A stretch of DNA of 57,796 nucleotides, from positions 1 to 57,796 of the forward strand of contig JAGOAS010000027.1 of NCBI GenBank assembly GCA_017983795.1, read 5' to 3'. The notes beneath the pieces were generated by a model. The model had not been told where the DNA came from. It saw only the letters and a list, made by a program, of their open reading frames with translations, and searched no databases. The position numbers and the translations under genes were made by a program. Shown one piece after another: positions 1 to 57,796 of this stretch. Each line of letters begins with the position of its first letter. The stretch's first letter is position 1. This stretch comes from Piscinibacter sp. (GTDB lineage: Bacteria; Pseudomonadota; Gammaproteobacteria; Burkholderiales; Burkholderiaceae_C).

Positions 1-54
1 CGGCCGTGCGCTCTTTACTCAGTCACGGGCTCGATCGCCCCAGCACGTTCCAAG

Positions 55-357
55 CTACACGGGCCGGTCTGGCCGCCTCATCGGCGACCAGACTCTACCG
101 TTCTGGCCTGGTCTGAACATACAAGCATCCGTCGCCACGGGGCCGGCCGCGACGCGCACGCGCGTGCCGGCCACGGCCACCACCTGGCCTGCGCGGATCT
201 TGCAGGTCTTGCGCAGTTCCTCGCGCCCGTCCACCTGCACGCGGCCCTCGGCCACCATCGCCTTGGCGGCCCCGCCGCTGCCGGCCAGCCCGGTGGCCTT
301 GAGCAAGGCATCGAGGGTGATGAACTCGCCGCGCAGCGCGAAGTCGATCTGGTTCAT
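55..357 (-). CDS. RNA-binding S4 domain protein (YbcJ-like)
   Basis: A 100-residue protein. Residues about 10-70 form an S4 RNA-binding fold: FITLDALLKATGLAGSGG, then EGRVQVDG and a basic KTCKIRAGQVV segment. This is the compact stand-alone S4 family seen with YbcJ, which is expected to bind structured RNA in the cytoplasm; the RNA target is unknown. Family members are usually about 70-75 residues, so the last 25-30 residues (from about ATDACMF) are an unusual, low-complexity extension. The ATG at 357 overlaps the stop of the upstream flavin oxidoreductase gene by 4 bases (ATGA), so the two are probably translationally coupled. The family call is firm; any role beyond RNA binding is not visible. 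Confidence 0.8.
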   Translation of the reverse strand: MNQIDFALRGEFITLDALLKATGLAGSGGAAKAMVAEGRVQVDGREELRKTCKIRAGQVVAVAGTRVRVAAGPVATDACMFRPGQNGRVWSPMRRPDRPV

Positions 358-1361
358 CGGGCCCCCTGCGCCTCGAGTCCGAACTCGCGCGCCAGCAGCG
401 CATACGAGCGCCGCCGCACCTCGGGGCGGAAGGCCCAGGTGTTGATCACCAGCTCGTCGAGCTCGAGCGACGCGGCCAGGCGACGCAGGCGCTGCGCCAC
501 CTCGGCCGCTTCGCCGACGAAGGCCTTGGCGCGCATCGCATCCAGCGCCGGCGCATCCTCGGGGGCGAAGCCGCGTTCGGCGATGGCGTCTGGGTCCTGC
601 AGCGGCCCGAGCTGGCCGCGCGCACGCGCCAGGCGCCAGTGATCGCGGCTCAGCGCATGGTGCTGCGCTTCCTCGGCACGCTCGGCGGCGAGCGCCCAGA
701 CGCAGATCGTGGCCTGCGGCCGCGGGTGCCGTTCGCTCGGCTGGTAGAGCGTGCGGTAGAGCTCGAGCGCGCGCTCGACGCCCTGCCCGTCCATGAAGAA
801 GTAGGCGAAGGCATAGGGCAGGCCGAGGTGCGCGGCCAGCTGCGCGCCGTAGTCGGAGCTGCCGAGCATCCACAGCTGCGGCGCGTGCGCGCCATGCGGA
901 TGCGCCGCCAGCCCGCGGTGCGCCGGCAACGAGGTCCAGGCCTGCAGATCGCGCACCTGCTCGGGGAAATGCTCGGCCGCACCGTAGGCGTTCGGGTTGA
1001 GCGCCTGGGCGATGCGCATGTCGCCGCCCGGCGCGCGGCCCACGCCGAGATCGATGCGCCCGGGCGCGAGCGCCTCCAGCACGCGGAACTGCTCGGCCAC
1101 CTTGAGCGCGCTGTAGTGCGGCAGCATCACGCCGGCGCTGCCGATGCGGATGCGCCGCGTGCGCGCCGCCACCGCCGCCATCAGGATCTCGGGCGCGCTG
1201 CCGACGATGGTCGGCAGGCCGTGGTGCTCGCTCAGCCAGAAGCGCGCGTAGCCGAGCGCCTCGGCATGTTCGGCGAGCGCCAGCGTGTCGCGGATGGCGG
1301 CGTCCTCGCCCTGCCCGGCCAGGGCGACGGATTGGTCGAGGATGGAAAGCTGCAGTGGCAT
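354..1361 (-). CDS. LLM class flavin-dependent oxidoreductase
   Basis: A 335-residue luciferase-like monooxygenase fold protein. The N-terminus LSILDQSVALAGQ, the strand around FWLSEHHGLPTIVGSAPEI, the motif IRIGSAGVMLPHYSALKVAEQF and the phosphate-binding IDLGVGRAPGGD are typical of the single-component alkanal monooxygenase-like (YhbW/MsnO8) group that binds FMN or F420; FMN is expected in this type of organism. The length is normal. The substrate cannot be read from the sequence. It is followed without a gap by the S4-domain gene, suggesting a two-gene leftward operon. The start ATG at 1361 leaves a 274-base gap to the cold-shock gene on the other strand, which must hold both promoters. 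Confidence 0.85.
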   Translation of the reverse strand: MPLQLSILDQSVALAGQGEDAAIRDTLALAEHAEALGYARFWLSEHHGLPTIVGSAPEILMAAVAARTRRIRIGSAGVMLPHYSALKVAEQFRVLEALAPGRIDLGVGRAPGGDMRIAQALNPNAYGAAEHFPEQVRDLQAWTSLPAHRGLAAHPHGAHAPQLWMLGSSDYGAQLAAHLGLPYAFAYFFMDGQGVERALELYRTLYQPSERHPRPQATICVWALAAERAEEAQHHALSRDHWRLARARGQLGPLQDPDAIAERGFAPEDAPALDAMRAKAFVGEAAEVAQRLRRLAASLELDELVINTWAFRPEVRRRSYALLAREFGLEAQGAR

Positions 1362-1635
1362 GTTGGGCGCCCGATCGGAACGAGTTGCGAGCTTGTCACA
1401 TCCGGGTGAACACTGTGGCGCCGGTCACGAATCGCCCCGGCGCGCGCAGGCTGCTCGTGTACATTAGCGCCCACAGTTCTACGCAAGTCATCGATCGTTC
1501 GTGATCTCCGCTCCTTCCACTGCGCAACGCGCAGTCGGCCTCGATCGAAATCCCCTGCTCGTTGCTTGAGTGTGCTGAGCGCGCCGGCACTGCGGCGCTT
1601 TTCGACCTCATTGATTGATAGATAGGATCCCGTCC
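1362..1635. other. divergent intergenic region with csp leader
   Basis: This gap separates the leftward flavin oxidoreductase from the rightward cold-shock gene. The right half would be the csp 5' leader and contains a GC hairpin with a T-run at 1581-1602, listed separately. An AGGA at 1624-1627, eight bases before the ATG at 1636, is a good ribosome binding site. I could not assign -35/-10 boxes with confidence. Short open frames here (for example 1396-2121 on the minus strand) look like artefacts of high GC. Confidence 0.5.
1581..1602 (+). terminator. terminator-like hairpin in csp leader
   Basis: GCGCCG (1581-1586), a six-base loop GCACTG, and CGGCGC (1593-1598) form a perfect GC stem followed by TTTT (1599-1602). 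It lies 33 bases before the cold-shock start codon. It has the form of an intrinsic terminator, so it could be a transcription attenuator in the csp leader or the end of a short upstream RNA. Function is inferred from shape only. Confidence 0.45.
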
Positions 1636-1845
1636 ATGACGACCCAGACCGGTACCGTGAAGTGGTTCAACGAAGCCAAGGGCTACGGCTTCATCGCGCA
1701 AGACGCCGGCGGCGCCGACCTCTTCGCCCACTTCCGCGACATCCAGGGCACCGGCTTCAAGACGCTGCAGGAAAACCAGCGCGTCGAATTCGAAGTCAAG
1801 CAAGGCCAGAAGGGCCTGCAGGCGGCCAACATCCGCCCGCTCTGA
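1636..1845 (+). CDS. cold-shock protein (CspA family)
   Basis: A 69-residue single cold-shock domain. It has the signature [18 protein letters not shown] with RNP1 (KGYGFI) and an RNP2-like DLFAHF, where the usual V-F-V-H is replaced by F-A-H. It binds single-stranded RNA or DNA and acts as an RNA chaperone. The ATG at 1636 was chosen over an in-frame start at 1615 because it has a well-spaced AGGA site and gives the normal family start [10 protein letters not shown]. The protein is full length and ends in IRPL. It stands alone and is followed by a strong terminator at 1879-1904. Confidence 0.93.
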
Positions 1846-1878
1846 ACCTTGCGCCGGCCTTCGGGCCTGCAAGCACCA

Positions 1879-1904
1879 GGCCGCGGCTTCGTCCGCGGCC
1901 TTTT
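1879..1904 (+). terminator. Rho-independent terminator after csp
   Basis: GGCCGCGG (1879-1886), loop CTTCGT and CCGCGGCC (1893-1900) form a perfect 8-bp GC stem, directly followed by TTTT and a T-rich stretch. It separates the cold-shock gene from the downstream reductase. Confidence 0.85.
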
Positions 1905-1930
1905 CGTTTCTTCCTCGACGGAGTGATGCC

Positions 1931-2968
1931 ATGAGCACCGACCTGGCCAGCGCGACCAACCACCAGATCCGCCTCGCCGCCCGCCCCGTGGGCCTGCCCA
2001 AGGACAGCGACTGGTCGTTCACTGAGGAGCCGGTGATCCTGCCGGCCGACGGCGGCGTGCTGGTGCGCAGCACGCATCTCTCGCTCGACCCCGCCATGCG
2101 CGGCTGGATGAACGAGGGCAAGAGCTACATCGCCCCGGTGGGCATCGGCGAGGTGATGCGCGCCGGCGGCATCGGCGTGGTGGTGGCCTCGCAGAACCCC
2201 GCCTTCGCGGTGGGCGACCAGGTAAGCGCGACGCTGGGCGTGCAGGAGTACTGCCTGATTCCGGCCGCGCAGATCCAGCGCAGCGGCCTGGTGCGCATCG
2301 ACACGCGCCTGGGCAGCCAGACGCAGTGGCTCAACGTGCTGGGCATGCCGGGCATGACCGGCTATTTCGGGCTGATGGAGGTCGGCCAGCCGCGTGCCGG
2401 CGAGACCGTGGTGGTGTCGGGCGCCGCGGGCGCGGTGGGCCAGACCGTCGGCCAGCTCGCGAAGATCAAGGGCTGCCGCGCGGTCGGCATCGCCGGCGGG
2501 CCGGACAAGTGCCGCTGGGTGGTCGAGGAGCTCGGCTTCGACGCCTGCATCGACTACAAGAACGGCAGCGTGCGCGACGGCCTCAGGCAGCATTGCCCGG
2601 ACGGCGTCGACATCTACTTCGACAACGTCGGCGGCGAGATCCTCGACACCGTGCTCACGCGCATCAACCGCAAGGCACGCATCGTCGTCTGCGGCGCCAT
2701 CAGCCAGTACAACAACACCACGCCCGTGCAGGGGCCGAAGAACTACCTCTCGCTGCTGGTCAACCGCGCGCGCATGGAAGGCATGGTGGTGTTCGACTAC
2801 GCCGACCGCTACCCGCTCGCCGTGGCCGAGATGGCCGGCTACCTGAAGGACGGGCGCATGAAGAGCCGCGAAGACGTGGTGCACGGGCTGGCGAACTTCC
2901 CGGCCGCATTGCTCAAGCTCTTCAGCGGCGCGAACTTCGGCAAGCTGGTGCTTCAGCTCGGCGGCTGA
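1931..2968 (+). CDS. NADP-dependent oxidoreductase (MDR, leukotriene B4 dehydrogenase-like)
   Basis: A 345-residue medium-chain dehydrogenase/reductase without zinc sites. The N-terminal GroES-like part contains LSLDPAMRGWM, and the Rossmann part has VVSGAAGAVGQTVGQLAK with the later DIYFDNVGGEILD. These mark the PTGR/CurA-like group of NADPH-dependent double-bond reductases that act on alpha,beta-unsaturated ketones or aldehydes. The length is normal. It is a single gene after a strong terminator and 13 bases before the GTG start of the sensor kinase. The natural substrate is not determinable; reactive enone detoxification is the usual inference. Confidence 0.9.
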   Translation: MSTDLASATNHQIRLAARPVGLPKDSDWSFTEEPVILPADGGVLVRSTHLSLDPAMRGWMNEGKSYIAPVGIGEVMRAGGIGVVVASQNPAFAVGDQVSATLGVQEYCLIPAAQIQRSGLVRIDTRLGSQTQWLNVLGMPGMTGYFGLMEVGQPRAGETVVVSGAAGAVGQTVGQLAKIKGCRAVGIAGGPDKCRWVVEELGFDACIDYKNGSVRDGLRQHCPDGVDIYFDNVGGEILDTVLTRINRKARIVVCGAISQYNNTTPVQGPKNYLSLLVNRARMEGMVVFDYADRYPLAVAEMAGYLKDGRMKSREDVVHGLANFPAALLKLFSGANFGKLVLQLGG

Positions 2969-2981
2969 TTAGACTTGGCGG

Positions 2982-5930
2982 GTGAGCGCCGCCCCACCAA
3001 GCCCTTCCCCGCAGACCCTCGCCGAGTGGGCAGCCGCATCACCCGAGCTGCTTGCGATCACCGATGACGCCGGCGCGGTCATCTGGTGCAACGCAGCCTT
3101 CGAGCAGCGCTTCGGCCGCGGCCTGCCCGCGCCGCTGCTGCTCGCGCCGCCGGCGCATCCGGGCGAGCACATCGCCATCGGCGACGGCTGGTTCGCGGTG
3201 CATGTGCGGGCGGTGGCCGAAGGCACGGCCTGGCAGCTCGCGGACCGCAGCGCGCAGCACGAGGCCGAACGCCTGAAGGAGCTGCTCGACATCGCGCAGG
3301 AGTTCGGCCGCGTCGGCCTCTGGGAACGCGACCTCGCAACCGGCCAGGGGCGCTGGGATCGCCACGTGTTCGCGTTCTGGGGGCTCGACCCAGCCCAGGG
3401 CACGCCCGGCTACGCCGAGGCAACCCGCTACGTCCACCCGGAGGATCACTTCACGGGCGCCTACGCGAACTCCCTGAACACGCTGGGCCGCCACTCGCAG
3501 CACTACCGTGTGGTGCAGCCCGACGGCTCGATGCGCCGCATCCATTCGCAGTGGGAGGTGAAGGCCGGCGCCGACGGCCAAGCCGAGCGCATCGTCGGCG
3601 TGATGATGGACGACACGGAGGTCTACGAACTGGCACGCTCGCTCGGCGACGCCAGCGCGCAGCTGCAGCTCGCCGTCGAGCTGGCCGACATCGCGATCTG
3701 GCGCCACGACCTGCAAAGCGGCCTCATGCACTACAACGACCGCGCCTACGTGACGCTGGGCATTGCGCCGCGGCCCGAGGGCATGCCCATCGAGGAGGTG
3801 CGCAGCTACATCCATCCGGACGACCTGCCCGAGGTGCGGGCCTCGGCCGAACGCGCGCTGGCCAGCGACCGGCCGACCGACATGCAGGCGCGCTACCGCC
3901 GCAGCGACGGCAGCTGGCGCCACGTGCTGACGCGGCGCGTGGTGCAGCGCGCCCCCGACGGCACGCCGATCGCCTTCCTCGGCGTCGGCCTGGACATCAC
4001 CGAGCAGGTCGAGCAGCGCCGCCAATCGGCCGAGCTCGAGCGGCGGCTGGAGCTGGCGGCCGAATCGGCCCAGATCGGCCTGTGGTGGCGCGACCCGCTC
4101 AGCGGCCAGGGCCATTGGAACGCGCAGATGTTCGAGCTGGCCGGGCGCGACCCTGCGCTCGGCACGCCGACGATGGATGAGTGGGCGTCGAGCATCATCC
4201 ACCCCGACGACCGCGAGCGCATGCGCCTCGCGCCGCGCATGATGCTGCGCCAGGCCGGGAGCATGCAGGAGCGCGAGTTCCGCATCGTGCGCCCGGACGG
4301 CAGCGTGCGCTGGCTGGTCAGCCGGGCGCGGCCGGAGGAGATCGACGGCCGCCGGCTGGTATTCGGCGTCACCATCGACATCACCGAGCGCCGCCTCGCC
4401 GAGCTGGCGCTGCGCAGCGCCGACGAGCGCGCCGCGCTGGCCGCACGCAGCGCCGGCATCGGCACCTGGGAGGTGGATTTCGAGACCGGCATCGAACGCT
4501 GGGACGAGCAGATGTTCCGCCTGCGCGAGCTGCGGCCCGCGGCCCGGCCGCCGTCGCGCCGCGAGCGACTGGCGCTGGTGCACCCCGACGACCGCGAGCG
4601 CACGCTCGACGCCGTGCCCGGTGCATCCTCCGGCGCGCAGGTGGCGCAGTACGAATTCCGCATCCAGCTGCCCGACGGCCGCGTGCGCTGGCTGGCCTCG
4701 CGCTCGATCGCCTTCACCGACGAGCGCGGCCGCACGCTGCGCCGCATCGGCGTCAACTGGGACGTCACCGACGCGCGCGAGGCGCAGGCGGCGCGCGAGG
4801 CCACGGCGGTGGCCGAACGTTCCAGCCAGGCCAAGTCGCAGTTCCTCGCGCGCATGAGCCATGAGCTGCGCACGCCGCTGAACGCCGTGCTCGGCTTCAC
4901 GCAGCTGCTGCAGTTCGAGGACGACGATCCGGCGCGTCTCACCAAGCTCGGCCACATCCGCGCCGCCGGGGAGCACCTGCTCTCGCTGATCGACGGCGTG
5001 CTCGACCTCTCGCGCATGGAAGCCGGCGACCTGCGCCTGCAGCCGCAGCCGCTGGATCTGGGCGCGCTTGCCGGCCAGGCCCTGCCGCTGGTTGCCGAGC
5101 TGGCGCAGCGCCACGGCGTGCGCCTGCTGCGCGAGCCCATCGCCGGCTGCGCGCTGGCCGACCGCACGCGCGCGCTGCAGGTGCTGGTGAACCTGCTGAC
5201 CAACGCGATCAAGTACAACCGCCCCGGCGGCGAGGTGCGCGTCTCGGGCCGCAGCGACGGCGCCAGCGTGACGCTCAGCGTCGTCGACAGCGGGCGCGGC
5301 ATGAGCGGCGCGCAGCTCGAGCGCCTGTTCGAGCCCTTCGACCGCCTCGGCGCCGAGCGCGAGGGCATCGAGGGCACCGGCATCGGCATGACGATCGTGA
5401 AGACCCTGGTGACCAGCATGGGCGGCACGATCGCGGTGAGCAGCACGCCGGGCATCGGCAGCCGCTTCGACGTGACCCTGCCGGCGGCCGACCCCGCCAT
5501 GCCCTTCGTGCCCGCGCCCGAGCCGCCGAACACCGCGCCCGCGCCCATCGCCGCGCCGCGCGGCCAGCTGCTCTACATCGAGGACAACCCGGTCAACGTG
5601 ATGCTGGTCGAGGAGATCGTGCGCGGCCTCTCGGGCCTGAGCATCCACAGCGAGGGCAGCGGCAGCGAAGGCGTGGCGCGCGCCGCGGCGCTGCGCCCGG
5701 ATCTCGTGCTGGTCGACATGCAACTGCCCGACTTCGACGGCTACGAGGTGCTGCGCCGCCTGCGCGCACAGCCGGAGACGGCGGACATCCCCTGCGTGGC
5801 GCTGTCGGCCAACGCGATGCCCGAGGACATCGCGCGCGCGCGCGCCGCCGGCTTCGACGACTACTGGACCAAGCCGATCGACTTCCGCAGCTTCCTCGGC
5901 GCGCTGGAGGCGCGTTTCCCGCCGGCCTGA
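2982..5930 (+). CDS. hybrid sensor histidine kinase with five PAS domains and receiver
   Basis: A 982-residue soluble hybrid kinase starting at GTG. An N-terminal PAS (about 10-85) is followed by four PAS_3-type repeats at roughly 95-215, 225-345, 350-470 and 475-600. Each has a G/IW-W/R-D start, a HPDD-type motif and a DGS/R-RW strand. Next come HisKA with the phospho-accepting His627 in MSHELRTPLNAVLGF, a HATPase domain with NAIKYN and GTGIGMTIVK, and a receiver domain with IEDNPVN and phosphoacceptor Asp912 in LVDMQLPDFDG. No transmembrane segment is visible, so it senses a cytoplasmic signal, possibly through haem or flavin PAS ligands. No cognate response regulator or output gene is adjacent, so it looks like an orphan. 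Confidence 0.93.
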   Translation: MSAAPPSPSPQTLAEWAAASPELLAITDDAGAVIWCNAAFEQRFGRGLPAPLLLAPPAHPGEHIAIGDGWFAVHVRAVAEGTAWQLADRSAQHEAERLKELLDIAQEFGRVGLWERDLATGQGRWDRHVFAFWGLDPAQGTPGYAEATRYVHPEDHFTGAYANSLNTLGRHSQHYRVVQPDGSMRRIHSQWEVKAGADGQAERIVGVMMDDTEVYELARSLGDASAQLQLAVELADIAIWRHDLQSGLMHYNDRAYVTLGIAPRPEGMPIEEVRSYIHPDDLPEVRASAERALASDRPTDMQARYRRSDGSWRHVLTRRVVQRAPDGTPIAFLGVGLDITEQVEQRRQSAELERRLELAAESAQIGLWWRDPLSGQGHWNAQMFELAGRDPALGTPTMDEWASSIIHPDDRERMRLAPRMMLRQAGSMQEREFRIVRPDGSVRWLVSRARPEEIDGRRLVFGVTIDITERRLAELALRSADERAALAARSAGIGTWEVDFETGIERWDEQMFRLRELRPAARPPSRRERLALVHPDDRERTLDAVPGASSGAQVAQYEFRIQLPDGRVRWLASRSIAFTDERGRTLRRIGVNWDVTDAREAQAAREATAVAERSSQAKSQFLARMSHELRTPLNAVLGFTQLLQFEDDDPARLTKLGHIRAAGEHLLSLIDGVLDLSRMEAGDLRLQPQPLDLGALAGQALPLVAELAQRHGVRLLREPIAGCALADRTRALQVLVNLLTNAIKYNRPGGEVRVSGRSDGASVTLSVVDSGRGMSGAQLERLFEPFDRLGAEREGIEGTGIGMTIVKTLVTSMGGTIAVSSTPGIGSRFDVTLPAADPAMPFVPAPEPPNTAPAPIAAPRGQLLYIEDNPVNVMLVEEIVRGLSGLSIHSEGSGSEGVARAAALRPDLVLVDMQLPDFDGYEVLRRLRAQPETADIPCVALSANAMPEDIARARAAGFDDYWTKPIDFRSFLGALEARFPPA

Positions 5931-5936
5931 GCCTTC

Positions 5937-8006
5937 TCAGGCCTCTTCGCCCACCAGCCCCTTCTTGCGCAGCATCGGATCGACCGTGGCCTCGCGGCCG
6001 CGGAAGGCGCGGTAGGCCGAGCGCGGCTCGAGCGAATCGCCGGCCGAGTAGATGAACTGCTGCAGCCGCTGCGCCACCGCCGGATCGAACGGGTCGCCGG
6101 CCTCGGCGAAGGCGTCGAAGCCGTCGGCATCGAGCACCTCGGCCCACAGGTAGACGTAGTAGCCGGCCGCGTAGCTGGAGCTCGAGAACAGGTGCTGGAA
6201 ATGCGGCAGCCGGTGGTTCATGCCCACGCCGGGCGGCAGCCCGATGCGCTCGAGCACCGCGCGTTCGGCGGCGACGATGTCCGGCCCCTCGCTCGACTCC
6301 ATCGAATGCACCGCCATGTCGACCAGCGCCGAGGCGGTGTAGCGCACCGTCTCGTAGCCCTGGTTGAACTTGCGCGCGGCGTGCAGCCGCGCCACCAACG
6401 CATCGGGAATCGGCTCGCCGGTCTCGACATGGCGCGCGTGCTTCTTCAGCACCGCCGGCTCGGTGAGCCAGTGCTCGAACAGCTGCGAGGGCAGCTCGAC
6501 GAAGTCGCGCAGCACGTTGGTGCCCGACAGGCGCTCGTAGGTCACGCTCGACAGCAGCCCATGCAGGCCGTGGCCGAACTCATGGAACAGCGTGCGCGCG
6601 TCGTCGAAGCCCAGCAGCGTCGGCGCGCCCGCTGCGCCCTTGGCGAAGTTGTTGTTGTTGACGACGATGGGCGAGATCGCGCCGCCGCCGGCGACGTTGC
6701 GCGACTGCTGGCGGTAGTTGCTCATCCACGCGCCGCTGCGCTTGCTGGCGCGCGCGAAGTTGTCGTGCAGGAAGATGCCGACGTGCGCGCCGTCGCGGCC
6801 GCGCACCTCGTAGACCTTGACGTCGGGGTGGTAGGCGCGCAGTTCGGGGCGCAGCAGAAACTCGAGCCCGAAGAGCTGGCGCGCGCAGTCGAACACCGCG
6901 TCGACCATGCGCTCGAGCGGGAAGTAAGGCTTGATCTCGGCCTCGTCGAGTTCGTAGCGCAGCGCGCGCACCTTCTCGGCGTACCAGCGCCAGTCCCAGG
7001 CCTCGATCGTGTGCGACTCGCCGCGCGACAGCTGCAGCGAGCGCAGCGCCTCGCGCTCCTGCTCGACGCGGCCGACGGCGCGCGTCCACACCTGATCGAG
7101 CAGCCGGCCCACCGCGTCGCGCGTGCCGGCCATGGTGTCGGCCAGCGCGTAGTCGGCGTAGCAGGCGTAGCCATGCGCGCGCGCCTGCTCGTGGCGCAGC
7201 GCGAGGATCTCGCGCGCCACCGGCCGGTTGTCGTGCGCGCCTTCGTGCTCGCCGCGGCGGGTCCAGGCGCGCCAGGCCTGCTCGCGCAGGTCGCGCCGCT
7301 CGCTGAAGGTCAGGAAGGGCACGATCAGCGAGCGCGACAGCGTGATCACGTGGGCATCGGCAATGCCGCGATCGGCCGCCGCCTGGCGCGCCGCGGCGCG
7401 CACGAATTCGGGCAGGCCGGCGAGCTCGGCCTCGCTGCGCAGCTCGAGCCGGAAGGCGGCCTCGTCGGCCAGCACGTTCTGGCCGAAGCGGGTGGTGAGC
7501 TCGGCCAGGCGCTCCGTCACCCGCGCGTAGCGCTGCTGCGCCTGGTCGGTCAGCAGCGCGCCGGCGCGCACGAAGTCGAAGTGGAAGCGCTCCAGCGCTC
7601 GGCGCTGCTCGGGCGTCAGGCCGAGTTCGTCACGGCGGGCGTGCAGCGCGGCGATGCGCTCGAACAGGCCGCGGTGCATGTAGATCGCGTTCTGGTGCGC
7701 CGCCAGCTGCGGCGCGAGCTCACGCTCGGCCTGCTGCAGCGCTGGCGAGGTGTCGCTCGCGGCGAGGTTGTGGAACACGCCCTCGATGCGCCAGTAGAGG
7801 CGCCCGCTGCGGTCGAGCGCGGCGATGGTGTTCTCGAAGCTGGGGGCCTCGCGCTGCGCCGCGATGGCGTCGAGCTCGGCGAGGTGCGCGGCGCGCGCGG
7901 CCTCGAAGGCCGGAGCGAAGTGCTCGGCGCGGATGCGATCGAACGGCGGCAGACCGAAGGGGGTGTCCCAGGGCTGCAGCAGCGGGTTGCTGGTGGCAGT
8001 CGACAT
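5937..8006 (-). CDS. dcp: M3 family metallopeptidase, peptidyl-dipeptidase Dcp-like
   Basis: A 689-residue cytoplasmic zinc peptidase. The zinc motif HEFGH is at residues 475-479, with the downstream conserved glutamate region SQLFEHW. The N-terminus NPLLQPWDTPFGLPPFDRI and the segment NAIYMHRGLFERIAALHARRD resemble Dcp more than oligopeptidase A, so removal of C-terminal dipeptides from small peptides is the likely reaction. No signal peptide is seen. The gene converges on the sensor kinase with only six bases between the stops. The M3 family is certain; the Dcp versus OpdA/PrlC subfamily is by-eye only. Confidence 0.88.
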   Translation of the reverse strand: MSTATSNPLLQPWDTPFGLPPFDRIRAEHFAPAFEAARAAHLAELDAIAAQREAPSFENTIAALDRSGRLYWRIEGVFHNLAASDTSPALQQAERELAPQLAAHQNAIYMHRGLFERIAALHARRDELGLTPEQRRALERFHFDFVRAGALLTDQAQQRYARVTERLAELTTRFGQNVLADEAAFRLELRSEAELAGLPEFVRAAARQAAADRGIADAHVITLSRSLIVPFLTFSERRDLREQAWRAWTRRGEHEGAHDNRPVAREILALRHEQARAHGYACYADYALADTMAGTRDAVGRLLDQVWTRAVGRVEQEREALRSLQLSRGESHTIEAWDWRWYAEKVRALRYELDEAEIKPYFPLERMVDAVFDCARQLFGLEFLLRPELRAYHPDVKVYEVRGRDGAHVGIFLHDNFARASKRSGAWMSNYRQQSRNVAGGGAISPIVVNNNNFAKGAAGAPTLLGFDDARTLFHEFGHGLHGLLSSVTYERLSGTNVLRDFVELPSQLFEHWLTEPAVLKKHARHVETGEPIPDALVARLHAARKFNQGYETVRYTASALVDMAVHSMESSEGPDIVAAERAVLERIGLPPGVGMNHRLPHFQHLFSSSSYAAGYYVYLWAEVLDADGFDAFAEAGDPFDPAVAQRLQQFIYSAGDSLEPRSAYRAFRGREATVDPMLRKKGLVGEEA

Positions 8007-8052
8007 GGCGGGCTTCTCGGATGGAGAAGCCGCGATTCTAGGAGTGAGCCCC

Positions 8053-9981
8053 TTAGCGTGCAGCCTGCTGCGATTCGGCGCGGCGGGCCGAGAAACGCTC
8101 GGCCGCCGCCTGGTAGAAGGCGATGCCTTCCTCGAGCGCGTCGTGCTCGCGGGCCTCCTCGCCCTCCTGCTGGCCGGCCAGCGCGATCACCTTGGTGGCG
8201 CGCTTGGGCCGCAGCTCCACCTGCTCGCCGGCGCCGACATAGCCCACCGTCTGGTAGTTGGCCATGAACAGCGACGCCGGCACGTCGCTGTCGTGCAGCA
8301 CGTCGCGGCCGAAGAACTCGGAGACGTAGCGCAGGTCGAGCAGGCCCAGCAGCGTCGGCGCCACGTCGATCTGCGAGGCCAGCGCGTCGACCCTGGCCGG
8401 CTCGACCAGCCCCGGCGCCCACACCACCATGGGGATGTGGAAGCGCTCCATCGGCAGGTCGCTGCGCCCGCGTGCGATCGAGGTGTGGTCGGCCACGAAG
8501 ACGAAGATCGTCTTGCCGAACCAGGGCCGCTCGCGCGCCTTGTCGACGAAGCGGCCGATGGCGTAGTCGGTGTATTTCACCGCGCCGTCGCGGCCGCTGC
8601 CCGAGGGGATGTCGATGCGGCCCTCCGGGTAGGTGAAGGGGCGGTGGTTGGAGGTGGTCATCACGTGCGCGAATACGCGCTTGCCGTCGGCCGCGCGCGC
8701 GTCGATCTCGCGCAGCGCCAGGTCGAACAGGTCCTCGTCGGCCACGCCCCAGATGTTCTCATGGTGGATGTCCTGCTTGTCGATGGCGCGGCGGTCGATC
8801 ACGGTGTAGCCGTTGCCGCCGAAGAAGCTCGCCATGTTGTCGAAATAGCTGTAGCCGCCGTAGATGTAGAGCGACTCCCAGCCTTGCGCCTCGAGCACGC
8901 CGCCGAGCGTGAACAGCCCGCTGTTGTTCGGCCGCATGGGCACGGCGTGGCCGGGCGTGGGCGGCACCGACAGGGTCAGCGCCTCCAGCCCGCGCACGGT
9001 GCGCGTGCCGGTGGCGTACATCTGCGTGAAGAACAGGCCCTCGCGCGCGAGCTGCTCGAGGCGCGGCGTCAGGCCCTTGGCGCCGCCCAGGCTCTCGATG
9101 AACTCGGCGCCCAGGCTCTCGATGGACACCATCACCACGTTCAGATCGCGGCGCGCTCCGCCGGGCAGCACCTCGCGGCGGATCGGCATGTCGGGCGCCG
9201 GCGTGAGCCGGTAGCGCGCCGCGTGGCCGAAGCGCTTGTGCAGGATCGCCTCGACCTTCGCCTGCGGCAGCGTGGCGTAGAAGCGCTGGTAGTCGATCTG
9301 GTTGTAGCGCAGCGCGTGGAAGAACTCCCACACGCCGTTGCCGGCCACCTGCACCAGCTGCGGCTGGCCCAGGCTGTCCTTCCAGCCGGTGGATACACCG
9401 GCGGTGACGGCCACCGCGCCGCCCACGTAGGCCAGCGCGAGCAGCGAGCGGCGCCCGAAGCCGGGCGCCTCGCGCGCCGCCGTGCGGCGCAGCGGCCGCG
9501 CCAGCAGCGCGGCCAGCACCAATGTCGCCGCGGCTATGCCGGCGAACATCGGCCCGAGTGCGTAGGACTCGCGGATGTTGCCCACCACCTCGCGCGTGTA
9601 GACGAGGTAGTCGACGGCGATGAAGTTGAAGCGCGAGGCGAACTCGTTCCAGAACACGAATTCGGAGACGCTCACGAAGATCAGCCCGGCCAGCAGCGCC
9701 GCGCTCAGCAGCAGCGCCACCACGCCGAGCGCGCGGCGCGCCCTCAGTGCCGGCCAGAACCAGCCCAGCAGCACCAGCGGCAGGCACCACCACAGCGCCA
9801 CGGCGAGGTCGTAGCCGAAGCCGAGCGCGAGCGCCGGCGCGAGCCGCAGCGGCTCGAACAACCCGGCATCGGCGTTGAACAGCACCAGCCCGAGCCGCGT
9901 CAGCGTGCTGACGGCCAGGAAGGCGATGAACAGGGGCGCGGCGAGCGCGAGACGGGGGGAGGATTTGTCCAAGACGAGCAC
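8053..9981 (-). CDS. LTA synthase family protein (membrane phosphoglycerol/phosphoethanolamine transferase-like)
   Basis: A 642-residue inner-membrane protein with a GTG start. About five hydrophobic helices occupy the first 190 residues. They are followed by a periplasmic alkaline-phosphatase-superfamily domain with VVMVSIESLGAEF (first metal site), a probable nucleophile Thr in ATGTRTVRG, and VADHTS near the C-terminus (second metal site). In Gram-negative bacteria such proteins modify periplasmic glucans or lipids with phosphoglycerol or related groups rather than making lipoteichoic acid. The acceptor cannot be read here. It is followed by the M3 peptidase gene after a 46-base gap. Confidence 0.85.
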   Translation of the reverse strand: MLVLDKSSPRLALAAPLFIAFLAVSTLTRLGLVLFNADAGLFEPLRLAPALALGFGYDLAVALWWCLPLVLLGWFWPALRARRALGVVALLLSAALLAGLIFVSVSEFVFWNEFASRFNFIAVDYLVYTREVVGNIRESYALGPMFAGIAAATLVLAALLARPLRRTAAREAPGFGRRSLLALAYVGGAVAVTAGVSTGWKDSLGQPQLVQVAGNGVWEFFHALRYNQIDYQRFYATLPQAKVEAILHKRFGHAARYRLTPAPDMPIRREVLPGGARRDLNVVMVSIESLGAEFIESLGGAKGLTPRLEQLAREGLFFTQMYATGTRTVRGLEALTLSVPPTPGHAVPMRPNNSGLFTLGGVLEAQGWESLYIYGGYSYFDNMASFFGGNGYTVIDRRAIDKQDIHHENIWGVADEDLFDLALREIDARAADGKRVFAHVMTTSNHRPFTYPEGRIDIPSGSGRDGAVKYTDYAIGRFVDKARERPWFGKTIFVFVADHTSIARGRSDLPMERFHIPMVVWAPGLVEPARVDALASQIDVAPTLLGLLDLRYVSEFFGRDVLHDSDVPASLFMANYQTVGYVGAGEQVELRPKRATKVIALAGQQEGEEAREHDALEEGIAFYQAAAERFSARRAESQQAAR

Positions 9982-10046
9982 GATGGCGGGCCGGCGCGGC
10001 TGACTCTAGCCGCCCAGACTGAAGTGGAGCTTAGGCGACGCGGGCA

Positions 10047-10526
10047 TTACTTCTCCTTGCGGATCGCCTCGAGGTCGCCCTGGTCGAAACGTCGATTGTC
10101 GCAGCGCTGGCGGAAGGCGGCACGATCCGCATCGAGCGCGCCGACCCGGGCGTTGAAGGCGTCGCTGCGGGCCCCGAAGGCTTCGATCGCCTGGTCGCGC
10201 GCCTTGGCGCGGGCGACGTGCGCCTCGATCGCCTCGACATTGGTGCGATCCAGCGCTTCCAGCTCGGCCTTGAGCACCTCGCCCTGGCGCACCAGCTCGG
10301 CCTTCTCGCCTTCGAGCTGGCCACGCTCGCTGGCCATGCCGTCGGAAGCCCTCACCACGCGCGACTCGATCGCCAGGCACTCGCGCAGCTCGGTCTTGCT
10401 CAGCAGCGGGCCGCTGCCCTTGCCGCTGCCGCTGCCGAATACGCCGATGCGCAGCTTCTCGTTGGCGGCATGGGCGGTGCTCAGGGCGACGACCAGGGTG
10501 AGCAGGCAGGCGGCGGGGCGGATCAT
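10047..10526 (-). CDS. exported coiled-coil protein of unknown function
   Basis: A 159-residue protein with a clear signal peptide (MIRPAACLLTLVVALSTAHA, cleavage after AHA). A short Gly/Ser/Lys-rich linker (GSGSGKGSGPLL) follows. Residues about 55-140 are dense in Glu, Ala, Arg and Leu and look like a long helical coiled coil. Two cysteines (in ELRECL and FRQRCDNR) could form a disulfide. I do not recognise a family. It is probably periplasmic. It lies between the divergent Gfo/Idh/MocA gene and the membrane sulfatase-fold gene. Confidence 0.75.
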   Translation of the reverse strand: MIRPAACLLTLVVALSTAHAANEKLRIGVFGSGSGKGSGPLLSKTELRECLAIESRVVRASDGMASERGQLEGEKAELVRQGEVLKAELEALDRTNVEAIEAHVARAKARDQAIEAFGARSDAFNARVGALDADRAAFRQRCDNRRFDQGDLEAIRKEK

Positions 10527-10615
10527 GGGCGGTTCGAGCGGGTCGGATCAGGCCGCGCATGATGCCATCGGCGCACGCGTCCACAATCGGGGGCCTTCCC
10601 CGCCCTGAGCGCACG

Positions 10616-11704
10616 ATGACCCCCTCCGCCCTGCGCGTCGGCCTGATCGGCTACGGCTACGCCGGCAAGACCTTCCACGCGCCGCTGATCGCCGGCGTGC
10701 CCGGGCTGGTGCTGGCCGCGGTGGCCAGCCGCGACGCGGCGCGCGTGCACGCCGACTGGCCCCAAGCCGAGGTGCTGGCCGACCCCCAGGCGCTGCTGCG
10801 CCGCGCCGACCTCGACCTGGTGGTGATCGCCAGCCCGAACGACAGCCACTTTCCGCTCGCCCGCGCGGCGCTGGCCGAGGGCCGCCACGTGGTGGTCGAC
10901 AAGCCCTTCACGCTCACGCTGGCCGAGGCGCGCGAGCTCGGCGCGCTGGCACGCGCACGCGGCCGGGTGCTCGCGGTGTTCCACAACCGGCGCTGGGACG
11001 GCGATTTCCTGACCCTGCGCGAACTGGTCGAGCGCGGCACGCTGGGCCGCATCGCCCATCTCGAATCGGCCTTCGATCGCTTCCGGCCGACGGTGCGCGC
11101 GCGCTGGCGCGAATCGGCCGCGCCCGGCGCCGGGCTGTGGTTCGACCTCGGCCCGCACCTGCTCGACCAGGCGCTGCAGCTGTTCGGCTGGCCCGACAGC
11201 ATCAGGCTCGATGCGGCCACGCTGCGCGACGGCGGCCTGGCCGACGACTGGTTCCAGGCGCTTCTGACCTGGCCGCAGCGCCGCGCCGTGCTGCGCGCCA
11301 GCATGCTGGCCGCCGCGCCGGCGCCGCGCTTCGCGGTGCACGGCACGGGCGGCTCCTGGCTCAAGTGGGGGCTGGATCCGCAGGAAGACGCGCTCAAGGC
11401 CGGCGCGCGCCCGAGCTGGCCGCCGCCGGCGGGCTGGGGCGTCGATGCGAACGAGAGCCGCCTCACCCGCCCCGCGGGCGAGGCATTGCAGAGCGAACCC
11501 TGGCCGCTGCAGCGCGGCTGCCAGGGCGCCTTCTACGCCGCGCTGCGCGACGCGCTGCGCGGGCAAGGCGCCAACCCGGTGCCACCCGAGCAGGCCATCG
11601 CCGTGATGGCGCTCATCGAACTCGGCCAGCGCAGCGCGCGCGAGGGCCGCACGCTGGAGGCGGGCCGCATGCCCGGGCTGGCCGAGCCGGCCGAGAAGCG
11701 CTGA
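10616..11704 (+). CDS. Gfo/Idh/MocA family oxidoreductase
   Basis: A 362-residue NAD(P)-dependent oxidoreductase. The Rossmann start VGLIGYGYAGKTFHAPLI is followed by VIASPNDSHF and the EKP-equivalent VVDKPFTLTLAEA; the C-terminal part includes GLWFDLGPHLLDQAL. This pattern matches the YvaA/YdgJ-type branch that oxidises or reduces sugars and cyclitols such as scyllo-inositol. The ATG at 10616 was chosen because the motif begins within ten residues; an upstream in-frame ATG at 10559 would add 19 unlikely residues overlapping the divergent promoter region. It is a single gene convergent with the K+ channel gene. Confidence 0.9.
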   Translation: MTPSALRVGLIGYGYAGKTFHAPLIAGVPGLVLAAVASRDAARVHADWPQAEVLADPQALLRRADLDLVVIASPNDSHFPLARAALAEGRHVVVDKPFTLTLAEARELGALARARGRVLAVFHNRRWDGDFLTLRELVERGTLGRIAHLESAFDRFRPTVRARWRESAAPGAGLWFDLGPHLLDQALQLFGWPDSIRLDAATLRDGGLADDWFQALLTWPQRRAVLRASMLAAAPAPRFAVHGTGGSWLKWGLDPQEDALKAGARPSWPPPAGWGVDANESRLTRPAGEALQSEPWPLQRGCQGAFYAALRDALRGQGANPVPPEQAIAVMALIELGQRSAREGRTLEAGRMPGLAEPAEKR

Positions 11705-11707
11705 GGC

Positions 11708-12589
11708 TCAGCCCAGCGCCGCGCCGCACTCGCGGCAGAAGCGCGCCGCGGCCTCGTGCCCCTTGCAGCCGCAGTGCTCGCAGCGGCGCATCGCCTCCTC
11801 GCGGCGAAAGCGCTGGGCGGTGAACTCGGCGCTGACGATGCCGGTCGGCACGGCCAGGATGCCCCAGCCGAGCAGCATCATCACCGAGGCGACGGCGCGC
11901 CCCAGGTCGGTCTTGGGCGTGATGTCGCCGAAGCCCACCGTGGTCATGGTCGTGATCGCCCAGTAGATGCCGACCGGGATGCTGGTGTAGCCGTTGGCCG
12001 CGCCCTCGATCACGTACATCAGCGTGCCCATCACCAGCACCACCATCATCACGAAGGACAGGAATACCGCGATCTTGCGCCGGCTGGCGGCCAGCGCGGC
12101 GCCGAGCGCGCCGTACTCGGCCACGTAGGCGCCCATCTTGAAGATGCGGAAGATGCGCAGCAGGCGCAGCACGCGCACGTCGATCAGCGCGTGCAGCTCG
12201 GGCGCGAACAGCGCCAGCCAGGTGGGCAGCACGGCGAGCAGGTCGATCGCGCCCAGCAGGCTGGCGGCATAGCGCCAGGGCCGGCGCACGCAGGCCAGCC
12301 GCGCCAGGTATTCGAGCGTGAAGACGATCGTGCAGCCCCACTCGAGCAGATCGAATACGCGGCCGGCGCGGCCGCCGATGGATTCCACGCTGTCGAGCAC
12401 GACGACGACCACGCTGGCCACGATCAGCCAGAGCAGCGCCACGTCGAAGGCGCGGCCGACACGCGTGTCGGATTCGAAGATGACGCGGTACAAGGCGAGG
12501 CGCCAGCCGCGCTCGGGGCGGCCGAAGCGCTCGGCGGCGTCGTCGGGCGGCACGGCGGGCAGCGCGGTGGAGGATGCGGTCGGATGCAT
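11708..12589 (-). CDS. voltage-gated potassium channel-type ion transporter with C-terminal zinc ribbon
   Basis: A 293-residue membrane protein with about six transmembrane helices. An S4-like basic helix (VRVLRLLRIFRIFKM) is followed by the pore and K+ selectivity filter (TTMTTVGFGD). The family is the bacterial Kv-type channel. After the last helix the protein ends in a short cytoplasmic tail with a CxHC/CxxC zinc-ribbon pattern (CEHCGCKG ... FCRECG). That tail is atypical compared with the RCK domains common in K+ channels and may serve in ligand sensing or assembly. It is a single leftward gene, divergent from yaeQ. Confidence 0.9.
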   Translation of the reverse strand: MHPTASSTALPAVPPDDAAERFGRPERGWRLALYRVIFESDTRVGRAFDVALLWLIVASVVVVVLDSVESIGGRAGRVFDLLEWGCTIVFTLEYLARLACVRRPWRYAASLLGAIDLLAVLPTWLALFAPELHALIDVRVLRLLRIFRIFKMGAYVAEYGALGAALAASRRKIAVFLSFVMMVVLVMGTLMYVIEGAANGYTSIPVGIYWAITTMTTVGFGDITPKTDLGRAVASVMMLLGWGILAVPTGIVSAEFTAQRFRREEAMRRCEHCGCKGHEAAARFCRECGAALG

Positions 12590-12652
12590 GGCGATGATTG
12601 TGCGCCGCCGCCCTGCTCATAATCGCGGCTTTGCGCCGCTCGCACGCCGCCC

Positions 12653-13204
12653 ATGGCACTCAAGGCCACGATCTTCAAAGCCCGCCTGTCGCTCGCCGAC
12701 ATGGACCGCGGCCTCTACGCCGACCACGCGCTGACCCTGGCGCGCCACCCTTCCGAAACCGACGAGCGCCTGCTGATGCGCGTGCTGGCCTTCGCGCTGA
12801 ACGTGCCGGCCGACGACCGCGACGGCATGCTCGAGTTCGGCAAGGGCCTGTCGGACACCGACGAGCCCGATCTCTGGCACCGCGACCTCACCGGCCGCAT
12901 CCGCCACTGGATCGAGGTCGGCCAGCCCGACGACAAGCGCCTGCTGCGCGCCGCCGGCCGGGCCGACCAGGTGAGCGTCTATGCCTACGCCGCCAGCACG
13001 CCGATCTGGTGGAGCGGCATCGCCGGCAAGATCGCCCGCGCGGGAAACATCCGCGTCTGGCAGGTGGATGCTGCGCAGAGCCAGGCGCTGGCGGCGCTCG
13101 CTCAACGTACCATGGACCTGCAGGTGAGCATCCAGGACGGCACCTGCTGGGTGGGCGACGGCGAACGCTCGGTCGAGATCACGCCGCGCCGGCTCGAAAC
13201 CTGA
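12653..13204 (+). CDS. yaeQ: YaeQ family protein
   Basis: A 183-residue protein that matches YaeQ along its length: FKARLSLADMDRGLYADHAL at the start, DETDERLL-like SETDERLLMRVLAFAL, GKGLSDTDEPDLW and the later QVSIQDGTCWVGDG. The fold is related to PD-(D/E)XK nucleases. YaeQ was linked to transcription anti-termination by suppression of rfaH defects, but its biochemical role remains unclear. Length and motifs are complete. A 29-base gap separates it from the small acetyltransferase gene, so the two may be co-transcribed. Confidence 0.93.
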   Translation: MALKATIFKARLSLADMDRGLYADHALTLARHPSETDERLLMRVLAFALNVPADDRDGMLEFGKGLSDTDEPDLWHRDLTGRIRHWIEVGQPDDKRLLRAAGRADQVSVYAYAASTPIWWSGIAGKIARAGNIRVWQVDAAQSQALAALAQRTMDLQVSIQDGTCWVGDGERSVEITPRRLET

Positions 13205-13233
13205 TCCCTTCTCCTTGCGAAAGGACGTCGACG

Positions 13234-13509
13234 ATGAGCATCACGATCGAGCACGACGCCAAGGCGGGCCGCTTCTTCACCCAGGTGCACGGCCACCTGT
13301 GCCTGTGCGACTACCGCCTGCGCGAGGGCGTCATGGCCATCACGCACACCGAGGTGGCGCCCGAGCTGGAGGGCCAGGGCATCGCCGCCGAGCTGGTGCG
13401 CGCCGCGCTCGCCCATGCGCGCGAGCAGGGCCTCAAGGTGCGGCCGCTGTGCTCCTACGTGCAGGCCTACATGCGCCGGCATCCCGAAGTGCAGTCGCTG
13501 CTCGCCTGA
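13234..13509 (+). CDS. small GNAT-type N-acetyltransferase (YjdJ-like)
   Basis: A 91-residue mini-GNAT protein. It consists of the acetyl-CoA-binding core, with ITHTEVAPELEGQGIAAELVRAAL (the Q-x-x-G-x-A pyrophosphate loop) and a C-terminal PLCSYVQAYMRRHPE. This is the short 'GCN5-related, YjdJ' group of about 90-100 residues, whose acceptor substrate is unknown. A good AAGGA site lies just before the ATG at 13234. Two bases separate its stop from the start of the prolyl oligopeptidase, which implies co-transcription. Confidence 0.9.
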   Translation: MSITIEHDAKAGRFFTQVHGHLCLCDYRLREGVMAITHTEVAPELEGQGIAAELVRAALAHAREQGLKVRPLCSYVQAYMRRHPEVQSLLA

Positions 13510-13511
13510 CG

Positions 13512-15674
13512 ATGCGGACGATGCACCCGCGCTCCCTCGCCGCCTGGCTGCTGTGCGCCGCGGCCGCCGCCCTGCCTTCCCTCGCCATGCCCGCCGACGC
13601 CCCCACCCCCGACGACCCCTACCTCTGGCTGGAAGACGTGCAGGGCGACAAGGCGCTCGCCTGGGTGCGCGAGCGCAATGCCGAGACGCTGAAACTGATC
13701 GCCGCGCGCGAGGACTTCGCGCCCACGCGCGCTCGGCTGCTCGACGTGCTGAACTCGCGCGACCGCATCCCCATGGTCGCGCGCCGCGGCGACTGGCTCT
13801 ACAACCTCTGGCAGGACGCCGATCACAAGCGCGGCCTGTGGCGCCGCACCTCGCTGGCCGAGTACCGCAAGGCCCGGCCGCAGTGGGAGACGGTGATCGA
13901 CCTCGACGCGCTGGGCGCGGCGGAGAAGGAGAACTGGGTCTGGGGCGGCGCCGAGTGCCTGGGGCCCGACTACCGGCGCTGCCTGGTCTTGCTGTCGCGC
14001 GGCGGCGCCGACGCCAAGGTGATCCGCGAGTTCGACACCGTGGCCAAGCGCTTCGTCGACGGCGGCTTCGCGCTGCCGGAAGCCAAGACGGACGTGGCCT
14101 GGATCGACGCCGACACGCTCATCGTCGGCACCGACTTCGGCCCCGGCTCCATGACCGATTCGGGCTACCCGCGCGTGCTCAAGCGCTGGAAGCGCGGCAC
14201 GCCGCTGGCCGACGCGACGACGATCTTCGAAGGCCGCGCCGAAGACACCTGGGTCGGCGCCAGCGTCGACCACACGCCCGGTTTCGAGCGCACCCTGATC
14301 GTGCGCGCGCTGGATTTCTACCGCCAGCAAACCTTCCTGCTCGAAGGCGAGCAGCTGGTGCGCCTGGACGTGCCCGACGATGCGCGCATCAGCTTCCTGC
14401 ACAGCGCCGGCGTCGCCGGCGATACGCTGCTGCTCGAGCTGCGCAGCGACTACCGCGCCGGCGAGCGGGTATTCGCCAAGGGCTCGCTGCTGGCCACCGA
14501 CTTCGCCGCCTTCCGGCGCGGCGAGCGGCGCTTCCAGCCGCTCTTTGAACCGACCGAGACGCGCTCGCTGGCCGGCGTCGCGACGACGCGCAGCCACGTG
14601 CTGGTCACCATCAACGACAACGTGATCGGCACGCTGGAGGAATGGAAGCGCGAGAGCGGTGGGCGCTTCGTGCGCCGCGTGGCGGTGACGCCCGCGCCCG
14701 GCAACCTGGGCGTGATCGCGCTGCACGACAGCGAGCGCCGCGACGACCCGCTGGCCGAGCAGTACCTGCTGAGCTACACCGATTTCCTCACCCCCGATTC
14801 GCTGCTGCTCGGCCGCACCGGCAGCGACCGGCGCGAGACGCTCAAGACCCTGCCCGCCAGCTTCGACGCCACGGGCATGCGCGCCGAGCAGCTCTTCGCG
14901 CAGAGCCGCGACGGCACGCGCGTGCCCTACTTCGTGGTCTGGCCCAAGGGCGCCAAGGCCGACGGCAACAACCCGACGCTGCTGTACGGCTACGGCGGCT
15001 TCCAGATCTCGCTCGAGCCCTGGTATTCGCGCGGCATGGGCGCGGCCTGGTATTCGCGCGGCGGCGTGCTGGTGGTGGCCAACATCCGCGGCGGCGGCGA
15101 GTTCGGCCCGCGCTGGCACCAGGCGGCGATCAAGGAGAACAAACAGCGCAGCTACGACGACTTCATCGCCGTCGCCGAAGACCTGGTGCGGCGCAAGATC
15201 ACCAGCGCGCGCCAGCTCGGCATCGAAGGCGGCAGCAACGGCGGGCTGCTGGTCGGCGCCGTGATGGTGCAGCGGCCCGAGCTCTTCAATGCCGTCGTCT
15301 GCCAGGTGCCGCTGCTGGACATGAAGCGCTTCCACAAGCTGCTCGCCGGCGCGAGCTGGATGGCCGAGTACGGCAACCCCGACAAGCCGGAAGACTGGGC
15401 CGTGATCTCGCGCTACAGCCCCTACCAGAACGTGAAGCGCGACGGCGGCTACCCCACGCCGCTCTTCACCACCTCGACGCGCGACGACCGGGTGCACCCG
15501 GGCCATGCGCGCAAGATGGTGGCGCGCCTGCGCGAGCTGGGCCAGCCGGTGCTGTACTACGAGAACATCGAGGGCGGCCACGGCGGCGCGGCCGACAACG
15601 AGCAGCGCGCCACGCTGCAGGCGATCGAATTCACCTACCTGTGGCAGCGGCTCGCGGCGCCCCGTTCGCCCTGA
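13512..15674 (+). CDS. prolyl oligopeptidase family serine peptidase, exported
   Basis: A 720-residue S9A peptidase with an N-terminal signal peptide (SLAAWLLCAAAAALPSLAMPA). A beta-propeller region follows, beginning DDPYLWLEDVQGDKALAWV. The C-terminal hydrolase domain has the nucleophile Ser575 in GGSNGG, the acidic residue in RDDRVHPGH and the histidine in GGHGG. It hydrolyses oligopeptides after proline; the signal peptide suggests a periplasmic location. The start is ATG 13512 or the second Met three codons on. The stop codon lies inside a palindromic repeat (see 15663-15733), so the last few residues are repeat-derived. Confidence 0.92.
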   Translation: MRTMHPRSLAAWLLCAAAAALPSLAMPADAPTPDDPYLWLEDVQGDKALAWVRERNAETLKLIAAREDFAPTRARLLDVLNSRDRIPMVARRGDWLYNLWQDADHKRGLWRRTSLAEYRKARPQWETVIDLDALGAAEKENWVWGGAECLGPDYRRCLVLLSRGGADAKVIREFDTVAKRFVDGGFALPEAKTDVAWIDADTLIVGTDFGPGSMTDSGYPRVLKRWKRGTPLADATTIFEGRAEDTWVGASVDHTPGFERTLIVRALDFYRQQTFLLEGEQLVRLDVPDDARISFLHSAGVAGDTLLLELRSDYRAGERVFAKGSLLATDFAAFRRGERRFQPLFEPTETRSLAGVATTRSHVLVTINDNVIGTLEEWKRESGGRFVRRVAVTPAPGNLGVIALHDSERRDDPLAEQYLLSYTDFLTPDSLLLGRTGSDRRETLKTLPASFDATGMRAEQLFAQSRDGTRVPYFVVWPKGAKADGNNPTLLYGYGGFQISLEPWYSRGMGAAWYSRGGVLVVANIRGGGEFGPRWHQAAIKENKQRSYDDFIAVAEDLVRRKITSARQLGIEGGSNGGLLVGAVMVQRPELFNAVVCQVPLLDMKRFHKLLAGASWMAEYGNPDKPEDWAVISRYSPYQNVKRDGGYPTPLFTTSTRDDRVHPGHARKMVARLRELGQPVLYYENIEGGHGGAADNEQRATLQAIEFTYLWQRLAAPRSP

Positions 15675-15733
15675 GCCTGTCGAAGGGCCTCGCGCTGCAC
15701 CTCGGTCAGGCTTCGACAAGCTCAGCCCGAACG
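15663..15733. repeat. REP/BIME-like inverted repeat pair, copy 1
   Basis: The left arm 15663-15685 (CGTTCGCCCTGAGC...TCGAAG) and the right arm 15711-15733 (CTTCGACAAGCTC...CGAACG) are near-perfect inverted complements, with a 25-base spacer. The same arms recur at 30.3 kb and 40.8 kb. Here the element lies between two convergent genes and overlaps the prolyl oligopeptidase stop codon (15672-15674). The arms could form a long hairpin that protects or terminates transcripts from both sides. Confidence 0.9.
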
Positions 15734-15749
15734 GGATCCATGACCGGAT

Positions 15750-17468
15750 CTATCCCTCGCGGTCCTGCAGCAGCCGCCACATCACCTTGCCCGAGCCCGA
15801 CTTGGGCAGGCTCTCGACGAACTCGACGATCTTCGGCACCTTGTAGGCCGCCATGTGCTCGCGCGCCCACGCGGTGATGTCCTCGGCCGCGGTCTTGCCC
15901 CGGGCCTCGGCACGCAGCACCACCACCGCCTTGACGGTCTCGCCGCGGTACTCGTCGCGCGCGGCGATGATGCAGGCCTCCTGCACCGCCGGGTGCTTGA
16001 ACAGCAGCGCCTCCACCTCGGCCGGCCAGACCTTGAAGCCGCTCGCGTTGATCATGCGCTTGAGGCGATCGGTGAGGAAGAAGTAGCCCTCCTCGTCCAT
16101 GCGGCCGAGGTCGCCGGTGCGGAAAAAACGCTTGCCGCTCGCGTCGCCCGGCAGCGTGACGAACGCCGCCTCGGTGGCCTCGGGGTGCTTCCAGTAGCCC
16201 TTGAAGACCATCGGCCCGTGGGTGACGATCTCGCCGGTCTCGCCCACCGGCAGCTCCTGCAGCGTGATCGGGTCCACCACGCGCGAGTCGACGCCGAAGA
16301 TCGGGATGCCCAGGCACTGCAGCTTGGCGCGCTCGGGCGGGTTGGCGTGGCTAGGCGCGGCCGTCTCGGTGAGGCCGTAGCCCTCGGCGAAGGTCAGGCC
16401 GAACTCGTCCTGCAGGCGCTGCGCCACTGCCTGCGGCATGGCCGCGCCGCCGCCGCTGAGGTTGCGCAGCGAGCTGAGGTCGAAGCTCTTGTAGTTCGGG
16501 CTCGCGAACAGGTCGATGATCATCGTCGGGATGCAGGTCCAGTGCGAGACCTGGTGGCGCGAGATCAGCCGGCCGGCGAGCTCGCGATCCCAGCGCGGCA
16601 GGATCACCGTGGTGCAACCCGTGAAGACCGCGCCGAGCACGCCGTAGATCATGCCGGTGATGTGGAACATCGGCACCACGCCCAGCGCCACCGACTCCGG
16701 CCCGCTGTGCCCCCATTGCCCGCCGACGGCGTTGTGCATCAGCGTCAGGTGGGTGTGCATGCAGCCCTTGGGCAGCCCGGTGGTGCCCGAGGTGTAGGGC
16801 AGCAGCGCGAGGTCGTCGGGGCCGGCCGTGTGCGGGCCCGGCACGCGCCGCTCGGCCAGGGCGTCGAGCCAGCGCGTCCAGCCCGGGCCGCCGCCGGTGG
16901 CCTCGGGCAGCGGCGGGTCGACGCGCAGCCACTGCTCGGTGGCGGCGTTGGGCGCCTCGGCCGCTTCGATGCTCGCCGGCAGCGCGTCGGCATAACGCGT
17001 CACCAGCACGTGCTGCAGGCGCTGCGCCTCGGGCAGAGCGGCATTCGCCTGGGCGACGATGCCGGCCAGATCGGCGCTGCAGATCGTGACCTGGGTCTCG
17101 GGGTCGGTGATGTAGTGGCCGAACTCCTCGGCGCGGTTCATCGGGTTGACCGGCACCACCACCGCGTCGGCGCGCAGGATGCCGTACAGCGCGGCGACGA
17201 ACTGCGGACAGTTCTGCATGAACAGCGCGACGCGGTCGCCCTTCTTGACGCCGCGCGACTGCAGCCAGCCGGCGATGGCGAGGGCCTGGTCGTGCAACTC
17301 GCGGTAGCCGAGCGCGCGGCCGAAGAACAGGTAGGCCGGCTTGTCGGGGTAGCGCGTCGCCGAGACCTCGAGGTTGAACCACAGCGAGGTGCGCGGCGCG
17401 ATCACTTCGCGCGGCAGGCGGCGCGGCCAGATGGCGTGGTGCGGGCGCGTGACGGTGGCTTCGGGCAC
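15750..17468 (-). CDS. AMP-binding acyl-CoA synthetase (long-chain fatty-acid--CoA ligase-like)
   Basis: A 572-residue adenylate-forming enzyme with a GTG start. The P-loop LPYTSGTTGLPKG, the A5 motif EGYGLTET, the A7/A8 region FFRTGDLGRMDEEGYFF and the A10 lysine in LPKSGSGKVMWR are all present. The domain pair and N-terminal region (TSLWFNLEVSATRYPDKPAYLFFG) fit the medium/long-chain fatty acyl-CoA ligase group. It would activate a carboxylic acid to its CoA thioester in the cytoplasm. No beta-oxidation genes flank it directly, so the chain length is undetermined. Confidence 0.88.
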   Translation of the reverse strand: MPEATVTRPHHAIWPRRLPREVIAPRTSLWFNLEVSATRYPDKPAYLFFGRALGYRELHDQALAIAGWLQSRGVKKGDRVALFMQNCPQFVAALYGILRADAVVVPVNPMNRAEEFGHYITDPETQVTICSADLAGIVAQANAALPEAQRLQHVLVTRYADALPASIEAAEAPNAATEQWLRVDPPLPEATGGGPGWTRWLDALAERRVPGPHTAGPDDLALLPYTSGTTGLPKGCMHTHLTLMHNAVGGQWGHSGPESVALGVVPMFHITGMIYGVLGAVFTGCTTVILPRWDRELAGRLISRHQVSHWTCIPTMIIDLFASPNYKSFDLSSLRNLSGGGAAMPQAVAQRLQDEFGLTFAEGYGLTETAAPSHANPPERAKLQCLGIPIFGVDSRVVDPITLQELPVGETGEIVTHGPMVFKGYWKHPEATEAAFVTLPGDASGKRFFRTGDLGRMDEEGYFFLTDRLKRMINASGFKVWPAEVEALLFKHPAVQEACIIAARDEYRGETVKAVVVLRAEARGKTAAEDITAWAREHMAAYKVPKIVEFVESLPKSGSGKVMWRLLQDREG

Positions 17469-17584
17469 GGCAGGGCTTCCGGCAGAAACGATGGGCGCGT
17501 TCTACCGCAGCGCCCGCGGCGCGGCCAGCGGCGGAACCCCGCCCCGCGCTGTCGCGCCGGTGACAAGGCGCATCCAGGGCGGGC

Positions 17585-18685
17585 TCAATCGGCGAGCGGT
17601 TCGCAGGCCTGCAGCGCCGCGCGCAGCCGGGCGCAGTAGTCGCGGTCGGACGCCCAGGCGGCGCGCGCCAGTTCGGCATGGCGCTCGCGCTGCGCCACGC
17701 GGCCGAGCAGTTCGTGCAGTTCGGCCAGCGAGTCGTGCACGACGGCGCGCACGTAGTCGGCAAAGCCCGGTTCCAGCTCGGCCTCGGCCAGGGCGCCGCC
17801 CTGGTTGGCATCGAGCAGCCGGCCCAGGCGCGCCAGGCAGACGGCGTGGTCGGCGCGGGCGATGGTGGCCTCCCAGGTCATGCCGGCGCGCGCGGCGCGG
17901 TCGACGCAGCGCTCGAACACCTCGACCGCGCGCGCGTGCTCGCCGGCGACACGCAGCATCTCGCCCAGGCGCAGGCTGGATTGCACGCTGCTGTCGTCGC
18001 CCGACAGCACCGCCGTCAGCTGCTGGCCGCTGCCCAGGGCGGCGATCGCCTGCTTGAGCAGTTCGTCGTCCATGCGCCCGGCGGCGCGGCCGCGGCGCAC
18101 CTGCTGCACCTGGGCGAGCGTCATGTAGCGGTGCACGGCGGCGAGCAGCTGCTCGTCGTTCTCGCGCCGGGCGATCAGCGTGGCGCGCCGGTAGTGGCGC
18201 ACCGCCTGCTCCATCAGATCGGCTTCCTGGTAGAGCGTGGCGAGCACGTAGAGCGAGCGCGCGGCAGCCAGCGGACGGTGCGCCGCGCCCAGCCGCGCCG
18301 CGGCGTGCAGGTGGCCGAGCGAGCGTGCCGGCTCCTGCTGCAGCGTGCCGACGATGCAGCCGAGCCAGGCCTCGCATTCGGCCTGCAGGCCGCGCTCGCC
18401 CAGCCCTTGCGCGGCATCGCGCGCGCGGGTGATGGGCTCGGCGGCGTCTTCGACCTGGGCGCCGTAGTAGCGCGCCACGCCGCGGGCGAGATCGAGCTCG
18501 GCCTCGGCGCGTGCGTCGGCCGCGGCGCGCACGGCGGCTTCGGCCGCATGCAGCGCCGCCGGCAGTTCATGGACGCGCCAGTGCCGCGCCAGCAAGGACA
18601 CCCGCTGCGCCAGCAGCAGCGCCCGCTCCGGCCCGGGCTGGGCGGCGGTGATGGCGCGTTCGTTGCGTTGCAGCAGGCCGGGCAT
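17585..18685 (-). CDS. TPR-like helical repeat protein of unknown function
   Basis: A 366-residue, Ala- and Arg-rich all-helical protein with repeated segments resembling tetratricopeptide repeats, such as [28 protein letters not shown] and [19 protein letters not shown]. No signal peptide or membrane helix is seen. Such proteins are usually scaffolds or, in some cases, sensor parts of regulators, but no catalytic or DNA-binding domain is attached here. It is a single gene, divergent from ppnP, with a 150-base promoter gap. Confidence 0.8.
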
Positions 18686-18835
18686 GGCGATCCGGGGGGT
18701 TCGCCAGCGTGGCGATCATCAGATTACAACCCGGCGTCATCGATTGCGTCAGCCGGTAAAAGCCCGGCGGCGTGCATTCGTGCGCGCCCGGCCCGCTGCG
18801 CTAGCATCCGCGCTCCCCTCATCGCCCGCGCCGCC

Positions 18836-19147
18836 ATGACCGACAGCCTGCAAGCCACCGTGCGCACCCGCGCCAACGTCTACTTCGACGGCAAGTGCGT
18901 CTCGCACAGCCTGGAGCTGGCCGACGGCAGCAAGAAGAGCGTCGGCGTGATCCTGCCCTCGGCGCTGAAATTCAACACCGGCGCGCCCGAGCGCATGGAG
19001 CTGATCGAGGGCGAGTGCCGCGTCAAGCTGCCCGGCGCGAGCGACTGGGCCACCTACCGCGGCGGCCAGAACTTCGACGTGCCCGGCAATTCAGCCTTCG
19101 ACATCGAAGTGACGCAGACGCTGCACTACGTCTGCCACTTCCTCTGA
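18836..19147 (+). CDS. ppnP: pyrimidine/purine nucleoside phosphorylase PpnP
   Basis: A 103-residue single-cupin protein matching PpnP (YaiE, formerly UPF0345). Features are [51 protein letters not shown] and the C-terminal [13 protein letters not shown] ending YVCHFL. The family phosphorolyses several purine and pyrimidine nucleosides to the base and ribose-1-phosphate. Length is complete. The gene converges on murB with ten bases between the stops. Confidence 0.95.
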
Positions 19148-19157
19148 CCGAGGCGGA

Positions 19158-20174
19158 TCACACCACCACCGGCTCCGGCTCCAGCCGGATGCCGAAGCGC
19201 CCGTAGACGCTCTCCTGGATGGCGCGCGCCAGCGTCATCACCTCCGAGCCGATGGCGCCGCCGCGGTTGACCAGCACCAGCGCCTGCTTGTCGTAGACGG
19301 CCGCCTGGCCCACCGATTTGCCCTTCCAGCCGCAGGCGTCGATCATCCAGCCGGCGGCCAGCTTCACGCTGCCGTCGGGCATGGGGTAGTGCACGATCTC
19401 CGGGTCGCGGCCGATGATGTCGCGGCACTGCTCGGGCGTGACCACCGGGTTCTTGAAGAAGCTGCCGGCATTGCCGATCACCGCCGGGTCGGGCAGCTTG
19501 GCGCGGCGGATCGCGCAGATCCAGTCGAACACCTGCTGCGCCGAGGGGTTGGAGACGCCGCTCTCGCGCATGCGCCGTTCGAGATCGAGGTAGCCCAGCA
19601 CCGGCTGCCAGGGCCGCGGCAGGCGCAGGCGCACGCGCGTGATCAGCGTGCGGCCAGCAAGCGAATGCTTGAAGACGCTGTCGCGGTAGCCGAAGGCACA
19701 GATCTCGGGCCCCAGCGTGACGCTGCGCCCGGTGACGAGGTCGACCGCGTCCAGCGACTCGAAGCGGTCTTTCAGCTCCAGCCCGTAGGCGCCGATGTTC
19801 TGCACCGGCGCGGCGCCCACCGTGCCGGGAATCAGCGCCAGGTTCTCCAGCCCCGGCCAGCCCTGCGCCAGCGTCCAGGCCACCAGCTCGTGCCAGGTTT
19901 CGCCCGCGCCGGCCTCGACGATCCAGGCGTCGGCACGCTCCTCGACGAGGCGCCGGCCCGTGACCTCGACCTTGAGCACCACGGCCGGCATGTCGCGCGT
20001 CAGGATGATGTTGCTGCCACCGCCGAGGATGAACTTGGGCGCGCGGCCCAGCTCCGGGTGGTCGACCACGCGGCGCACATCCGCATCGCTCTTGATGCGC
20101 ACCAAGGATTGCGCAACCGCGGGCAATCCGAAGCTGTTGTACGGTTTCAGGCTCACGCCCGACTCGATTTGCAT
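19158..20174 (-). CDS. murB: UDP-N-acetylmuramate dehydrogenase MurB
   Basis: A 338-residue type I MurB. The FAD-binding segments are [11 protein letters not shown] and [17 protein letters not shown]. The catalytic serine is in [10 protein letters not shown], and the C-terminal [11 protein letters not shown] carries the family's substrate contacts. It reduces UDP-GlcNAc-enolpyruvate to UDP-MurNAc with NADPH in peptidoglycan synthesis. Only 14 bases separate its ATG from the divergent yajQ ATG, so at least one promoter must lie inside coding sequence or the transcripts are leaderless. Confidence 0.96.
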
Positions 20175-20192
20175 GCGAGAATTTTTGCATGC
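20171..20192. promoter_or_regulatory. murB-yajQ divergent start region with GCATGC pair
   Basis: The hexamer GCATGC occurs at 20171-20176 and 20187-20192 and contains the start codons of murB (minus) and yajQ (plus). The ten bases between are AT-rich (GAGAATTTTT). Neither gene has room for a normal Shine-Dalgarno site in the gap itself: the yajQ upstream sequence is GAGAATTTTTGC, and the murB upstream sequence is AAAAATTCTC. Confidence 0.5.
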
Positions 20193-20677
20193 CCAGTTTC
20201 GACACCGTCATCGAGCCCAATCTGGTGGAAGTGCGCAACGCCGTCGACCAGACCGCCAAGGAAATCGGCACGCGCTTCGACTTCAAGGGCAGCTCGGCCG
20301 CGGCCGAACTGGCCGACAAGACGATCACCCTGCACGCCGACTCCGACTTCCAGATCGGCCAGGTCACCGACATCCTGCTGGCCAAGCTGACCAAGCGCGG
20401 CGTCGACATCCGCTTCCTCGACCGCAGCGCCAAGATCGAGAAGATCGGCGGCGACAAGGTCAAGCAGGCGCTGACGGTCAAGAGCGGCGTCGACAGCGAC
20501 AACGCCAAGAAGATCCAGGGCGCGATCAAGCAGAGCAAGATGAAGGTGCAGGCAGCAATCCAAGGGGACACGGTGCGCGTCAGCGGCGCCAAGCGCGACG
20601 ACCTGCAACTCGCGATGCAGCTCATCAAGAAGACGGTGCCGGACGCGCCGGTCTCGTTCACGAACCTGCGGGACTGA
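20189..20677 (+). CDS. yajQ: YajQ family cyclic di-GMP-binding protein
   Basis: A 162-residue protein identical in architecture to Yaj[22 protein letters not shown] at the start, [29 protein letters not shown] and the ending FTNLRD. It has two ferredoxin-like domains and binds nucleotides; in related bacteria it binds cyclic di-GMP and modulates a LysR-type regulator. It is a cytoplasmic protein of full length. The next gene begins two bases after its stop, so yajQ and the protease gene are likely co-transcribed. Confidence 0.95.
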
Positions 20678-20679
20678 GC

Positions 20680-21318
20680 ATGTGCTGCCGCGCTGCGCTC
20701 GCCGTGCTCGGCCTGCTGCCGGTGCTGGCCGCGGCGCAGAGCGTCTCGATGAGCGGCAGCCTGGGCGACAAGGCGCTGCTGGTGATCGATGGCACGCCGC
20801 GCACGGTGGCGGCCGGCGCCACGGTGTCGGGCGTGAAGGTCATCAGCGTCAGCGGCAGCCAGACCGTGGTCGAGCTCGGCGGCAAGCGCCAGACGCTCGT
20901 GCTGGGCGGCGCGCAGGTCAACCTGGGCGGCGCGGCCAGCGCCGGCGGCGGCACGACGATCACGCTGGCCGCCGGGCCGGGCGGCCACTTCGTCAGCAGC
21001 GGCACCATCAACGGCCGCGCGGTGCGCTTCGTGGTCGACACCGGCGCCACCAACGTCGCGCTGAGCGAAGCCGTGGCGCGCAGCATCGGGCTGGATTTCG
21101 CCAAGGGCGAGCGCGGCTTCGTCAACACCGCCAACGGCCAGGTGGTGGCGCACCGCGTCTCGCTGCGCGAGGTGCGCGTCGGCGACGTCACGGTCTACAA
21201 CGTCGACGCCACCATCGTGCCCGCGATGATGGACATGGTGCTGCTGGGCAACAGCTTCCTGTCGCGCTTCCAGATGAAGCGCGACGCCGACGTGCTGGTG
21301 CTCGAGAAGCGGTTCTGA
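20680..21318 (+). CDS. TIGR02281-type retropepsin-like aspartic protease, exported
   Basis: A 212-residue protein with an N-terminal signal peptide (AALAVLGLLPVLAAAQ). A small beta-rich domain of about 85 residues, containing ALLVIDGTPRTVAAGATV, is followed by a single clan AA domain. The active-site motif is FVVDTGATNVALSE, and the flap/core motif is MVLLGNSFLSRF. Such proteins must dimerise like retroviral proteases and act in the periplasm; their substrates are unknown. It sits directly behind yajQ. Confidence 0.9.
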   Translation: MCCRAALAVLGLLPVLAAAQSVSMSGSLGDKALLVIDGTPRTVAAGATVSGVKVISVSGSQTVVELGGKRQTLVLGGAQVNLGGAASAGGGTTITLAAGPGGHFVSSGTINGRAVRFVVDTGATNVALSEAVARSIGLDFAKGERGFVNTANGQVVAHRVSLREVRVGDVTVYNVDATIVPAMMDMVLLGNSFLSRFQMKRDADVLVLEKRF

Positions 21319-21507
21319 GGGCGGCATCGCCATGCGCGCCACGATCGACATCGGCGCGGCGCCAGCGTCAGCTGCCCAAGCCTTGATCCTAGTCGACACC
21401 GCGACGTGGGTGGTTCCACGGATAGTCGACGGACGCTCGGGCGTTGCTGATGGCCAGAATGAACCGTTCAACCAAATGCACCAAGCTGCCGCTGGCTCCG
21501 CTCCGCG
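21319..21507. other. convergent intergenic gap at the left edge of the dehalogenase module
   Basis: This 189-base gap lies between the converging protease and LysR genes. It contains two GTCGAC sites (in CTAGTCGACACC and ATAGTCGACGG) and looks less GC-biased than its left neighbour. I see no gene, clear terminator or attachment site. It marks the left boundary of the catabolic module. Confidence 0.4.
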
Positions 21508-22422
21508 CTACCAGTTGCCGTCGTCGTCGATCCGATGCGACTCGAACGCTTCCACAAGAAAGTCGACCAGGGCGCGCGTCTTCGCCGACAAGTGACTGCG
21601 CGACGGGAACACGGCGTAGACTTCCGCCGAAGGCAGACTCCACTCCGGCAGGACGAGCCTCAGCTTGCCTGAACGAAGCATCGGTGCGGCCTCCCAGATC
21701 GAGCGCATCAGGATGCCGTGGCCGTCGAGCGCCCAGCCGAGCACGCACTCGCCATCGTTGGAGGCCAGAGGCCCGCGGACCTTGACGGTCTCAGCCTTGC
21801 CGCCCTGCCGAAGATGCCAGCTGCCGAAGGTCTCGTCGCTCTCGCGGATGAACAGGCAGGCATGGCGGCCGAGGTCTTTCGGTGACGCCGGCTCACCGGC
21901 GCGCTTGAGGTAAGCCGGCGAAGCGCACAGCACGCGCTGGTTGTGCGCCAGCAGCCGGGCCGTCAGCCTGGCGTCGGGCAGTTCGCCGAAGCGGATCTGC
22001 AGGTCGAAGCCCTGATCGACGATGTTCACGGGCCGATCGGTGAGCTGCAACTGCACCTCGACGTCCGGGTACCGCCGGGCGAACTTCGAGAGCGCCGGCG
22101 CGATGTGCCGGCGACCGAAGCCCAGCGTCGCGCACACGCGCAGCAGGCCCTTGGGAACGGCCCGGCTTCCAGTCACCGTCCGCTCGAGCGCCTCCAGTTC
22201 CTGCAACACGCGCGCGCCTTCGACCAGGTAGGTCTCGCCCTCCGGCGTCAGCCCGATGCGGCGCGTCGTTCGCTGCAGGAGGCGAACGCCCAGGCGGCGC
22301 TCGATCGCGGCCAGTCGCTTGCTCACCGCAGGGGGCGTCACGCCCAGTTGCTGGGCCGTCGCCGCGAGGCTGCCCTGCTTCACCAGCATCGAGAAGAAGG
22401 CGAGATCCGAGAAGCCGTCCAT
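21508..22422 (-). CDS. LysR family transcriptional regulator
   Basis: A 304-residue LTTR. The N-terminal winged helix has FFSMLVKQGSLAATAQQLGVTPPAVSKRLAAIERRLG, and residues from about 90 form the ligand-binding domain (VQLQLTDRPVNIVDQGFDLQIRFG). The sub-type resembles DsdC/GcvA-like regulators with a PVNIVDQGFDLxIR signature. It is divergent from the Bug/dehalogenase/LeuCD operon with a 104-base gap and is therefore the expected regulator of that operon, with a substrate or intermediate as inducer. Confidence 0.93.
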   Translation of the reverse strand: MDGFSDLAFFSMLVKQGSLAATAQQLGVTPPAVSKRLAAIERRLGVRLLQRTTRRIGLTPEGETYLVEGARVLQELEALERTVTGSRAVPKGLLRVCATLGFGRRHIAPALSKFARRYPDVEVQLQLTDRPVNIVDQGFDLQIRFGELPDARLTARLLAHNQRVLCASPAYLKRAGEPASPKDLGRHACLFIRESDETFGSWHLRQGGKAETVKVRGPLASNDGECVLGWALDGHGILMRSIWEAAPMLRSGKLRLVLPEWSLPSAEVYAVFPSRSHLSAKTRALVDFLVEAFESHRIDDDGNW

Positions 22423-22463
22423 TGATAACTGATGCGACCGAAAGAACTTCCGAAGAAGACATT

Positions 22464-22476
22464 ATGCGGCTCGCAT
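22464..22476. promoter_or_regulatory. candidate LysR box upstream of Bug operon
   Basis: ATGCG-GCT-CGCAT (22464-22476) is a perfect 5-bp inverted repeat in the LysR/Bug divergent gap. Taking the preceding T, it fits the T-N11-A pattern of LysR-type operators. The site lies 50 bases before the Bug start codon. Binding is inferred from position and symmetry only. Confidence 0.45.
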
Positions 22477-22526
22477 TCACTCGTAGGATGTGCCCATCCC
22501 GATCGTTCGGACAACAGGAGACACCG

Positions 22527-23489
22527 ATGCAACGCCGCGCCCTCGTCATCTCGCTCGCCCTGGCCGCCGCCTCGGCGACGGGCTTCGCGCAGACCTACCC
22601 CGAGCGGCCGGTCAAGCTGGTCGTGCCCTATGCACCCGGCGGCAGCGCCGACATCGTCGCGCGCCTGATCGCGGACGAATGGGGCAAGGCGCTCGGCAAA
22701 TCGGTGTTCATCGAGAACAAGGCCGGCGCTGGCGGCAACCTCGGCGTGGATGCGGTGGCGAAGTCGCCCGCCGATGGCTACACGGTGGGCCTGCAGACGG
22801 TCTCGCTCGCGATCAATCCGTCGCTCACGGCCAAGATGCCCTACGACACGCTGAAGGACCTGGCGCCGATCGGCATGGTCGCGGCCTCGCAGCATGTGCT
22901 CGTCGTCAACAACAACCTGCCGGCCAAGGACCTCAAGGAACTGCTGGCGCTCGCCAAGAGCAAGCCCGGCAAGCTGACCTACGGTTCGGCGGGCGGCGGC
23001 AGCACCTTCCACATGTCGGCCGAACTCTTCAAGGCGATGGCGGGGCTGGCCATCGTGCACATCCCGTACCGCGGCGGCGGCCCGGCGCTGACCGACACCA
23101 TCGCGGGCCAGGTCGACATGTCCTTCCCGGTGCTGTCGGCCGCCCAGGGCCACGTGCAGGCCGGCAAGCTGCGCGCGCTGGGCGTGACGGGCTCGAAGCG
23201 CTCGCCGCTGATGCCCAACGTGCCGACCATCGCCGAAGCAGGTGTCCCGGGCTATGCGTTCGAGACCTGGTTCATGGTCTTCGCGCCGGCCGGCACGCCG
23301 AAGCCGGTGATCGACAAGCTCAACGCCTCGCTGACCAGCGTTCTGCAGGCGGCGACGGTGAAGGAGCGCATGGCCAAGGAAGGCTTCGAGCCGACTCCCT
23401 CCACGCCCGCCGCCGCGGCGACGCGTCTCCAGGCCGAGATGCCCAAGTGGGCCAAGCTCGTCCGCGAGCGCGGCATCACCGCGGAGTGA
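22527..23489 (+). CDS. Bug family tripartite tricarboxylate transporter substrate-binding protein
   Basis: A 320-residue periplasmic binding protein with a signal peptide (RALVISLALAAASATGFAQ). The Bug signature begins YPERPVKLVVPYAPGGSADIVAR and continues with FIENKAGAGGNLGVDAVAKSPADGYT and YRGGGPALTDTIAGQVDMSF. Bug proteins bind carboxylates, amino acids or aromatic acids and deliver them to TctAB-type permeases, or act as extracytoplasmic sensors. No membrane components are encoded nearby. A well-placed CAGGAG precedes the ATG at 22527. It is the first gene of the module. Confidence 0.93.
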   Translation: MQRRALVISLALAAASATGFAQTYPERPVKLVVPYAPGGSADIVARLIADEWGKALGKSVFIENKAGAGGNLGVDAVAKSPADGYTVGLQTVSLAINPSLTAKMPYDTLKDLAPIGMVAASQHVLVVNNNLPAKDLKELLALAKSKPGKLTYGSAGGGSTFHMSAELFKAMAGLAIVHIPYRGGGPALTDTIAGQVDMSFPVLSAAQGHVQAGKLRALGVTGSKRSPLMPNVPTIAEAGVPGYAFETWFMVFAPAGTPKPVIDKLNASLTSVLQAATVKERMAKEGFEPTPSTPAAAATRLQAEMPKWAKLVRERGITAE

Positions 23490-23491
23490 CC

Positions 23492-24391
23492 ATGGGCGGG
23501 TCGGACCTGCACCCGGGCTTCGAGGCGCGCGACGTCGTGACGGCGCCCGGCGTGCACATCCGCGTCCGGGTCGGCGGGCAAGGCGAGCCGCTGCTGCTGC
23601 TGCACGGTCATCCGCAGACGCACGCCATCTGGCACAAGGTCGCACCGGCATTGGCGCAGCGCTTCACCCTCGTTCTGGCCGACCTGCGCGGCTATGGCGA
23701 CTCGGCCAAGCCCATCGGCGAGGCGGATCACGCGAACTACAGCAAGCGCGTGATGGCGCGCGACATACTGCACCTGATGCACGCGCTGGGTCACGCACGC
23801 TTCAGTGTTCTGGCCCACGACCGCGGCGCCCGCGTCGCGCACCGTCTGGCCGTCGATCATGCGCAGGCGGTGCACCGCCTCGTGCTGCTCGACATCGCGC
23901 CGACGCTGGCGATGTACGAGCAGACCAACGAGGCGTTCGCGCGTGCCTACTGGCACTGGTTCTTCCTGATCCAGCCGGCGCCGACGCCCGAGCGCCTGAT
24001 CGAAGCCGATCCGGCCGCCTATGTGCGAGACGTGATGGGTCGCCGCAGCGCAGGCCTCGCACCGTTCGACCCGCGCGCACTCGCCGAGTACGAGCGTGCG
24101 CTTGCCCTCCCGGGCGCAGCGCACGGCCTCTGCGAGGACTACCGCGCTTCGGCCGGCATCGATCTCGAGCACGACCGCGCCGACCGTGAGCGCGGCGTGC
24201 GCCTCGAGACACCGCTGCTCGCGCTGTGGGGCCGCGACGGCGTCGTGCACCGTTGCTTCAAGCCGCTCGAGGAATGGCGACGCGTCGCCAGCGACGTGCG
24301 CGGCGGCCCGCTGGACTGCGGGCACTACATCGCCGAGGAAGCCCCCGACGCGCTGCTCGCCGAAGCGCTGCCCTTCCTGACCGAATCGTGA
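23492..24391 (+). CDS. haloacetate (fluoroacetate) dehalogenase-like alpha/beta hydrolase
   Basis: A 299-residue alpha/beta hydrolase with an HGHPQ oxyanion loop. Residues visible here match the known catalytic set of fluoroacetate dehalogenase in both identity and position: nucleophile Asp110 and carboxylate-binding Arg111 and Arg114 (LAHDRGARV), acid Asp134, halide-pocket His155 and Trp156 (AYWHWFFL), Tyr217 (CEDYRA) and His278 (CGHYIAEE). The characterised enzyme has Tyr219 and His280, a two-residue shift. It should hydrolyse C-halogen bonds of 2-haloacids such as fluoroacetate or chloroacetate to glycolate. It begins two bases after the Bug stop and is followed by leuC-like after nine bases. 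Confidence 0.82.
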   Translation: MGGSDLHPGFEARDVVTAPGVHIRVRVGGQGEPLLLLHGHPQTHAIWHKVAPALAQRFTLVLADLRGYGDSAKPIGEADHANYSKRVMARDILHLMHALGHARFSVLAHDRGARVAHRLAVDHAQAVHRLVLLDIAPTLAMYEQTNEAFARAYWHWFFLIQPAPTPERLIEADPAAYVRDVMGRRSAGLAPFDPRALAEYERALALPGAAHGLCEDYRASAGIDLEHDRADRERGVRLETPLLALWGRDGVVHRCFKPLEEWRRVASDVRGGPLDCGHYIAEEAPDALLAEALPFLTES

Positions 24392-24400
24392 TGGCCTGAC

Positions 24401-25813
24401 ATGACCGCCAAGACCCTCTACCGCAAGCTGGTCGACTCGCACACCGTGGCGCAGTTGGACGAGCAGAACCTGCTGCTGTTCTGCGACCTGCACCTGATGA
24501 ACGAGTACACCAGCCCGCAGGCCTTCGCGGGGCTGTACGAGCAGCGGCGCGGCGTGCCCATGCCGGGGCAGAACGTGGCGGTGGTGAGCCACATCATCCC
24601 GACCCACCCGACGAAGTTCAGGGTGATCGCCGATCCGCCCTCGGCACTGCAGGCGAGCAACCTGAAGAAGAACTGCGAGCACTTCGGCATCCCGCTGTTC
24701 GACACCAACGATGCGCTGCAGGGCATCGAGCACGTCGTCGCGCCCGAGCACGGCATGATCCGACCCGGCATGGTGGTGATCTGCGGCGACAGCCACACCA
24801 CCACCTACGGGGCGCTCGGCGCTCTGGGCTTCGGCATCGGCACCACCGAGGTCGAGCACGTGCTGGCGACGCAGACGCTGCCGTACCGACCGGCCAAGGA
24901 CATGCGCATCCGCGTCGATGGCGAACTGCCGCCCGGCGTGAGCTCGAAGGACCTGGTGCTGGCGATCATCGGCCGCATCGGCGCGCAGGGTGCGCGTGGC
25001 TATGTCGTCGAGTTCTGCGGTTCGGCGATCGCCGCGCTGTCGATCGAGGCGCGCTTCACGCTGTGCAATATGACGGTCGAGGCCGGCTCTCGCGGTGCAC
25101 TCATCGCGCCGGACCAGAAGGCGATCGACTACGTGATGGCGCACGCCCCGGATCTCGTCACCACGCATCGAGAGGCGGCGCTCGAAGCCTGGCGCGAGCT
25201 GCATTCCGACGAAGGTGCACGCTTCGATGCCGAGCACCGCTTCGACGCCCGCGAGATTGCCCCGCACGTGACCTGGGGCACCAGCCCGGACCAGGTGGTG
25301 GCCATCGACGGCAGCGTTCCGATGCTGGAGCAGTTGCCGGAGGGCCCGGTGCGCAGCAGCGCGCAGCGCGCGATGCAGTACACCCAACTCACTGAAGGCT
25401 CGGCGATCGAAGGCACGCCGATCCAGCACGTCTTCATCGGCTCCTGCACCAACGGCCGCATCGAGGATCTGCGTGCCGCCGCCAGCGTCGTGCGCGGCCG
25501 GCGCGTGGCAGCCGGCGTGCGTGCGATGGTGGTGCCGGGCTCGGGCACCGTGAAGGCTGCTGCGGAGGCGGAAGGCCTGGACCGGGTTTTCGTAGCCGCC
25601 GGCTTCGAGTGGCGCAAGCCCGGCTGTTCGATGTGCCTGGCGATGAACGACGACGTGCTCGCCGACGGCATCCGCTGCGCGTCGACGACCAACCGCAACT
25701 TCGAGGGCCGCCAAGGCCGGGGCGCCATCACGCACCTGATGAGCCCCGCGATGGCTGCCGCCGCCGCGGTGACCGGCCGCATCACCGACGCCCGCAAGCT
25801 GGAGTCCTTGTAA
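24401..25813 (+). CDS. leuC: 3-isopropylmalate dehydratase large subunit-like hydro-lyase
   Basis: A 470-residue aconitase-superfamily large subunit. Motifs are YRKLVDSHTV, CGDSHTTTYGALGALGFGIGTTEVEHVLATQ-type, the iron-sulfur cysteine in GSCTNGR and the pair CSMC; together these ligate a 4Fe-4S cluster. The reaction is dehydration/hydration of a 2-hydroxy di- or tricarboxylate. It is not next to leuA or leuB but inside a LysR/Bug/dehalogenase operon, so a catabolic substrate (for example a methyl-malate or citrate analogue) is more likely than leucine synthesis. Its TAA overlaps the leuD-like ATG (TAATG). Confidence 0.88.
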   Translation: MTAKTLYRKLVDSHTVAQLDEQNLLLFCDLHLMNEYTSPQAFAGLYEQRRGVPMPGQNVAVVSHIIPTHPTKFRVIADPPSALQASNLKKNCEHFGIPLFDTNDALQGIEHVVAPEHGMIRPGMVVICGDSHTTTYGALGALGFGIGTTEVEHVLATQTLPYRPAKDMRIRVDGELPPGVSSKDLVLAIIGRIGAQGARGYVVEFCGSAIAALSIEARFTLCNMTVEAGSRGALIAPDQKAIDYVMAHAPDLVTTHREAALEAWRELHSDEGARFDAEHRFDAREIAPHVTWGTSPDQVVAIDGSVPMLEQLPEGPVRSSAQRAMQYTQLTEGSAIEGTPIQHVFIGSCTNGRIEDLRAAASVVRGRRVAAGVRAMVVPGSGTVKAAAEAEGLDRVFVAAGFEWRKPGCSMCLAMNDDVLADGIRCASTTNRNFEGRQGRGAITHLMSPAMAAAAAVTGRITDARKLESL

Positions 25814-26457
25814 TGACTGCACCCGTGCTGATCGAGGGCCGCGCTGCGGCGCTGCGCATCGAGAACCTCGACACCGACCAGATCATGCCCAAGCAGTTCC
25901 TGCGCGGCATCGACAAGTCCGGCCTGAAGGAAGGTCTGCTATACGACCTGCGTTTCGACGCGAGCGGGCAGACGCGACCCGACTTCGTGCTCAACCGCGA
26001 AGCCCATGCCGGTGCATCGATTCTGGTCGGCGGCTCCAACTTCGGCTGCGGATCCAGCCGAGAGCATGCCGTCTGGGGACTGCAGCAGTTCGGCATCCGC
26101 GCCATCGTGGCGTCGAGCTACGCCGAGATCTTTCACTCCAACGCGATGAACAACCGGCTGCTGCTGGTGACGCTGTTGCCCGAAGAGATCGCCCGCCTGA
26201 TGGACGATGCCGACGATCCGGCCGCCAACAGTGTGACGATCGACATTGGCACCCAGACGCTGCGCAGCCGCAGCGTGCAAGCCCGCTTCGAGCTGCTGCC
26301 GCGCCACCGGCGCATGTTCCTCGAAGGGTTGGACAGCATCGGCTTGTCGCTGACCTACGAGGACCAGATCGCCGCGTTTGCGCGCCGGCACTGGACGCGG
26401 GCGCCCTGGCTGAAGGACGTCGCCGCGACAGCGCGGGCGCGTCTGGGCAACACCTGA
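25813..26457 (+). CDS. leuD: 3-isopropylmalate dehydratase small subunit-like
   Basis: A 214-residue swivelling-domain subunit. LDTDQIMPKQFLRGIDKSGLKEGLLYDLRF is followed by the substrate-binding GGSNFGCGSSREHAVWGL and FHSNAMNNRLL. It pairs with the large subunit encoded just upstream to complete the active site. The ATG overlaps the upstream stop, so the two subunits are made in equal amounts. The length is normal for LeuD. The exact substrate remains open for the reasons given for the large subunit. Confidence 0.88.
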   Translation: MTAPVLIEGRAAALRIENLDTDQIMPKQFLRGIDKSGLKEGLLYDLRFDASGQTRPDFVLNREAHAGASILVGGSNFGCGSSREHAVWGLQQFGIRAIVASSYAEIFHSNAMNNRLLLVTLLPEEIARLMDDADDPAANSVTIDIGTQTLRSRSVQARFELLPRHRRMFLEGLDSIGLSLTYEDQIAAFARRHWTRAPWLKDVAATARARLGNT

Positions 26458-26680
26458 TTCGCGAACGCGATTGAGGCGAGGCGAGGTTCTTCCTGCTCTC
26501 GCTTTGGCCGCAGTTCGTTGCTCGAGACCACGAGGGCTCCGGACTGCGGCCACTTCCCGAAGTACTCCGATCCAGCACTCATGTCGCGTGCGATCGCGGC
26601 GTTTCGCGGCAGTAGCCCGACTCGCTGACGAAACGACGGCTCCCATGTAGCAGACATTGACTGCTCGGCGCCGCACACAC
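26458..26680. other. convergent intergenic gap at the right edge of the module
   Basis: This 223-base gap lies between the leuD-like and MFS stops. It appears lower in GC than its surroundings. The minus strand is open through most of it and reads SATWEPSFRQRVGLLPRN, then SEYFGKWPQSGALVVSS. I cannot link this to a known family, so it is treated as non-coding or a decayed remnant. No clear terminator is seen. Confidence 0.4.
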
Positions 26681-27901
26681 TCAACTCACGCCGCCGCTGT
26701 CCGGCGCCGTGCTCGTCGCCTGACGCTGCGGCGGCCGCGCCAGCGCGAAGGCCAGCACCGCCAGCGCGCCCAGCCCGGCCAGGCCGAGCAGCAGCTCGCG
26801 GTAGCCCGGCAGCGCGAGCAGCAGCCAGGCGGTGAGCAGCGGCGCGGCGGCGCGCGAGAGCAGCGCGATCGCGCTCATGGTGCCGCTGATGCGCCCGACG
26901 TGGCTGCGGCCGAAATACTCCGGCACCAGATTGCCCCGCACGATGGTCACCAGCCCGTTGGCCAGACCGAACAAGAGTGCGAACAGCACCAGCGCCACGG
27001 TGCTGTCGGCGAGGGCAAAGATCGCCAGCGCCGCCGGCATGCCGGCCAGCACGATCATGCCCAGCACGCGCACCGAGATCCAGCGCCCGAAGGCGAGGAA
27101 GGCGAAGCGCCCCGCCACCTGCGCCGGCCCGAACCACACCACCACCGACAGCGCGGTCGCCTCCGGCAGCCCCTTGGCCGCGAAGGCCGGCATGATGTGC
27201 GCCCACAGCGCCGCCACCGCGAACGAGTAGAGCGTGAAGGTGGCGGTGAGCAACCAGAAGGCGCGCTCGCGCAGCGCCTCGTGCAGCGTGGCGTCGTCGG
27301 CCGCGTCGTGCGCGGCAGGGTGCCTGTCCTGCGTCGGCGTGCCCTTCAGCGCCCAGGCGTGCAGCGGCGCGACGAGCACCAGCAGCACCGCGCCGATCAC
27401 CGCCAGCGCGCTGCGCCAGTCCAGCCAGGCGAGCAGCGCGGCGATGGCCGGGAACGACAGCGTGCTGGCGAAGCCGCCCACCAGCGTGAGCGTGGTGATG
27501 CCCTCGCGGTACTGCGCCGGGAAGCGCTTGGTGAGCACGTTGAAGGCCGGCTCGTAGAGCGTCATCGCCATCGCCGCGCCGAGCAGCACCCAGGCGCCGT
27601 ACAGCCCCGGCAGCGACTCCGCGCGTGACCAGGCGAGAAAGCCCAGGCCAGCGAGCGCCGCGCCCAGCGTCATCACCGCGCGGCCGCGGCCGTGGTCGAT
27701 GGCCGCGCCGGCCGCGTAGGTGGCCGCGCCCCAGACCGCCAGACCGAGCGTGAAGGCGCCCATCATCTCGGGCTTGCTCCAGCCCTTGGCGTGCTGCATC
27801 GGCAGCACGAAGGACGAGAAGCCGTAGTACAGCGCGGCCCAGCACAACAGCTGGCCCGCCGCCAGGGCGGTGACGGTGGCGCGGAAGCTCGGGGGATTCA
27901 C
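26681..27901 (-). CDS. MFS transporter
   Basis: A 406-residue protein with about twelve hydrophobic helices and the MFS loop motif between helices 2 and 3 (YAAGAAIDHGRGRAVMTLG). The overall pattern, including an N-terminal FRATVTALAAGQLLCWAALYYGFSSF, fits the monocarboxylate/oxalate-formate-like branch. The substrate is unknown. The start is taken as the GTG at 27901 because more upstream starts would overlap the divergent acyl-CoA dehydrogenase start at 28002. Being divergent from a pimeloyl-CoA-type dehydrogenase pair, it may import a dicarboxylic or fatty acid substrate. Confidence 0.87.
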   Translation of the reverse strand: MNPPSFRATVTALAAGQLLCWAALYYGFSSFVLPMQHAKGWSKPEMMGAFTLGLAVWGAATYAAGAAIDHGRGRAVMTLGAALAGLGFLAWSRAESLPGLYGAWVLLGAAMAMTLYEPAFNVLTKRFPAQYREGITTLTLVGGFASTLSFPAIAALLAWLDWRSALAVIGAVLLVLVAPLHAWALKGTPTQDRHPAAHDAADDATLHEALRERAFWLLTATFTLYSFAVAALWAHIMPAFAAKGLPEATALSVVVWFGPAQVAGRFAFLAFGRWISVRVLGMIVLAGMPAALAIFALADSTVALVLFALLFGLANGLVTIVRGNLVPEYFGRSHVGRISGTMSAIALLSRAAAPLLTAWLLLALPGYRELLLGLAGLGALAVLAFALARPPQRQATSTAPDSGGVS

Positions 27902-28001
27902 TGCAGCGATTGTCGCGGCAGGGACAGGCGGTTTGCGAACGATCGTGCTAAAACACCCGCTGGCCCGCGGGCCGTTCGGCAGACGAGTTGGAGACACGCG
28001 C

Positions 28002-29183
28002 ATGGACCTGAATTTCACGCCCGAAGAACAGGCGTTCCGCCAGGAGATCCGCGCCTGGGTAGCGCAGAACCTGCCCAAGGACATCAGCCACAAGGTGCAC
28101 AACGCCCTTCACCTGACGAAGGACGATATGCAGCGCTGGGCGAAGATCCTGGGCAAGCAGGGCTGGCACGGCTGGGCCTGGTCCAAGCAGTTCGGCGGGC
28201 CGGGCTGGAATGTCATCCAGCGCCACCTCTTCGAGGAGGAATGTGCGCTCGCCGGGGCGCCGCGCGTGGTGCCCTTCGGCCCGGTGATGGTGGCGCCGGT
28301 GATCATGGCCTTCGGCAGCCCCGAGCAGCAGAAGCGCCACCTGCCCGGCATCATGAGCGGCGAGGTGTGGTGGAGCCAGGGCTACAGCGAGCCGGGCTCG
28401 GGCTCCGACCTCGCTTCGGTGAAGTGCCGTGCCGAGCGCCAGGGCGACAAGTACATCGTCAACGGCCAGAAGACCTGGACCACGCTGGGCCAGTATGGCG
28501 ACTGGATCTTCTGCCTGGTGCGCACCGACACCTCGGGCAAGCCGCAGACCGGCATCAGCTTCCTGCTGATCGACATGAAGAGCCCGGGCGTGAGCGTGCG
28601 GCCCATCATCATGCTCGACGGCGGCCACGAGGTGAACGAGGTCTGGTTCGACAACGTCGAGGTGCCGGCCGAGAACCTCGTCGGCGAGGAGAACAAGGGC
28701 TGGACCTATGCCAAGCACCTGCTCGCCCACGAGCGCACCAACATCGCCGACGTGAACCGCGCCAAGCGCGAGCTCGAGCGGCTCAAGCGCATCGCCAAGG
28801 CCGAGGGCGTGTATGAAGACACGCGCTTCCGCGACGAGATCGCCAAGCTGGAGGTCGACGTGGTCGCGCTCGAGATGATGGTGCTGCGCGTGCTCTCGGC
28901 CGAGAAGAGCGGCAAGGCGGCGCTGGACGTGGCGGGCCTCTTGAAGATCCGCGGCAGCGAGATCCAGCAGCGCTACACCGAGCTGATGATGCTGGCCGCC
29001 GGGCCCTACAGCGTGCCCTTCGTGAAGGAAGCGATGGAAGCCGGCTGGCAGGGTGACCAGGTCGGCGCGGCGCACTGCGCGCCGCTGGCCGCCACCTACT
29101 TCAACTACCGCAAGACGACGATCTACGGCGGATCCAACGAGGTCCAGCGCAACATCGTCTCCGCCACCGTGCTCGGGAGCTGA
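28002..29183 (+). CDS. acyl-CoA dehydrogenase, pimeloyl-CoA dehydrogenase large subunit-like
   Basis: A 393-residue ACAD beginning MDLNFTPEEQAFRQEIRAWV. It has the FAD-site motif WWSQGYSEPGSGSDLAS and the C-terminal TTIYGGSNEVQRNIVS. The last motif has Gly where many ACADs carry the catalytic Glu (IYEG). The sequence resembles PimC, the large subunit of pimeloyl-CoA dehydrogenase, and the next gene resembles PimD. The pair would form a heteromeric enzyme that introduces a 2,3-double bond in a dicarboxyl- or fatty acyl-CoA. A GGAGA site precedes the ATG by seven bases. Two bases separate it from the next gene. Confidence 0.9.
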   Translation: MDLNFTPEEQAFRQEIRAWVAQNLPKDISHKVHNALHLTKDDMQRWAKILGKQGWHGWAWSKQFGGPGWNVIQRHLFEEECALAGAPRVVPFGPVMVAPVIMAFGSPEQQKRHLPGIMSGEVWWSQGYSEPGSGSDLASVKCRAERQGDKYIVNGQKTWTTLGQYGDWIFCLVRTDTSGKPQTGISFLLIDMKSPGVSVRPIIMLDGGHEVNEVWFDNVEVPAENLVGEENKGWTYAKHLLAHERTNIADVNRAKRELERLKRIAKAEGVYEDTRFRDEIAKLEVDVVALEMMVLRVLSAEKSGKAALDVAGLLKIRGSEIQQRYTELMMLAAGPYSVPFVKEAMEAGWQGDQVGAAHCAPLAATYFNYRKTTIYGGSNEVQRNIVSATVLGS

Positions 29184-29185
29184 CC

Positions 29186-30319
29186 ATGGACTTCGATTTC
29201 ACCGACGATCAGGAATCGCTGCGCGACGCGGTGCGGCGCTGGGTCGACAAGGGCTTCTCCTTCGAACGCCGCCACGCCATCGCCAAGGCCGGCGGGGCCA
29301 CGCGCGAGGTGTATGGCGAACTGGCCGAGCTGGGCCTCACGGCGCTGGCGATTCCCGAGGCACAGGGCGGCATGGGCTTCGGGCCGATCGAGGCGATGGT
29401 GGTCAACGAGGAACTCGGCCGCGGCCTGGTGAATGCGCCTTATGCGCATGCTGCGATCGTCGCGCCGACGTTGCTGTCGGCCGCCCCCGCCGATCTGCAG
29501 GCGCAATGGCTGCCCAAAATCGCCGATGCCTCGGCGCTGGTGGTGCTGGCGCATCAGGAACGCGCGGCGCGCTACCGGCTGAATCACGTCACGACCAAGG
29601 CAACGAAAGCCGGCAACAACTGGACGCTCAGCGGGGCCAAGAGCATCGTGCCCGCGGGCGACGAAGCCGATGCCTTCATCGTGCCGGCGCGCACCGCCGG
29701 AGCCGATGCGGATGCGGCGGGCATCGCCCTCTTCCTCGTCGCCAAGGGCGCGCAAGGCTTGGCCGTGCGCGGCTACCCGACGCAGGACGGCGCACGCGCC
29801 GCCGAGCTGACGCTCGCCAACACGCCGGCCACGCTGATCGCGCTCGATGCGCTGCCGCTGCTCGAGCAGGCGGTGGACGCCGGCATCGCGGCGATCTGCG
29901 CCGAGGCCGTCGGCGTGATGGACAAGCTGGTGGCCATCACCGCCGAGTACATGAATACGCGCAAGCAGTTCGGCGTGCCGATCGCGACCTTCCAGGCGCT
30001 GCGCCACCGCATCGCCGACGTGAAGATGCAGCTCGAGCTGGCCCGCTCGATGAGCTACTACGCCAGCCTCAAGCTCGGCGAAGCCGCGCCGGTGCGGCGC
30101 CGCGCCATCGCGCAGGCGAAGTACCAGCTCGGCCAATCGATGCGCTTCGTCGGCCAGCAGTGCATCCAGCTGCACGGCGGCATCGGCGTGACCGACGAGT
30201 ACGCCGGCAGCCACTATTTCAAGCGCCTCACGGTGCTGGAGATGACCTTCGGCGATTCGCTGCACCAGCTCGGCGAGGTCTCGGCGCGCATGCAGGACAC
30301 GGCGGGCGTGTTTGCCTGA
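29186..30319 (+). CDS. acyl-CoA dehydrogenase, pimeloyl-CoA dehydrogenase small subunit-like
   Basis: A 377-residue ACAD starting MDFDFTDDQESLRDAVRRWVDKG. The C-terminal region has CIQLHGGIGVTDEYAGSHYFKRL and VLEMTFGDSLHQLG, with a Glu at the catalytic-base position. The FAD/acyl-binding middle part is divergent (HQERAARYRLNHVTT), as is usual for the small partner of heteromeric ACADs. It is most like PimD. It is co-transcribed with the large-subunit gene. Its stop abuts REP-like copy 2. Confidence 0.88.
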   Translation: MDFDFTDDQESLRDAVRRWVDKGFSFERRHAIAKAGGATREVYGELAELGLTALAIPEAQGGMGFGPIEAMVVNEELGRGLVNAPYAHAAIVAPTLLSAAPADLQAQWLPKIADASALVVLAHQERAARYRLNHVTTKATKAGNNWTLSGAKSIVPAGDEADAFIVPARTAGADADAAGIALFLVAKGAQGLAVRGYPTQDGARAAELTLANTPATLIALDALPLLEQAVDAGIAAICAEAVGVMDKLVAITAEYMNTRKQFGVPIATFQALRHRIADVKMQLELARSMSYYASLKLGEAAPVRRRAIAQAKYQLGQSMRFVGQQCIQLHGGIGVTDEYAGSHYFKRLTVLEMTFGDSLHQLGEVSARMQDTAGVFA

Positions 30320-30414
30320 ATCCCGTTCGGGCTGGGCAGAATCCCGTTCGGGCTGAGCTTGGTCGTTGCCCACCGAGTGCCACGCGCAGCCCTTCGACAA
30401 GCTCAGGGCGAACG
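30318..30414. repeat. REP/BIME-like repeat, copy 2 with tandem duplication
   Basis: GAATCCCGTTCGGGCTG occurs twice in tandem (30318-30334 and 30339-30355). The second unit continues into an imperfect left arm (30345-30365, with one inserted G in GCTTGGTCG). The right arm at 30392-30414 (CTTCGACAAGCTCAGGGCGAACG) matches the right arm of copy 3. The element fills the gap between the ACAD pair and the P1 peptidase gene. Confidence 0.85.
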
Positions 30415-30421
30415 GAAATCC

Positions 30422-31402
30422 ATGACTGATTCCATCGTCGACGTGGCCGGCCTCGCCGTCGGCCACTTCAGCGACACGCGCCGGCCCACCGGTTGTACGG
30501 TGGTGCTGACGCCGCAGGGCGCGGTGTGCGGTGTCGACGTGCGCGGCGCCGCGCCCGGCACGCGCGAGACCGAGCTGCTCTCGCCGCTCAACGCCGTCGA
30601 GCAGGTGCATGCCGTGCTGCTCGCCGGCGGCAGCGCCTTCGGGCTCGATGCGGCGGGCGGCGTGATGCGCTGGCTGGAAGAGCGCGGCGTGGGCGTGGCG
30701 GTCGGCCCGGTGCGCGTGCCCATCGTGCCGGCAGCCATCCTGTTCGATCTGTGGATCGGCGATGCGCGCATCCGCCCCGATGCCTCGGCCGGCTACGCCG
30801 CCTGCGCCGCGGCCAGCCGCGAGCCTCCGGCGCAGGGCAACGTGGGCGCCGGCGCGGGGGCGAGCGTCGGCAAGCTCTACGGCATGGCGCGCGCGATGAA
30901 AGGCGGTATCGGCTCGGCTTCGGTGCGCGCCGCGGGCATCACCGTCGGCGCGCTGGTGGCGGTGAACGCACTGGGCGACGTGATCGATCCGTCCAGCGGC
31001 CGGCCCGTCGCCGGCGCGCGCAACGCCGACGGCACGGCGCTGCTCGGCACGATGCAGGCCATCCTCGCCGGCGAATTGCCCGCGCCCTTCCAGCCCGGCG
31101 CCGCGACGACGATCGGCGTGGTCGCCACCGATGCCAGGCTCACCAAGGCGCAGGCCAACAAGCTCGCGCAGATGGCGCACGACGGCCTAGCGCGCTCCAT
31201 CAACCCGGTGCACACCATGGGCGACGGCGACACGCTGTTCGCGCTCGCCACCGGCGCGGCCGGCCGCAGCGCCGACCTCACGCTGATCGGCGCACTCGCG
31301 GCAGAAGCCACGGCGCGCGCGGTGCTGAACGCGGTGCGCGCCGCCGGCCGGCTCGCCACGCCCGGCCTGCCCGAACTGCCTTGCGCCTCGGACTTCGCAT
31401 GA
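30422..31402 (+). CDS. P1 family peptidase (DmpA/endo-type aminopeptidase family)
   Basis: A 326-residue N-terminal-nucleophile-type hydrolase. It opens with DVAGLAVGHFSDTRRPTGCTVVL and contains VLLAGGSAFGLDAAGGVMRWLEE. The probable self-cleavage/nucleophile region is NPVHTMGDGDTLFALATG. Family members include DmpA and beta-peptidyl aminopeptidases; the shorter bacterial members such as this one have poorly defined substrates. It is the first gene after repeat copy 2. Its stop overlaps the next start (ATGA), indicating coupling with the lipoprotein hydrolase. Confidence 0.88.
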   Translation: MTDSIVDVAGLAVGHFSDTRRPTGCTVVLTPQGAVCGVDVRGAAPGTRETELLSPLNAVEQVHAVLLAGGSAFGLDAAGGVMRWLEERGVGVAVGPVRVPIVPAAILFDLWIGDARIRPDASAGYAACAAASREPPAQGNVGAGAGASVGKLYGMARAMKGGIGSASVRAAGITVGALVAVNALGDVIDPSSGRPVAGARNADGTALLGTMQAILAGELPAPFQPGAATTIGVVATDARLTKAQANKLAQMAHDGLARSINPVHTMGDGDTLFALATGAAGRSADLTLIGALAAEATARAVLNAVRAAGRLATPGLPELPCASDFA

Positions 31403-32769
31403 CGCTCTCGCACATCACCCGCCTCACCCGCCGCACCGCCCTGCTGCTCGCGGCCGCCGCACTCGCGGGCTGCGCCTGGAAGCCGGCGGCCCAGGCGCCG
31501 GCCGCGCCGCAGCGCCCGCCCATCGTCTTCGTGCACGGCAACGGCGACAACGCCGCGCTGTGGATGACCACGCTGTGGCGCTTCGAGAGCAACGGCTGGC
31601 CGCGCGAGCGCCTGCATCCGATCACCCTGCCCTACCCGCTGGCGCGCGATGCCGACGACCAGCCTCAGCCCGGCCGTTCGTCGAGCGAGGAGGCGCGCCT
31701 CTTCCTCGCCGCCGAGGTCGACGCGGTGCTGCAACGCAGCGGCGCCAGCCAGGTCGTGCTGGTGGGCAACTCGCGCGGCGGCATCGTCATCCGCAACGTC
31801 GTGGCCGCCGGCGGCGCGCCCAAGGTGTCGCACGCGATCCTGGGCGGTGCGCCGAACCATGGCGTGTGGTCCAGCGCGAGCTTCCGGCCCACGAGCGAGT
31901 TCAACGGCGCGGGGCCGCTGCTCACGCGGCTGAACAACCAGGGCGGCGCGGGCATCGAGATCACGCCGGGGCCGAAGTGGCTGACGATCCGCTCCGACAA
32001 CAACGACAAGTACGCTCAAGCAGATGGCGCGTGGATAGGCGCCAAGGGCACGCCGACCCACGTGAGCTTCGCCGGCCCGGAACTGAAGGGCGCGAAGAAC
32101 GTGGTGATCGCCGGCATCGATCACCGCGAGACGGCGTTCGGCCCGCAGGCCTTCGCCGCGATGTGGCGCTTCCTCACCGGCAGCGAGCCGGCCACCACGC
32201 GCGCCGTGCCCGAGGCGCGCATCACGCTGGCCGGCATGCTCAGCGGCGCAGCGGTGGACAACCTGCCGCTGGCCGGCGCCACCGTCGAGGTCTACGCCAC
32301 CGATCTCTCCACCGGCGCACGGCTCGGCGCGGCGCTGCACCGGCAGACGGTCGGCGCCGACGGCCGCTGGGGGCCGCTGGTCACCACCAGCAAGACCGCG
32401 CTGGAATTCGTCGTCACGGCGCCGGGCCATGCCATCACGCATGTCTACCGCGCGCCCTTCGCGCGCTCGTCGGATCTGGTGCAGTTGCGCGCTGCGCGCA
32501 TCGCCGTCGACGATCGCGACGCACCCGCCGTGGTGACGCTGACGCGCCCGCGCGGCTACTTCGGCATCCCGCGCGACGAGATCGAGCTCGACGGCCTCAG
32601 CCCGCCGGCCGGCATTCCCGCCGGCGTGGCCGGCGTGTCCACGGCCAAGGCCCGCCTGGCCGACGCGAGCGAGCGCGCCGTGGTCGGCTCCTTCAACGGC
32701 GAACGCATCGTCGGCCGCAGCTGGCCGACGGCGGGCAACCACGTGGTGTTTCTCGAACTGCATGACTAA
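31399..32769 (+). CDS. alpha/beta hydrolase lipoprotein
   Basis: A 456-residue protein with an arginine-containing signal sequence (RLTRRTALLLAAAALAGC) and an LAGC lipobox, so it is probably lipid-anchored. Residues about 40-260 form an alpha/beta hydrolase with FVHGNGDNAALWM, nucleophile GNSRGG and the late His in AGIDHRE. Residues about 275-450 form an all-beta C-terminal part with repeats resembling carboxypeptidase-regulatory or depolymerase accessory domains (AGATVEVYATDLSTGAR). An extracellular esterase or polyester depolymerase-like role is a reasonable inference. Its last eight bases overlap the rsuA start. Confidence 0.8.
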   Translation: MTLSHITRLTRRTALLLAAAALAGCAWKPAAQAPAAPQRPPIVFVHGNGDNAALWMTTLWRFESNGWPRERLHPITLPYPLARDADDQPQPGRSSSEEARLFLAAEVDAVLQRSGASQVVLVGNSRGGIVIRNVVAAGGAPKVSHAILGGAPNHGVWSSASFRPTSEFNGAGPLLTRLNNQGGAGIEITPGPKWLTIRSDNNDKYAQADGAWIGAKGTPTHVSFAGPELKGAKNVVIAGIDHRETAFGPQAFAAMWRFLTGSEPATTRAVPEARITLAGMLSGAAVDNLPLAGATVEVYATDLSTGARLGAALHRQTVGADGRWGPLVTTSKTALEFVVTAPGHAITHVYRAPFARSSDLVQLRAARIAVDDRDAPAVVTLTRPRGYFGIPRDEIELDGLSPPAGIPAGVAGVSTAKARLADASERAVVGSFNGERIVGRSWPTAGNHVVFLELHD

Positions 32770-33499
32770 GCGCCGCCCCACGCTCGCCCAGGTGCTCTTC
32801 TCGCAGGGCTTCGGCACGCGCCGCGAGTGCGAGAGCTTGGTCGCGGCCGGCTTCGTGAGCCTGGGTGGCGAGGTCTGCGACGACCCCTGGCACGAGGTCG
32901 ACCCCGAGGGCCTGGAGTTCGGCGTGCAGGGCCAGCGCTGGCCCTACCGCGAGAAGGCGCTGGTGATGCTGCACAAGCCGGCCGGCTACGAGTGCTCGCA
33001 AAAGCCCAAGCACCACCCCAGCGTGCTGAGCCTGCTGCCCGCGCCGCTGCGCACCCGCGGCGTGCAGCCGGTGGGCCGGCTCGACGAGGACACCACCGGC
33101 CTGCTGCTGCTCACCGACGACGGCGCGCTGATCCACCGCCTCACCTCGCCCAAGCACCACGTGCCCAAGGTCTACGAGGCGCGCTGCAAGCACGCCGTCG
33201 ACGAAGCACAGCTCGCCGCGCTGCGCGCCGGCGTGGTGCTCGACGACGACCCGGCGCCGGTGCGCGCCGCCGCCTGCGAGGCCGAGGGCACGCACGGCCT
33301 GCGGCTCACGCTCACCGAGGGCAAGTACCACCAGGTCAAGCGCATGGTGGCGGCGGCCGGCAACCGCGTCGAGGCGCTGCACCGCAGTGCCTTCGGCGCG
33401 CTCGTGCTGCCGGCCGATCTGGCGCCGGGGCAGTGGCGATGGGTGGATGGCCCGCAGGCGATCACTGCGGCGCCGACGCCGCCAGCTTCCAGCCGTTGA
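32762..33499 (+). CDS. rsuA: 16S rRNA pseudouridine synthase (RsuA family)
   Basis: A 245-residue protein with an N-terminal S4 domain (LAQVLFSQGFGTRRECESLVAAGFVSLGG). The catalytic domain has MLHKPAGYECS and the active-site Asp in GRLDEDTTGLLLLTDDG, plus the C-terminal LTEGKYHQVKRMVAAAGNRVEALHR. RsuA isomerises U516 of 16S rRNA. The ATG lies inside the end of the preceding gene (ATGACTAA). The 3' end overlaps the convergent cytochrome c gene by 38 bases. Confidence 0.93.
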   Translation: MTKRRPTLAQVLFSQGFGTRRECESLVAAGFVSLGGEVCDDPWHEVDPEGLEFGVQGQRWPYREKALVMLHKPAGYECSQKPKHHPSVLSLLPAPLRTRGVQPVGRLDEDTTGLLLLTDDGALIHRLTSPKHHVPKVYEARCKHAVDEAQLAALRAGVVLDDDPAPVRAAACEAEGTHGLRLTLTEGKYHQVKRMVAAAGNRVEALHRSAFGALVLPADLAPGQWRWVDGPQAITAAPTPPASSR

Positions 33500-33803
33500 C
33501 CGAGCCGATGTAGGCCCAGATCAGATCCATCTGCTCGGGCTTGAGCGTGCCGCCCCAGGCCGGCATCGCGCCCTTGCCGTTGGTCACCGAGCGCAGGAAC
33601 CGCTCCTTGTCGTGCGCGGGAAACGTGCGCAGGTCGAAGCCGATGCCGTTGGTGGCCAGGTTGATGCCGTGGCAGCGCTGACACGAGCTCACGTAGAGCT
33701 TGCGGCCGGCCTCGGCCGGCTCGGGCGCGGCATCCTGCGCCGCGGCCGCTGCCGAGGCGGCGGCCAGCAGCAGCGCGAGGGTCGCGCGGTGCGGACGACT
33801 CAT
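33462..33803 (-). CDS. periplasmic class I cytochrome c
   Basis: A 113-residue protein with a signal peptide (ATLALLLAAASAAAAAQ) and one haem c site CQRCH. A distal methionine candidate lies in GKGAMPAWGG, and LKPEQMDLIWAYI forms the terminal helix. It starts in a 4-base overlap (ATGA) with the PQQ dehydrogenase stop and is therefore almost certainly its electron acceptor, analogous to XoxG or ExaB. Its C-terminal 12 codons overlap rsuA on the opposite strand. Confidence 0.9.
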   Translation of the reverse strand: MSRPHRATLALLLAAASAAAAAQDAAPEPAEAGRKLYVSSCQRCHGINLATNGIGFDLRTFPAHDKERFLRSVTNGKGAMPAWGGTLKPEQMDLIWAYIGSVNGWKLAASAPQ

Positions 33804-35491
33804 CGCGGCGGTAGGGCGAAGGTCCACACCGATCCGCCGGCCGGCACGTTGGCGGTGTCGGGGTCGCCGGCAAGCGCACCGTAGACATGCGCCGAACCAC
33901 TCAGCACGGTGACGTACTCGCGGCCGTCTTTCTCCCAGGCGATTGGCAGGCCGGAGATGCCCGAACCGGTCTGGAACGTCCACAGCTTCTTGCCGCTCTT
34001 CGCATCGAAGGCCATGAACTGGCCGTTCTGCGTGCCGGTGAACACCACGCCCGAGGCGGTAGAGAGCACGCCGGCCCAGTACGGTGACTTGTTCGGCGCC
34101 GTCCACACCGCCTTGCGCGCCACCGGATCCCAGGCTACCAGCGCCCCGCGGTTGCCGTCGTCCGGCGCGACGAAGCCGCCGAGTTCCAGGCCAAGGTACC
34201 AGTTCGGCCCGCCTGGGCGATCCTGCTTGACGTACTTGACCTTCATGCCGAGGTCCACGGTGTTCATGAACACCAGGCGACGCGCCGGGTCGTAGCTCAT
34301 CGGCATCCAGTTCTTGCCGCCGAAGGCGCTCGGCCAGACCTCGATGAAGTCCTTCATCTCCTCGGTCTTCTTGACCATGGTGGTCATGGCCGTGTCGATC
34401 GGGCGGCCGCTGGCCGGGTCGATACCGCTGGCCCAGTTGACCTTGCGTGCGAACTGCGTGCCGGAGATGAACTTGCCGTTCGTCCGGTCGAGCACGTAGA
34501 AGAAGCCGTTGCGATTGGCCTGCAACAGCACCTTGGTGGTCTTGCCGGCGATCGGCAGATCCGCCAGCACCAGCTCGTTCACGCCGTCGTAGTCGTACGG
34601 GTCGCCGGGCGAGAACTGGTAGTGCCAGACGATCTCGCCGGTGGCGGGCTTAAGCGCCAGCACCGAGCCGATGTAGAGCGAATCGCCGCCGCGCGCGGCT
34701 GCGTTCCACGGGCCGCCGTTGCCCACGCCCCAGTAGACGAGGCCGAGCTCGGGGTCGTAGCTGCCAGTCAGCCAGGTCGGCGCGCCGCCGGTCTTGTAGG
34801 CCTCGCCCTTCCAGCTGTCGCCGCCCGGCTCGCCGGGGGCGGCGGTGGTCCAGCGGTGCCACTTCTTCTCGCCAGTCTTGAGGTCCCAGCCATCCAGGAA
34901 GCCGCGCGAGCCGTACTCGCCGCCGGAGATGCCGGTGATCAGCGTATCGCCGGCGATCAGCGGCGCGTGCGTCATCGAGTAGCCGTCCTTGTACTCGGCG
35001 GCTTTCTGCTTCCACAGCGGCTTGCCGTCGGCCATGGAGATGGCCATCACGTGCGCGTCGATGGTGGTGCGGTAGAGCACGCCGTCGAGCGCAGCCATGC
35101 CGCGCGTGTGGATGCCGCAGCAGAGGTAGCCGGCGATGTCGGCCGGCAGTTCGATCGCGGTCTTCCACTTCTGCCGCCCGGTGACGGCATCGATGGCGAT
35201 CGTGTGGCTGTGTGTGGCAACGTACATCGTGCCCGCGATCACCAGCGGCTGGTTGGACGCGTTGGTGGCGTTGTCCAAGCTGAGGTTCCACACCGGAGCG
35301 AGCTTGCCGACGTTGGCCGGCGTGATCTGCTTGAGCGGCGTGTGACGCTGCAGCGACCAGCCCATGCCGTAGGTGCTGACGTCTTGCGGCGTGGCGGCAT
35401 CGTTGCGCAGATCGGCCAGGCTCTGCGCCTGCGCAGCCGCCGCCGCGACGAGGGCCAGCACGGCCAGGCCGCGGGCGAAGCGAGTATCCAT
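33800..35491 (-). CDS. PQQ-dependent methanol/ethanol-type alcohol dehydrogenase
   Basis: A 563-residue periplasmic quinoprotein with a signal peptide (GLAVLALVAAAAAQAQ). It has eight-bladed propeller repeats with W-docking motifs (TGRQKWKTAI, TGEKKWHRW, TGEIVWHYQF, SGKKLWTFQ) and the vicinal disulfide pair in GYLCCGIH. The catalytic Asp300 is followed two residues later by Asp302 (PYDYDG). That second Asp is the residue associated with lanthanide-dependent enzymes (XoxF/ExaF type), whereas calcium MxaF enzymes have Ala. It oxidises a primary alcohol to the aldehyde and passes electrons to the cytochrome c encoded next. A GAGGAG site precedes the ATG. A divergent Fis-type regulator gene lies upstream. 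Confidence 0.9.
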   Translation of the reverse strand: MDTRFARGLAVLALVAAAAAQAQSLADLRNDAATPQDVSTYGMGWSLQRHTPLKQITPANVGKLAPVWNLSLDNATNASNQPLVIAGTMYVATHSHTIAIDAVTGRQKWKTAIELPADIAGYLCCGIHTRGMAALDGVLYRTTIDAHVMAISMADGKPLWKQKAAEYKDGYSMTHAPLIAGDTLITGISGGEYGSRGFLDGWDLKTGEKKWHRWTTAAPGEPGGDSWKGEAYKTGGAPTWLTGSYDPELGLVYWGVGNGGPWNAAARGGDSLYIGSVLALKPATGEIVWHYQFSPGDPYDYDGVNELVLADLPIAGKTTKVLLQANRNGFFYVLDRTNGKFISGTQFARKVNWASGIDPASGRPIDTAMTTMVKKTEEMKDFIEVWPSAFGGKNWMPMSYDPARRLVFMNTVDLGMKVKYVKQDRPGGPNWYLGLELGGFVAPDDGNRGALVAWDPVARKAVWTAPNKSPYWAGVLSTASGVVFTGTQNGQFMAFDAKSGKKLWTFQTGSGISGLPIAWEKDGREYVTVLSGSAHVYGALAGDPDTANVPAGGSVWTFALPPR

Positions 35492-35635
35492 GTCGTCTCC
35501 TCGTGTGTTCTCGGACGGGACGAACGATAGAGGTGCGTCAAAGCGCCGGCCACTTCGGGAGTAACCCTAGCCGCGAGCTGTTCCGTTGCAGCACAGCTTG
35601 CCGCGGCGGCGCCGCGGCCCTCACACTGCGCGCCG
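35492..35635. promoter_or_regulatory. divergent promoter region of PQQ dehydrogenase and Fis regulator
   Basis: This 144-base gap has two inverted repeats. GCTGT-N11-ACAGC (35577-35597) is a candidate regulator site. GCCGCGGC-GGC-GCCGCGGC (35600-35618) is a perfect 8-bp palindrome with a 3-base centre, 17 bases before the regulator start. No convincing sigma-54 or sigma-70 boxes were found. Confidence 0.45.
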
Positions 35636-36799
35636 ATGAGCGCCTCGAATCTGCCCGCCAACCCCTTCTTCGCCTCGCCCGAGCAGCGTGTCGCCCTGGC
35701 GCGGCAGCGCTTCTTCGAGGACGGCCTGCGGCCCTCGGGCATGGTCAGCGAGGCGGTGCTGCAATCGTGGTCGCGCTGCCTGCGCCACCACGCCGATCCG
35801 GACAAGCCGGCGGTGTTCGAGCCGGTCACGCCCAGCCGCGTGCACAGTGTGCTGCGCGCCAACCGCGAACTGCTGGAAGCCGCGGCCGACGAGATGGAGC
35901 GGCTGCGCCTGACCCTCTCCGGCACCAGCGGCACGGCCATGCTGACCGATGCGCAGGGCGTGATCATCGGCAGCACCTTCACGCAGGCGCGCAGCCACGA
36001 GCGGCTGATGCCGGTCAGCACGCGCATCGGCGTCAACCTCGCCGAGGAGGTGATCGGCACCAACGCGCCCGGCATCACCGCACGCACCGGCCAGGCCAGC
36101 GTGGTGACGGGCGGCGAGCATTTCTTCGGCAACGTGCAGGTGATGCACTGCGCGGCAGCGCCGATCCGCGACGTGCGCGGCCAGGTGGCGGGCGTGCTCG
36201 ATCTCTCCAGCGAGGGCATCCCCTTCGGCTTCGACGCGGCTTCGGTGGTGGCGCACTACGCCGCCGAGATCGAGAATCGCCTGCTGCTGGCGCAGTCCGG
36301 CGAGCATCTGGTCGCGCGCATGCAGATCTCGCCGGCGCTGCTCGACACGCCGATGGCAGCGCTGCTGGGCATCACCGGCGACGGCCGCATCGACTGGCTC
36401 AACGGCGCGGCGGCGCGCCTGCTCGGCGCCGGTACCTCGGCCGGCGGCGGCCTCGGCCTGCCGGTCGAAGACCATCTCGGGCTGCCGCTCGTCGCGTTGC
36501 GGGGCCTCAGCAGCACCGACACGCCGCGGCCGCTGCGCCTGCCCAACGGCCTGACGCTGTGGCTGCGCCTCGAATGGCGCGTGCGCGACGGCCACCCGCG
36601 CGTGCACGCCATCGCTCCCGCGCCGCCGGCAGCGCCGGCCGCCGAGCCGGCGGCGGCGGCCGTCACGCTGCGCGAGACGGAGCGCCAGGCCGTGGTGCGC
36701 GTGCTGGCCGAGTGCGGCGGCAACGTCTCCAAGGCGGCGCGCGCGTTGCGCGTGTCGCGCGGGCTGATCTACCGCCATCTCAAGGCGGCCGACGACTGA
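35636..36799 (+). CDS. AcoR-like transcriptional regulator with GAF and Fis HTH, no AAA+ domain
   Basis: A 387-residue regulator. The N-terminus (QRFFEDGLRPSGMVSEAVLQSWSRCL) matches AcoR-type sensors. A GAF-like domain at about 85-215 contains GVNLAEEVIGTNAPGITA and HFFGNVQVMHCAAAPIRD. A PAS-like stretch (about 235-330) follows, and a Fis-type HTH ends the protein (CGGNVSKAARALRVSRGLIYRHLK). The sigma-54 AAA+ module that normally lies between is absent, so it cannot act as a classical enhancer-binding activator. Its divergence from the alcohol dehydrogenase makes that operon the likely target, with alcohol or aldehyde as signal. Confidence 0.88.
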   Translation: MSASNLPANPFFASPEQRVALARQRFFEDGLRPSGMVSEAVLQSWSRCLRHHADPDKPAVFEPVTPSRVHSVLRANRELLEAAADEMERLRLTLSGTSGTAMLTDAQGVIIGSTFTQARSHERLMPVSTRIGVNLAEEVIGTNAPGITARTGQASVVTGGEHFFGNVQVMHCAAAPIRDVRGQVAGVLDLSSEGIPFGFDAASVVAHYAAEIENRLLLAQSGEHLVARMQISPALLDTPMAALLGITGDGRIDWLNGAAARLLGAGTSAGGGLGLPVEDHLGLPLVALRGLSSTDTPRPLRLPNGLTLWLRLEWRVRDGHPRVHAIAPAPPAAPAAEPAAAAVTLRETERQAVVRVLAECGGNVSKAARALRVSRGLIYRHLKAADD

Positions 36800-36824
36800 C
36801 GCGCCGCACGGGATAATCCCGTGC

Positions 36825-37820
36825 ATGCGAGTCTTCCGCGGCTTCCACCATCCCGGCATCGCCCCGGCCTGCGCGCTGACCATCGGCAACTTCGACGGCG
36901 TGCACCGCGGCCACCAGGCCATGCTGGCGCTGCTGCGCAACGAGGCGCAGCACCGCGGGCTCACGTCCTGCGCGATGACCTTCGAACCGCATCCGCGCGA
37001 CTATTTCGCGGCCGTCACCGGCAAGCCGGAACTCGCGCCGGCGCGCATCGCCACGCTGCGCGACAAGCTCGCCGAGCTGGAGCGCTGCGGCATCGAGCAG
37101 GTGGTGGTGCTGCGCTTCGACGCGCGCTTCGCCTCGCAGTCACCGCAGGCTTTCATCGACGACGTGCTGGTCGAGGGCCTGGGCGCGAAGTACGTGCTGG
37201 TGGGCGACGATTTCCGCTTCGGCGCCAGGCGCGCCGGCGACTACGCCATGCTCGACGCCGCCGGCGCCGCGGCCGGCTTCGACGTGGCGCGCATGCTCAG
37301 CTACGAGATCCACGGCGGGCGCGTCTCGAGCTCGGCAGTGCGCGAAGCGCTGGCCAGCGGCGACATGGAGCGCGCCGCCGTGCTGCTCGGGCGGCCCTAC
37401 AGCCTCTCGGGCCATGTGGTGCACGGGAAGAAGCTCGGGCGCAATCTCGGCTTCAAGACCCTCAACCTGCGCTTCTCGCACCCGAAGCCGGCGGCGCTGG
37501 GCATCTTCGTCGTGCAGGTGCATGGCCTGGCCGACGAGCCGCTTCCCGGCGTCGCCAGTCTGGGCCGGCGCCCCACGGTGGACGACAGCGGCCGCGTGCT
37601 GCTGGAAGTGCACTGCCTGGCCTGGCCGGCCGCCCTGGGCGCCGAGGGGGCCTACGGTAAAATCGTGCGCGTGGAACTGCTGCACAAACTGCGCGACGAG
37701 GCCCGCTTCGATTCGCTGGAGGCCTTGACCGCCGCCATCCGCAAGGACGCGGACGACGCGCGCGCCTTCCTCGCGGCGCATGCATCGCAGCGGCGCCAGA
37801 CCACGCGCGATCGAATTTAG
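36825..37820 (+). CDS. ribF: bifunctional riboflavin kinase/FAD synthetase
   Basis: A 331-residue RibF. The N-terminal FMN adenylyltransferase domain has [24 protein letters not shown] and [14 protein letters not shown]. The C-terminal kinase domain has [24 protein letters not shown]. It makes FMN and then FAD from riboflavin. The gene order ribF-ileS-lspA is the conserved proteobacterial arrangement. It follows the Fis regulator by 25 bases but is functionally separate from it. Confidence 0.95.
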
Positions 37821-37909
37821 CGCTCGTTCGCCCACCGACCGCGACCGCCGGCGCGAAGCGCGCCGCTCCCTCACCTTCCGGCGCGCCACATGCTGGCGAG
37901 CCCGCTGCC

Positions 37910-40750
37910 ATGACCGACACCCGCCCTGTCGACTACCGCGCGACGCTGAACCTGCCCGACACGCCCTTCCCGATGCGCGGCGACCTCGCCAAGCGCGAGC
38001 CCGCCTGGGTGAAGGAGTGGGACGAACGAGGCATCTACAAGCAGCTGCGCGACGCGCGCCACGGTGCGCCCCTCTTCGTGCTGCACGACGGCCCGCCCTA
38101 TGCCAACGGCGCCATCCACATGGGCCACGCCGTCAACAAGGTGCTCAAGGACATGATCGTCAAGGCGCGCCAGCTCAAGGGCTTCGACGCGCAGTACGTG
38201 CCGGGCTGGGATTGCCACGGCCTGCCGATCGAGAACGCCATCGAGAAGAAGTACGGCCGCAACCTCAGCCGCGACGACATGCAGGCCAAGAGCCGCGCCT
38301 ACGCCACCGAGCAGATCGCGCTGCAGATGGCCGACTTCAAGCGCCTGGGCGTGCTGGGCGACTGGGCCGACCGCTACGCGACCATGGACCCGGCCAACGA
38401 GGCCGGCGAGATCCGCGCCTTCAAGCGCGTCATCGAGCGCGGCTTCGTCTACCGCGGCCTGAAGCCGGTCTACTGGTGCTTCGACTGCGGCTCGTCGCTG
38501 GCCGAATTCGAGATCGAGTACGCCGACAAGAAGAGCCAGACCATCGACATCGGCTTCCTCTGCGCCGAGCCCGAGCGCTTGGCCAGCGCCTTCGGCCTGA
38601 CCAGGCTGGCGAAAGACGCCTTCGCGGTGATCTGGACCACGACGGCCTGGACCATCCCCGCCAACCAGGCGCTCAACCTCAACCCGACGCTGGAGTACGC
38701 GCTGGTCGACACCGAGCGCGGGCTGCTGGTGCTGGCGGCCTCGCTGGTGGAGAAGTGCCTGGCGCGTTTCGGCCTCACGGGCCAGGTGCTCGCCACCGTC
38801 ACCGGCGAGAAGCTGGGCGGCATCCACTTCAAGCATCCGCTCAGCGCTGTCGACAAGGGCTTCGATCGCCTCAGCCCCGTCTACCTGGCCGACTACGCCA
38901 CCGCCGACGACGGCACCGGCATCGTGCACTCCTCGCCCGCCTACGGCCTGGACGACTTCAACTCCTGCGTGCAGCACGGGCTGAAGTACGACGACATCCT
39001 CAACCCGGTGCAGGGCAACGGCAGCTATGCGGCCGACTTCCCGCTCTTCGGCGGCCAGAACATCTGGAAGGCCGTGCCGGTGATCATCGAGACGCTGAAG
39101 AACGCCGGGCGGCTCTTCGCCACCGAGACCATCACGCACAGCTACCCGCATTGCTGGCGCCACAAGAGCCCGGTGATCTACCGCGCCGCGGCGCAGTGGT
39201 TCGTGCGCATGGATGCGGGCGAAGGCGTGTTCACCAAGGACAAGGCGCCGCGCACGCTGCGCCAGCTGGCGCTCGACGCGATCGACCAGACCGGCTTCTT
39301 CCCCGAGAACGGCCGCGCGCGGCTGCGCGACATGATCGCCAACCGGCCCGACTGGTGCATCTCGCGCCAGCGCAGCTGGGGCGTGCCGCTGCCCTTCTTC
39401 CTGCACAAGGAGACCGGCGAGCTGCACCCGCGCACCATGGAGATCCTCGACCAGGCGGCGGACATCGTCGAGAACGGCGGCATCGAGGCCTGGAGCCGCG
39501 TCACGGCCGAGCAGATCCTCGGCAGCACCGACGCGCCGCACTACACCAAGAGCAGCGACATCCTGGAAGTCTGGTTCGATTCGGGCTCGACCTTCTGGCA
39601 CGTGCTGCGCGGCCAGCACCCCGGCGGCTTCCACGGCGAAGGCCCGGAGGCCGACCTCTACCTCGAAGGCCACGACCAGCACCGCGGCTGGTTCCACAGC
39701 TCGCTGCTGCTCGCCTGCGCGCTCTTCGACCGCGCGCCCTACCGCGGCCTGCTCACGCACGGCTTCACGGTGGACAGCCAGGGCCGCAAGATGAGCAAGA
39801 GCCTGGGCAACGGCATCGAGCCGCAGAAGGTGAGCTCGACGCTGGGCGCCGAGATCATCCGCCTGTGGGTGGCGGCTTCCGACTATTCGGGCGACATCGC
39901 CGGCGACGACAAGATCCTCGCCCGCGTGGTCGATGCCTACCGCCGCATCCGCAACACGCTGCGCTTCCTGCTCGCCAACACCAGCGACTTCGATCCCGCG
40001 AAGGATGCGGTGCCGGCCGCGCAGATGTTCGAGATCGACCGCTGGGCGCTCGCGCGCGCGGCGCAGTTCCAGGCCGAGGTGCTGGCGCACTACGAGGTCT
40101 ATGAGTTCCACCCGGTGGTCGCCAAGCTGCAGGTGTTCTGCTCGGAAGACCTGGGCGCCTTCTACCTCGACGTGCTGAAGGACCGGCTCTACACGACGGC
40201 GCCGAAGTCGCTGGCGCGCCGCTCGGCGCAGACCGCGCTGTGGCAGATCACCCAGGCCATGCTGCGCTGGATGGCGCCCTTCCTCAGCTTCACCGCCGAG
40301 GAAGCCTGGAAGGTGTTCGCGCCGGGCGCTTCCGTGTCGATCTTCACCGAGACCTACTGGAAGTTCGACGCGCCCGACGAGGCGCTGCTCGCCAAGTGGG
40401 CGCGCATCCGCGAGATCCGCGACGTGGCGAACAAGGAGATCGAAGCGGTGCGCACGGCAGGCCAGGTCGGCTCCTCGCTGCAGGCCAACCTCACCATCAC
40501 CGCGCCGGCCGCCGATCACGCCCTGCTCGCCGCGCTGGGCGAGGATCTGCGCTTCGTCACCATCACCTCGGCGGTGAAGCTGGCGCTGGGTGATGCGCTC
40601 GCCGTGGCGGTCACGCCGTCGAGCGCGATCAAGTGCGAGCGCTGCTGGCACTGGCGCGACGATGTCGGCCGCGACCCCGAGCACCCGACCATCTGCGGCC
40701 GCTGCACCGACAACCTGTTCGGCGCGGGCGAAGCGCGCGCGGTGGCCTAG
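37910..40750 (+). CDS. ileS: isoleucyl-tRNA synthetase
   Basis: A 946-residue class I synthetase of the bacterial type. It has the HIGH-type motif in [12 protein letters not shown], the CP1 editing domain ([12 protein letters not shown]), KMSKSLGN and a C-terminal zinc finger with [10 protein letters not shown] and CGRCTDNL. It charges tRNA-Ile and edits valine. The length is normal. An 89-base gap follows ribF, with no recognisable T-box (not expected in this group). REP-like copy 3 lies between its stop and lspA. Confidence 0.97.
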
Positions 40751-40777
40751 CATGGGACTCGGCGGCTGCCCCATGGC

Positions 40778-40846
40778 CGTTCGGGCTGAGCTTGTCGAAG
40801 CCCCTTGGCGTACCTCGACTGCCCTTCGACAAGCTCAGGGCGAACG
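40778..40846. repeat. REP/BIME-like inverted repeat pair, copy 3
   Basis: The left arm 40778-40800 (CGTTCGGGCTGAGC...TCGAAG) and the right arm 40824-40846 (CTTCGACAAGCTC...CGAACG) are inverted complements with mismatches at about two positions and a 23-base spacer. It is inserted inside the ileS-lspA operon gap, 17 bases before the lspA start codon, where a hairpin could affect mRNA stability or lspA translation. Confidence 0.9.
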
Positions 40847-40863
40847 GATCTCTTTTCACTGAC

Positions 40864-41361
40864 ATGGCCTGGCAAAAATCCTCCGGCGGATCGTCATCGC
40901 TGCTGCCCTGGCTGGGTATCGCGCTGGCGGTGATCCTGCTCGACCAGTTCACCAAGACGCTCATCCTCGGCTATTTCCAGCTCGGCGACAGCCGCACCGT
41001 CACCTCGTTCTTCAACGTCGTGCGCGTGCACAACACCGGCGCGGCCTTCTCCTTCCTCGCCGGGGCGGCGGGCTGGCAGCGCTGGTTCTTCGTCGGCCTG
41101 GGCGCGGCGGCGGCGGTATTCATCGTCTGGATGCTGCGCAGCCACGGCGGCCAGCGCATGTTCGCGTGGGCGCTGGCGCTGATCCTCGGCGGCGCGCTCG
41201 GCAACGTGGTCGACCGCCTGCTGCACGGCCACGTGATCGACTTCATCCAGCTGCACTACGGCGGCTGGTACTTCCCGTCGTTCAACATCGCCGACAGCGC
41301 GATCACCATCGGCGCGGCACTGCTGATCCTCGACGAGCTGCTGCGCGTGCGGCGCAGCTAG
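40864..41361 (+). CDS. lspA: signal peptidase II
   Basis: A 165-residue inner-membrane aspartic peptidase with four transmembrane helices. The catalytic aspartates are in [15 protein letters not shown] and FNIADSAI, and the conserved [13 protein letters not shown] loop is present. It cleaves the signal peptides of prolipoproteins after lipidation. It follows ileS as expected, although REP-like copy 3 separates the two. The ATG at 40864 gives the usual short cytoplasmic N-terminus. Confidence 0.96.
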
Positions 41362-41383
41362 ACGCTAAGAGATACTGCGCGCC

Positions 41384-43081
41384 ATGCTGATCGAGACCCT
41401 CGGCGCGGCGCGCGATCTGGGCCGGCTCAACGAGATCGCCGGCGTGCTGATCCGCCACGGCTTCGGCGACACCGTGCGCCGCCTCGGCCTGGCCGATGCG
41501 CTGGAGCGCGCCGGCCACGCGCTGCACCGCGATCACGCCGCCGACCTCGCCCGCCTCGAGCCGCCGGTGCAGGTGCGGCTCGCGATGGAGGAGCTCGGGC
41601 CGACCTTCGTGAAGCTGGGCCAGATCCTCGCCGGCCGCGCCGACCTGTTCGGCCCGGACTGGATCGCCGAGTTCTCGCGCCTGCACAGCCAGGTGCCGGC
41701 CGTGCCGCTGGCCGATCTGCGCGCGCAGTTGCGTGAAGACCTGGGCGACGAACCCGAGGCGCTGTTCGAGCGCTTCGACCCCGAGCCGCTGGCCGCCGCG
41801 TCCATCGCCCAGGTGCACCGCGCGCAGCTGAAGGACGGCAGCGAGGTGGTGGTGAAGATCCGCCGCCCCGGCATCCGCGACGTCGTCGAGGCCGATCTGC
41901 GCCTGCTCGACCGCCTCGCCGCGATGGCCGAGACCGAGGTGCCGGCGCTGCAGCCCTACCGGCCGCGCCAGCTGGTGCGCGAGCTGGCGCGCTCGCTGCA
42001 GCGCGAGATGGACCTCGCCGCCGAGTGCCACAGCGCCGAGCGCATCGCCGCCAACCTGGCGGTATTCCCGCACGTGCTGATTCCCAAGGTGCACTGGGCG
42101 CACACGCACGAGCGCATCAACGTGCAGGAGTACATCGCGGGCATTCCCGGCAGCGATCTCGAGCGCGTCAGCGCCGAGGGGCTGGACCGGCCGCTGCTGG
42201 CGCGCCGCGGCGCGCAGGCGGTGCTGAAGATGATCGTCGAGGACGGCTTCTTCCACGCCGACCCGCACCCCGGCAACGTCTTCTATCTCAGCGGCAACCG
42301 CCTCGCCTTCATCGACTTCGGCATGGTGGGCCGCCTCACCACGCGGCGCCGCGAGGAGCTGCTGGCGCTGCTGCTCGGCCTGGTGCAGCGCGAGCCGCAG
42401 GCCGTGGCCGACGTGCTGCTCGACTGGACGGGCGACGGCCACGGCGCCAACCTCGAGACGCTGGAAGCCGAGATCGAGGCCTTCGTCGACCAGTACCACG
42501 GCACGCCGCTGGCCGAGCTGCACCTCGGCCAGATGCTGGCCGACGTAACCACCATCCTGCGCGAGCACCGCCTCGCCCTGCCCTCGGATCTGGCGCTGCT
42601 CATCAAGGCCTTCATCTCGCTGGAAGGCATGGGCCGCGGCCTCGACCCCGGCTTCCACATGGCCGGCGAGGCGCTGCCGATGCTGCGCCAGGTGCTGCGC
42701 GCGCGCTACAAGCCCAAGGCACTCGGCAAGCGCGCCTGGCAGACGCTGCGCGGCGCGCTGGCGATGGCCGAGCGCCTGCCGCAGGACGTCTCGCGCGCGA
42801 TGCGCAACCTGCGCCGCGGCCGCATGCAGCTGCACATCGACCTCGCGCACTTGAAGCGCGTCGGTGACCAGCTCGACCGCGCCGCCAACCGGCTCTCGCT
42901 GGCGCTGGTGATCGCGGCGCTGATCATCGGCTCCTCGATCGTGATGACGGTGCAGGCCGGCCCCACGCTGTTCGGCCTGCCGGCCTTCGGCTTCCTCGGC
43001 TTCAGCGGCGCGGTGCTGGGCGGCGTGTGGCTGATCCGCTCGATCTGGCGCAGCACGCACCAGCGCGACGACGAGGATTGA
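41384..43081 (+). CDS. ubiB: ABC1/UbiB family protein kinase-like protein
   Basis: A 565-residue member of the atypical kinase family. It has the KxGQ motif (LGPTFVKLGQILAGRADLF), the Ala-rich loop AAASIAQVHRAQLKDG, the VAVK-equivalent VVKIRRPG, the catalytic NVF/DFG region (DPHPGNVFY, FIDFGMVG) and two C-terminal transmembrane helices. UbiB supports ubiquinone biosynthesis, probably by ATP-dependent extraction of lipid intermediates from the membrane. It starts 23 bases after lspA, so it may be read with the ileS-lspA transcript. In this position it could be a UbiB paralogue rather than the ubiE-linked copy. Confidence 0.9.
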   Translation: MLIETLGAARDLGRLNEIAGVLIRHGFGDTVRRLGLADALERAGHALHRDHAADLARLEPPVQVRLAMEELGPTFVKLGQILAGRADLFGPDWIAEFSRLHSQVPAVPLADLRAQLREDLGDEPEALFERFDPEPLAAASIAQVHRAQLKDGSEVVVKIRRPGIRDVVEADLRLLDRLAAMAETEVPALQPYRPRQLVRELARSLQREMDLAAECHSAERIAANLAVFPHVLIPKVHWAHTHERINVQEYIAGIPGSDLERVSAEGLDRPLLARRGAQAVLKMIVEDGFFHADPHPGNVFYLSGNRLAFIDFGMVGRLTTRRREELLALLLGLVQREPQAVADVLLDWTGDGHGANLETLEAEIEAFVDQYHGTPLAELHLGQMLADVTTILREHRLALPSDLALLIKAFISLEGMGRGLDPGFHMAGEALPMLRQVLRARYKPKALGKRAWQTLRGALAMAERLPQDVSRAMRNLRRGRMQLHIDLAHLKRVGDQLDRAANRLSLALVIAALIIGSSIVMTVQAGPTLFGLPAFGFLGFSGAVLGGVWLIRSIWRSTHQRDDED

Positions 43082-43144
43082 TGGACATCACATTAGGGCG
43101 TGCCCGGATGCGCGCCGCGGCATGACTTGGCTCAATCGGCGCCC

Positions 43145-43960
43145 ATGGACGACACGCCCCGCGACGCCGAACAACGCCCCCATGACTCCATCCTCGACCT
43201 GCCGCTGCGCCCGCTCTCCGCGCTCGACCCGCTGCGCTGGCTGAGGCTGGGCTGGCGCGATTTCATGCGCGCCCCGGGCATCGGCCTCTTCTACGGCGCG
43301 TGCTTCGCGGCCATGGGCTGGGTGCTGCTGTGGACCTACCGCAGCGCACCGGCCTGGGTGCTGGCGCTCTCGGCCGGCTTCCTGCTCACCGGGCCCTTCC
43401 TGTGCCTGGGCCTGTACGACGCCAGCCGCCGGCTCGAGCAGGGCGAGAAGCCCGACCTCGGCGCATCGCTGATCGCCTGGGAGTCGCGCGCCGGCACGAT
43501 GGCGATCTTCGGCGGCGTGCTGCTCATCCTCGAGATGATCTGGGGCCGCGCCTCGCTGATCATCTTCGCGGTCAGCTTCGACGGCATGCCCGACCTGGGC
43601 GGCTCGCTGATGACCCTGCTCGCACCCGAGAACCTCGGCTTCATCGTCGCCTACCTCGGCGTCGGTGCGGTATTCGCCGGGCTGATCTTCGCCGTCAGCG
43701 TGGTCTCGATCCCGATGATCCTCGACCGCTCGGTCGACGCGGTCAGCGCCGGCCTCACCAGCCTGCGCCTGTGCCTCACCCAGCCCTGGCCGATGCTGCT
43801 GTGGGGCGCGACCATCACCGTGCTGGTGGTGCTCGCGCTGCTGCCCGGCTTCCTCGGCCTGCTGATCGTCGGGCCGGTGCTCGGCCATGCCTCGTGGCAC
43901 GCCTACCGCGGCGCGGTGGGCGAGGCGCCGCCGCGTGCGCCCGACGCCACGGTTACGTAA
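43145..43960 (+). CDS. DUF2189 domain membrane protein
   Basis: A 271-residue inner-membrane protein with about six hydrophobic helices arranged in two groups. The family hallmark is the N-terminal LDPLRWLRLGWRDFMRAPGIGLFYG, followed by LTGPFLCLGLYDASRRLEQGE. Proteins of this type are common in proteobacteria, often near cytochrome oxidase or quinone genes, but no biochemical function is established. The length is normal. It lies between ubiB and a small hypothetical gene, all in the same direction. Confidence 0.85.
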   Translation: MDDTPRDAEQRPHDSILDLPLRPLSALDPLRWLRLGWRDFMRAPGIGLFYGACFAAMGWVLLWTYRSAPAWVLALSAGFLLTGPFLCLGLYDASRRLEQGEKPDLGASLIAWESRAGTMAIFGGVLLILEMIWGRASLIIFAVSFDGMPDLGGSLMTLLAPENLGFIVAYLGVGAVFAGLIFAVSVVSIPMILDRSVDAVSAGLTSLRLCLTQPWPMLLWGATITVLVVLALLPGFLGLLIVGPVLGHASWHAYRGAVGEAPPRAPDATVT

Positions 43961-44027
43961 CACCCTTCGCCTTGCAGGAGGCGGGTCGTTAAACTACGTC
44001 TCGTTACAAGCACTGCGGAGACGCAAC

Positions 44028-44219
44028 GTGAACGAAACCCTGCCGGTGCGCGCCTACCAGGAATCCCGCATCGAGGACGAACCCATCCTCGGCCCGGTGC
44101 TCGCCCTGCCCGACGGCCGCCTGCAACCGCTGACCTGGATGGAGCGCCTGCTCGTCCAGCTGCACCTCACGGATGCCAAGGCACTGGAAGCGCGCTACTG
44201 GAAGCCGGCCAGCGCCTGA
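44028..44219 (+). CDS. small hypothetical protein
   Basis: A 63-residue protein starting at GTG 44028, with a GGAGA site (44017-44021) at good spacing. The sequence is soluble and acidic/aromatic. It ends LTWMERLLVQLHLTDAKALEARYW-type with a Trp-Met-Glu-Arg helix that looks conserved rather than random. No known domain is recognised. An in-frame open stretch extends upstream to 43887 but lacks a ribosome site. It converges on the quinone reductase gene six bases away. Confidence 0.65.
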   Translation: MNETLPVRAYQESRIEDEPILGPVLALPDGRLQPLTWMERLLVQLHLTDAKALEARYWKPASA

Positions 44220-44225
44220 ATCCGC

Positions 44226-45218
44226 TCAAGGCAGCAAGACGCTGCAGCCCGTGGTCTTGCGGGCTTCGAGGTCGCGGTGCGCCTGCGCCGCGTCCTTCAG
44301 CGCATAGCGCTGGTCGATGCGGATCTTCACCGCACCGCTTTTCACCATCGAGAACAGATCGTCGGCCATCGCCTGCGTGGCCTCGCGCGTGGCGATGTGC
44401 GTGAACAGCGTCGGCCGCGTCACGTAGAGCGAACCCTTGGCGGCCAGCAGGCCCATGTCGATGGGCGGCACCTTGCCCGAGGCATTGCCGAAGTTCGCGG
44501 CCAGCCCGAAGGGGCGCAGGCAATCGAGCGAGCGCACGAAGGTGTCCTTGCCCACCGAGTCGTAGACCACCTTGAGGTTCTGCCCGCCGGTGATCTGCTT
44601 GACGCGCTCGACGAAGTCTTCCTTCTGGTAGTTGATCGCATAGGCCGCGCCATGCGCCAGCGCGAGCTGGCATTTCTCGTCGCTGCCGGCCGTGCCGATC
44701 AGCTTCAGGCCCATGGCCTTGGCCCACTGGCAGGCGATCAGCCCGACGCCGCCGGCCGCCGCGTGGAAGAGCACGAAGTCGCCCGGGTGCAGCCCGCCCT
44801 GCGGCTGCGTCTGGCGCAGCAGGTACTGCACCGTCAGGCCCTTGAGCATCATCGCCGCACCGGTCTCGAAGTCGATCTGATCGGGCAGCTTGCACACCGA
44901 TTTGGCCGGCATCACGCGCGCCTCGCAGTAGGCGCCCGGCGGCTGGCTGGCGTAGGCGGCGCGGTCGCCCGCCTTCAGGTGCGTGACGCCCTCGCCCACC
45001 GCCTCGACCACGCCGGCGCCTTCCATGCCCAGCGCCAGCGGCAGCGGGCTGGCGTACAGGCCGGTGCGCTGGTAGACGTCGATGAAGTTCAGGCCGCAGG
45101 CGCGATGGCGGATGCGGATCTCGCCCGGCCCCGGCTCGCCGATCGTCAGCTCGTCGAGCTGCATGGCTTCGGGGCCGCCGTAGGCGGCGACGCGGATGGC
45201 CTTGACGGTCTGGGGCAT
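44226..45218 (-). CDS. quinone oxidoreductase (QOR-type MDR)
   Basis: A 330-residue zinc-free medium-chain reductase. The start QTVKAIRVAAYGGPEAMQL and the motifs RACGLNFIDVYQRTGLY, the NADPH-binding HAAAGGVGLIACQWAKAMG and VVYDSVGKDTFVRSLDCL are diagnostic of NADPH:quinone reductase (QorA/ζ-crystallin group). It reduces quinones by one or two electrons. The ATG at 45218 was chosen because AGGA lies eight bases upstream; an upstream TTG at 45233 is less likely. It is divergent from an EamA transporter with a 41-base gap. Confidence 0.92.
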   Translation of the reverse strand: MPQTVKAIRVAAYGGPEAMQLDELTIGEPGPGEIRIRHRACGLNFIDVYQRTGLYASPLPLALGMEGAGVVEAVGEGVTHLKAGDRAAYASQPPGAYCEARVMPAKSVCKLPDQIDFETGAAMMLKGLTVQYLLRQTQPQGGLHPGDFVLFHAAAGGVGLIACQWAKAMGLKLIGTAGSDEKCQLALAHGAAYAINYQKEDFVERVKQITGGQNLKVVYDSVGKDTFVRSLDCLRPFGLAANFGNASGKVPPIDMGLLAAKGSLYVTRPTLFTHIATREATQAMADDLFSMVKSGAVKIRIDQRYALKDAAQAHRDLEARKTTGCSVLLP

Positions 45219-45259
45219 CGTGGCAGTCCTCAAAGGGAATGTGAAAGGGATCCGCTATC

Positions 45260-46222
45260 GTGCCAGCCTTTGCGCGCTGCTGCAGCGTCTACTGCGCCTT
45301 GACGTCCGCTCTCACGCCCCGCCTCGCCCTGCTGCTGACCCTGCCGCCGCTGCTGTGGGCGGGCAATGCCGTGGTCGGGCGCGCGATGGTGGGCAGCGTA
45401 CCGCCGCTGGCACTCAACGCGCTGCGCTGGTGGCTGGCGCTCGCGCTGCTGCTGCCCATCGGCTGGCGCGCGCTGCGCGAGCCGGCGCAGATCGCATCAC
45501 GCTGGAAGCACTTCGCATGGCTCGGCCTGCTGGGCGTGGGCAGCTACAACGCGCTGCAGTACCTCGCGGTGCAGACCAGCACGCCCCTGAACGTGACGCT
45601 GATCGCCGCCAGCTCGCCGCTGTGGATGCTGCTGGTCGGGCTGCTCTTCTACCGCGAGCAGCCGAGTGCACGCCAGTTGCTCGGCGCGGCGCTCTCGCTG
45701 GCCGGCGTGCTGCTGGTGATCTCGCGCGGCAGCCTCGCCGCGCTGCGCGAGGTGCACCTGGTGCCCGGCGACCTGTTCATGCTGCTGGCCGTGCTGCTGT
45801 GGGCCGGCTACAGCTGGATGCTGGCGCGGCCGCCGGCGCACCTGCGCGACGCTGCGCGCCCGGCCTGGAACTGGGCCGAGTTCCTGCTCGTGCAGATGCT
45901 GTTCGGCACCGCCTGGGCCACGCTCGCCGCGGCCGTCGAGGCGCCGCTCGCGTCGGTGAGCATCCACTGGACGCCGGCCGTGGCCGCCGCGCTGCTGTAC
46001 GTGGCGATCGGCCCCTCGCTGATCGCCTACCGCGCCTGGGGCCTGGGCGTGGCCACGGTCGGGCCGACGGTCGCGACCTTCTTCGCCAACCTCACGCCGG
46101 TATTCGCCGGCCTGCTCTCGGCCGCGCTGCTCGGCGAGGCGCCGCGCTGGTACCACGCGGCGGCGTTCGCGCTCATCGCCGCGGGCATCGTGGTCTCGGC
46201 GCTCGGCGCGCGCCGACGCTGA
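45260..46222 (+). CDS. EamA/DMT family transporter
   Basis: A 320-residue membrane protein with ten hydrophobic helices in two EamA halves. Motifs include LLWAGNAVVGRAMVG, ALNALRWWLALALLLPIGW, PLWMLLVGLLFYREQPS and the second half beginning LLAVLLWAGYSWMLARP. DMT transporters move amino acids, nucleobases or drugs. The GTG at 45260 has an AAAGGGA site nine bases before it; a TTG at 45299 is an alternative start. It converges on the SDR gene without a gap. The substrate is unknown, but an aromatic metabolite is possible given the tryptophan pathway further right. Confidence 0.87.
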   Translation: MPAFARCCSVYCALTSALTPRLALLLTLPPLLWAGNAVVGRAMVGSVPPLALNALRWWLALALLLPIGWRALREPAQIASRWKHFAWLGLLGVGSYNALQYLAVQTSTPLNVTLIAASSPLWMLLVGLLFYREQPSARQLLGAALSLAGVLLVISRGSLAALREVHLVPGDLFMLLAVLLWAGYSWMLARPPAHLRDAARPAWNWAEFLLVQMLFGTAWATLAAAVEAPLASVSIHWTPAVAAALLYVAIGPSLIAYRAWGLGVATVGPTVATFFANLTPVFAGLLSAALLGEAPRWYHAAAFALIAAGIVVSALGARRR

Positions 46223-47011
46223 TCAGAAGGTGCCCGGGTAAGCGCCGCCGTCGAGCAGGATGTTCTGCCCGGTGAGGTAGGCCGCCTGCGCGCTGCACAG
46301 GAAGGCGCAGAAGGCGCCGAACTCGTCGGCACGGCCCATGCGCTGCGCGGGAATGCCGGCACGGCGCTTGTCGATCATCGCCTCCACGCTCTGCCCGCTC
46401 TTGGCGGCGGCCGCCTGCATGGTGCTGCGGATGCGGTCGGTGTCGAACCAGCCGGGCAGCAGGTTGTTGATCGTCACGTTGGCCGAGGCCAGGCGCGGCT
46501 GGCGCGCCAGGCCGGCGACGAAGCCGGTGAGGCCGCTGCGCGCGCCGTTCGAGAGCCCCAGCACGTCGATCGGCGCCTTCACCGCGCCCGAGGTGATGTT
46601 GACCACGCGGCCGAAGCCGCGCTCGGCCATCTTGTCCACCGTGGCCTTGATCAGCTCGATGGGCGTGAGCATGTTGGCGTCGAGCGCCTTCAGCCAGGCC
46701 TCGCGGTCCCAGTCGCGGAAGTCGCCGGGCGGCGGGCCGCCGGCGTTGTTGACGAGGATGTCGACCTGCGGGCAGGCAGCAAGCCCTGCGGCGCGGCCTG
46801 CGGGCGTGGCGATGTCGCCCGGCACGGCGATCACCTGCACGCCCGGGTGCGCGGCCCGGATCTCGGCCGCCGTCGCCTCCAGCGTCTCGGCACCCCGCGC
46901 CGTGATCACCACGTTGACGCCCTCGCCGGCCAGCGCCATGGCGCAGCCACGGCCCAAGCCTTTGCTGGCCGCGCACACCAGTGCCCAGCGTCCTGCGATG
47001 CCCAGATCCAT
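46223..47011 (-). CDS. SDR family protein lacking the canonical YxxxK pair
   Basis: A 262-residue Rossmann protein. The cofactor motif VCAASKGLGRGCA and the NNAG motif (VDILVNNAGGPPPG) are intact, as is the serine region NITSGAVKAP. Where the catalytic Tyr-x-x-x-Lys normally lies, the sequence reads GLSNGARSG: Leu153 replaces Tyr and Ala157 replaces Lys. This subgroup is known as atypical SDRs of uncertain activity. It lies between two EamA transporters and 16 bases downstream of the second one, so the two leftward genes may form an operon. Confidence 0.85.
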   Translation of the reverse strand: MDLGIAGRWALVCAASKGLGRGCAMALAGEGVNVVITARGAETLEATAAEIRAAHPGVQVIAVPGDIATPAGRAAGLAACPQVDILVNNAGGPPPGDFRDWDREAWLKALDANMLTPIELIKATVDKMAERGFGRVVNITSGAVKAPIDVLGLSNGARSGLTGFVAGLARQPRLASANVTINNLLPGWFDTDRIRSTMQAAAAKSGQSVEAMIDKRRAGIPAQRMGRADEFGAFCAFLCSAQAAYLTGQNILLDGGAYPGTF

Positions 47012-47027
47012 GTGATGTTCTCCTTGT

Positions 47028-47945
47028 CTATCGCCAACGCGCCAGCAGCCACACGCCGGCCAGCACCAGCACCGTGCCGGCCGCCACCCACACCGTGAAG
47101 GGCTCGCCGAGCAGCAGCACGCCCATCAGGATGGTCGACATCGGGCCCAGCATGCCGGTCTGCGCGGCCAGCGTGGAGCCGATGCGCTCGATCGCCATTA
47201 TCACCATCAGCACCGGCGCGAAGGTGCACAGCGTGGCGTTCAGCACCGACAGCCAGATCACCTCGGGCGCCACCGTCGTCGCCGCCGCGATCGGCCGCAG
47301 CACGAGGAACTGCACGATGCACAGCACGCAGGCCACGCTGGTGGCCAGGCCGGTGAGGCGCATCGAGCCGAGGCGCTTGACCTCCTCGCCGCTGTAGACG
47401 AGATAGACCGCATAGCTGAGCGCGCTGCCGAATACCAGCGCGGCGCCCAGCGCCACGTCGGCGCCGGCGAACTGCAGTTCGTGGCCGAACACCAGCAGCA
47501 CGCCGCTGTAGCTCACCGCCATGGCGGTGAGCTGCTTCGCGCTGGCGCGCCGCCCGAACAGCAGCCAGCCGAGCCCCAGCACGAGGGTCGGGTTGAGATA
47601 GAGAACGAGGCGCTCGAAGCTGGCCGTCACGTAGGCCAGGCCCGCAAAATCGAGAAAGCTCGCGAGGTAGTAGCCGCTGAACCCAAGCCCGAGGATGACC
47701 AGAGCGTCGCGCCGCGTCAGCGCCGGCTTGCCGCGCCCCGCCCACCAGGCCAGCGCCACGAACAGCGGCAGCGCGAACAGCATGCGGAACATGATGAGCG
47801 TGACCGCATCGACGCCGTGCCGATAGGCCAGCTTGACGATGATGGCCTTGCCCGAGAAGGCGATCGCACCGAAGGTGGCGAGCGCGAGGCCCGGCAGCAC
47901 CGAAGGCGTCGGCGTGTCGGCAGCGGCAGCGGCGGGCGAACTCAT
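47028..47945 (-). CDS. EamA/DMT family transporter
   Basis: A 305-residue ten-helix DMT protein. The first half has LALATFGAIAFSGKAIIVKLAYR, and the middle has LYLNPTLVLGLGWLLFGRRASAKQL; the second half begins VALGAALVFGSALSYAVYLVYSGE. Helix pattern and length are normal for EamA. The ATG at 47945 is preferred; the 17 residues that precede it in frame are basic and unlikely. It sits 51 bases downstream of the RidA-like gene in the same direction, so it could be the distal part of the anthranilate operon and carry a pathway substrate. Confidence 0.87.
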   Translation of the reverse strand: MSSPAAAAADTPTPSVLPGLALATFGAIAFSGKAIIVKLAYRHGVDAVTLIMFRMLFALPLFVALAWWAGRGKPALTRRDALVILGLGFSGYYLASFLDFAGLAYVTASFERLVLYLNPTLVLGLGWLLFGRRASAKQLTAMAVSYSGVLLVFGHELQFAGADVALGAALVFGSALSYAVYLVYSGEEVKRLGSMRLTGLATSVACVLCIVQFLVLRPIAAATTVAPEVIWLSVLNATLCTFAPVLMVIMAIERIGSTLAAQTGMLGPMSTILMGVLLLGEPFTVWVAAGTVLVLAGVWLLARWR

Positions 47946-47996
47946 GGCCCGCGGAATTCTAAGGATCACGACCCGGCCTCGCGGCCGGGGGGCCAT

Positions 47997-48392
47997 TCAT
48001 CGAGGGACGACGGCGGTGACTTCTATTTCCACCTTGGCGCGCTCTTCCATCAACGCCTTCACCTCGACGGCACTCATCGCCGCGTGGTAGACGCCGATCA
48101 GTTCGCGGAATACCGCGCCGACCTCGCGGCCGCGCGCCAGGTATTCGCGCTTGTCGGTCAGGTACCAGGTCATGCGCACGATGTGCTCGGGCCGCGCGCC
48201 GGCCTCGGCCAGCACGGCGACGATGTTGGCCAGCGCCTGGCGCGTCTGCGCGACGAAGTCGTCGCTGTCGAAGCGGCACGCGGCGTTCCAGCCGATCTGG
48301 CCGGCCACGAATACCAGCCGGCCCTCGGCAGCCACGCCGTTGACGTAGCCCTTGGGCTTCTCCCAGCCCGGGGGTTGCAGCACCTGCATCAT
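47997..48392 (-). CDS. RidA-like protein of the 2-aminobenzoyl-CoA operon
   Basis: A 131-residue YjgF/RidA-fold protein: the N-terminal strand GRLVFVAGQIGW, then FVAQTRQALANIVAVLAEAGA, IVRMTWYLTD and the C-terminal AKVEIEVTAVVPR. In archetypal RidA an arginine in A-R-S-C-V-E-V binds the substrate carboxylate; here the same place reads AAMSAVEV, with Met106 instead of Arg. The start ATG overlaps the ligase stop (ATGA). Being last in an operon that makes a cyclic 2-amino-enoyl-CoA, hydrolysis of that enamine with release of ammonia is a plausible job; a CoA ester would not need the carboxylate-binding Arg. This role is inferred. Confidence 0.88.
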   Translation of the reverse strand: MMQVLQPPGWEKPKGYVNGVAAEGRLVFVAGQIGWNAACRFDSDDFVAQTRQALANIVAVLAEAGARPEHIVRMTWYLTDKREYLARGREVGAVFRELIGVYHAAMSAVEVKALMEERAKVEIEVTAVVPR

Positions 48393-49999
48393 GGGGCTTG
48401 CCTCAGCTTGAAGCGTTGCAGCTTGCCGGTCTCGGTGCGCGGCAGCGAGCTGCGGAACTCGACCGCACGCGGGTATTTGTAGGGCGCGATGGTCTTCTTG
48501 ACGAACTCCTGCAGCTCGCGCGCCAGCGCCTCGTCGGGTTCGTGGCCCGGCTTGGGCACGACGAAGGCCTTGACGATCTGGCCGCGCTCCGCATCGGCCA
48601 CGCCGATCACGCCGCACTCGGCCACCTTGGGGTGCAGCAGCAGCGCGCTCTCCACCTCGGGGCCGGCGATGTTGTAGCCGCCGCTGACGATCATGTCGTC
48701 GGTGCGCGCCTGGTAGACGAAATAGCCGTCGGCGTCGATCAGGTAGGCATCGCCGGTGAGGTTCCAACCGTTCTGTACATAGTTGCGCTGCCGCTCGTCC
48801 GCGAGGTAGCGGCAGCCGGTCGGGCCTTTCACCGCCAGATGACCGACCTTGCCGCGCGGCAGCTCGCGGCCCTCGTCGTCGAGCACGCAGGCCACGTAGC
48901 CCGGCACGGCCGTGCCGGTGGCGCCCGGCTTCGCATGCGCCTCGTCGTGAGAGATGAAGATGTGCAGCAGCTCGGTGGAGCCGATGCCGTCGATCATCTC
49001 GATGCCGCTGGCCTGCTTCCACAGCGCTCGCGTCGGCGCCGGCAGCGCCTCGCCGGCGCTGACGCATTTCTTCAGCGAAGACAGATCGTGGCCCGCGAGC
49101 AGCCCGGCCATCGCGCGGTAGGAAGTCGGCGCGGTGAAGAGAATCGTCGCGCGGTATTGCGCGATCGCCGCCGGCAGCACGTCGGGCGAGGCCTTCTCCA
49201 GCAGCACGGTGGAAGCGCCCACCGAGAGCGGGAACAGCAGCAGCCCGCCCAGCCCGAAGGTAAAGGCCAGCGGCGGGCTGCCGATGAACACGTCGTCGTG
49301 CGTGGGCCGCAGCACGTGGCGCGGCCAGGTGGCGCAGGCGGCCATCACGTCACGGTGGAAGTGCATCGTGCCCTTGGGCTGGCCGGTGGTGCCCGAGGTG
49401 AAGGCGATGATGCAGGTGTCGTCCTTCGAGGTCTTCACGTTCTCGAAGCTGGCCGGCTTGGCGGCGGCGCGGGCGTCGAGTTCGCCGGGCTCGTTCGTGT
49501 TGAAGTGCAGCAGCTTCGTGAGCGTCGGGCACGCGGGCCGCGCCAGCGCCAGTTCCTCGGCGAGGCGCGCATCGCACAGCGCATGCGTGACCTCGGCCTT
49601 GGTGGCGATCTGGGTCAGCTCCTTGGCGCGCAGCAGCGGCATGCTGCCGACCGCGATGCCGCCTGCCTTGACCACCGCGAACCAGCAGGCAGCCAGCATC
49701 GGCGAGTTGGCGCCGCGCAGCAGCACGCGGTTGCCGGGCACGAGGCCGAGGTCATCGACCAACACGCGCGCGATGCGATTCGCCTGGGCCTGCAAATCGG
49801 CATACGTCCAGCGCACACCGCCGCCCTGCACGCACGGGCGATCGCCCAAGCCGCGCTCGACCCAGCGATCGAGCAGCTCGGTGGCGCAGTTCAGTTGCTC
49901 GGGGAAGCACAGCTGCGGGCCGTCGAACAGGAACTCCGGCCACTGCTCGCGCGGCGGCAGGTTGCGCGCGGCGAAGGTGTCCACATGCGCACTGACCAT
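48389..49999 (-). CDS. 2-aminobenzoate--CoA ligase (benzoate-CoA ligase family)
   Basis: A 536-residue adenylate-forming enzyme of the aryl-CoA ligase branch. Motifs are IAFTSGTTGQPKGTMHFHRDV, GIGSTELLHIFIS, NLTGDAYLIDADGYFVYQARTDDMI, and the catalytic lysine in RTETGKLQRFKLRQ. The N-terminus (LPPREQWPEFLFDGPQL and LNCATELLDRW) matches 2-aminobenzoate-CoA ligases. It would make 2-aminobenzoyl-CoA from anthranilate, ATP and CoA. It begins two bases after the acyl-CoA dehydrogenase stop and overlaps the RidA-like start. The substrate is supported by the adjacent kynureninase, which produces anthranilate. Confidence 0.9.
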   Translation of the reverse strand: MVSAHVDTFAARNLPPREQWPEFLFDGPQLCFPEQLNCATELLDRWVERGLGDRPCVQGGGVRWTYADLQAQANRIARVLVDDLGLVPGNRVLLRGANSPMLAACWFAVVKAGGIAVGSMPLLRAKELTQIATKAEVTHALCDARLAEELALARPACPTLTKLLHFNTNEPGELDARAAAKPASFENVKTSKDDTCIIAFTSGTTGQPKGTMHFHRDVMAACATWPRHVLRPTHDDVFIGSPPLAFTFGLGGLLLFPLSVGASTVLLEKASPDVLPAAIAQYRATILFTAPTSYRAMAGLLAGHDLSSLKKCVSAGEALPAPTRALWKQASGIEMIDGIGSTELLHIFISHDEAHAKPGATGTAVPGYVACVLDDEGRELPRGKVGHLAVKGPTGCRYLADERQRNYVQNGWNLTGDAYLIDADGYFVYQARTDDMIVSGGYNIAGPEVESALLLHPKVAECGVIGVADAERGQIVKAFVVPKPGHEPDEALARELQEFVKKTIAPYKYPRAVEFRSSLPRTETGKLQRFKLRQAP

Positions 50000-50000
50000 G

Positions 50001-51161
50001 TCACGCCTCCTTGAGCAGATCGCGGCCGATGATGAGTTGCTGCACTTCGGTCGCCCCCTCGTAGATGCGCAGCGCGCGAATCTCGCGGTAGAGCGATTCG
50101 ACGGTGTTGCCGTGCACCACGCCGGCCCCGCCCCACAGCTGCACGGCCGCGTCGATCAGCTGCTGCGCGCCTTCGGTGGAAAACATCTTGGCCATCGCCG
50201 CCTCGCGCGTCACGCCCTGTCCCTGGTCGCGCTGCCAGGCGGCGCGGTAGGTGAGCAGCGCGGCACTGTCGATGGTGGTCGCCATCTGCGCGAGCTTGGC
50301 CTGGGTGAGCTGGAAGTCGGCCAGGCGCTGGCCGAACATCTCGCGCGACCGCGCGCGCTCCAGCCCTTCGTGCAGCGCACGCCGGCCGAAGCCCAGCGCG
50401 GCCGCGGCCACCGAGGTGCGGAAGACGTCCAGCGTGCGCATCGCGATCTTGAAGCCTTCGCCCGGCTCGCCGAGGCGATTCGCCTTGGGCACGCGGCAGC
50501 CCTCGAAGCGCAGCCGCGCCAGCGGGTGCGGCGCGATCACGTCGATCCGCTCCGCGATCTCGAAGCCCGGCGTGCCGGCTTCGACCACGAAGGCGCTGAT
50601 GCCGCGGCTGCCCGGCTGTTCGCCCGTGCGCGCGAACAGCACGTAGAGGTCGGCGATGCCGCCGTTGCTGATCCAGGTCTTCTCGCCGTCGATCACATAG
50701 ACGTCGCCGTCGTCGCGTGCCGCGCAGCGCATCGCCGCGACGTCGGAGCCGGCCTCGGGCTCGGAGAGCGCGAAGGCCGCCAGCGCCGCCCCCTCGGCCA
50801 CGCGCGGCAGGAAGCGCTGCCGCTGCGCATGCGTGCCGGCCAGCGAGATCGCGCCCGAGCCCAGGCCCTGCATCGCGAAGGCGAAATCCGCCAGGCCGTG
50901 GTGGAAGGCGAGCGTCTCGCGCAGCAGGCAGATCGCGCGCGTGTCGATCACTTCGGCGGCGCCGCCGTAGGCCGTGCCCGCCACCGCATGGCGCAGCCAG
51001 CCGGCCGCGCCGAGCGTGCGCACCAGCGAGCGGCATTGCGCGTCGACGTCGGTCTCGTGGCCGGCATGCGCCAGGTGCTGCGCCGCCCACGCGCCCAGGT
51101 GCGCGGCCAGTTCACGATGGCGGTCCTCGAAGAACGGCCAGGCGAGGTGCTCGTGCTTCAT
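50001..51161 (-). CDS. acyl-CoA dehydrogenase of the 2-aminobenzoyl-CoA operon
   Basis: A 386-residue ACAD with all canonical parts: [15 protein letters not shown] (FAD/acyl site), [19 protein letters not shown] and the catalytic Glu in [18 protein letters not shown]. It probably oxidises an intermediate of the alicyclic/ring-opened part of the pathway. It is embedded in the operon one base behind the crotonase stop. Homologues occur in the same position in known 2-aminobenzoyl-CoA clusters; its exact acyl-CoA substrate is not known from sequence. Confidence 0.9.
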
Positions 51162-51162
51162 C

Positions 51163-52014
51163 TCAATCGCCCTCGAAGACTGGCTTCTGCTTGGCGACGA
51201 AGGCGTGATAGGCGCGCTGAAAGTCCTGCGTCATCATGCAGATCGCCTGCGCCTGCGCCTCGGATTCGATCGCCTCGTCCACGCCCATGGACCACTCCTG
51301 GTGCAGCATGCGCTTGGTCATCGCGTGGCCGAAGCTGGGCCCGGAGGCGAGTTCGGCGGCCCAGGCGATCGCCTCGGCGCCCACGGCCTCGGGCTCGGCG
51401 AGCCGGTTGTAGAAGCCCCAGGCCAACGCCTCCTCGCCGGGCAGCGCGCGGCCGGTGTAGAGCAGCTCGGAAGCGCGGCCCTGGCCGACGATGCGCGGCA
51501 GCATCGCGCAGGCGCCCATGTCGCAGCCGGCCAGGCCGACGCGCGTGAAGAGAAACGCCACCTTGCTGCGCGCCGTGCCGACGCGCAGGTCGGACGCCAT
51601 CGCGACGATCGCACCGGCGCCGGCGCAGACGCCGTCGATCGCGGCGACGATGGGCTGGCCGCAGGCGCGCATCGCCTTGACCAGATCGCCGGTCATGCGC
51701 GTGAAGGCGAGCAGGTCGGGCATCGGCATCGCCACCAGCGGGCCGATGATCTCGTGCACGTCGCCGCCGGAGCAGAAGTTGCCGCCCTCGCCCTGCACCA
51801 CCACGGCACGCACGTCGTCGGCATAAGCGAGCGTGCGGAACAGATCGCGCAGCTCGGCGTAGGAATCGAAGGTCAGCGGGTTCTTGCGCTCCGGCCGGTT
51901 CAGCGTGATCACGCCGACGCGGCCCTCGACGCGCCAGCCGAAGTGGGCAGGCTTCAGATCGGCCGTCGTGCGGCGGTTGCCGCCCGAAAGATGCGAGCTC
52001 ATCGCGCGGGTCAT
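51163..52014 (-). CDS. crotonase-fold enoyl-CoA hydratase/isomerase-like protein
   Basis: A 283-residue crotonase. It has [18 protein letters not shown], the first oxyanion strand [14 protein letters not shown] and the second [17 protein letters not shown]. By eye alignment the two catalytic glutamates of enoyl-CoA hydratase are replaced (Ile136 and Phe156). An Asp165 in [17 protein letters not shown] occupies a place close to the catalytic Asp of PaaG/MenB-type isomerases and hydrolases. A C-C bond cleavage, isomerisation or hydrolysis step after ring reduction is therefore as likely as a hydration. The ATG overlaps the MarR stop (ATGA). Confidence 0.87.
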
Positions 52015-52493
52015 GCGTTCTCCTGGCTGCGGGTGAGGTGCTGCTTGAGCGTGGCGAGCAGGCCGTGCACCTGGTTCTTCTGCGTCGCGTCCCAGCCGTC
52101 GAAGAGCTTGACGATCCAGGCTTCGTGCACGGCAGCCATGCGGCGGAACTGACGCCGGCCCGCGGCGGTGAGGCGCACGCGGAAAGCGCGCCGATCGGTC
52201 GGATGATCCTCACGCACGACCAGCCCCTCGCCCTCGAGCTGATCGACGATGCCCGTGACGTTGCCGCCGGTCACCATCAGCCGCGCCGACAGCTCGCCCA
52301 TGCTCAGCCCTTCGGCCTCGCGGTCCAGCTGCGCCATCAGGTCGAAGCGCGGCAGTGTGGTGCCGAACTCGCTGCGCAGGCGCTGGCGCACGATGTTCTC
52401 GACGCGCGTGGTGCAGGCCAGCATGCGCAGCCACAGCTTGATGGCCTGGTGGTGGTCGTCGGCAACGCGCGATTCGTGGTCGATCACGATCAC
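52011..52493 (-). CDS. MarR family regulator of the anthranilate/kynurenine operons
   Basis: A 160-residue winged-helix regulator. The DNA-binding core is [47 protein letters not shown], with flanking dimerisation helices ([23 protein letters not shown]). The start is taken as GTG 52493, which overlaps the monooxygenase stop (GTGA); GTG 52487 is an alternative. It is inside the operon it most likely represses, with a CoA thioester such as 2-aminobenzoyl-CoA as inferred effector. The palindrome at 54878-54898 is its best candidate operator. Confidence 0.9.
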
Positions 52494-54841
52494 ACCCCTT
52501 GCGCCAGGTTGGCCTGTTCCTGCGCCGACAGGCCGGCGTTCTGCGCGGCGAGTTGTCGTTCGCGCTCCAGGTTGCGCTCCAACTGGTTCTTGCCGGAGAG
52601 GTATTGCACCGGCCAGTCGGCGCCGACGCCGCTGACGTGGCCGATCTTCGCCGCTTCGAGCAGCGTCCAGGCCGGGTTGGCCAGGTGCGGCCGCGCGATC
52701 GCGCACAGGTCGGCGCGGCCGGCGGCGACGATGCTGTTGACGTGGTCGGCCTCGCTGATCGCGCCCACCGCCATGGTCGCGACCCCGAGTTCGTTGCGGA
52801 TCAGGTCGGCGAACGGCGTCTGGTACATGCGGCCGTAGACCGGCTTCTGCTGCTTGCTGACCTGGCCCGAGGACACGTCGATCAGGTCGCAGCCCGCGGC
52901 CTGGAAGGCGCGCGCGATCTCCACCGCATCGGCCGGCGTGTTGCCGCCCGGCACCCAGTCGTGCGCGGAGAGGCGCACCGACATCGGCCTGTCCGCCGGC
53001 CAGGCGGCGCGCATCGCGGTGAACACTTCGAGCGGGAAGCGCAGTCGGTTGGCGAGCGAGCCGCCGCAGTCGTCGCTGCGCTGGTTGGTCAGCGGCGAGA
53101 GAAAGGCCGAGAGCAGGTAGCCGTGCGCGCAGTGCAGTTCCAGCCAGTCGAAGCCTGCTTGCGCGGCGCGCTTGGTGGCGGCGACGAACTCGTCGCGCAC
53201 GCGGTCCATGTCGGCGCGCGTCATCGCCTTGGACCAGGCGCTGACGCCGTCCAGATACTGCTGCGGCGAGGCCGAGAGCAGCGGCCAGTTGCCGGCTTGC
53301 AGCGGCAGGTCTTCGCCCTCCCAGGGCACGCGCGTCGAGCCCTTGGCGCCGGCGTGGCCGAGCTGCATGGCGATCTTCGCGGTGCTGTTGCCATGCACGA
53401 ACGCGACGATGCGTTGCCACGCGGTTTGCTGCTCGTCGTTCCACAGCCCCGGGCAGCCGGGCGTGATGCGCGCATCGGGCGAGGTGCAGGTCATCTCGGC
53501 GAAGACCAGGCCCGCGCCGCCCATCGCGCGTGCGCCCAGGTGCACGAGGTGGTGGTCGCCAGGGATGCCGTTCAGCGCGCTGTACTGCGCCATCGGAGAG
53601 ACGACGACGCGGTTTTTCAGCGTCAGCCCGCGCAGGCGGAAGGGCGTGAACATCGGCGGCACCGCCTCGGCCTTCAACCCGGCCTTGGCCGCCAGCCAGC
53701 CTTCCAGATCGCCGACATAGCCCGCGTCGCGCAGGCGCAGGTTCTCGTGCGAGATGCGCTGCGAGCGCGTCAGCAGTGCGTAGGCGAACTGCTCGGGCTC
53801 GAGCTTGGCGTGGCGCTCCACGTTCTCGAACCACTCGGTGGAGTTGCGCGCCGCGTTCTGGATCTTCAGCACCTCGACGCCACGCAGTTCCTCGTAGCGG
53901 GCCAGCGCAGCCGCAAGGTCGCCGGGCTGCTCGGCGATGCGCTCGGCGAGCGAGATCGCGTCTTCGAAGGCCAGCTTGGTGCCCGAGCCGATCGAGAAGT
54001 GCGCGGTGTGCGCCGCGTCACCCATCAGCACCACCGGCGCGCGGCCGTTGTGGTGCACCCAGCGCTTGCACACCACGCGCGGAAAGCGGATCCACTGCGC
54101 CGAACCGCGCAGGTGCGCCGCGTTGCTCATCAGCGCATGGCCGTCGAGGTACCTGGCGAACAGCTTCTCGCAGAAGGCGATGCCCTCCTCCTTGCTCATC
54201 TGCTCCAGCCCGGCGGCGCGCCACACCTCGTCGGGCGTCTCGACGATGAAGGTCGAGGTGGTTTCGTCGAAGCGGTAGGCATGAGCCTGGAACCAGCCCC
54301 ACTGCGTCTTCTCGAAGGCGAAGGTGAAGGCGTCGAACAGCTTCTTCGTGCCCAGCCAGACGAAGCGGCAGCGGCGCAAATCGATGTCGGGCTGGTAGGT
54401 GGCGGCGTACTTGCTGCGGAAGCGGCTGTTCAGGCCGTCGCAGGCGATGATCAGGTCGGCAGCGACGTCAGCGTCGTCGGGGCACTCGGTCTTGTAGCGG
54501 ATGTCGACGCCGAGCTCGGCGCAGCGCGCCTGCAGGATGTTGAGCAGGCGCATGCGGCCGATGCCGCAGAAGCCATGGCCGGTGGAGCGCAGCGTGCGGC
54601 CCTGGAAGTGGACGTCGATGTCGTCCCAGTGGTTGAAGGCGTCGAGGATCTGGCCGGCGGTCTTGGCATCGGCGCGCCGGAGCGCGCCCAGGGTCTGGTC
54701 GGAGAACACCACGCCCCAGCCGAAGGTGTCGGTCGGTGCGTTGCGCTCGATCACCGTCACCTCGTGGCGCGCATCCTGCAGCTTCATCAGCAGCGCGAAA
54801 TACAGGCCAGCCGGGCCGCCGCCGATGCAGGTGATGCGCAT
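52490..54841 (-). CDS. 2-aminobenzoyl-CoA monooxygenase/reductase-type fusion (bifunctional salicylyl-CoA 5-hydroxylase/oxidoreductase family)
   Basis: A 783-residue fusion. Residues 1-390 form a flavoprotein monooxygenase with the FAD motif [18 protein letters not shown], a DG-type [16 protein letters not shown] and the [25 protein letters not shown] motif. Residues about 400-770 form an old-yellow-enzyme domain with [32 protein letters not shown] and [25 protein letters not shown]. The family hydroxylates an ortho-substituted benzoyl-CoA at C5 and then reduces the ring to a non-aromatic product with NADH. The neighbouring kyn genes favour 2-aminobenzoyl-CoA over salicylyl-CoA. It is the first gene of the leftward operon, with GGAGA seven bases before the ATG. 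Confidence 0.92.
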
Positions 54842-54868
54842 GCCGAAGTCTCCGTCGTTGTGCGCTGC

Positions 54869-54897
54869 ACTTTAGAGCTTGATATTTTAGGTGTCAA
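54869..54897 (-). promoter_or_regulatory. promoter of the leftward 2-aminobenzoyl-CoA operon
   Basis: On the minus strand a consensus -35 TTGACA (54892-54897) is followed after 17 bases by TAAAGT (54869-54874), a 4/6 match to the -10 box. Transcription would start near 54862, giving a leader of about 20 bases with the GGAGA site of the monooxygenase gene. Confidence 0.65.
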
Positions 54898-54898
54898 G
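54878..54898. promoter_or_regulatory. shared operator palindrome between the abm-like and kyn operons
   Basis: CTTGA (54878-54882) and TCAAG (54894-54898) form an inverted repeat with an 11-base centre; extended half-sites are TTGATA on the plus strand and TTGACA on the minus strand. These half-sites are at the same time the -35 boxes of the two divergent promoters. A 21-bp dyad with TTGA half-sites is typical for MarR dimers, and a MarR gene lies in the operon. Confidence 0.65.
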
Positions 54899-54908
54899 CA
54901 TCTAGAAT
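54879..54908 (+). promoter_or_regulatory. promoter of the kynBUA operon
   Basis: -35 TTGATA (54879-54884), an 18-base spacer and -10 TAGAAT (54903-54908) each match the sigma-70 consensus at five of six positions. The expected start point near 54915 is only about three bases before the kynB ATG at 54918, and no Shine-Dalgarno site is present, so the mRNA may be almost leaderless. Confidence 0.65.
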
Positions 54909-54917
54909 CGGCGCATC

Positions 54918-55553
54918 ATGAGTCAGCCGCGCCGCCTCTGGGACATCTCCCCCGTGCTGGGCCCGGCCACGCCGCCCTTCCCCGGCGACCAGGCCTACGA
55001 GCAGCGCTGGACGGCGCGCATCGCCCCCGGCTGCCCGGTCAACCTGAGCGCGATCACGCTCTCGCCGCACCTCGGCGCGCATGCGGATGCACCCTTGCAC
55101 TATGCCGACGGTGCGCCCGCGATCGGCGAGGTTTCGCTGGAGCCCTACCTCGGCCCCTGCCGCGTGATCCACGGGATCGGGCGCGGGCCGCTGGTGAAGC
55201 CGGAGCACCTCGCCCATGCGCTGGAGAAGCTGCCGCCGCGCGTGCTGGTGCGCACCTGCCAGCGCGCGCCAACCGCGTGGTCGGAAGATTTCACCGCCTT
55301 CGCGCCCGAAACCATCGCGCTGCTCGCCGCGCGCGGCGTGAAGCTGGTCGGCATCGACAGCCAATCGGTCGACCCGGCCACCAGCAAGACGCTCGACAGC
55401 CACCACCTGCTGCTCGAGCACGATCTGCGCGTGCTCGAGAACCTGGTGCTCGACGAGGTGCCCGAAGGCGACTACGAACTCATCGCGCTGCCGCTCAAGC
55501 TCGCCCATGCCTGCGCGAGCCCGGTGCGCGCCATCCTCAGAGAACTCTCATGA
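54918..55553 (+). CDS. kynB: arylformamidase (kynurenine formamidase)
   Basis: A 211-residue metal-dependent KynB. The start [22 protein letters not shown] and the metal-binding [14 protein letters not shown] (HxGxHxD) are diagnostic, as is [10 protein letters not shown] and the later [18 protein letters not shown]. It hydrolyses N-formylkynurenine to kynurenine and formate. It is the first gene of kynBUA and is divergent from the 2-aminobenzoyl-CoA operon. Its stop overlaps the kynU ATG (ATGA). Confidence 0.96.
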
Positions 55554-56821
55554 CAAGACAGAACGCCCAGGCGCTCGACGCCCGCGACCCGCTGGCCTCG
55601 CTGCGCACCCAGTTCGCCCTGCCCGAAGGCGTGATCTACCTCGACGGCAACTCGCTGGGCGTGCTGCCCGCCGCCGCGCCGGCGCGCGTGGCGCAGGCGG
55701 TGCAGCAGGAGTGGGGCGAGGGCCTGATCCGCAGCTGGAATACGGCGAACTGGGTGAACCTGCCGCAGCGCGTGGGCGACAAGATCGGCCGCCTGATCGG
55801 CGCGCCGCCGGGCCAGACGCTGGCGGGCGACTCCACCTCGGTAAACCTCTACAAGGTGCTGGCGGCGGCGCTGCTGCTGGCGAAGCAACAGGGCGATCCG
55901 GCGCGGCGCGTGATCGTCTCCGAGCGCAGCAACTTCCCCACCGACCTCTACATCGCCGAGGGCCTGGCGCGCCAGCATGGCTTCGAGCTGAAGCTGGTCG
56001 AGCCGGAGCAGATCGCCGCGCAGTTCGGCCCCTCGCTCGCCGTGTTGATGCTCACCCACGTCAACTACCGCACCGGGCGCATGCACGACATGGCCGCGAT
56101 CACGCGCGCGGCGCACGGCTGCGGCGCACTGGCGCTGTGGGATCTGGCGCATTCGGCCGGCGCCGTGCCGGTGGACCTGAACGGCGCCGATGCCGACTTC
56201 GCCGTCGGCTGCGGCTACAAGTACCTGAACGGCGGCCCCGGCGCACCGGCCTTCCTGTGGGTGCACCCGCGCCATCTCGAGCGCATGGAGCGCGAGGATC
56301 TGTGGCAGCCGCTGTCGGGCTGGTTCGGCCACGCCGCGCCCTTCGAGTTCTCGCCGCACTACCGGCCGGCCAGCGGCATCGCGCGCTTCGCCTGCGGCAC
56401 GCCGCCGGTGCTGGGGCTGACGGCGCTGGAGACCGGCGTCGACACGGCGCTCGCCGCCGAGCCGCTGGGCGGCATGGCGGCGCTGCGCCGCAAGTCGCTC
56501 GCGCTGACCAGCCTGTTCATCACCCTCGTCGAGGCACGCTGCGCGGGGCATGGCCTCACGGTGATCACGCCGCGCACCGAGGGCGAGCGCGGCAGCCAGG
56601 TCAACCTGGCGCGCGGCGAAGGCGCCTATGCCATCGTGCAGGCGCTCATCGCACGTGGCGTGATCGGCGACTTCCGTGCGCCGGATGTGCTGCGCTTCGG
56701 CTTCACGCCGCTGTACACCAGCTTCACCGAAGTGTGGGACGCCGTCGAGCACTTGCGCCAGGTGCTCGAATCCGGCGAATGGAAAGAGGCGCGCTTCAAC
56801 CAGAAGGCAGCCGTGACATGA
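55550..56821 (+). CDS. kynU: kynureninase
   Basis: A 423-residue PLP enzyme. It opens with [29 protein letters not shown]. Typical motifs are [53 protein letters not shown] and the PLP lysine in [16 protein letters not shown]. It cleaves kynurenine to anthranilate and alanine, so it supplies the substrate of the divergent CoA ligase operon. Both ends overlap neighbouring genes by four bases (ATGA), meaning tight translational coupling in kynBUA. Confidence 0.97.
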
Positions 56822-57675
56822 CCTGTCCGCATCACTCCTCCGAGGGCGAGCGCATCGTCGCCGACGAAGGCGCCAAGCTCGACTTCAGCCGCGACATGAG
56901 CTATGGCGACTACCTGCAGCTCGACGCCGTGCTCAACGCGCAGAAGCCGCTCTCGCCCGACCACAACGAGATGCTCTTCATCGTGCAGCACCAGACCAGC
57001 GAGCTGTGGATGAAGCTGATGCTGCACGAGCTCTCGGCCGCGGTGGGCTGCATCGCGCGCGACGAGCTCGGCAGCGCCTTCAAGATGCTGGCGCGCGTCA
57101 GCAAGATCATGGAGCAGCTGGTGCACGCCTGGGACGTGCTGGCCACCATGACGCCGCCGGAATACTCGGCGATCCGGCCCTACCTGAGCAACAGCAGCGG
57201 CTTCCAGAGCTGGCAGTACCGCTGCATCGAGTTCATGCTGGGCAACAAGAACCCGGCGATGCTCAAGCCGCACGCGCACCGGCCGGATCTGCTGGCCAAG
57301 GTGGAAGCGGCGTGGCGCGCGCCCTCGCTGTACGACGAATCGCTGCGCCTGCTGGCGCGGCGTGGCATGGCCGTTCCCTCCGAGTATCTCGAACGCGACT
57401 GGACCCAGCCCTACGCCGCCAGCGACGCCGTGGAGCAGGCCTGGCTCATGGTCTACCGCGACCCAAAGCAGCACTGGGATCTGTACCAGCTCGGCGAAGA
57501 ACTCACCGATCTCGAAGACGCCTTCCGCCTCTGGCGCTTCCGCCACGTCACCACGGTGGAGCGCGTGATCGGCTTCAAGCGCGGCACGGGCGGCACCAGC
57601 GGCGTGGGCTATCTGCGCAAGATGCTCGACACGGTGCTGTTTCCGGAGATCTGGAAGCTGCGGACGGATCTCTGA
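56818..57675 (+). CDS. kynA: tryptophan 2,3-dioxygenase
   Basis: A 285-residue haem dioxygenase. It contains [60 protein letters not shown] and the C-terminal haem-ligand region [30 protein letters not shown]. It converts L-tryptophan and O2 to N-formylkynurenine, the first step of the pathway. The gene comes last in kynBUA and its ATG overlaps the kynU stop. Confidence 0.97.
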
Positions 57676-57796
57676 TACTAAGTCGCGTTCAATGATATAG
57701 AAGTTATCCACTTGAACCCGGTCATTGACTGGGTTCGGGGTGGGTTGGCTTCGAGAGACGCGATGCCGGTGGTGAGCACGGCTTCGACGGCGTCGA
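57676..57796. other. region after kynA at the window edge
   Basis: GAACCCGGT (57714-57722), loop CATTG and ACTGGGTTC (57728-57736) form a 9-bp stem with one G-T pair, 39 bases after the kynA stop. It lacks a T-run, so it is a weak terminator candidate. The minus strand has an open frame of 39 codons from the window edge to a TAG at 57678. It reads DAVEAVLTTGIASLEANPP at the edge and could be the end of a gene outside the window, but I do not recognise it. This stretch is less GC-rich than the rest. Confidence 0.35.

Follow-up and report, generated by a model that had tools for sequence, protein, structure and literature searches.

The locus described here raises the question of whether the degradation of tryptophan to anthranilate and the further degradation of anthranilate as a CoA thioester are encoded and controlled as one unit, and which enzymes of that unit carry out the lower steps. 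The window, meaning the whole stretch of DNA that was analysed, comprises 57,796 nucleotides from Piscinibacter sp. and is an entire contig (C8). Between positions 47997 (the stop of the Rid gene) and 57675 (the stop of kynA), kynBUA runs on the plus strand and an abm operon on the minus strand in a divergent layout, with 76 bp between them (54842-54917), and kynA stops 121 bp short of the contig end. These limits, the size of the control region and the 783 residues of the fusion enzyme had been given exactly by the initial annotation, and every gene that it named was found in its place:

47997..48392, minus strand: Rid-family protein, 131 aa, at the end of the conserved abm unit (PF01042, 84 bits)
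48389..49999, minus strand: 2-aminobenzoate (anthranilate)-CoA ligase, 536 aa, putative as to substrate (AMP-binding domains)
50001..51161, minus strand: acyl-CoA dehydrogenase, 386 aa (Pfam Acyl-CoA_dh)
51163..52014, minus strand: crotonase-fold protein, 283 aa (PRK08258, 490 bits, cut-off 330)
52011..52493, minus strand: MarR-family regulator, 160 aa, GTG start (PF12802/PF01047)
52490..54841, minus strand: 2-aminobenzoyl-CoA monooxygenase/reductase fusion, 783 aa (PRK08255, 1372 bits, cut-off 1078)
54918..55553, plus strand: kynB, kynurenine formamidase, 211 aa (TIGR03035, 288 bits, cut-off 223)
55550..56821, plus strand: kynU, kynureninase, 423 aa (PF22580 KYNU_C, 128 bits)
56818..57675, plus strand: kynA, tryptophan 2,3-dioxygenase, 285 aa (TIGR03036, 437 bits, cut-off 391)

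Curated family and Pfam matches support the identities of the genes in both operons, with the ligase, dehydrogenase, Rid and MarR proteins falling below every NCBIfam cut-off and all four lying above Pfam domain cut-offs. Homologues of kynB, kynU and kynA form one operon, and with corrected starts 4 bp overlaps join kynU (start 55550) to kynB, MarR (GTG at 52493) to the fusion gene, and Rid (start 48392) to the ligase gene. The fusion carries an FAD monooxygenase domain (PF01494, residues 5-305) and an OYE-type FMN domain (PF00724, residues 397-726) in a single reading frame, the abmA-type arrangement of both domains in one chain of about 780 aa; among the matches listed, 60 of 132 solved chains, each covers only one half of it.

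KynA, KynB and KynU convert tryptophan into anthranilate, formate and alanine. The full explanation that we consider likely is a unit leading from tryptophan to central metabolism, in which kyn and abm chemistry are joined under a MarR switch. After the Kyn enzymes have turned tryptophan into anthranilate, the ligase would form 2-aminobenzoyl-CoA, and the fusion would hydroxylate and reduce this thioester to 2-amino-5-oxocyclohex-1-ene-carboxyl-CoA, an enamine. Hydrolysis of this enamine by the Rid protein may then release ammonia and leave 2,5-dioxocyclohexane-carboxyl-CoA. The PaaG-like crotonase may assist in ring opening, after which the acyl-CoA dehydrogenase may begin to beta-oxidise the open chain, aided by general enzymes whose genes lie elsewhere. 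The genes and their families, the conserved linkage, the boxes resembling promoters, the conservation of the operator sequence and the residue patterns are direct observations; we infer the substrates, the binding of the regulator, its effector and the order of the lower steps.

The aerobic 2-aminobenzoate cluster of Azoarcus evansii, which Schuhle et al. are said to have described in 2001, reportedly contains a MarR-like regulator and a 'translation inhibitor' of the Rid family, as the window does, and also an ABC-transporter protein gene, which is absent from the window unit; to our knowledge, a kynBUA operon that diverges from it across a common control site has not been described there. 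A ligase, a monooxygenase/reductase fusion and beta-oxidation-type enzymes are common to both clusters, as far as an excerpt of a review describes that of A. evansii (PMC4539516).

The description of the locus as complete was too strong, since the unit lacks a thiolase, a hydroxyacyl-CoA dehydrogenase and the abm-linked short-chain dehydrogenase (SDR). Of 74 named loci (those with a MarR or crotonase match behind the fusion, kyn-linked ones included), 46 have this SDR after the fusion gene, one of them (L058) on the strength of a weak tblastn match. An SDR of the window was rejected as its substitute, at 29% identity as against 40% for the best match of the genome, which lies elsewhere. The EamA transporter and SDR genes 3' of Rid (46223-47996) were likewise rejected as part of the core unit and are accessory at most: one congener (L175) has them after Rid, another (L176) gave no match above 45% identity, and 80 named loci gave no EamA match behind Rid and one SDR match, at 30% (L072). 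On a plasmid of Deinococcus psychrotolerans (NZ_CP034186), the order is fusion, SDR, MarR, crotonase, acyl-CoA dehydrogenase, ligase and, further on, Rid, with the common genes 48-68% identical to those of the window; unlike the window, this plasmid has retained the SDR, encodes additional cyclase-family and ThDP proteins, and has no kynBUA alongside. Between KynB and the cyclase-family protein of the plasmid, the identity is 27%.

Two enzymes, the crotonase and the Rid protein, look unlike their labels when their residues are aligned. A classical enoyl-CoA hydratase has two catalytic Glu residues, and at the positions that we take to be these sites, placed by eye, the crotonase has Ile/Met/Leu (position 136, 73/73 rows) and Arg/Lys (position 158, 72/72 ungapped rows), with Glu in none of the 73 rows. 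Asp165, on the other hand, is invariant (72/72 ungapped rows). PaaG-type isomerases have their active-site Asp in a loop ahead of an LPR motif, and the Asp of the crotonase aligns, with one inserted residue, with that of 3hrx and 6sl9, presumably both T. thermophilus PaaG, which makes the crotonase appear PaaG-like; its solved relatives include the E. coli 1,2-epoxyphenylacetyl-CoA isomerase 4fzw_C. In the acyl-CoA dehydrogenase, Glu368, which we take to be its catalytic Glu, is found in 69/69 rows. These crotonase residues weigh against the alternative that survives best, according to which the lower route is classical beta-oxidation acting on the amino-ring compound, as was reportedly proposed for Azoarcus. 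The crotonase would then be a hydratase, and the Rid protein an accessory protecting enzyme or a bystander. We rate this a serious contender, if somewhat short of an even chance. It finds support in the title, putative enoyl-CoA hydratase, of 3g64, the nearest crotonase relative among solved structures, in the known damage-control role of RidA proteins stated in an excerpt of PMC4433059, and in a review passage in which beta-oxidation enzymes act next (PMC4539516).

The Rid protein bears on the same alternative from both sides. Alignment to solved Rid-family chains sets the position of the catalytic Arg of RidA, and Met occupies it in 65/65 abm-linked copies, including that of the window. According to the same excerpt (PMC4433059), this Arg (Arg105 of E. 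coli TdcF) is conserved in RidA and Rid1-3 and essential for imine hydrolysis, Trp replaces it in Rid4/Rid7, and the position is variable in Rid5/Rid6, so that Met is permissible there; the window protein, with Met, has neither the Arg of the former nor the Trp of Rid4/Rid7. Arg-less Rid proteins are judged in that excerpt to be unable to hydrolyse imines, which favours an accessory or bystander role, but the Met-type Rid stays beside the fusion gene in other phyla too, which argues against a bystander. Also against classical beta-oxidation on the amino ring, anthranilate-grown Arthrobacter contained, besides anthraniloyl-CoA, a C7H8O4-CoA (reported in an excerpt of PMC3534580) that is possibly the deaminated ring. 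A tentative and rather doubtful extension of the preferred reading makes the Met-type Rid a dedicated deaminase of the CoA-bound enamine and has the crotonase cleave the 2,5-dioxocyclohexane ring by hydrolysis, yielding 4-oxopimeloyl-CoA, with the two enzymes and tryptophan breakdown under one MarR site; Arg would have given way to Met because it grips a free carboxylate and would be useless for a thioester. The Met-type Rid is not exclusive to abm, as had been considered: a second such protein is encoded on contig C28 in the neighbourhood of a benzoate-CoA ligase, a context that should involve no amine, and this counts against the preferred explanation.

Coupling of the two operons through their common control region, as initially proposed, is supported by the following predicted elements:

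54869..54897, minus strand: predicted abm promoter, TTGACA-17-TAAAGT (consensus scan)
54879..54908, plus strand: predicted kynBUA promoter, TTGATA-18-TAGAAT (consensus scan)
54878..54898, no strand: imperfect palindrome CTTGATATTTTAGGTGTCAAG, predicted MarR operator (sequence conservation)

The two promoter-like sites face each other, with one -35 box in each palindrome arm, and the consensus scan found 2 such sites as against 0.1 in shuffles. Since the -10 box of kynBUA ends 9 nt ahead of the kynB ATG, a near-leaderless transcript is predicted. MarR, if it binds the palindrome, would repress both operons from this one site, each promoter having its -35 box in one of the arms, and an effector, anthranilate or 2-aminobenzoyl-CoA, would release it. 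Two congeners have a similar promoter layout, read by eye, with a weaker -10 in one.

It may instead be that the pathway is real and the operons are separately regulated, the short gap reflecting genome compaction and the palindrome serving abm only, which we regard as unlikely. Among the 74 named loci without kyn linkage, the operator model (26 rows, 23 distinct, since L035, L038 and L041 appear by contig coordinates to equal L119, L125 and L126) places a site ahead of the fusion gene in 46, as against 0.3% of shuffles, the other 28 lying below threshold; that unlinked abm operons have the site too is a point in favour of separate regulation. Also in its favour, most linked relatives have a gap of 131-295 bp, and a separate kynB upstream element is kept, with up to 1 mismatch, in 16 of the 26 linked rows. 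Upstream of kynB in unlinked genomes, 12 of 19 regions fall below threshold for the operator and 7 have it (as against 0.5% of shuffles), the former favouring and the latter opposing separate regulation; these 19 derive from 20 regions, one without a kynB match, taken from the upper ranking part of the 94 genomes without close pairing, contig-edge cases skipped. Against separate regulation, the genus of the window, with an abm-kynB gap of 72-76 bp, lacks the common kynB element (8-9 mismatches at 17 fixed bases), and the only promoter-like boxes found there in the direction of kynB begin within the palindrome. A genome-wide search with up to 1 mismatch gave 1 site for the palindrome, which is not significant alone because the reversed control pattern gave 2.

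In Burkholderiales and Pseudomonas, kynB, kynU and kynA form one operon; the window differs in that this operon diverges from abm and that its genus is without the common kynB upstream element. Co-localisation with the fusion gene was examined through kynA in 250 genomes of the family, 132 of which have both genes (expected 92; Fisher p 8e-28, uncorrected for phylogeny). Both places are listed for 124 of these, the further 8 standing outside the count, and in 30 of the 124, from 17 genera, kynA is divergent and less than 4 kb from the fusion gene; the abm/kyn pairing is therefore recurrent and not unique to this genome, as had been considered, even though 94 of the 124 do not have it, which counts against the preferred explanation.

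As to the substrate, plasmid pAL1 of Arthrobacter Rue61a (PMC3534580; NC_009453) resembles the window in its fusion (51% identical) and Met-type Rid (37%), and the window ligase shares 51% identity with the anthranilate-CoA ligase of pAL1, as against 36% with the benzoate-CoA ligase of its own genome. Unlike the window, pAL1 has PaaX-type regulators and a quinaldine upper pathway in place of MarR and kynBUA, and neither a crotonase nor an acyl-CoA dehydrogenase gene is annotated alongside. The pAL1 anthranilate-CoA ligase was assayed, according to the same excerpt (PMC3534580), and gene order suggests that it is the AMP-binding protein encoded next to the fusion. These likenesses point to anthranilate as the probable ligase substrate and support the anthranilate-CoA route as the likeliest reading of the leftward operon. 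That this operon serves salicylate degradation via salicylyl-CoA and gentisyl-CoA, with kynBUA an accidental neighbour, is very improbable, given the likeness of the ligases and the divergent kyn linkage in 17 genera, and the name 'salicylyl-CoA 5-hydroxylase/oxidoreductase', which NCBIfam (PRK08255) and many public plasmid records give the fusion and which counts against anthranilate, does not discriminate because the pAL1 fusion beside an anthranilate-CoA ligase gene bears it too. The public name is probably misleading in these genomes.

The initial annotation had noted that the window contains no anthranilate 1,2-dioxygenase or catechol genes, and within the thresholds used this extends to the genome (99.73% complete): there was no match to TIGR03228 (anthranilate 1,2-dioxygenase) at E<=1e-100, a limit that admits only strong Rieske matches, to PF00775 at E<=0.001, which covers ring cleavage of the intradiol type, or to TIGR03037 (3-hydroxyanthranilate dioxygenase) at E<=0.001, and the 3-hydroxyanthranilate route was rejected on the last result. 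Of the claim that the cell handles anthranilate only as a CoA thioester, the route stands as likeliest and the deduction from adjacency alone does not; the genome-wide absence of the other tested routes is the better argument. Gene content does not prove phenotype: C. metallidurans CH34, for which both abm and kyn genes are listed, failed to grow on anthranilate (PMC8879955) and reportedly cannot use tryptophan (PMC2842291), which counts against the preferred explanation.

When catabolic pathways were surveyed in 2022, tryptophan degradation via anthraniloyl-CoA was omitted for lack of knowledge, as an excerpt of that survey states (PMC9007349). Both halves of the locus are known chemistry, and in the window they apparently come under a single control site. 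The predicted shared operator suggests a way in which two separate pathways merged into one regulated unit, and the residue exchanges that are conserved in the crotonase and the Rid protein point to specific enzymes and reactions of the lower route. If the Rid step proves true, it would give a job to Arg-less Rid proteins, once thought unable to hydrolyse imines.

The initial annotation described a divergent gene set for tryptophan and 2-aminobenzoyl-CoA, and each gene it named was found in the ORF list and in NCBIfam and Pfam scans of the window. Neighbours within the leftward operon, here abm, are spaced by 4-bp overlaps or 1-bp gaps, and the two operons are arranged as follows:

Leftward from 54841, minus strand: fusion flavoprotein, MarR regulator, crotonase, acyl-CoA dehydrogenase, AMP-forming ligase and Rid protein, in that order
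Rightward from 54918, plus strand: kynB, kynU and kynA, each overlapping by 4 bp
Promoter-like site on the kyn side (consensus scan): TTGATA-18-TAGAAT
Promoter-like site on the abm side (consensus scan): TTGACA-17-TAAAGT

The window is a single entire contig of a 4.24 Mb genome that is 99.73% complete, and the nearest named fusion loci belong to a Burkholderiaceae isolate (81%), a Proteobacteria MAG (80%), a Methylibium MAG (79%) and two Mitsuaria (78% and 76%). An EamA transporter and an SDR lie immediately behind Rid (46223-47996, minus strand); this pair is retained in the congener L175 and has no match above 45% in the congener L176. Calling the locus complete was too strong, because the SDR gene placed behind the fusion and before MarR or crotonase in 46 of 74 named loci is absent from the window (best match in its genome 40%), and no thiolase or hydroxyacyl-CoA dehydrogenase occurs within its abm/kyn unit.

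The fusion and kynA occur together more often than expected, in counts that ignore shared ancestry: of 300 genomes sampled across the order, 46 carry the fusion (E<=1e-100), 58 kynA and 27 both, versus 9 expected, and in a family sample of 250 the figures are 144, 160 and 132, versus 92 expected. Close divergent pairing recurs in the family: in 30 of 124 genomes with both genes placed, from 17 genera, kynA and the fusion diverge within 4 kb of each other. In a further five family genomes kynA lies 6-12 kb from the fusion (divergent in three), and another has kynA on the fusion's own strand, 374 bp upstream of it. Among 80 named fusion loci, many with a flank below 10 kb, kynBUA was seen in six.

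Two promoter-like sites occur in the 351-bp stretch scanned, versus 0.1 expected, and the imperfect palindrome CTTGATATTTTAGGTGTCAAG, with 8-bp arms and one mismatch, holds one -35 box in each arm. The gap measures 76, 76 and 72 bp in the three genus genomes examined and 131-295 bp in the remaining linked rows with kynB within the flank covered. A MarR-type pattern occurs once in the window, versus 0.01 expected, and once in the whole genome, in the abm-kyn gap, versus two occurrences of the reversed control pattern. The predicted kynB -10 ends 9 nt before the ATG (54903-54917), so the kynBUA transcript is predicted to be possibly leaderless or nearly so; in the congeners this distance, read from sequence, is 9 nt in one and 7 nt in the other, where the -10 (TACACT) is weaker.

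A site model was built from 26 linked rows, which represent 23 distinct genomes, and applied to the 74 unlinked named loci; in 46 of these it scored at least 8 upstream of the fusion, versus 0.3% of shuffles; in 13 of the 28 misses the ligase gene directly precedes the fusion, which is therefore not the first gene there. Upstream of kynB it scored at least 8 in 7 of 19 unlinked genomes, versus 0.5% of shuffles, and at least 14 in six of those seven, versus 0/570 shuffles. Near these site-bearing kynB genes no abm genes were found except a 31% dehydrogenase match (L157) and a 29% SDR match (L173). The palindromic site therefore appears, to judge from sequence, to be primarily abm's and to control kyn without adjacency in some genomes. 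When up to one mismatch is allowed, a further element, TTGGAAnTAACCGACACC, lies upstream of kynB in 13 of the 19 unlinked rows and 16 of the 26 linked ones (relatives L155-L174 and L120-L140), and is probably an ordinary kyn promoter or regulator site; it is absent from the window's genus (8-9 mismatches), from the loci L119/L035 and L036, and from a few unlinked rows.

The curated NCBIfam name of the fusion is 'bifunctional salicylyl-CoA 5-hydroxylase/oxidoreductase', and the same label is borne by the fusion of the Arthrobacter plasmid pAL1, which carries a ligase and fusion pair as in the window, each 51% identical to its counterpart. The pAL1 ligase gene, when expressed, gave anthranilate-CoA ligase activity, and in Arthrobacter cells grown on anthranilate, anthraniloyl-CoA was present together with the CoA esters of C7H7NO3 and C7H8O4 (PMC3534580). 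With the benzoate-CoA ligase of its own genome, the window ligase shares 36% identity. Likeness to pAL1, co-occurrence with kynA and divergent linkage speak for 2-aminobenzoyl-CoA as the probable substrate of the fusion.

Regarding the lower route, the crotonase carries Ile, Met or Leu (73/73 rows) and Arg or Lys (72/72 ungapped rows) at the first and second of the alignment positions that we take to be the hydratase Glu sites. Its Asp165 (72/72) aligns with an Asp of the solved chains 3hrx and 6sl9, presumably PaaG, and its closest solved relative, the putative hydratase 3g64, carries the same Asp; the dehydrogenase Glu368 is kept in 69/69 rows. Imine hydrolysis by RidA requires an Arg that contacts the carboxylate of the substrate, and Rid4-Rid7, which lack this Arg, were judged most likely not to be imine hydrolases (PMC4433059). 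In the abm-linked Rid this position is Met in 65/65 rows (the window and 64 of the 80 named loci; the other 16 loci have no Rid match in the DNA covered), with Tyr16, Glu122 and Glu124 invariant. The pAL1, Paracoccus and Deinococcus copies also have Met. The Arthrobacter authors proposed a cyclohexanedione-carboxyl-CoA and noted cyclohexanedione as a product of hydrolytic deamination and acidic decarboxylation (PMC3534580), and the C7H8O4-CoA fits a deaminated ring. From this ester and the Rid and crotonase residue patterns we propose that Rid would deaminate the ring compound and crotonase would open the ring to 4-oxopimeloyl-CoA, after which oxidation would continue. Against this proposal speaks a second Met-type Rid on another contig of the same genome, C28, 50% identical to the abm-linked one; a benzoate-CoA ligase and a 2-oxoacid:acceptor oxidoreductase are its neighbours, so Met may be a mark of aryl-CoA pathways generally. 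Its cluster (L146, C28:54000-72000, at 5581-11571) also holds an ABC ATPase and a small protein that matched no NCBIfam model, and the ligase matches TIGR02262 strongly (801 bits).

On the Deinococcus plasmid NZ_CP034186 (L152), the abm operon is joined by cyclase-family and thiamine-diphosphate proteins, which hint at another lower route. In five family genomes (G049, G302, G392, G500 and G539) the fusion match is split between two domains in a single open frame of 809-1008 aa; the linker of some relatives seems to be divergent or longer. Fusion genes 65-66% identical occur in MAGs labelled Actinomycetota (L085, L086), by transfer or misbinning, and one 68% identical in a MAG labelled Thermoflexus hugenholtzii (L070), with none of the remaining query genes in the flank covered.

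That anthranilate is handled only as a thioester was supported in part. A search of the genome for three enzymes found neither the large subunit of anthranilate 1,2-dioxygenase (TIGR03228, E<=1e-100) nor an intradiol dioxygenase (PF00775) or a 3-hydroxyanthranilate dioxygenase (TIGR03037); TIGR03228 matches 11 of 300 order-sample genomes at E<=1e-100, one of them above the curated cut-off, and four of the 11 are among the 46 fusion carriers. C. metallidurans CH34 counts against inferring growth from gene content: this strain, listed as having abm and kyn genes, failed to grow on anthranilate (PMC8879955) and reportedly does not use tryptophan (PMC2842291).

In the literature passages covered, the route and its fusion enzyme are already known, as are abm clusters and kyn genes, and a shared abm-kyn control site is not described; a regulation study of 32 Betaproteobacteria gave no match for kyn, abm or tryptophan. 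The pairing itself may already be in print beyond the literature covered. The pathway is known; what appears to be new is the residue patterns and the regulatory fusion, in which, we infer, a single predicted repressor site would serve both the abm and the kyn operons.
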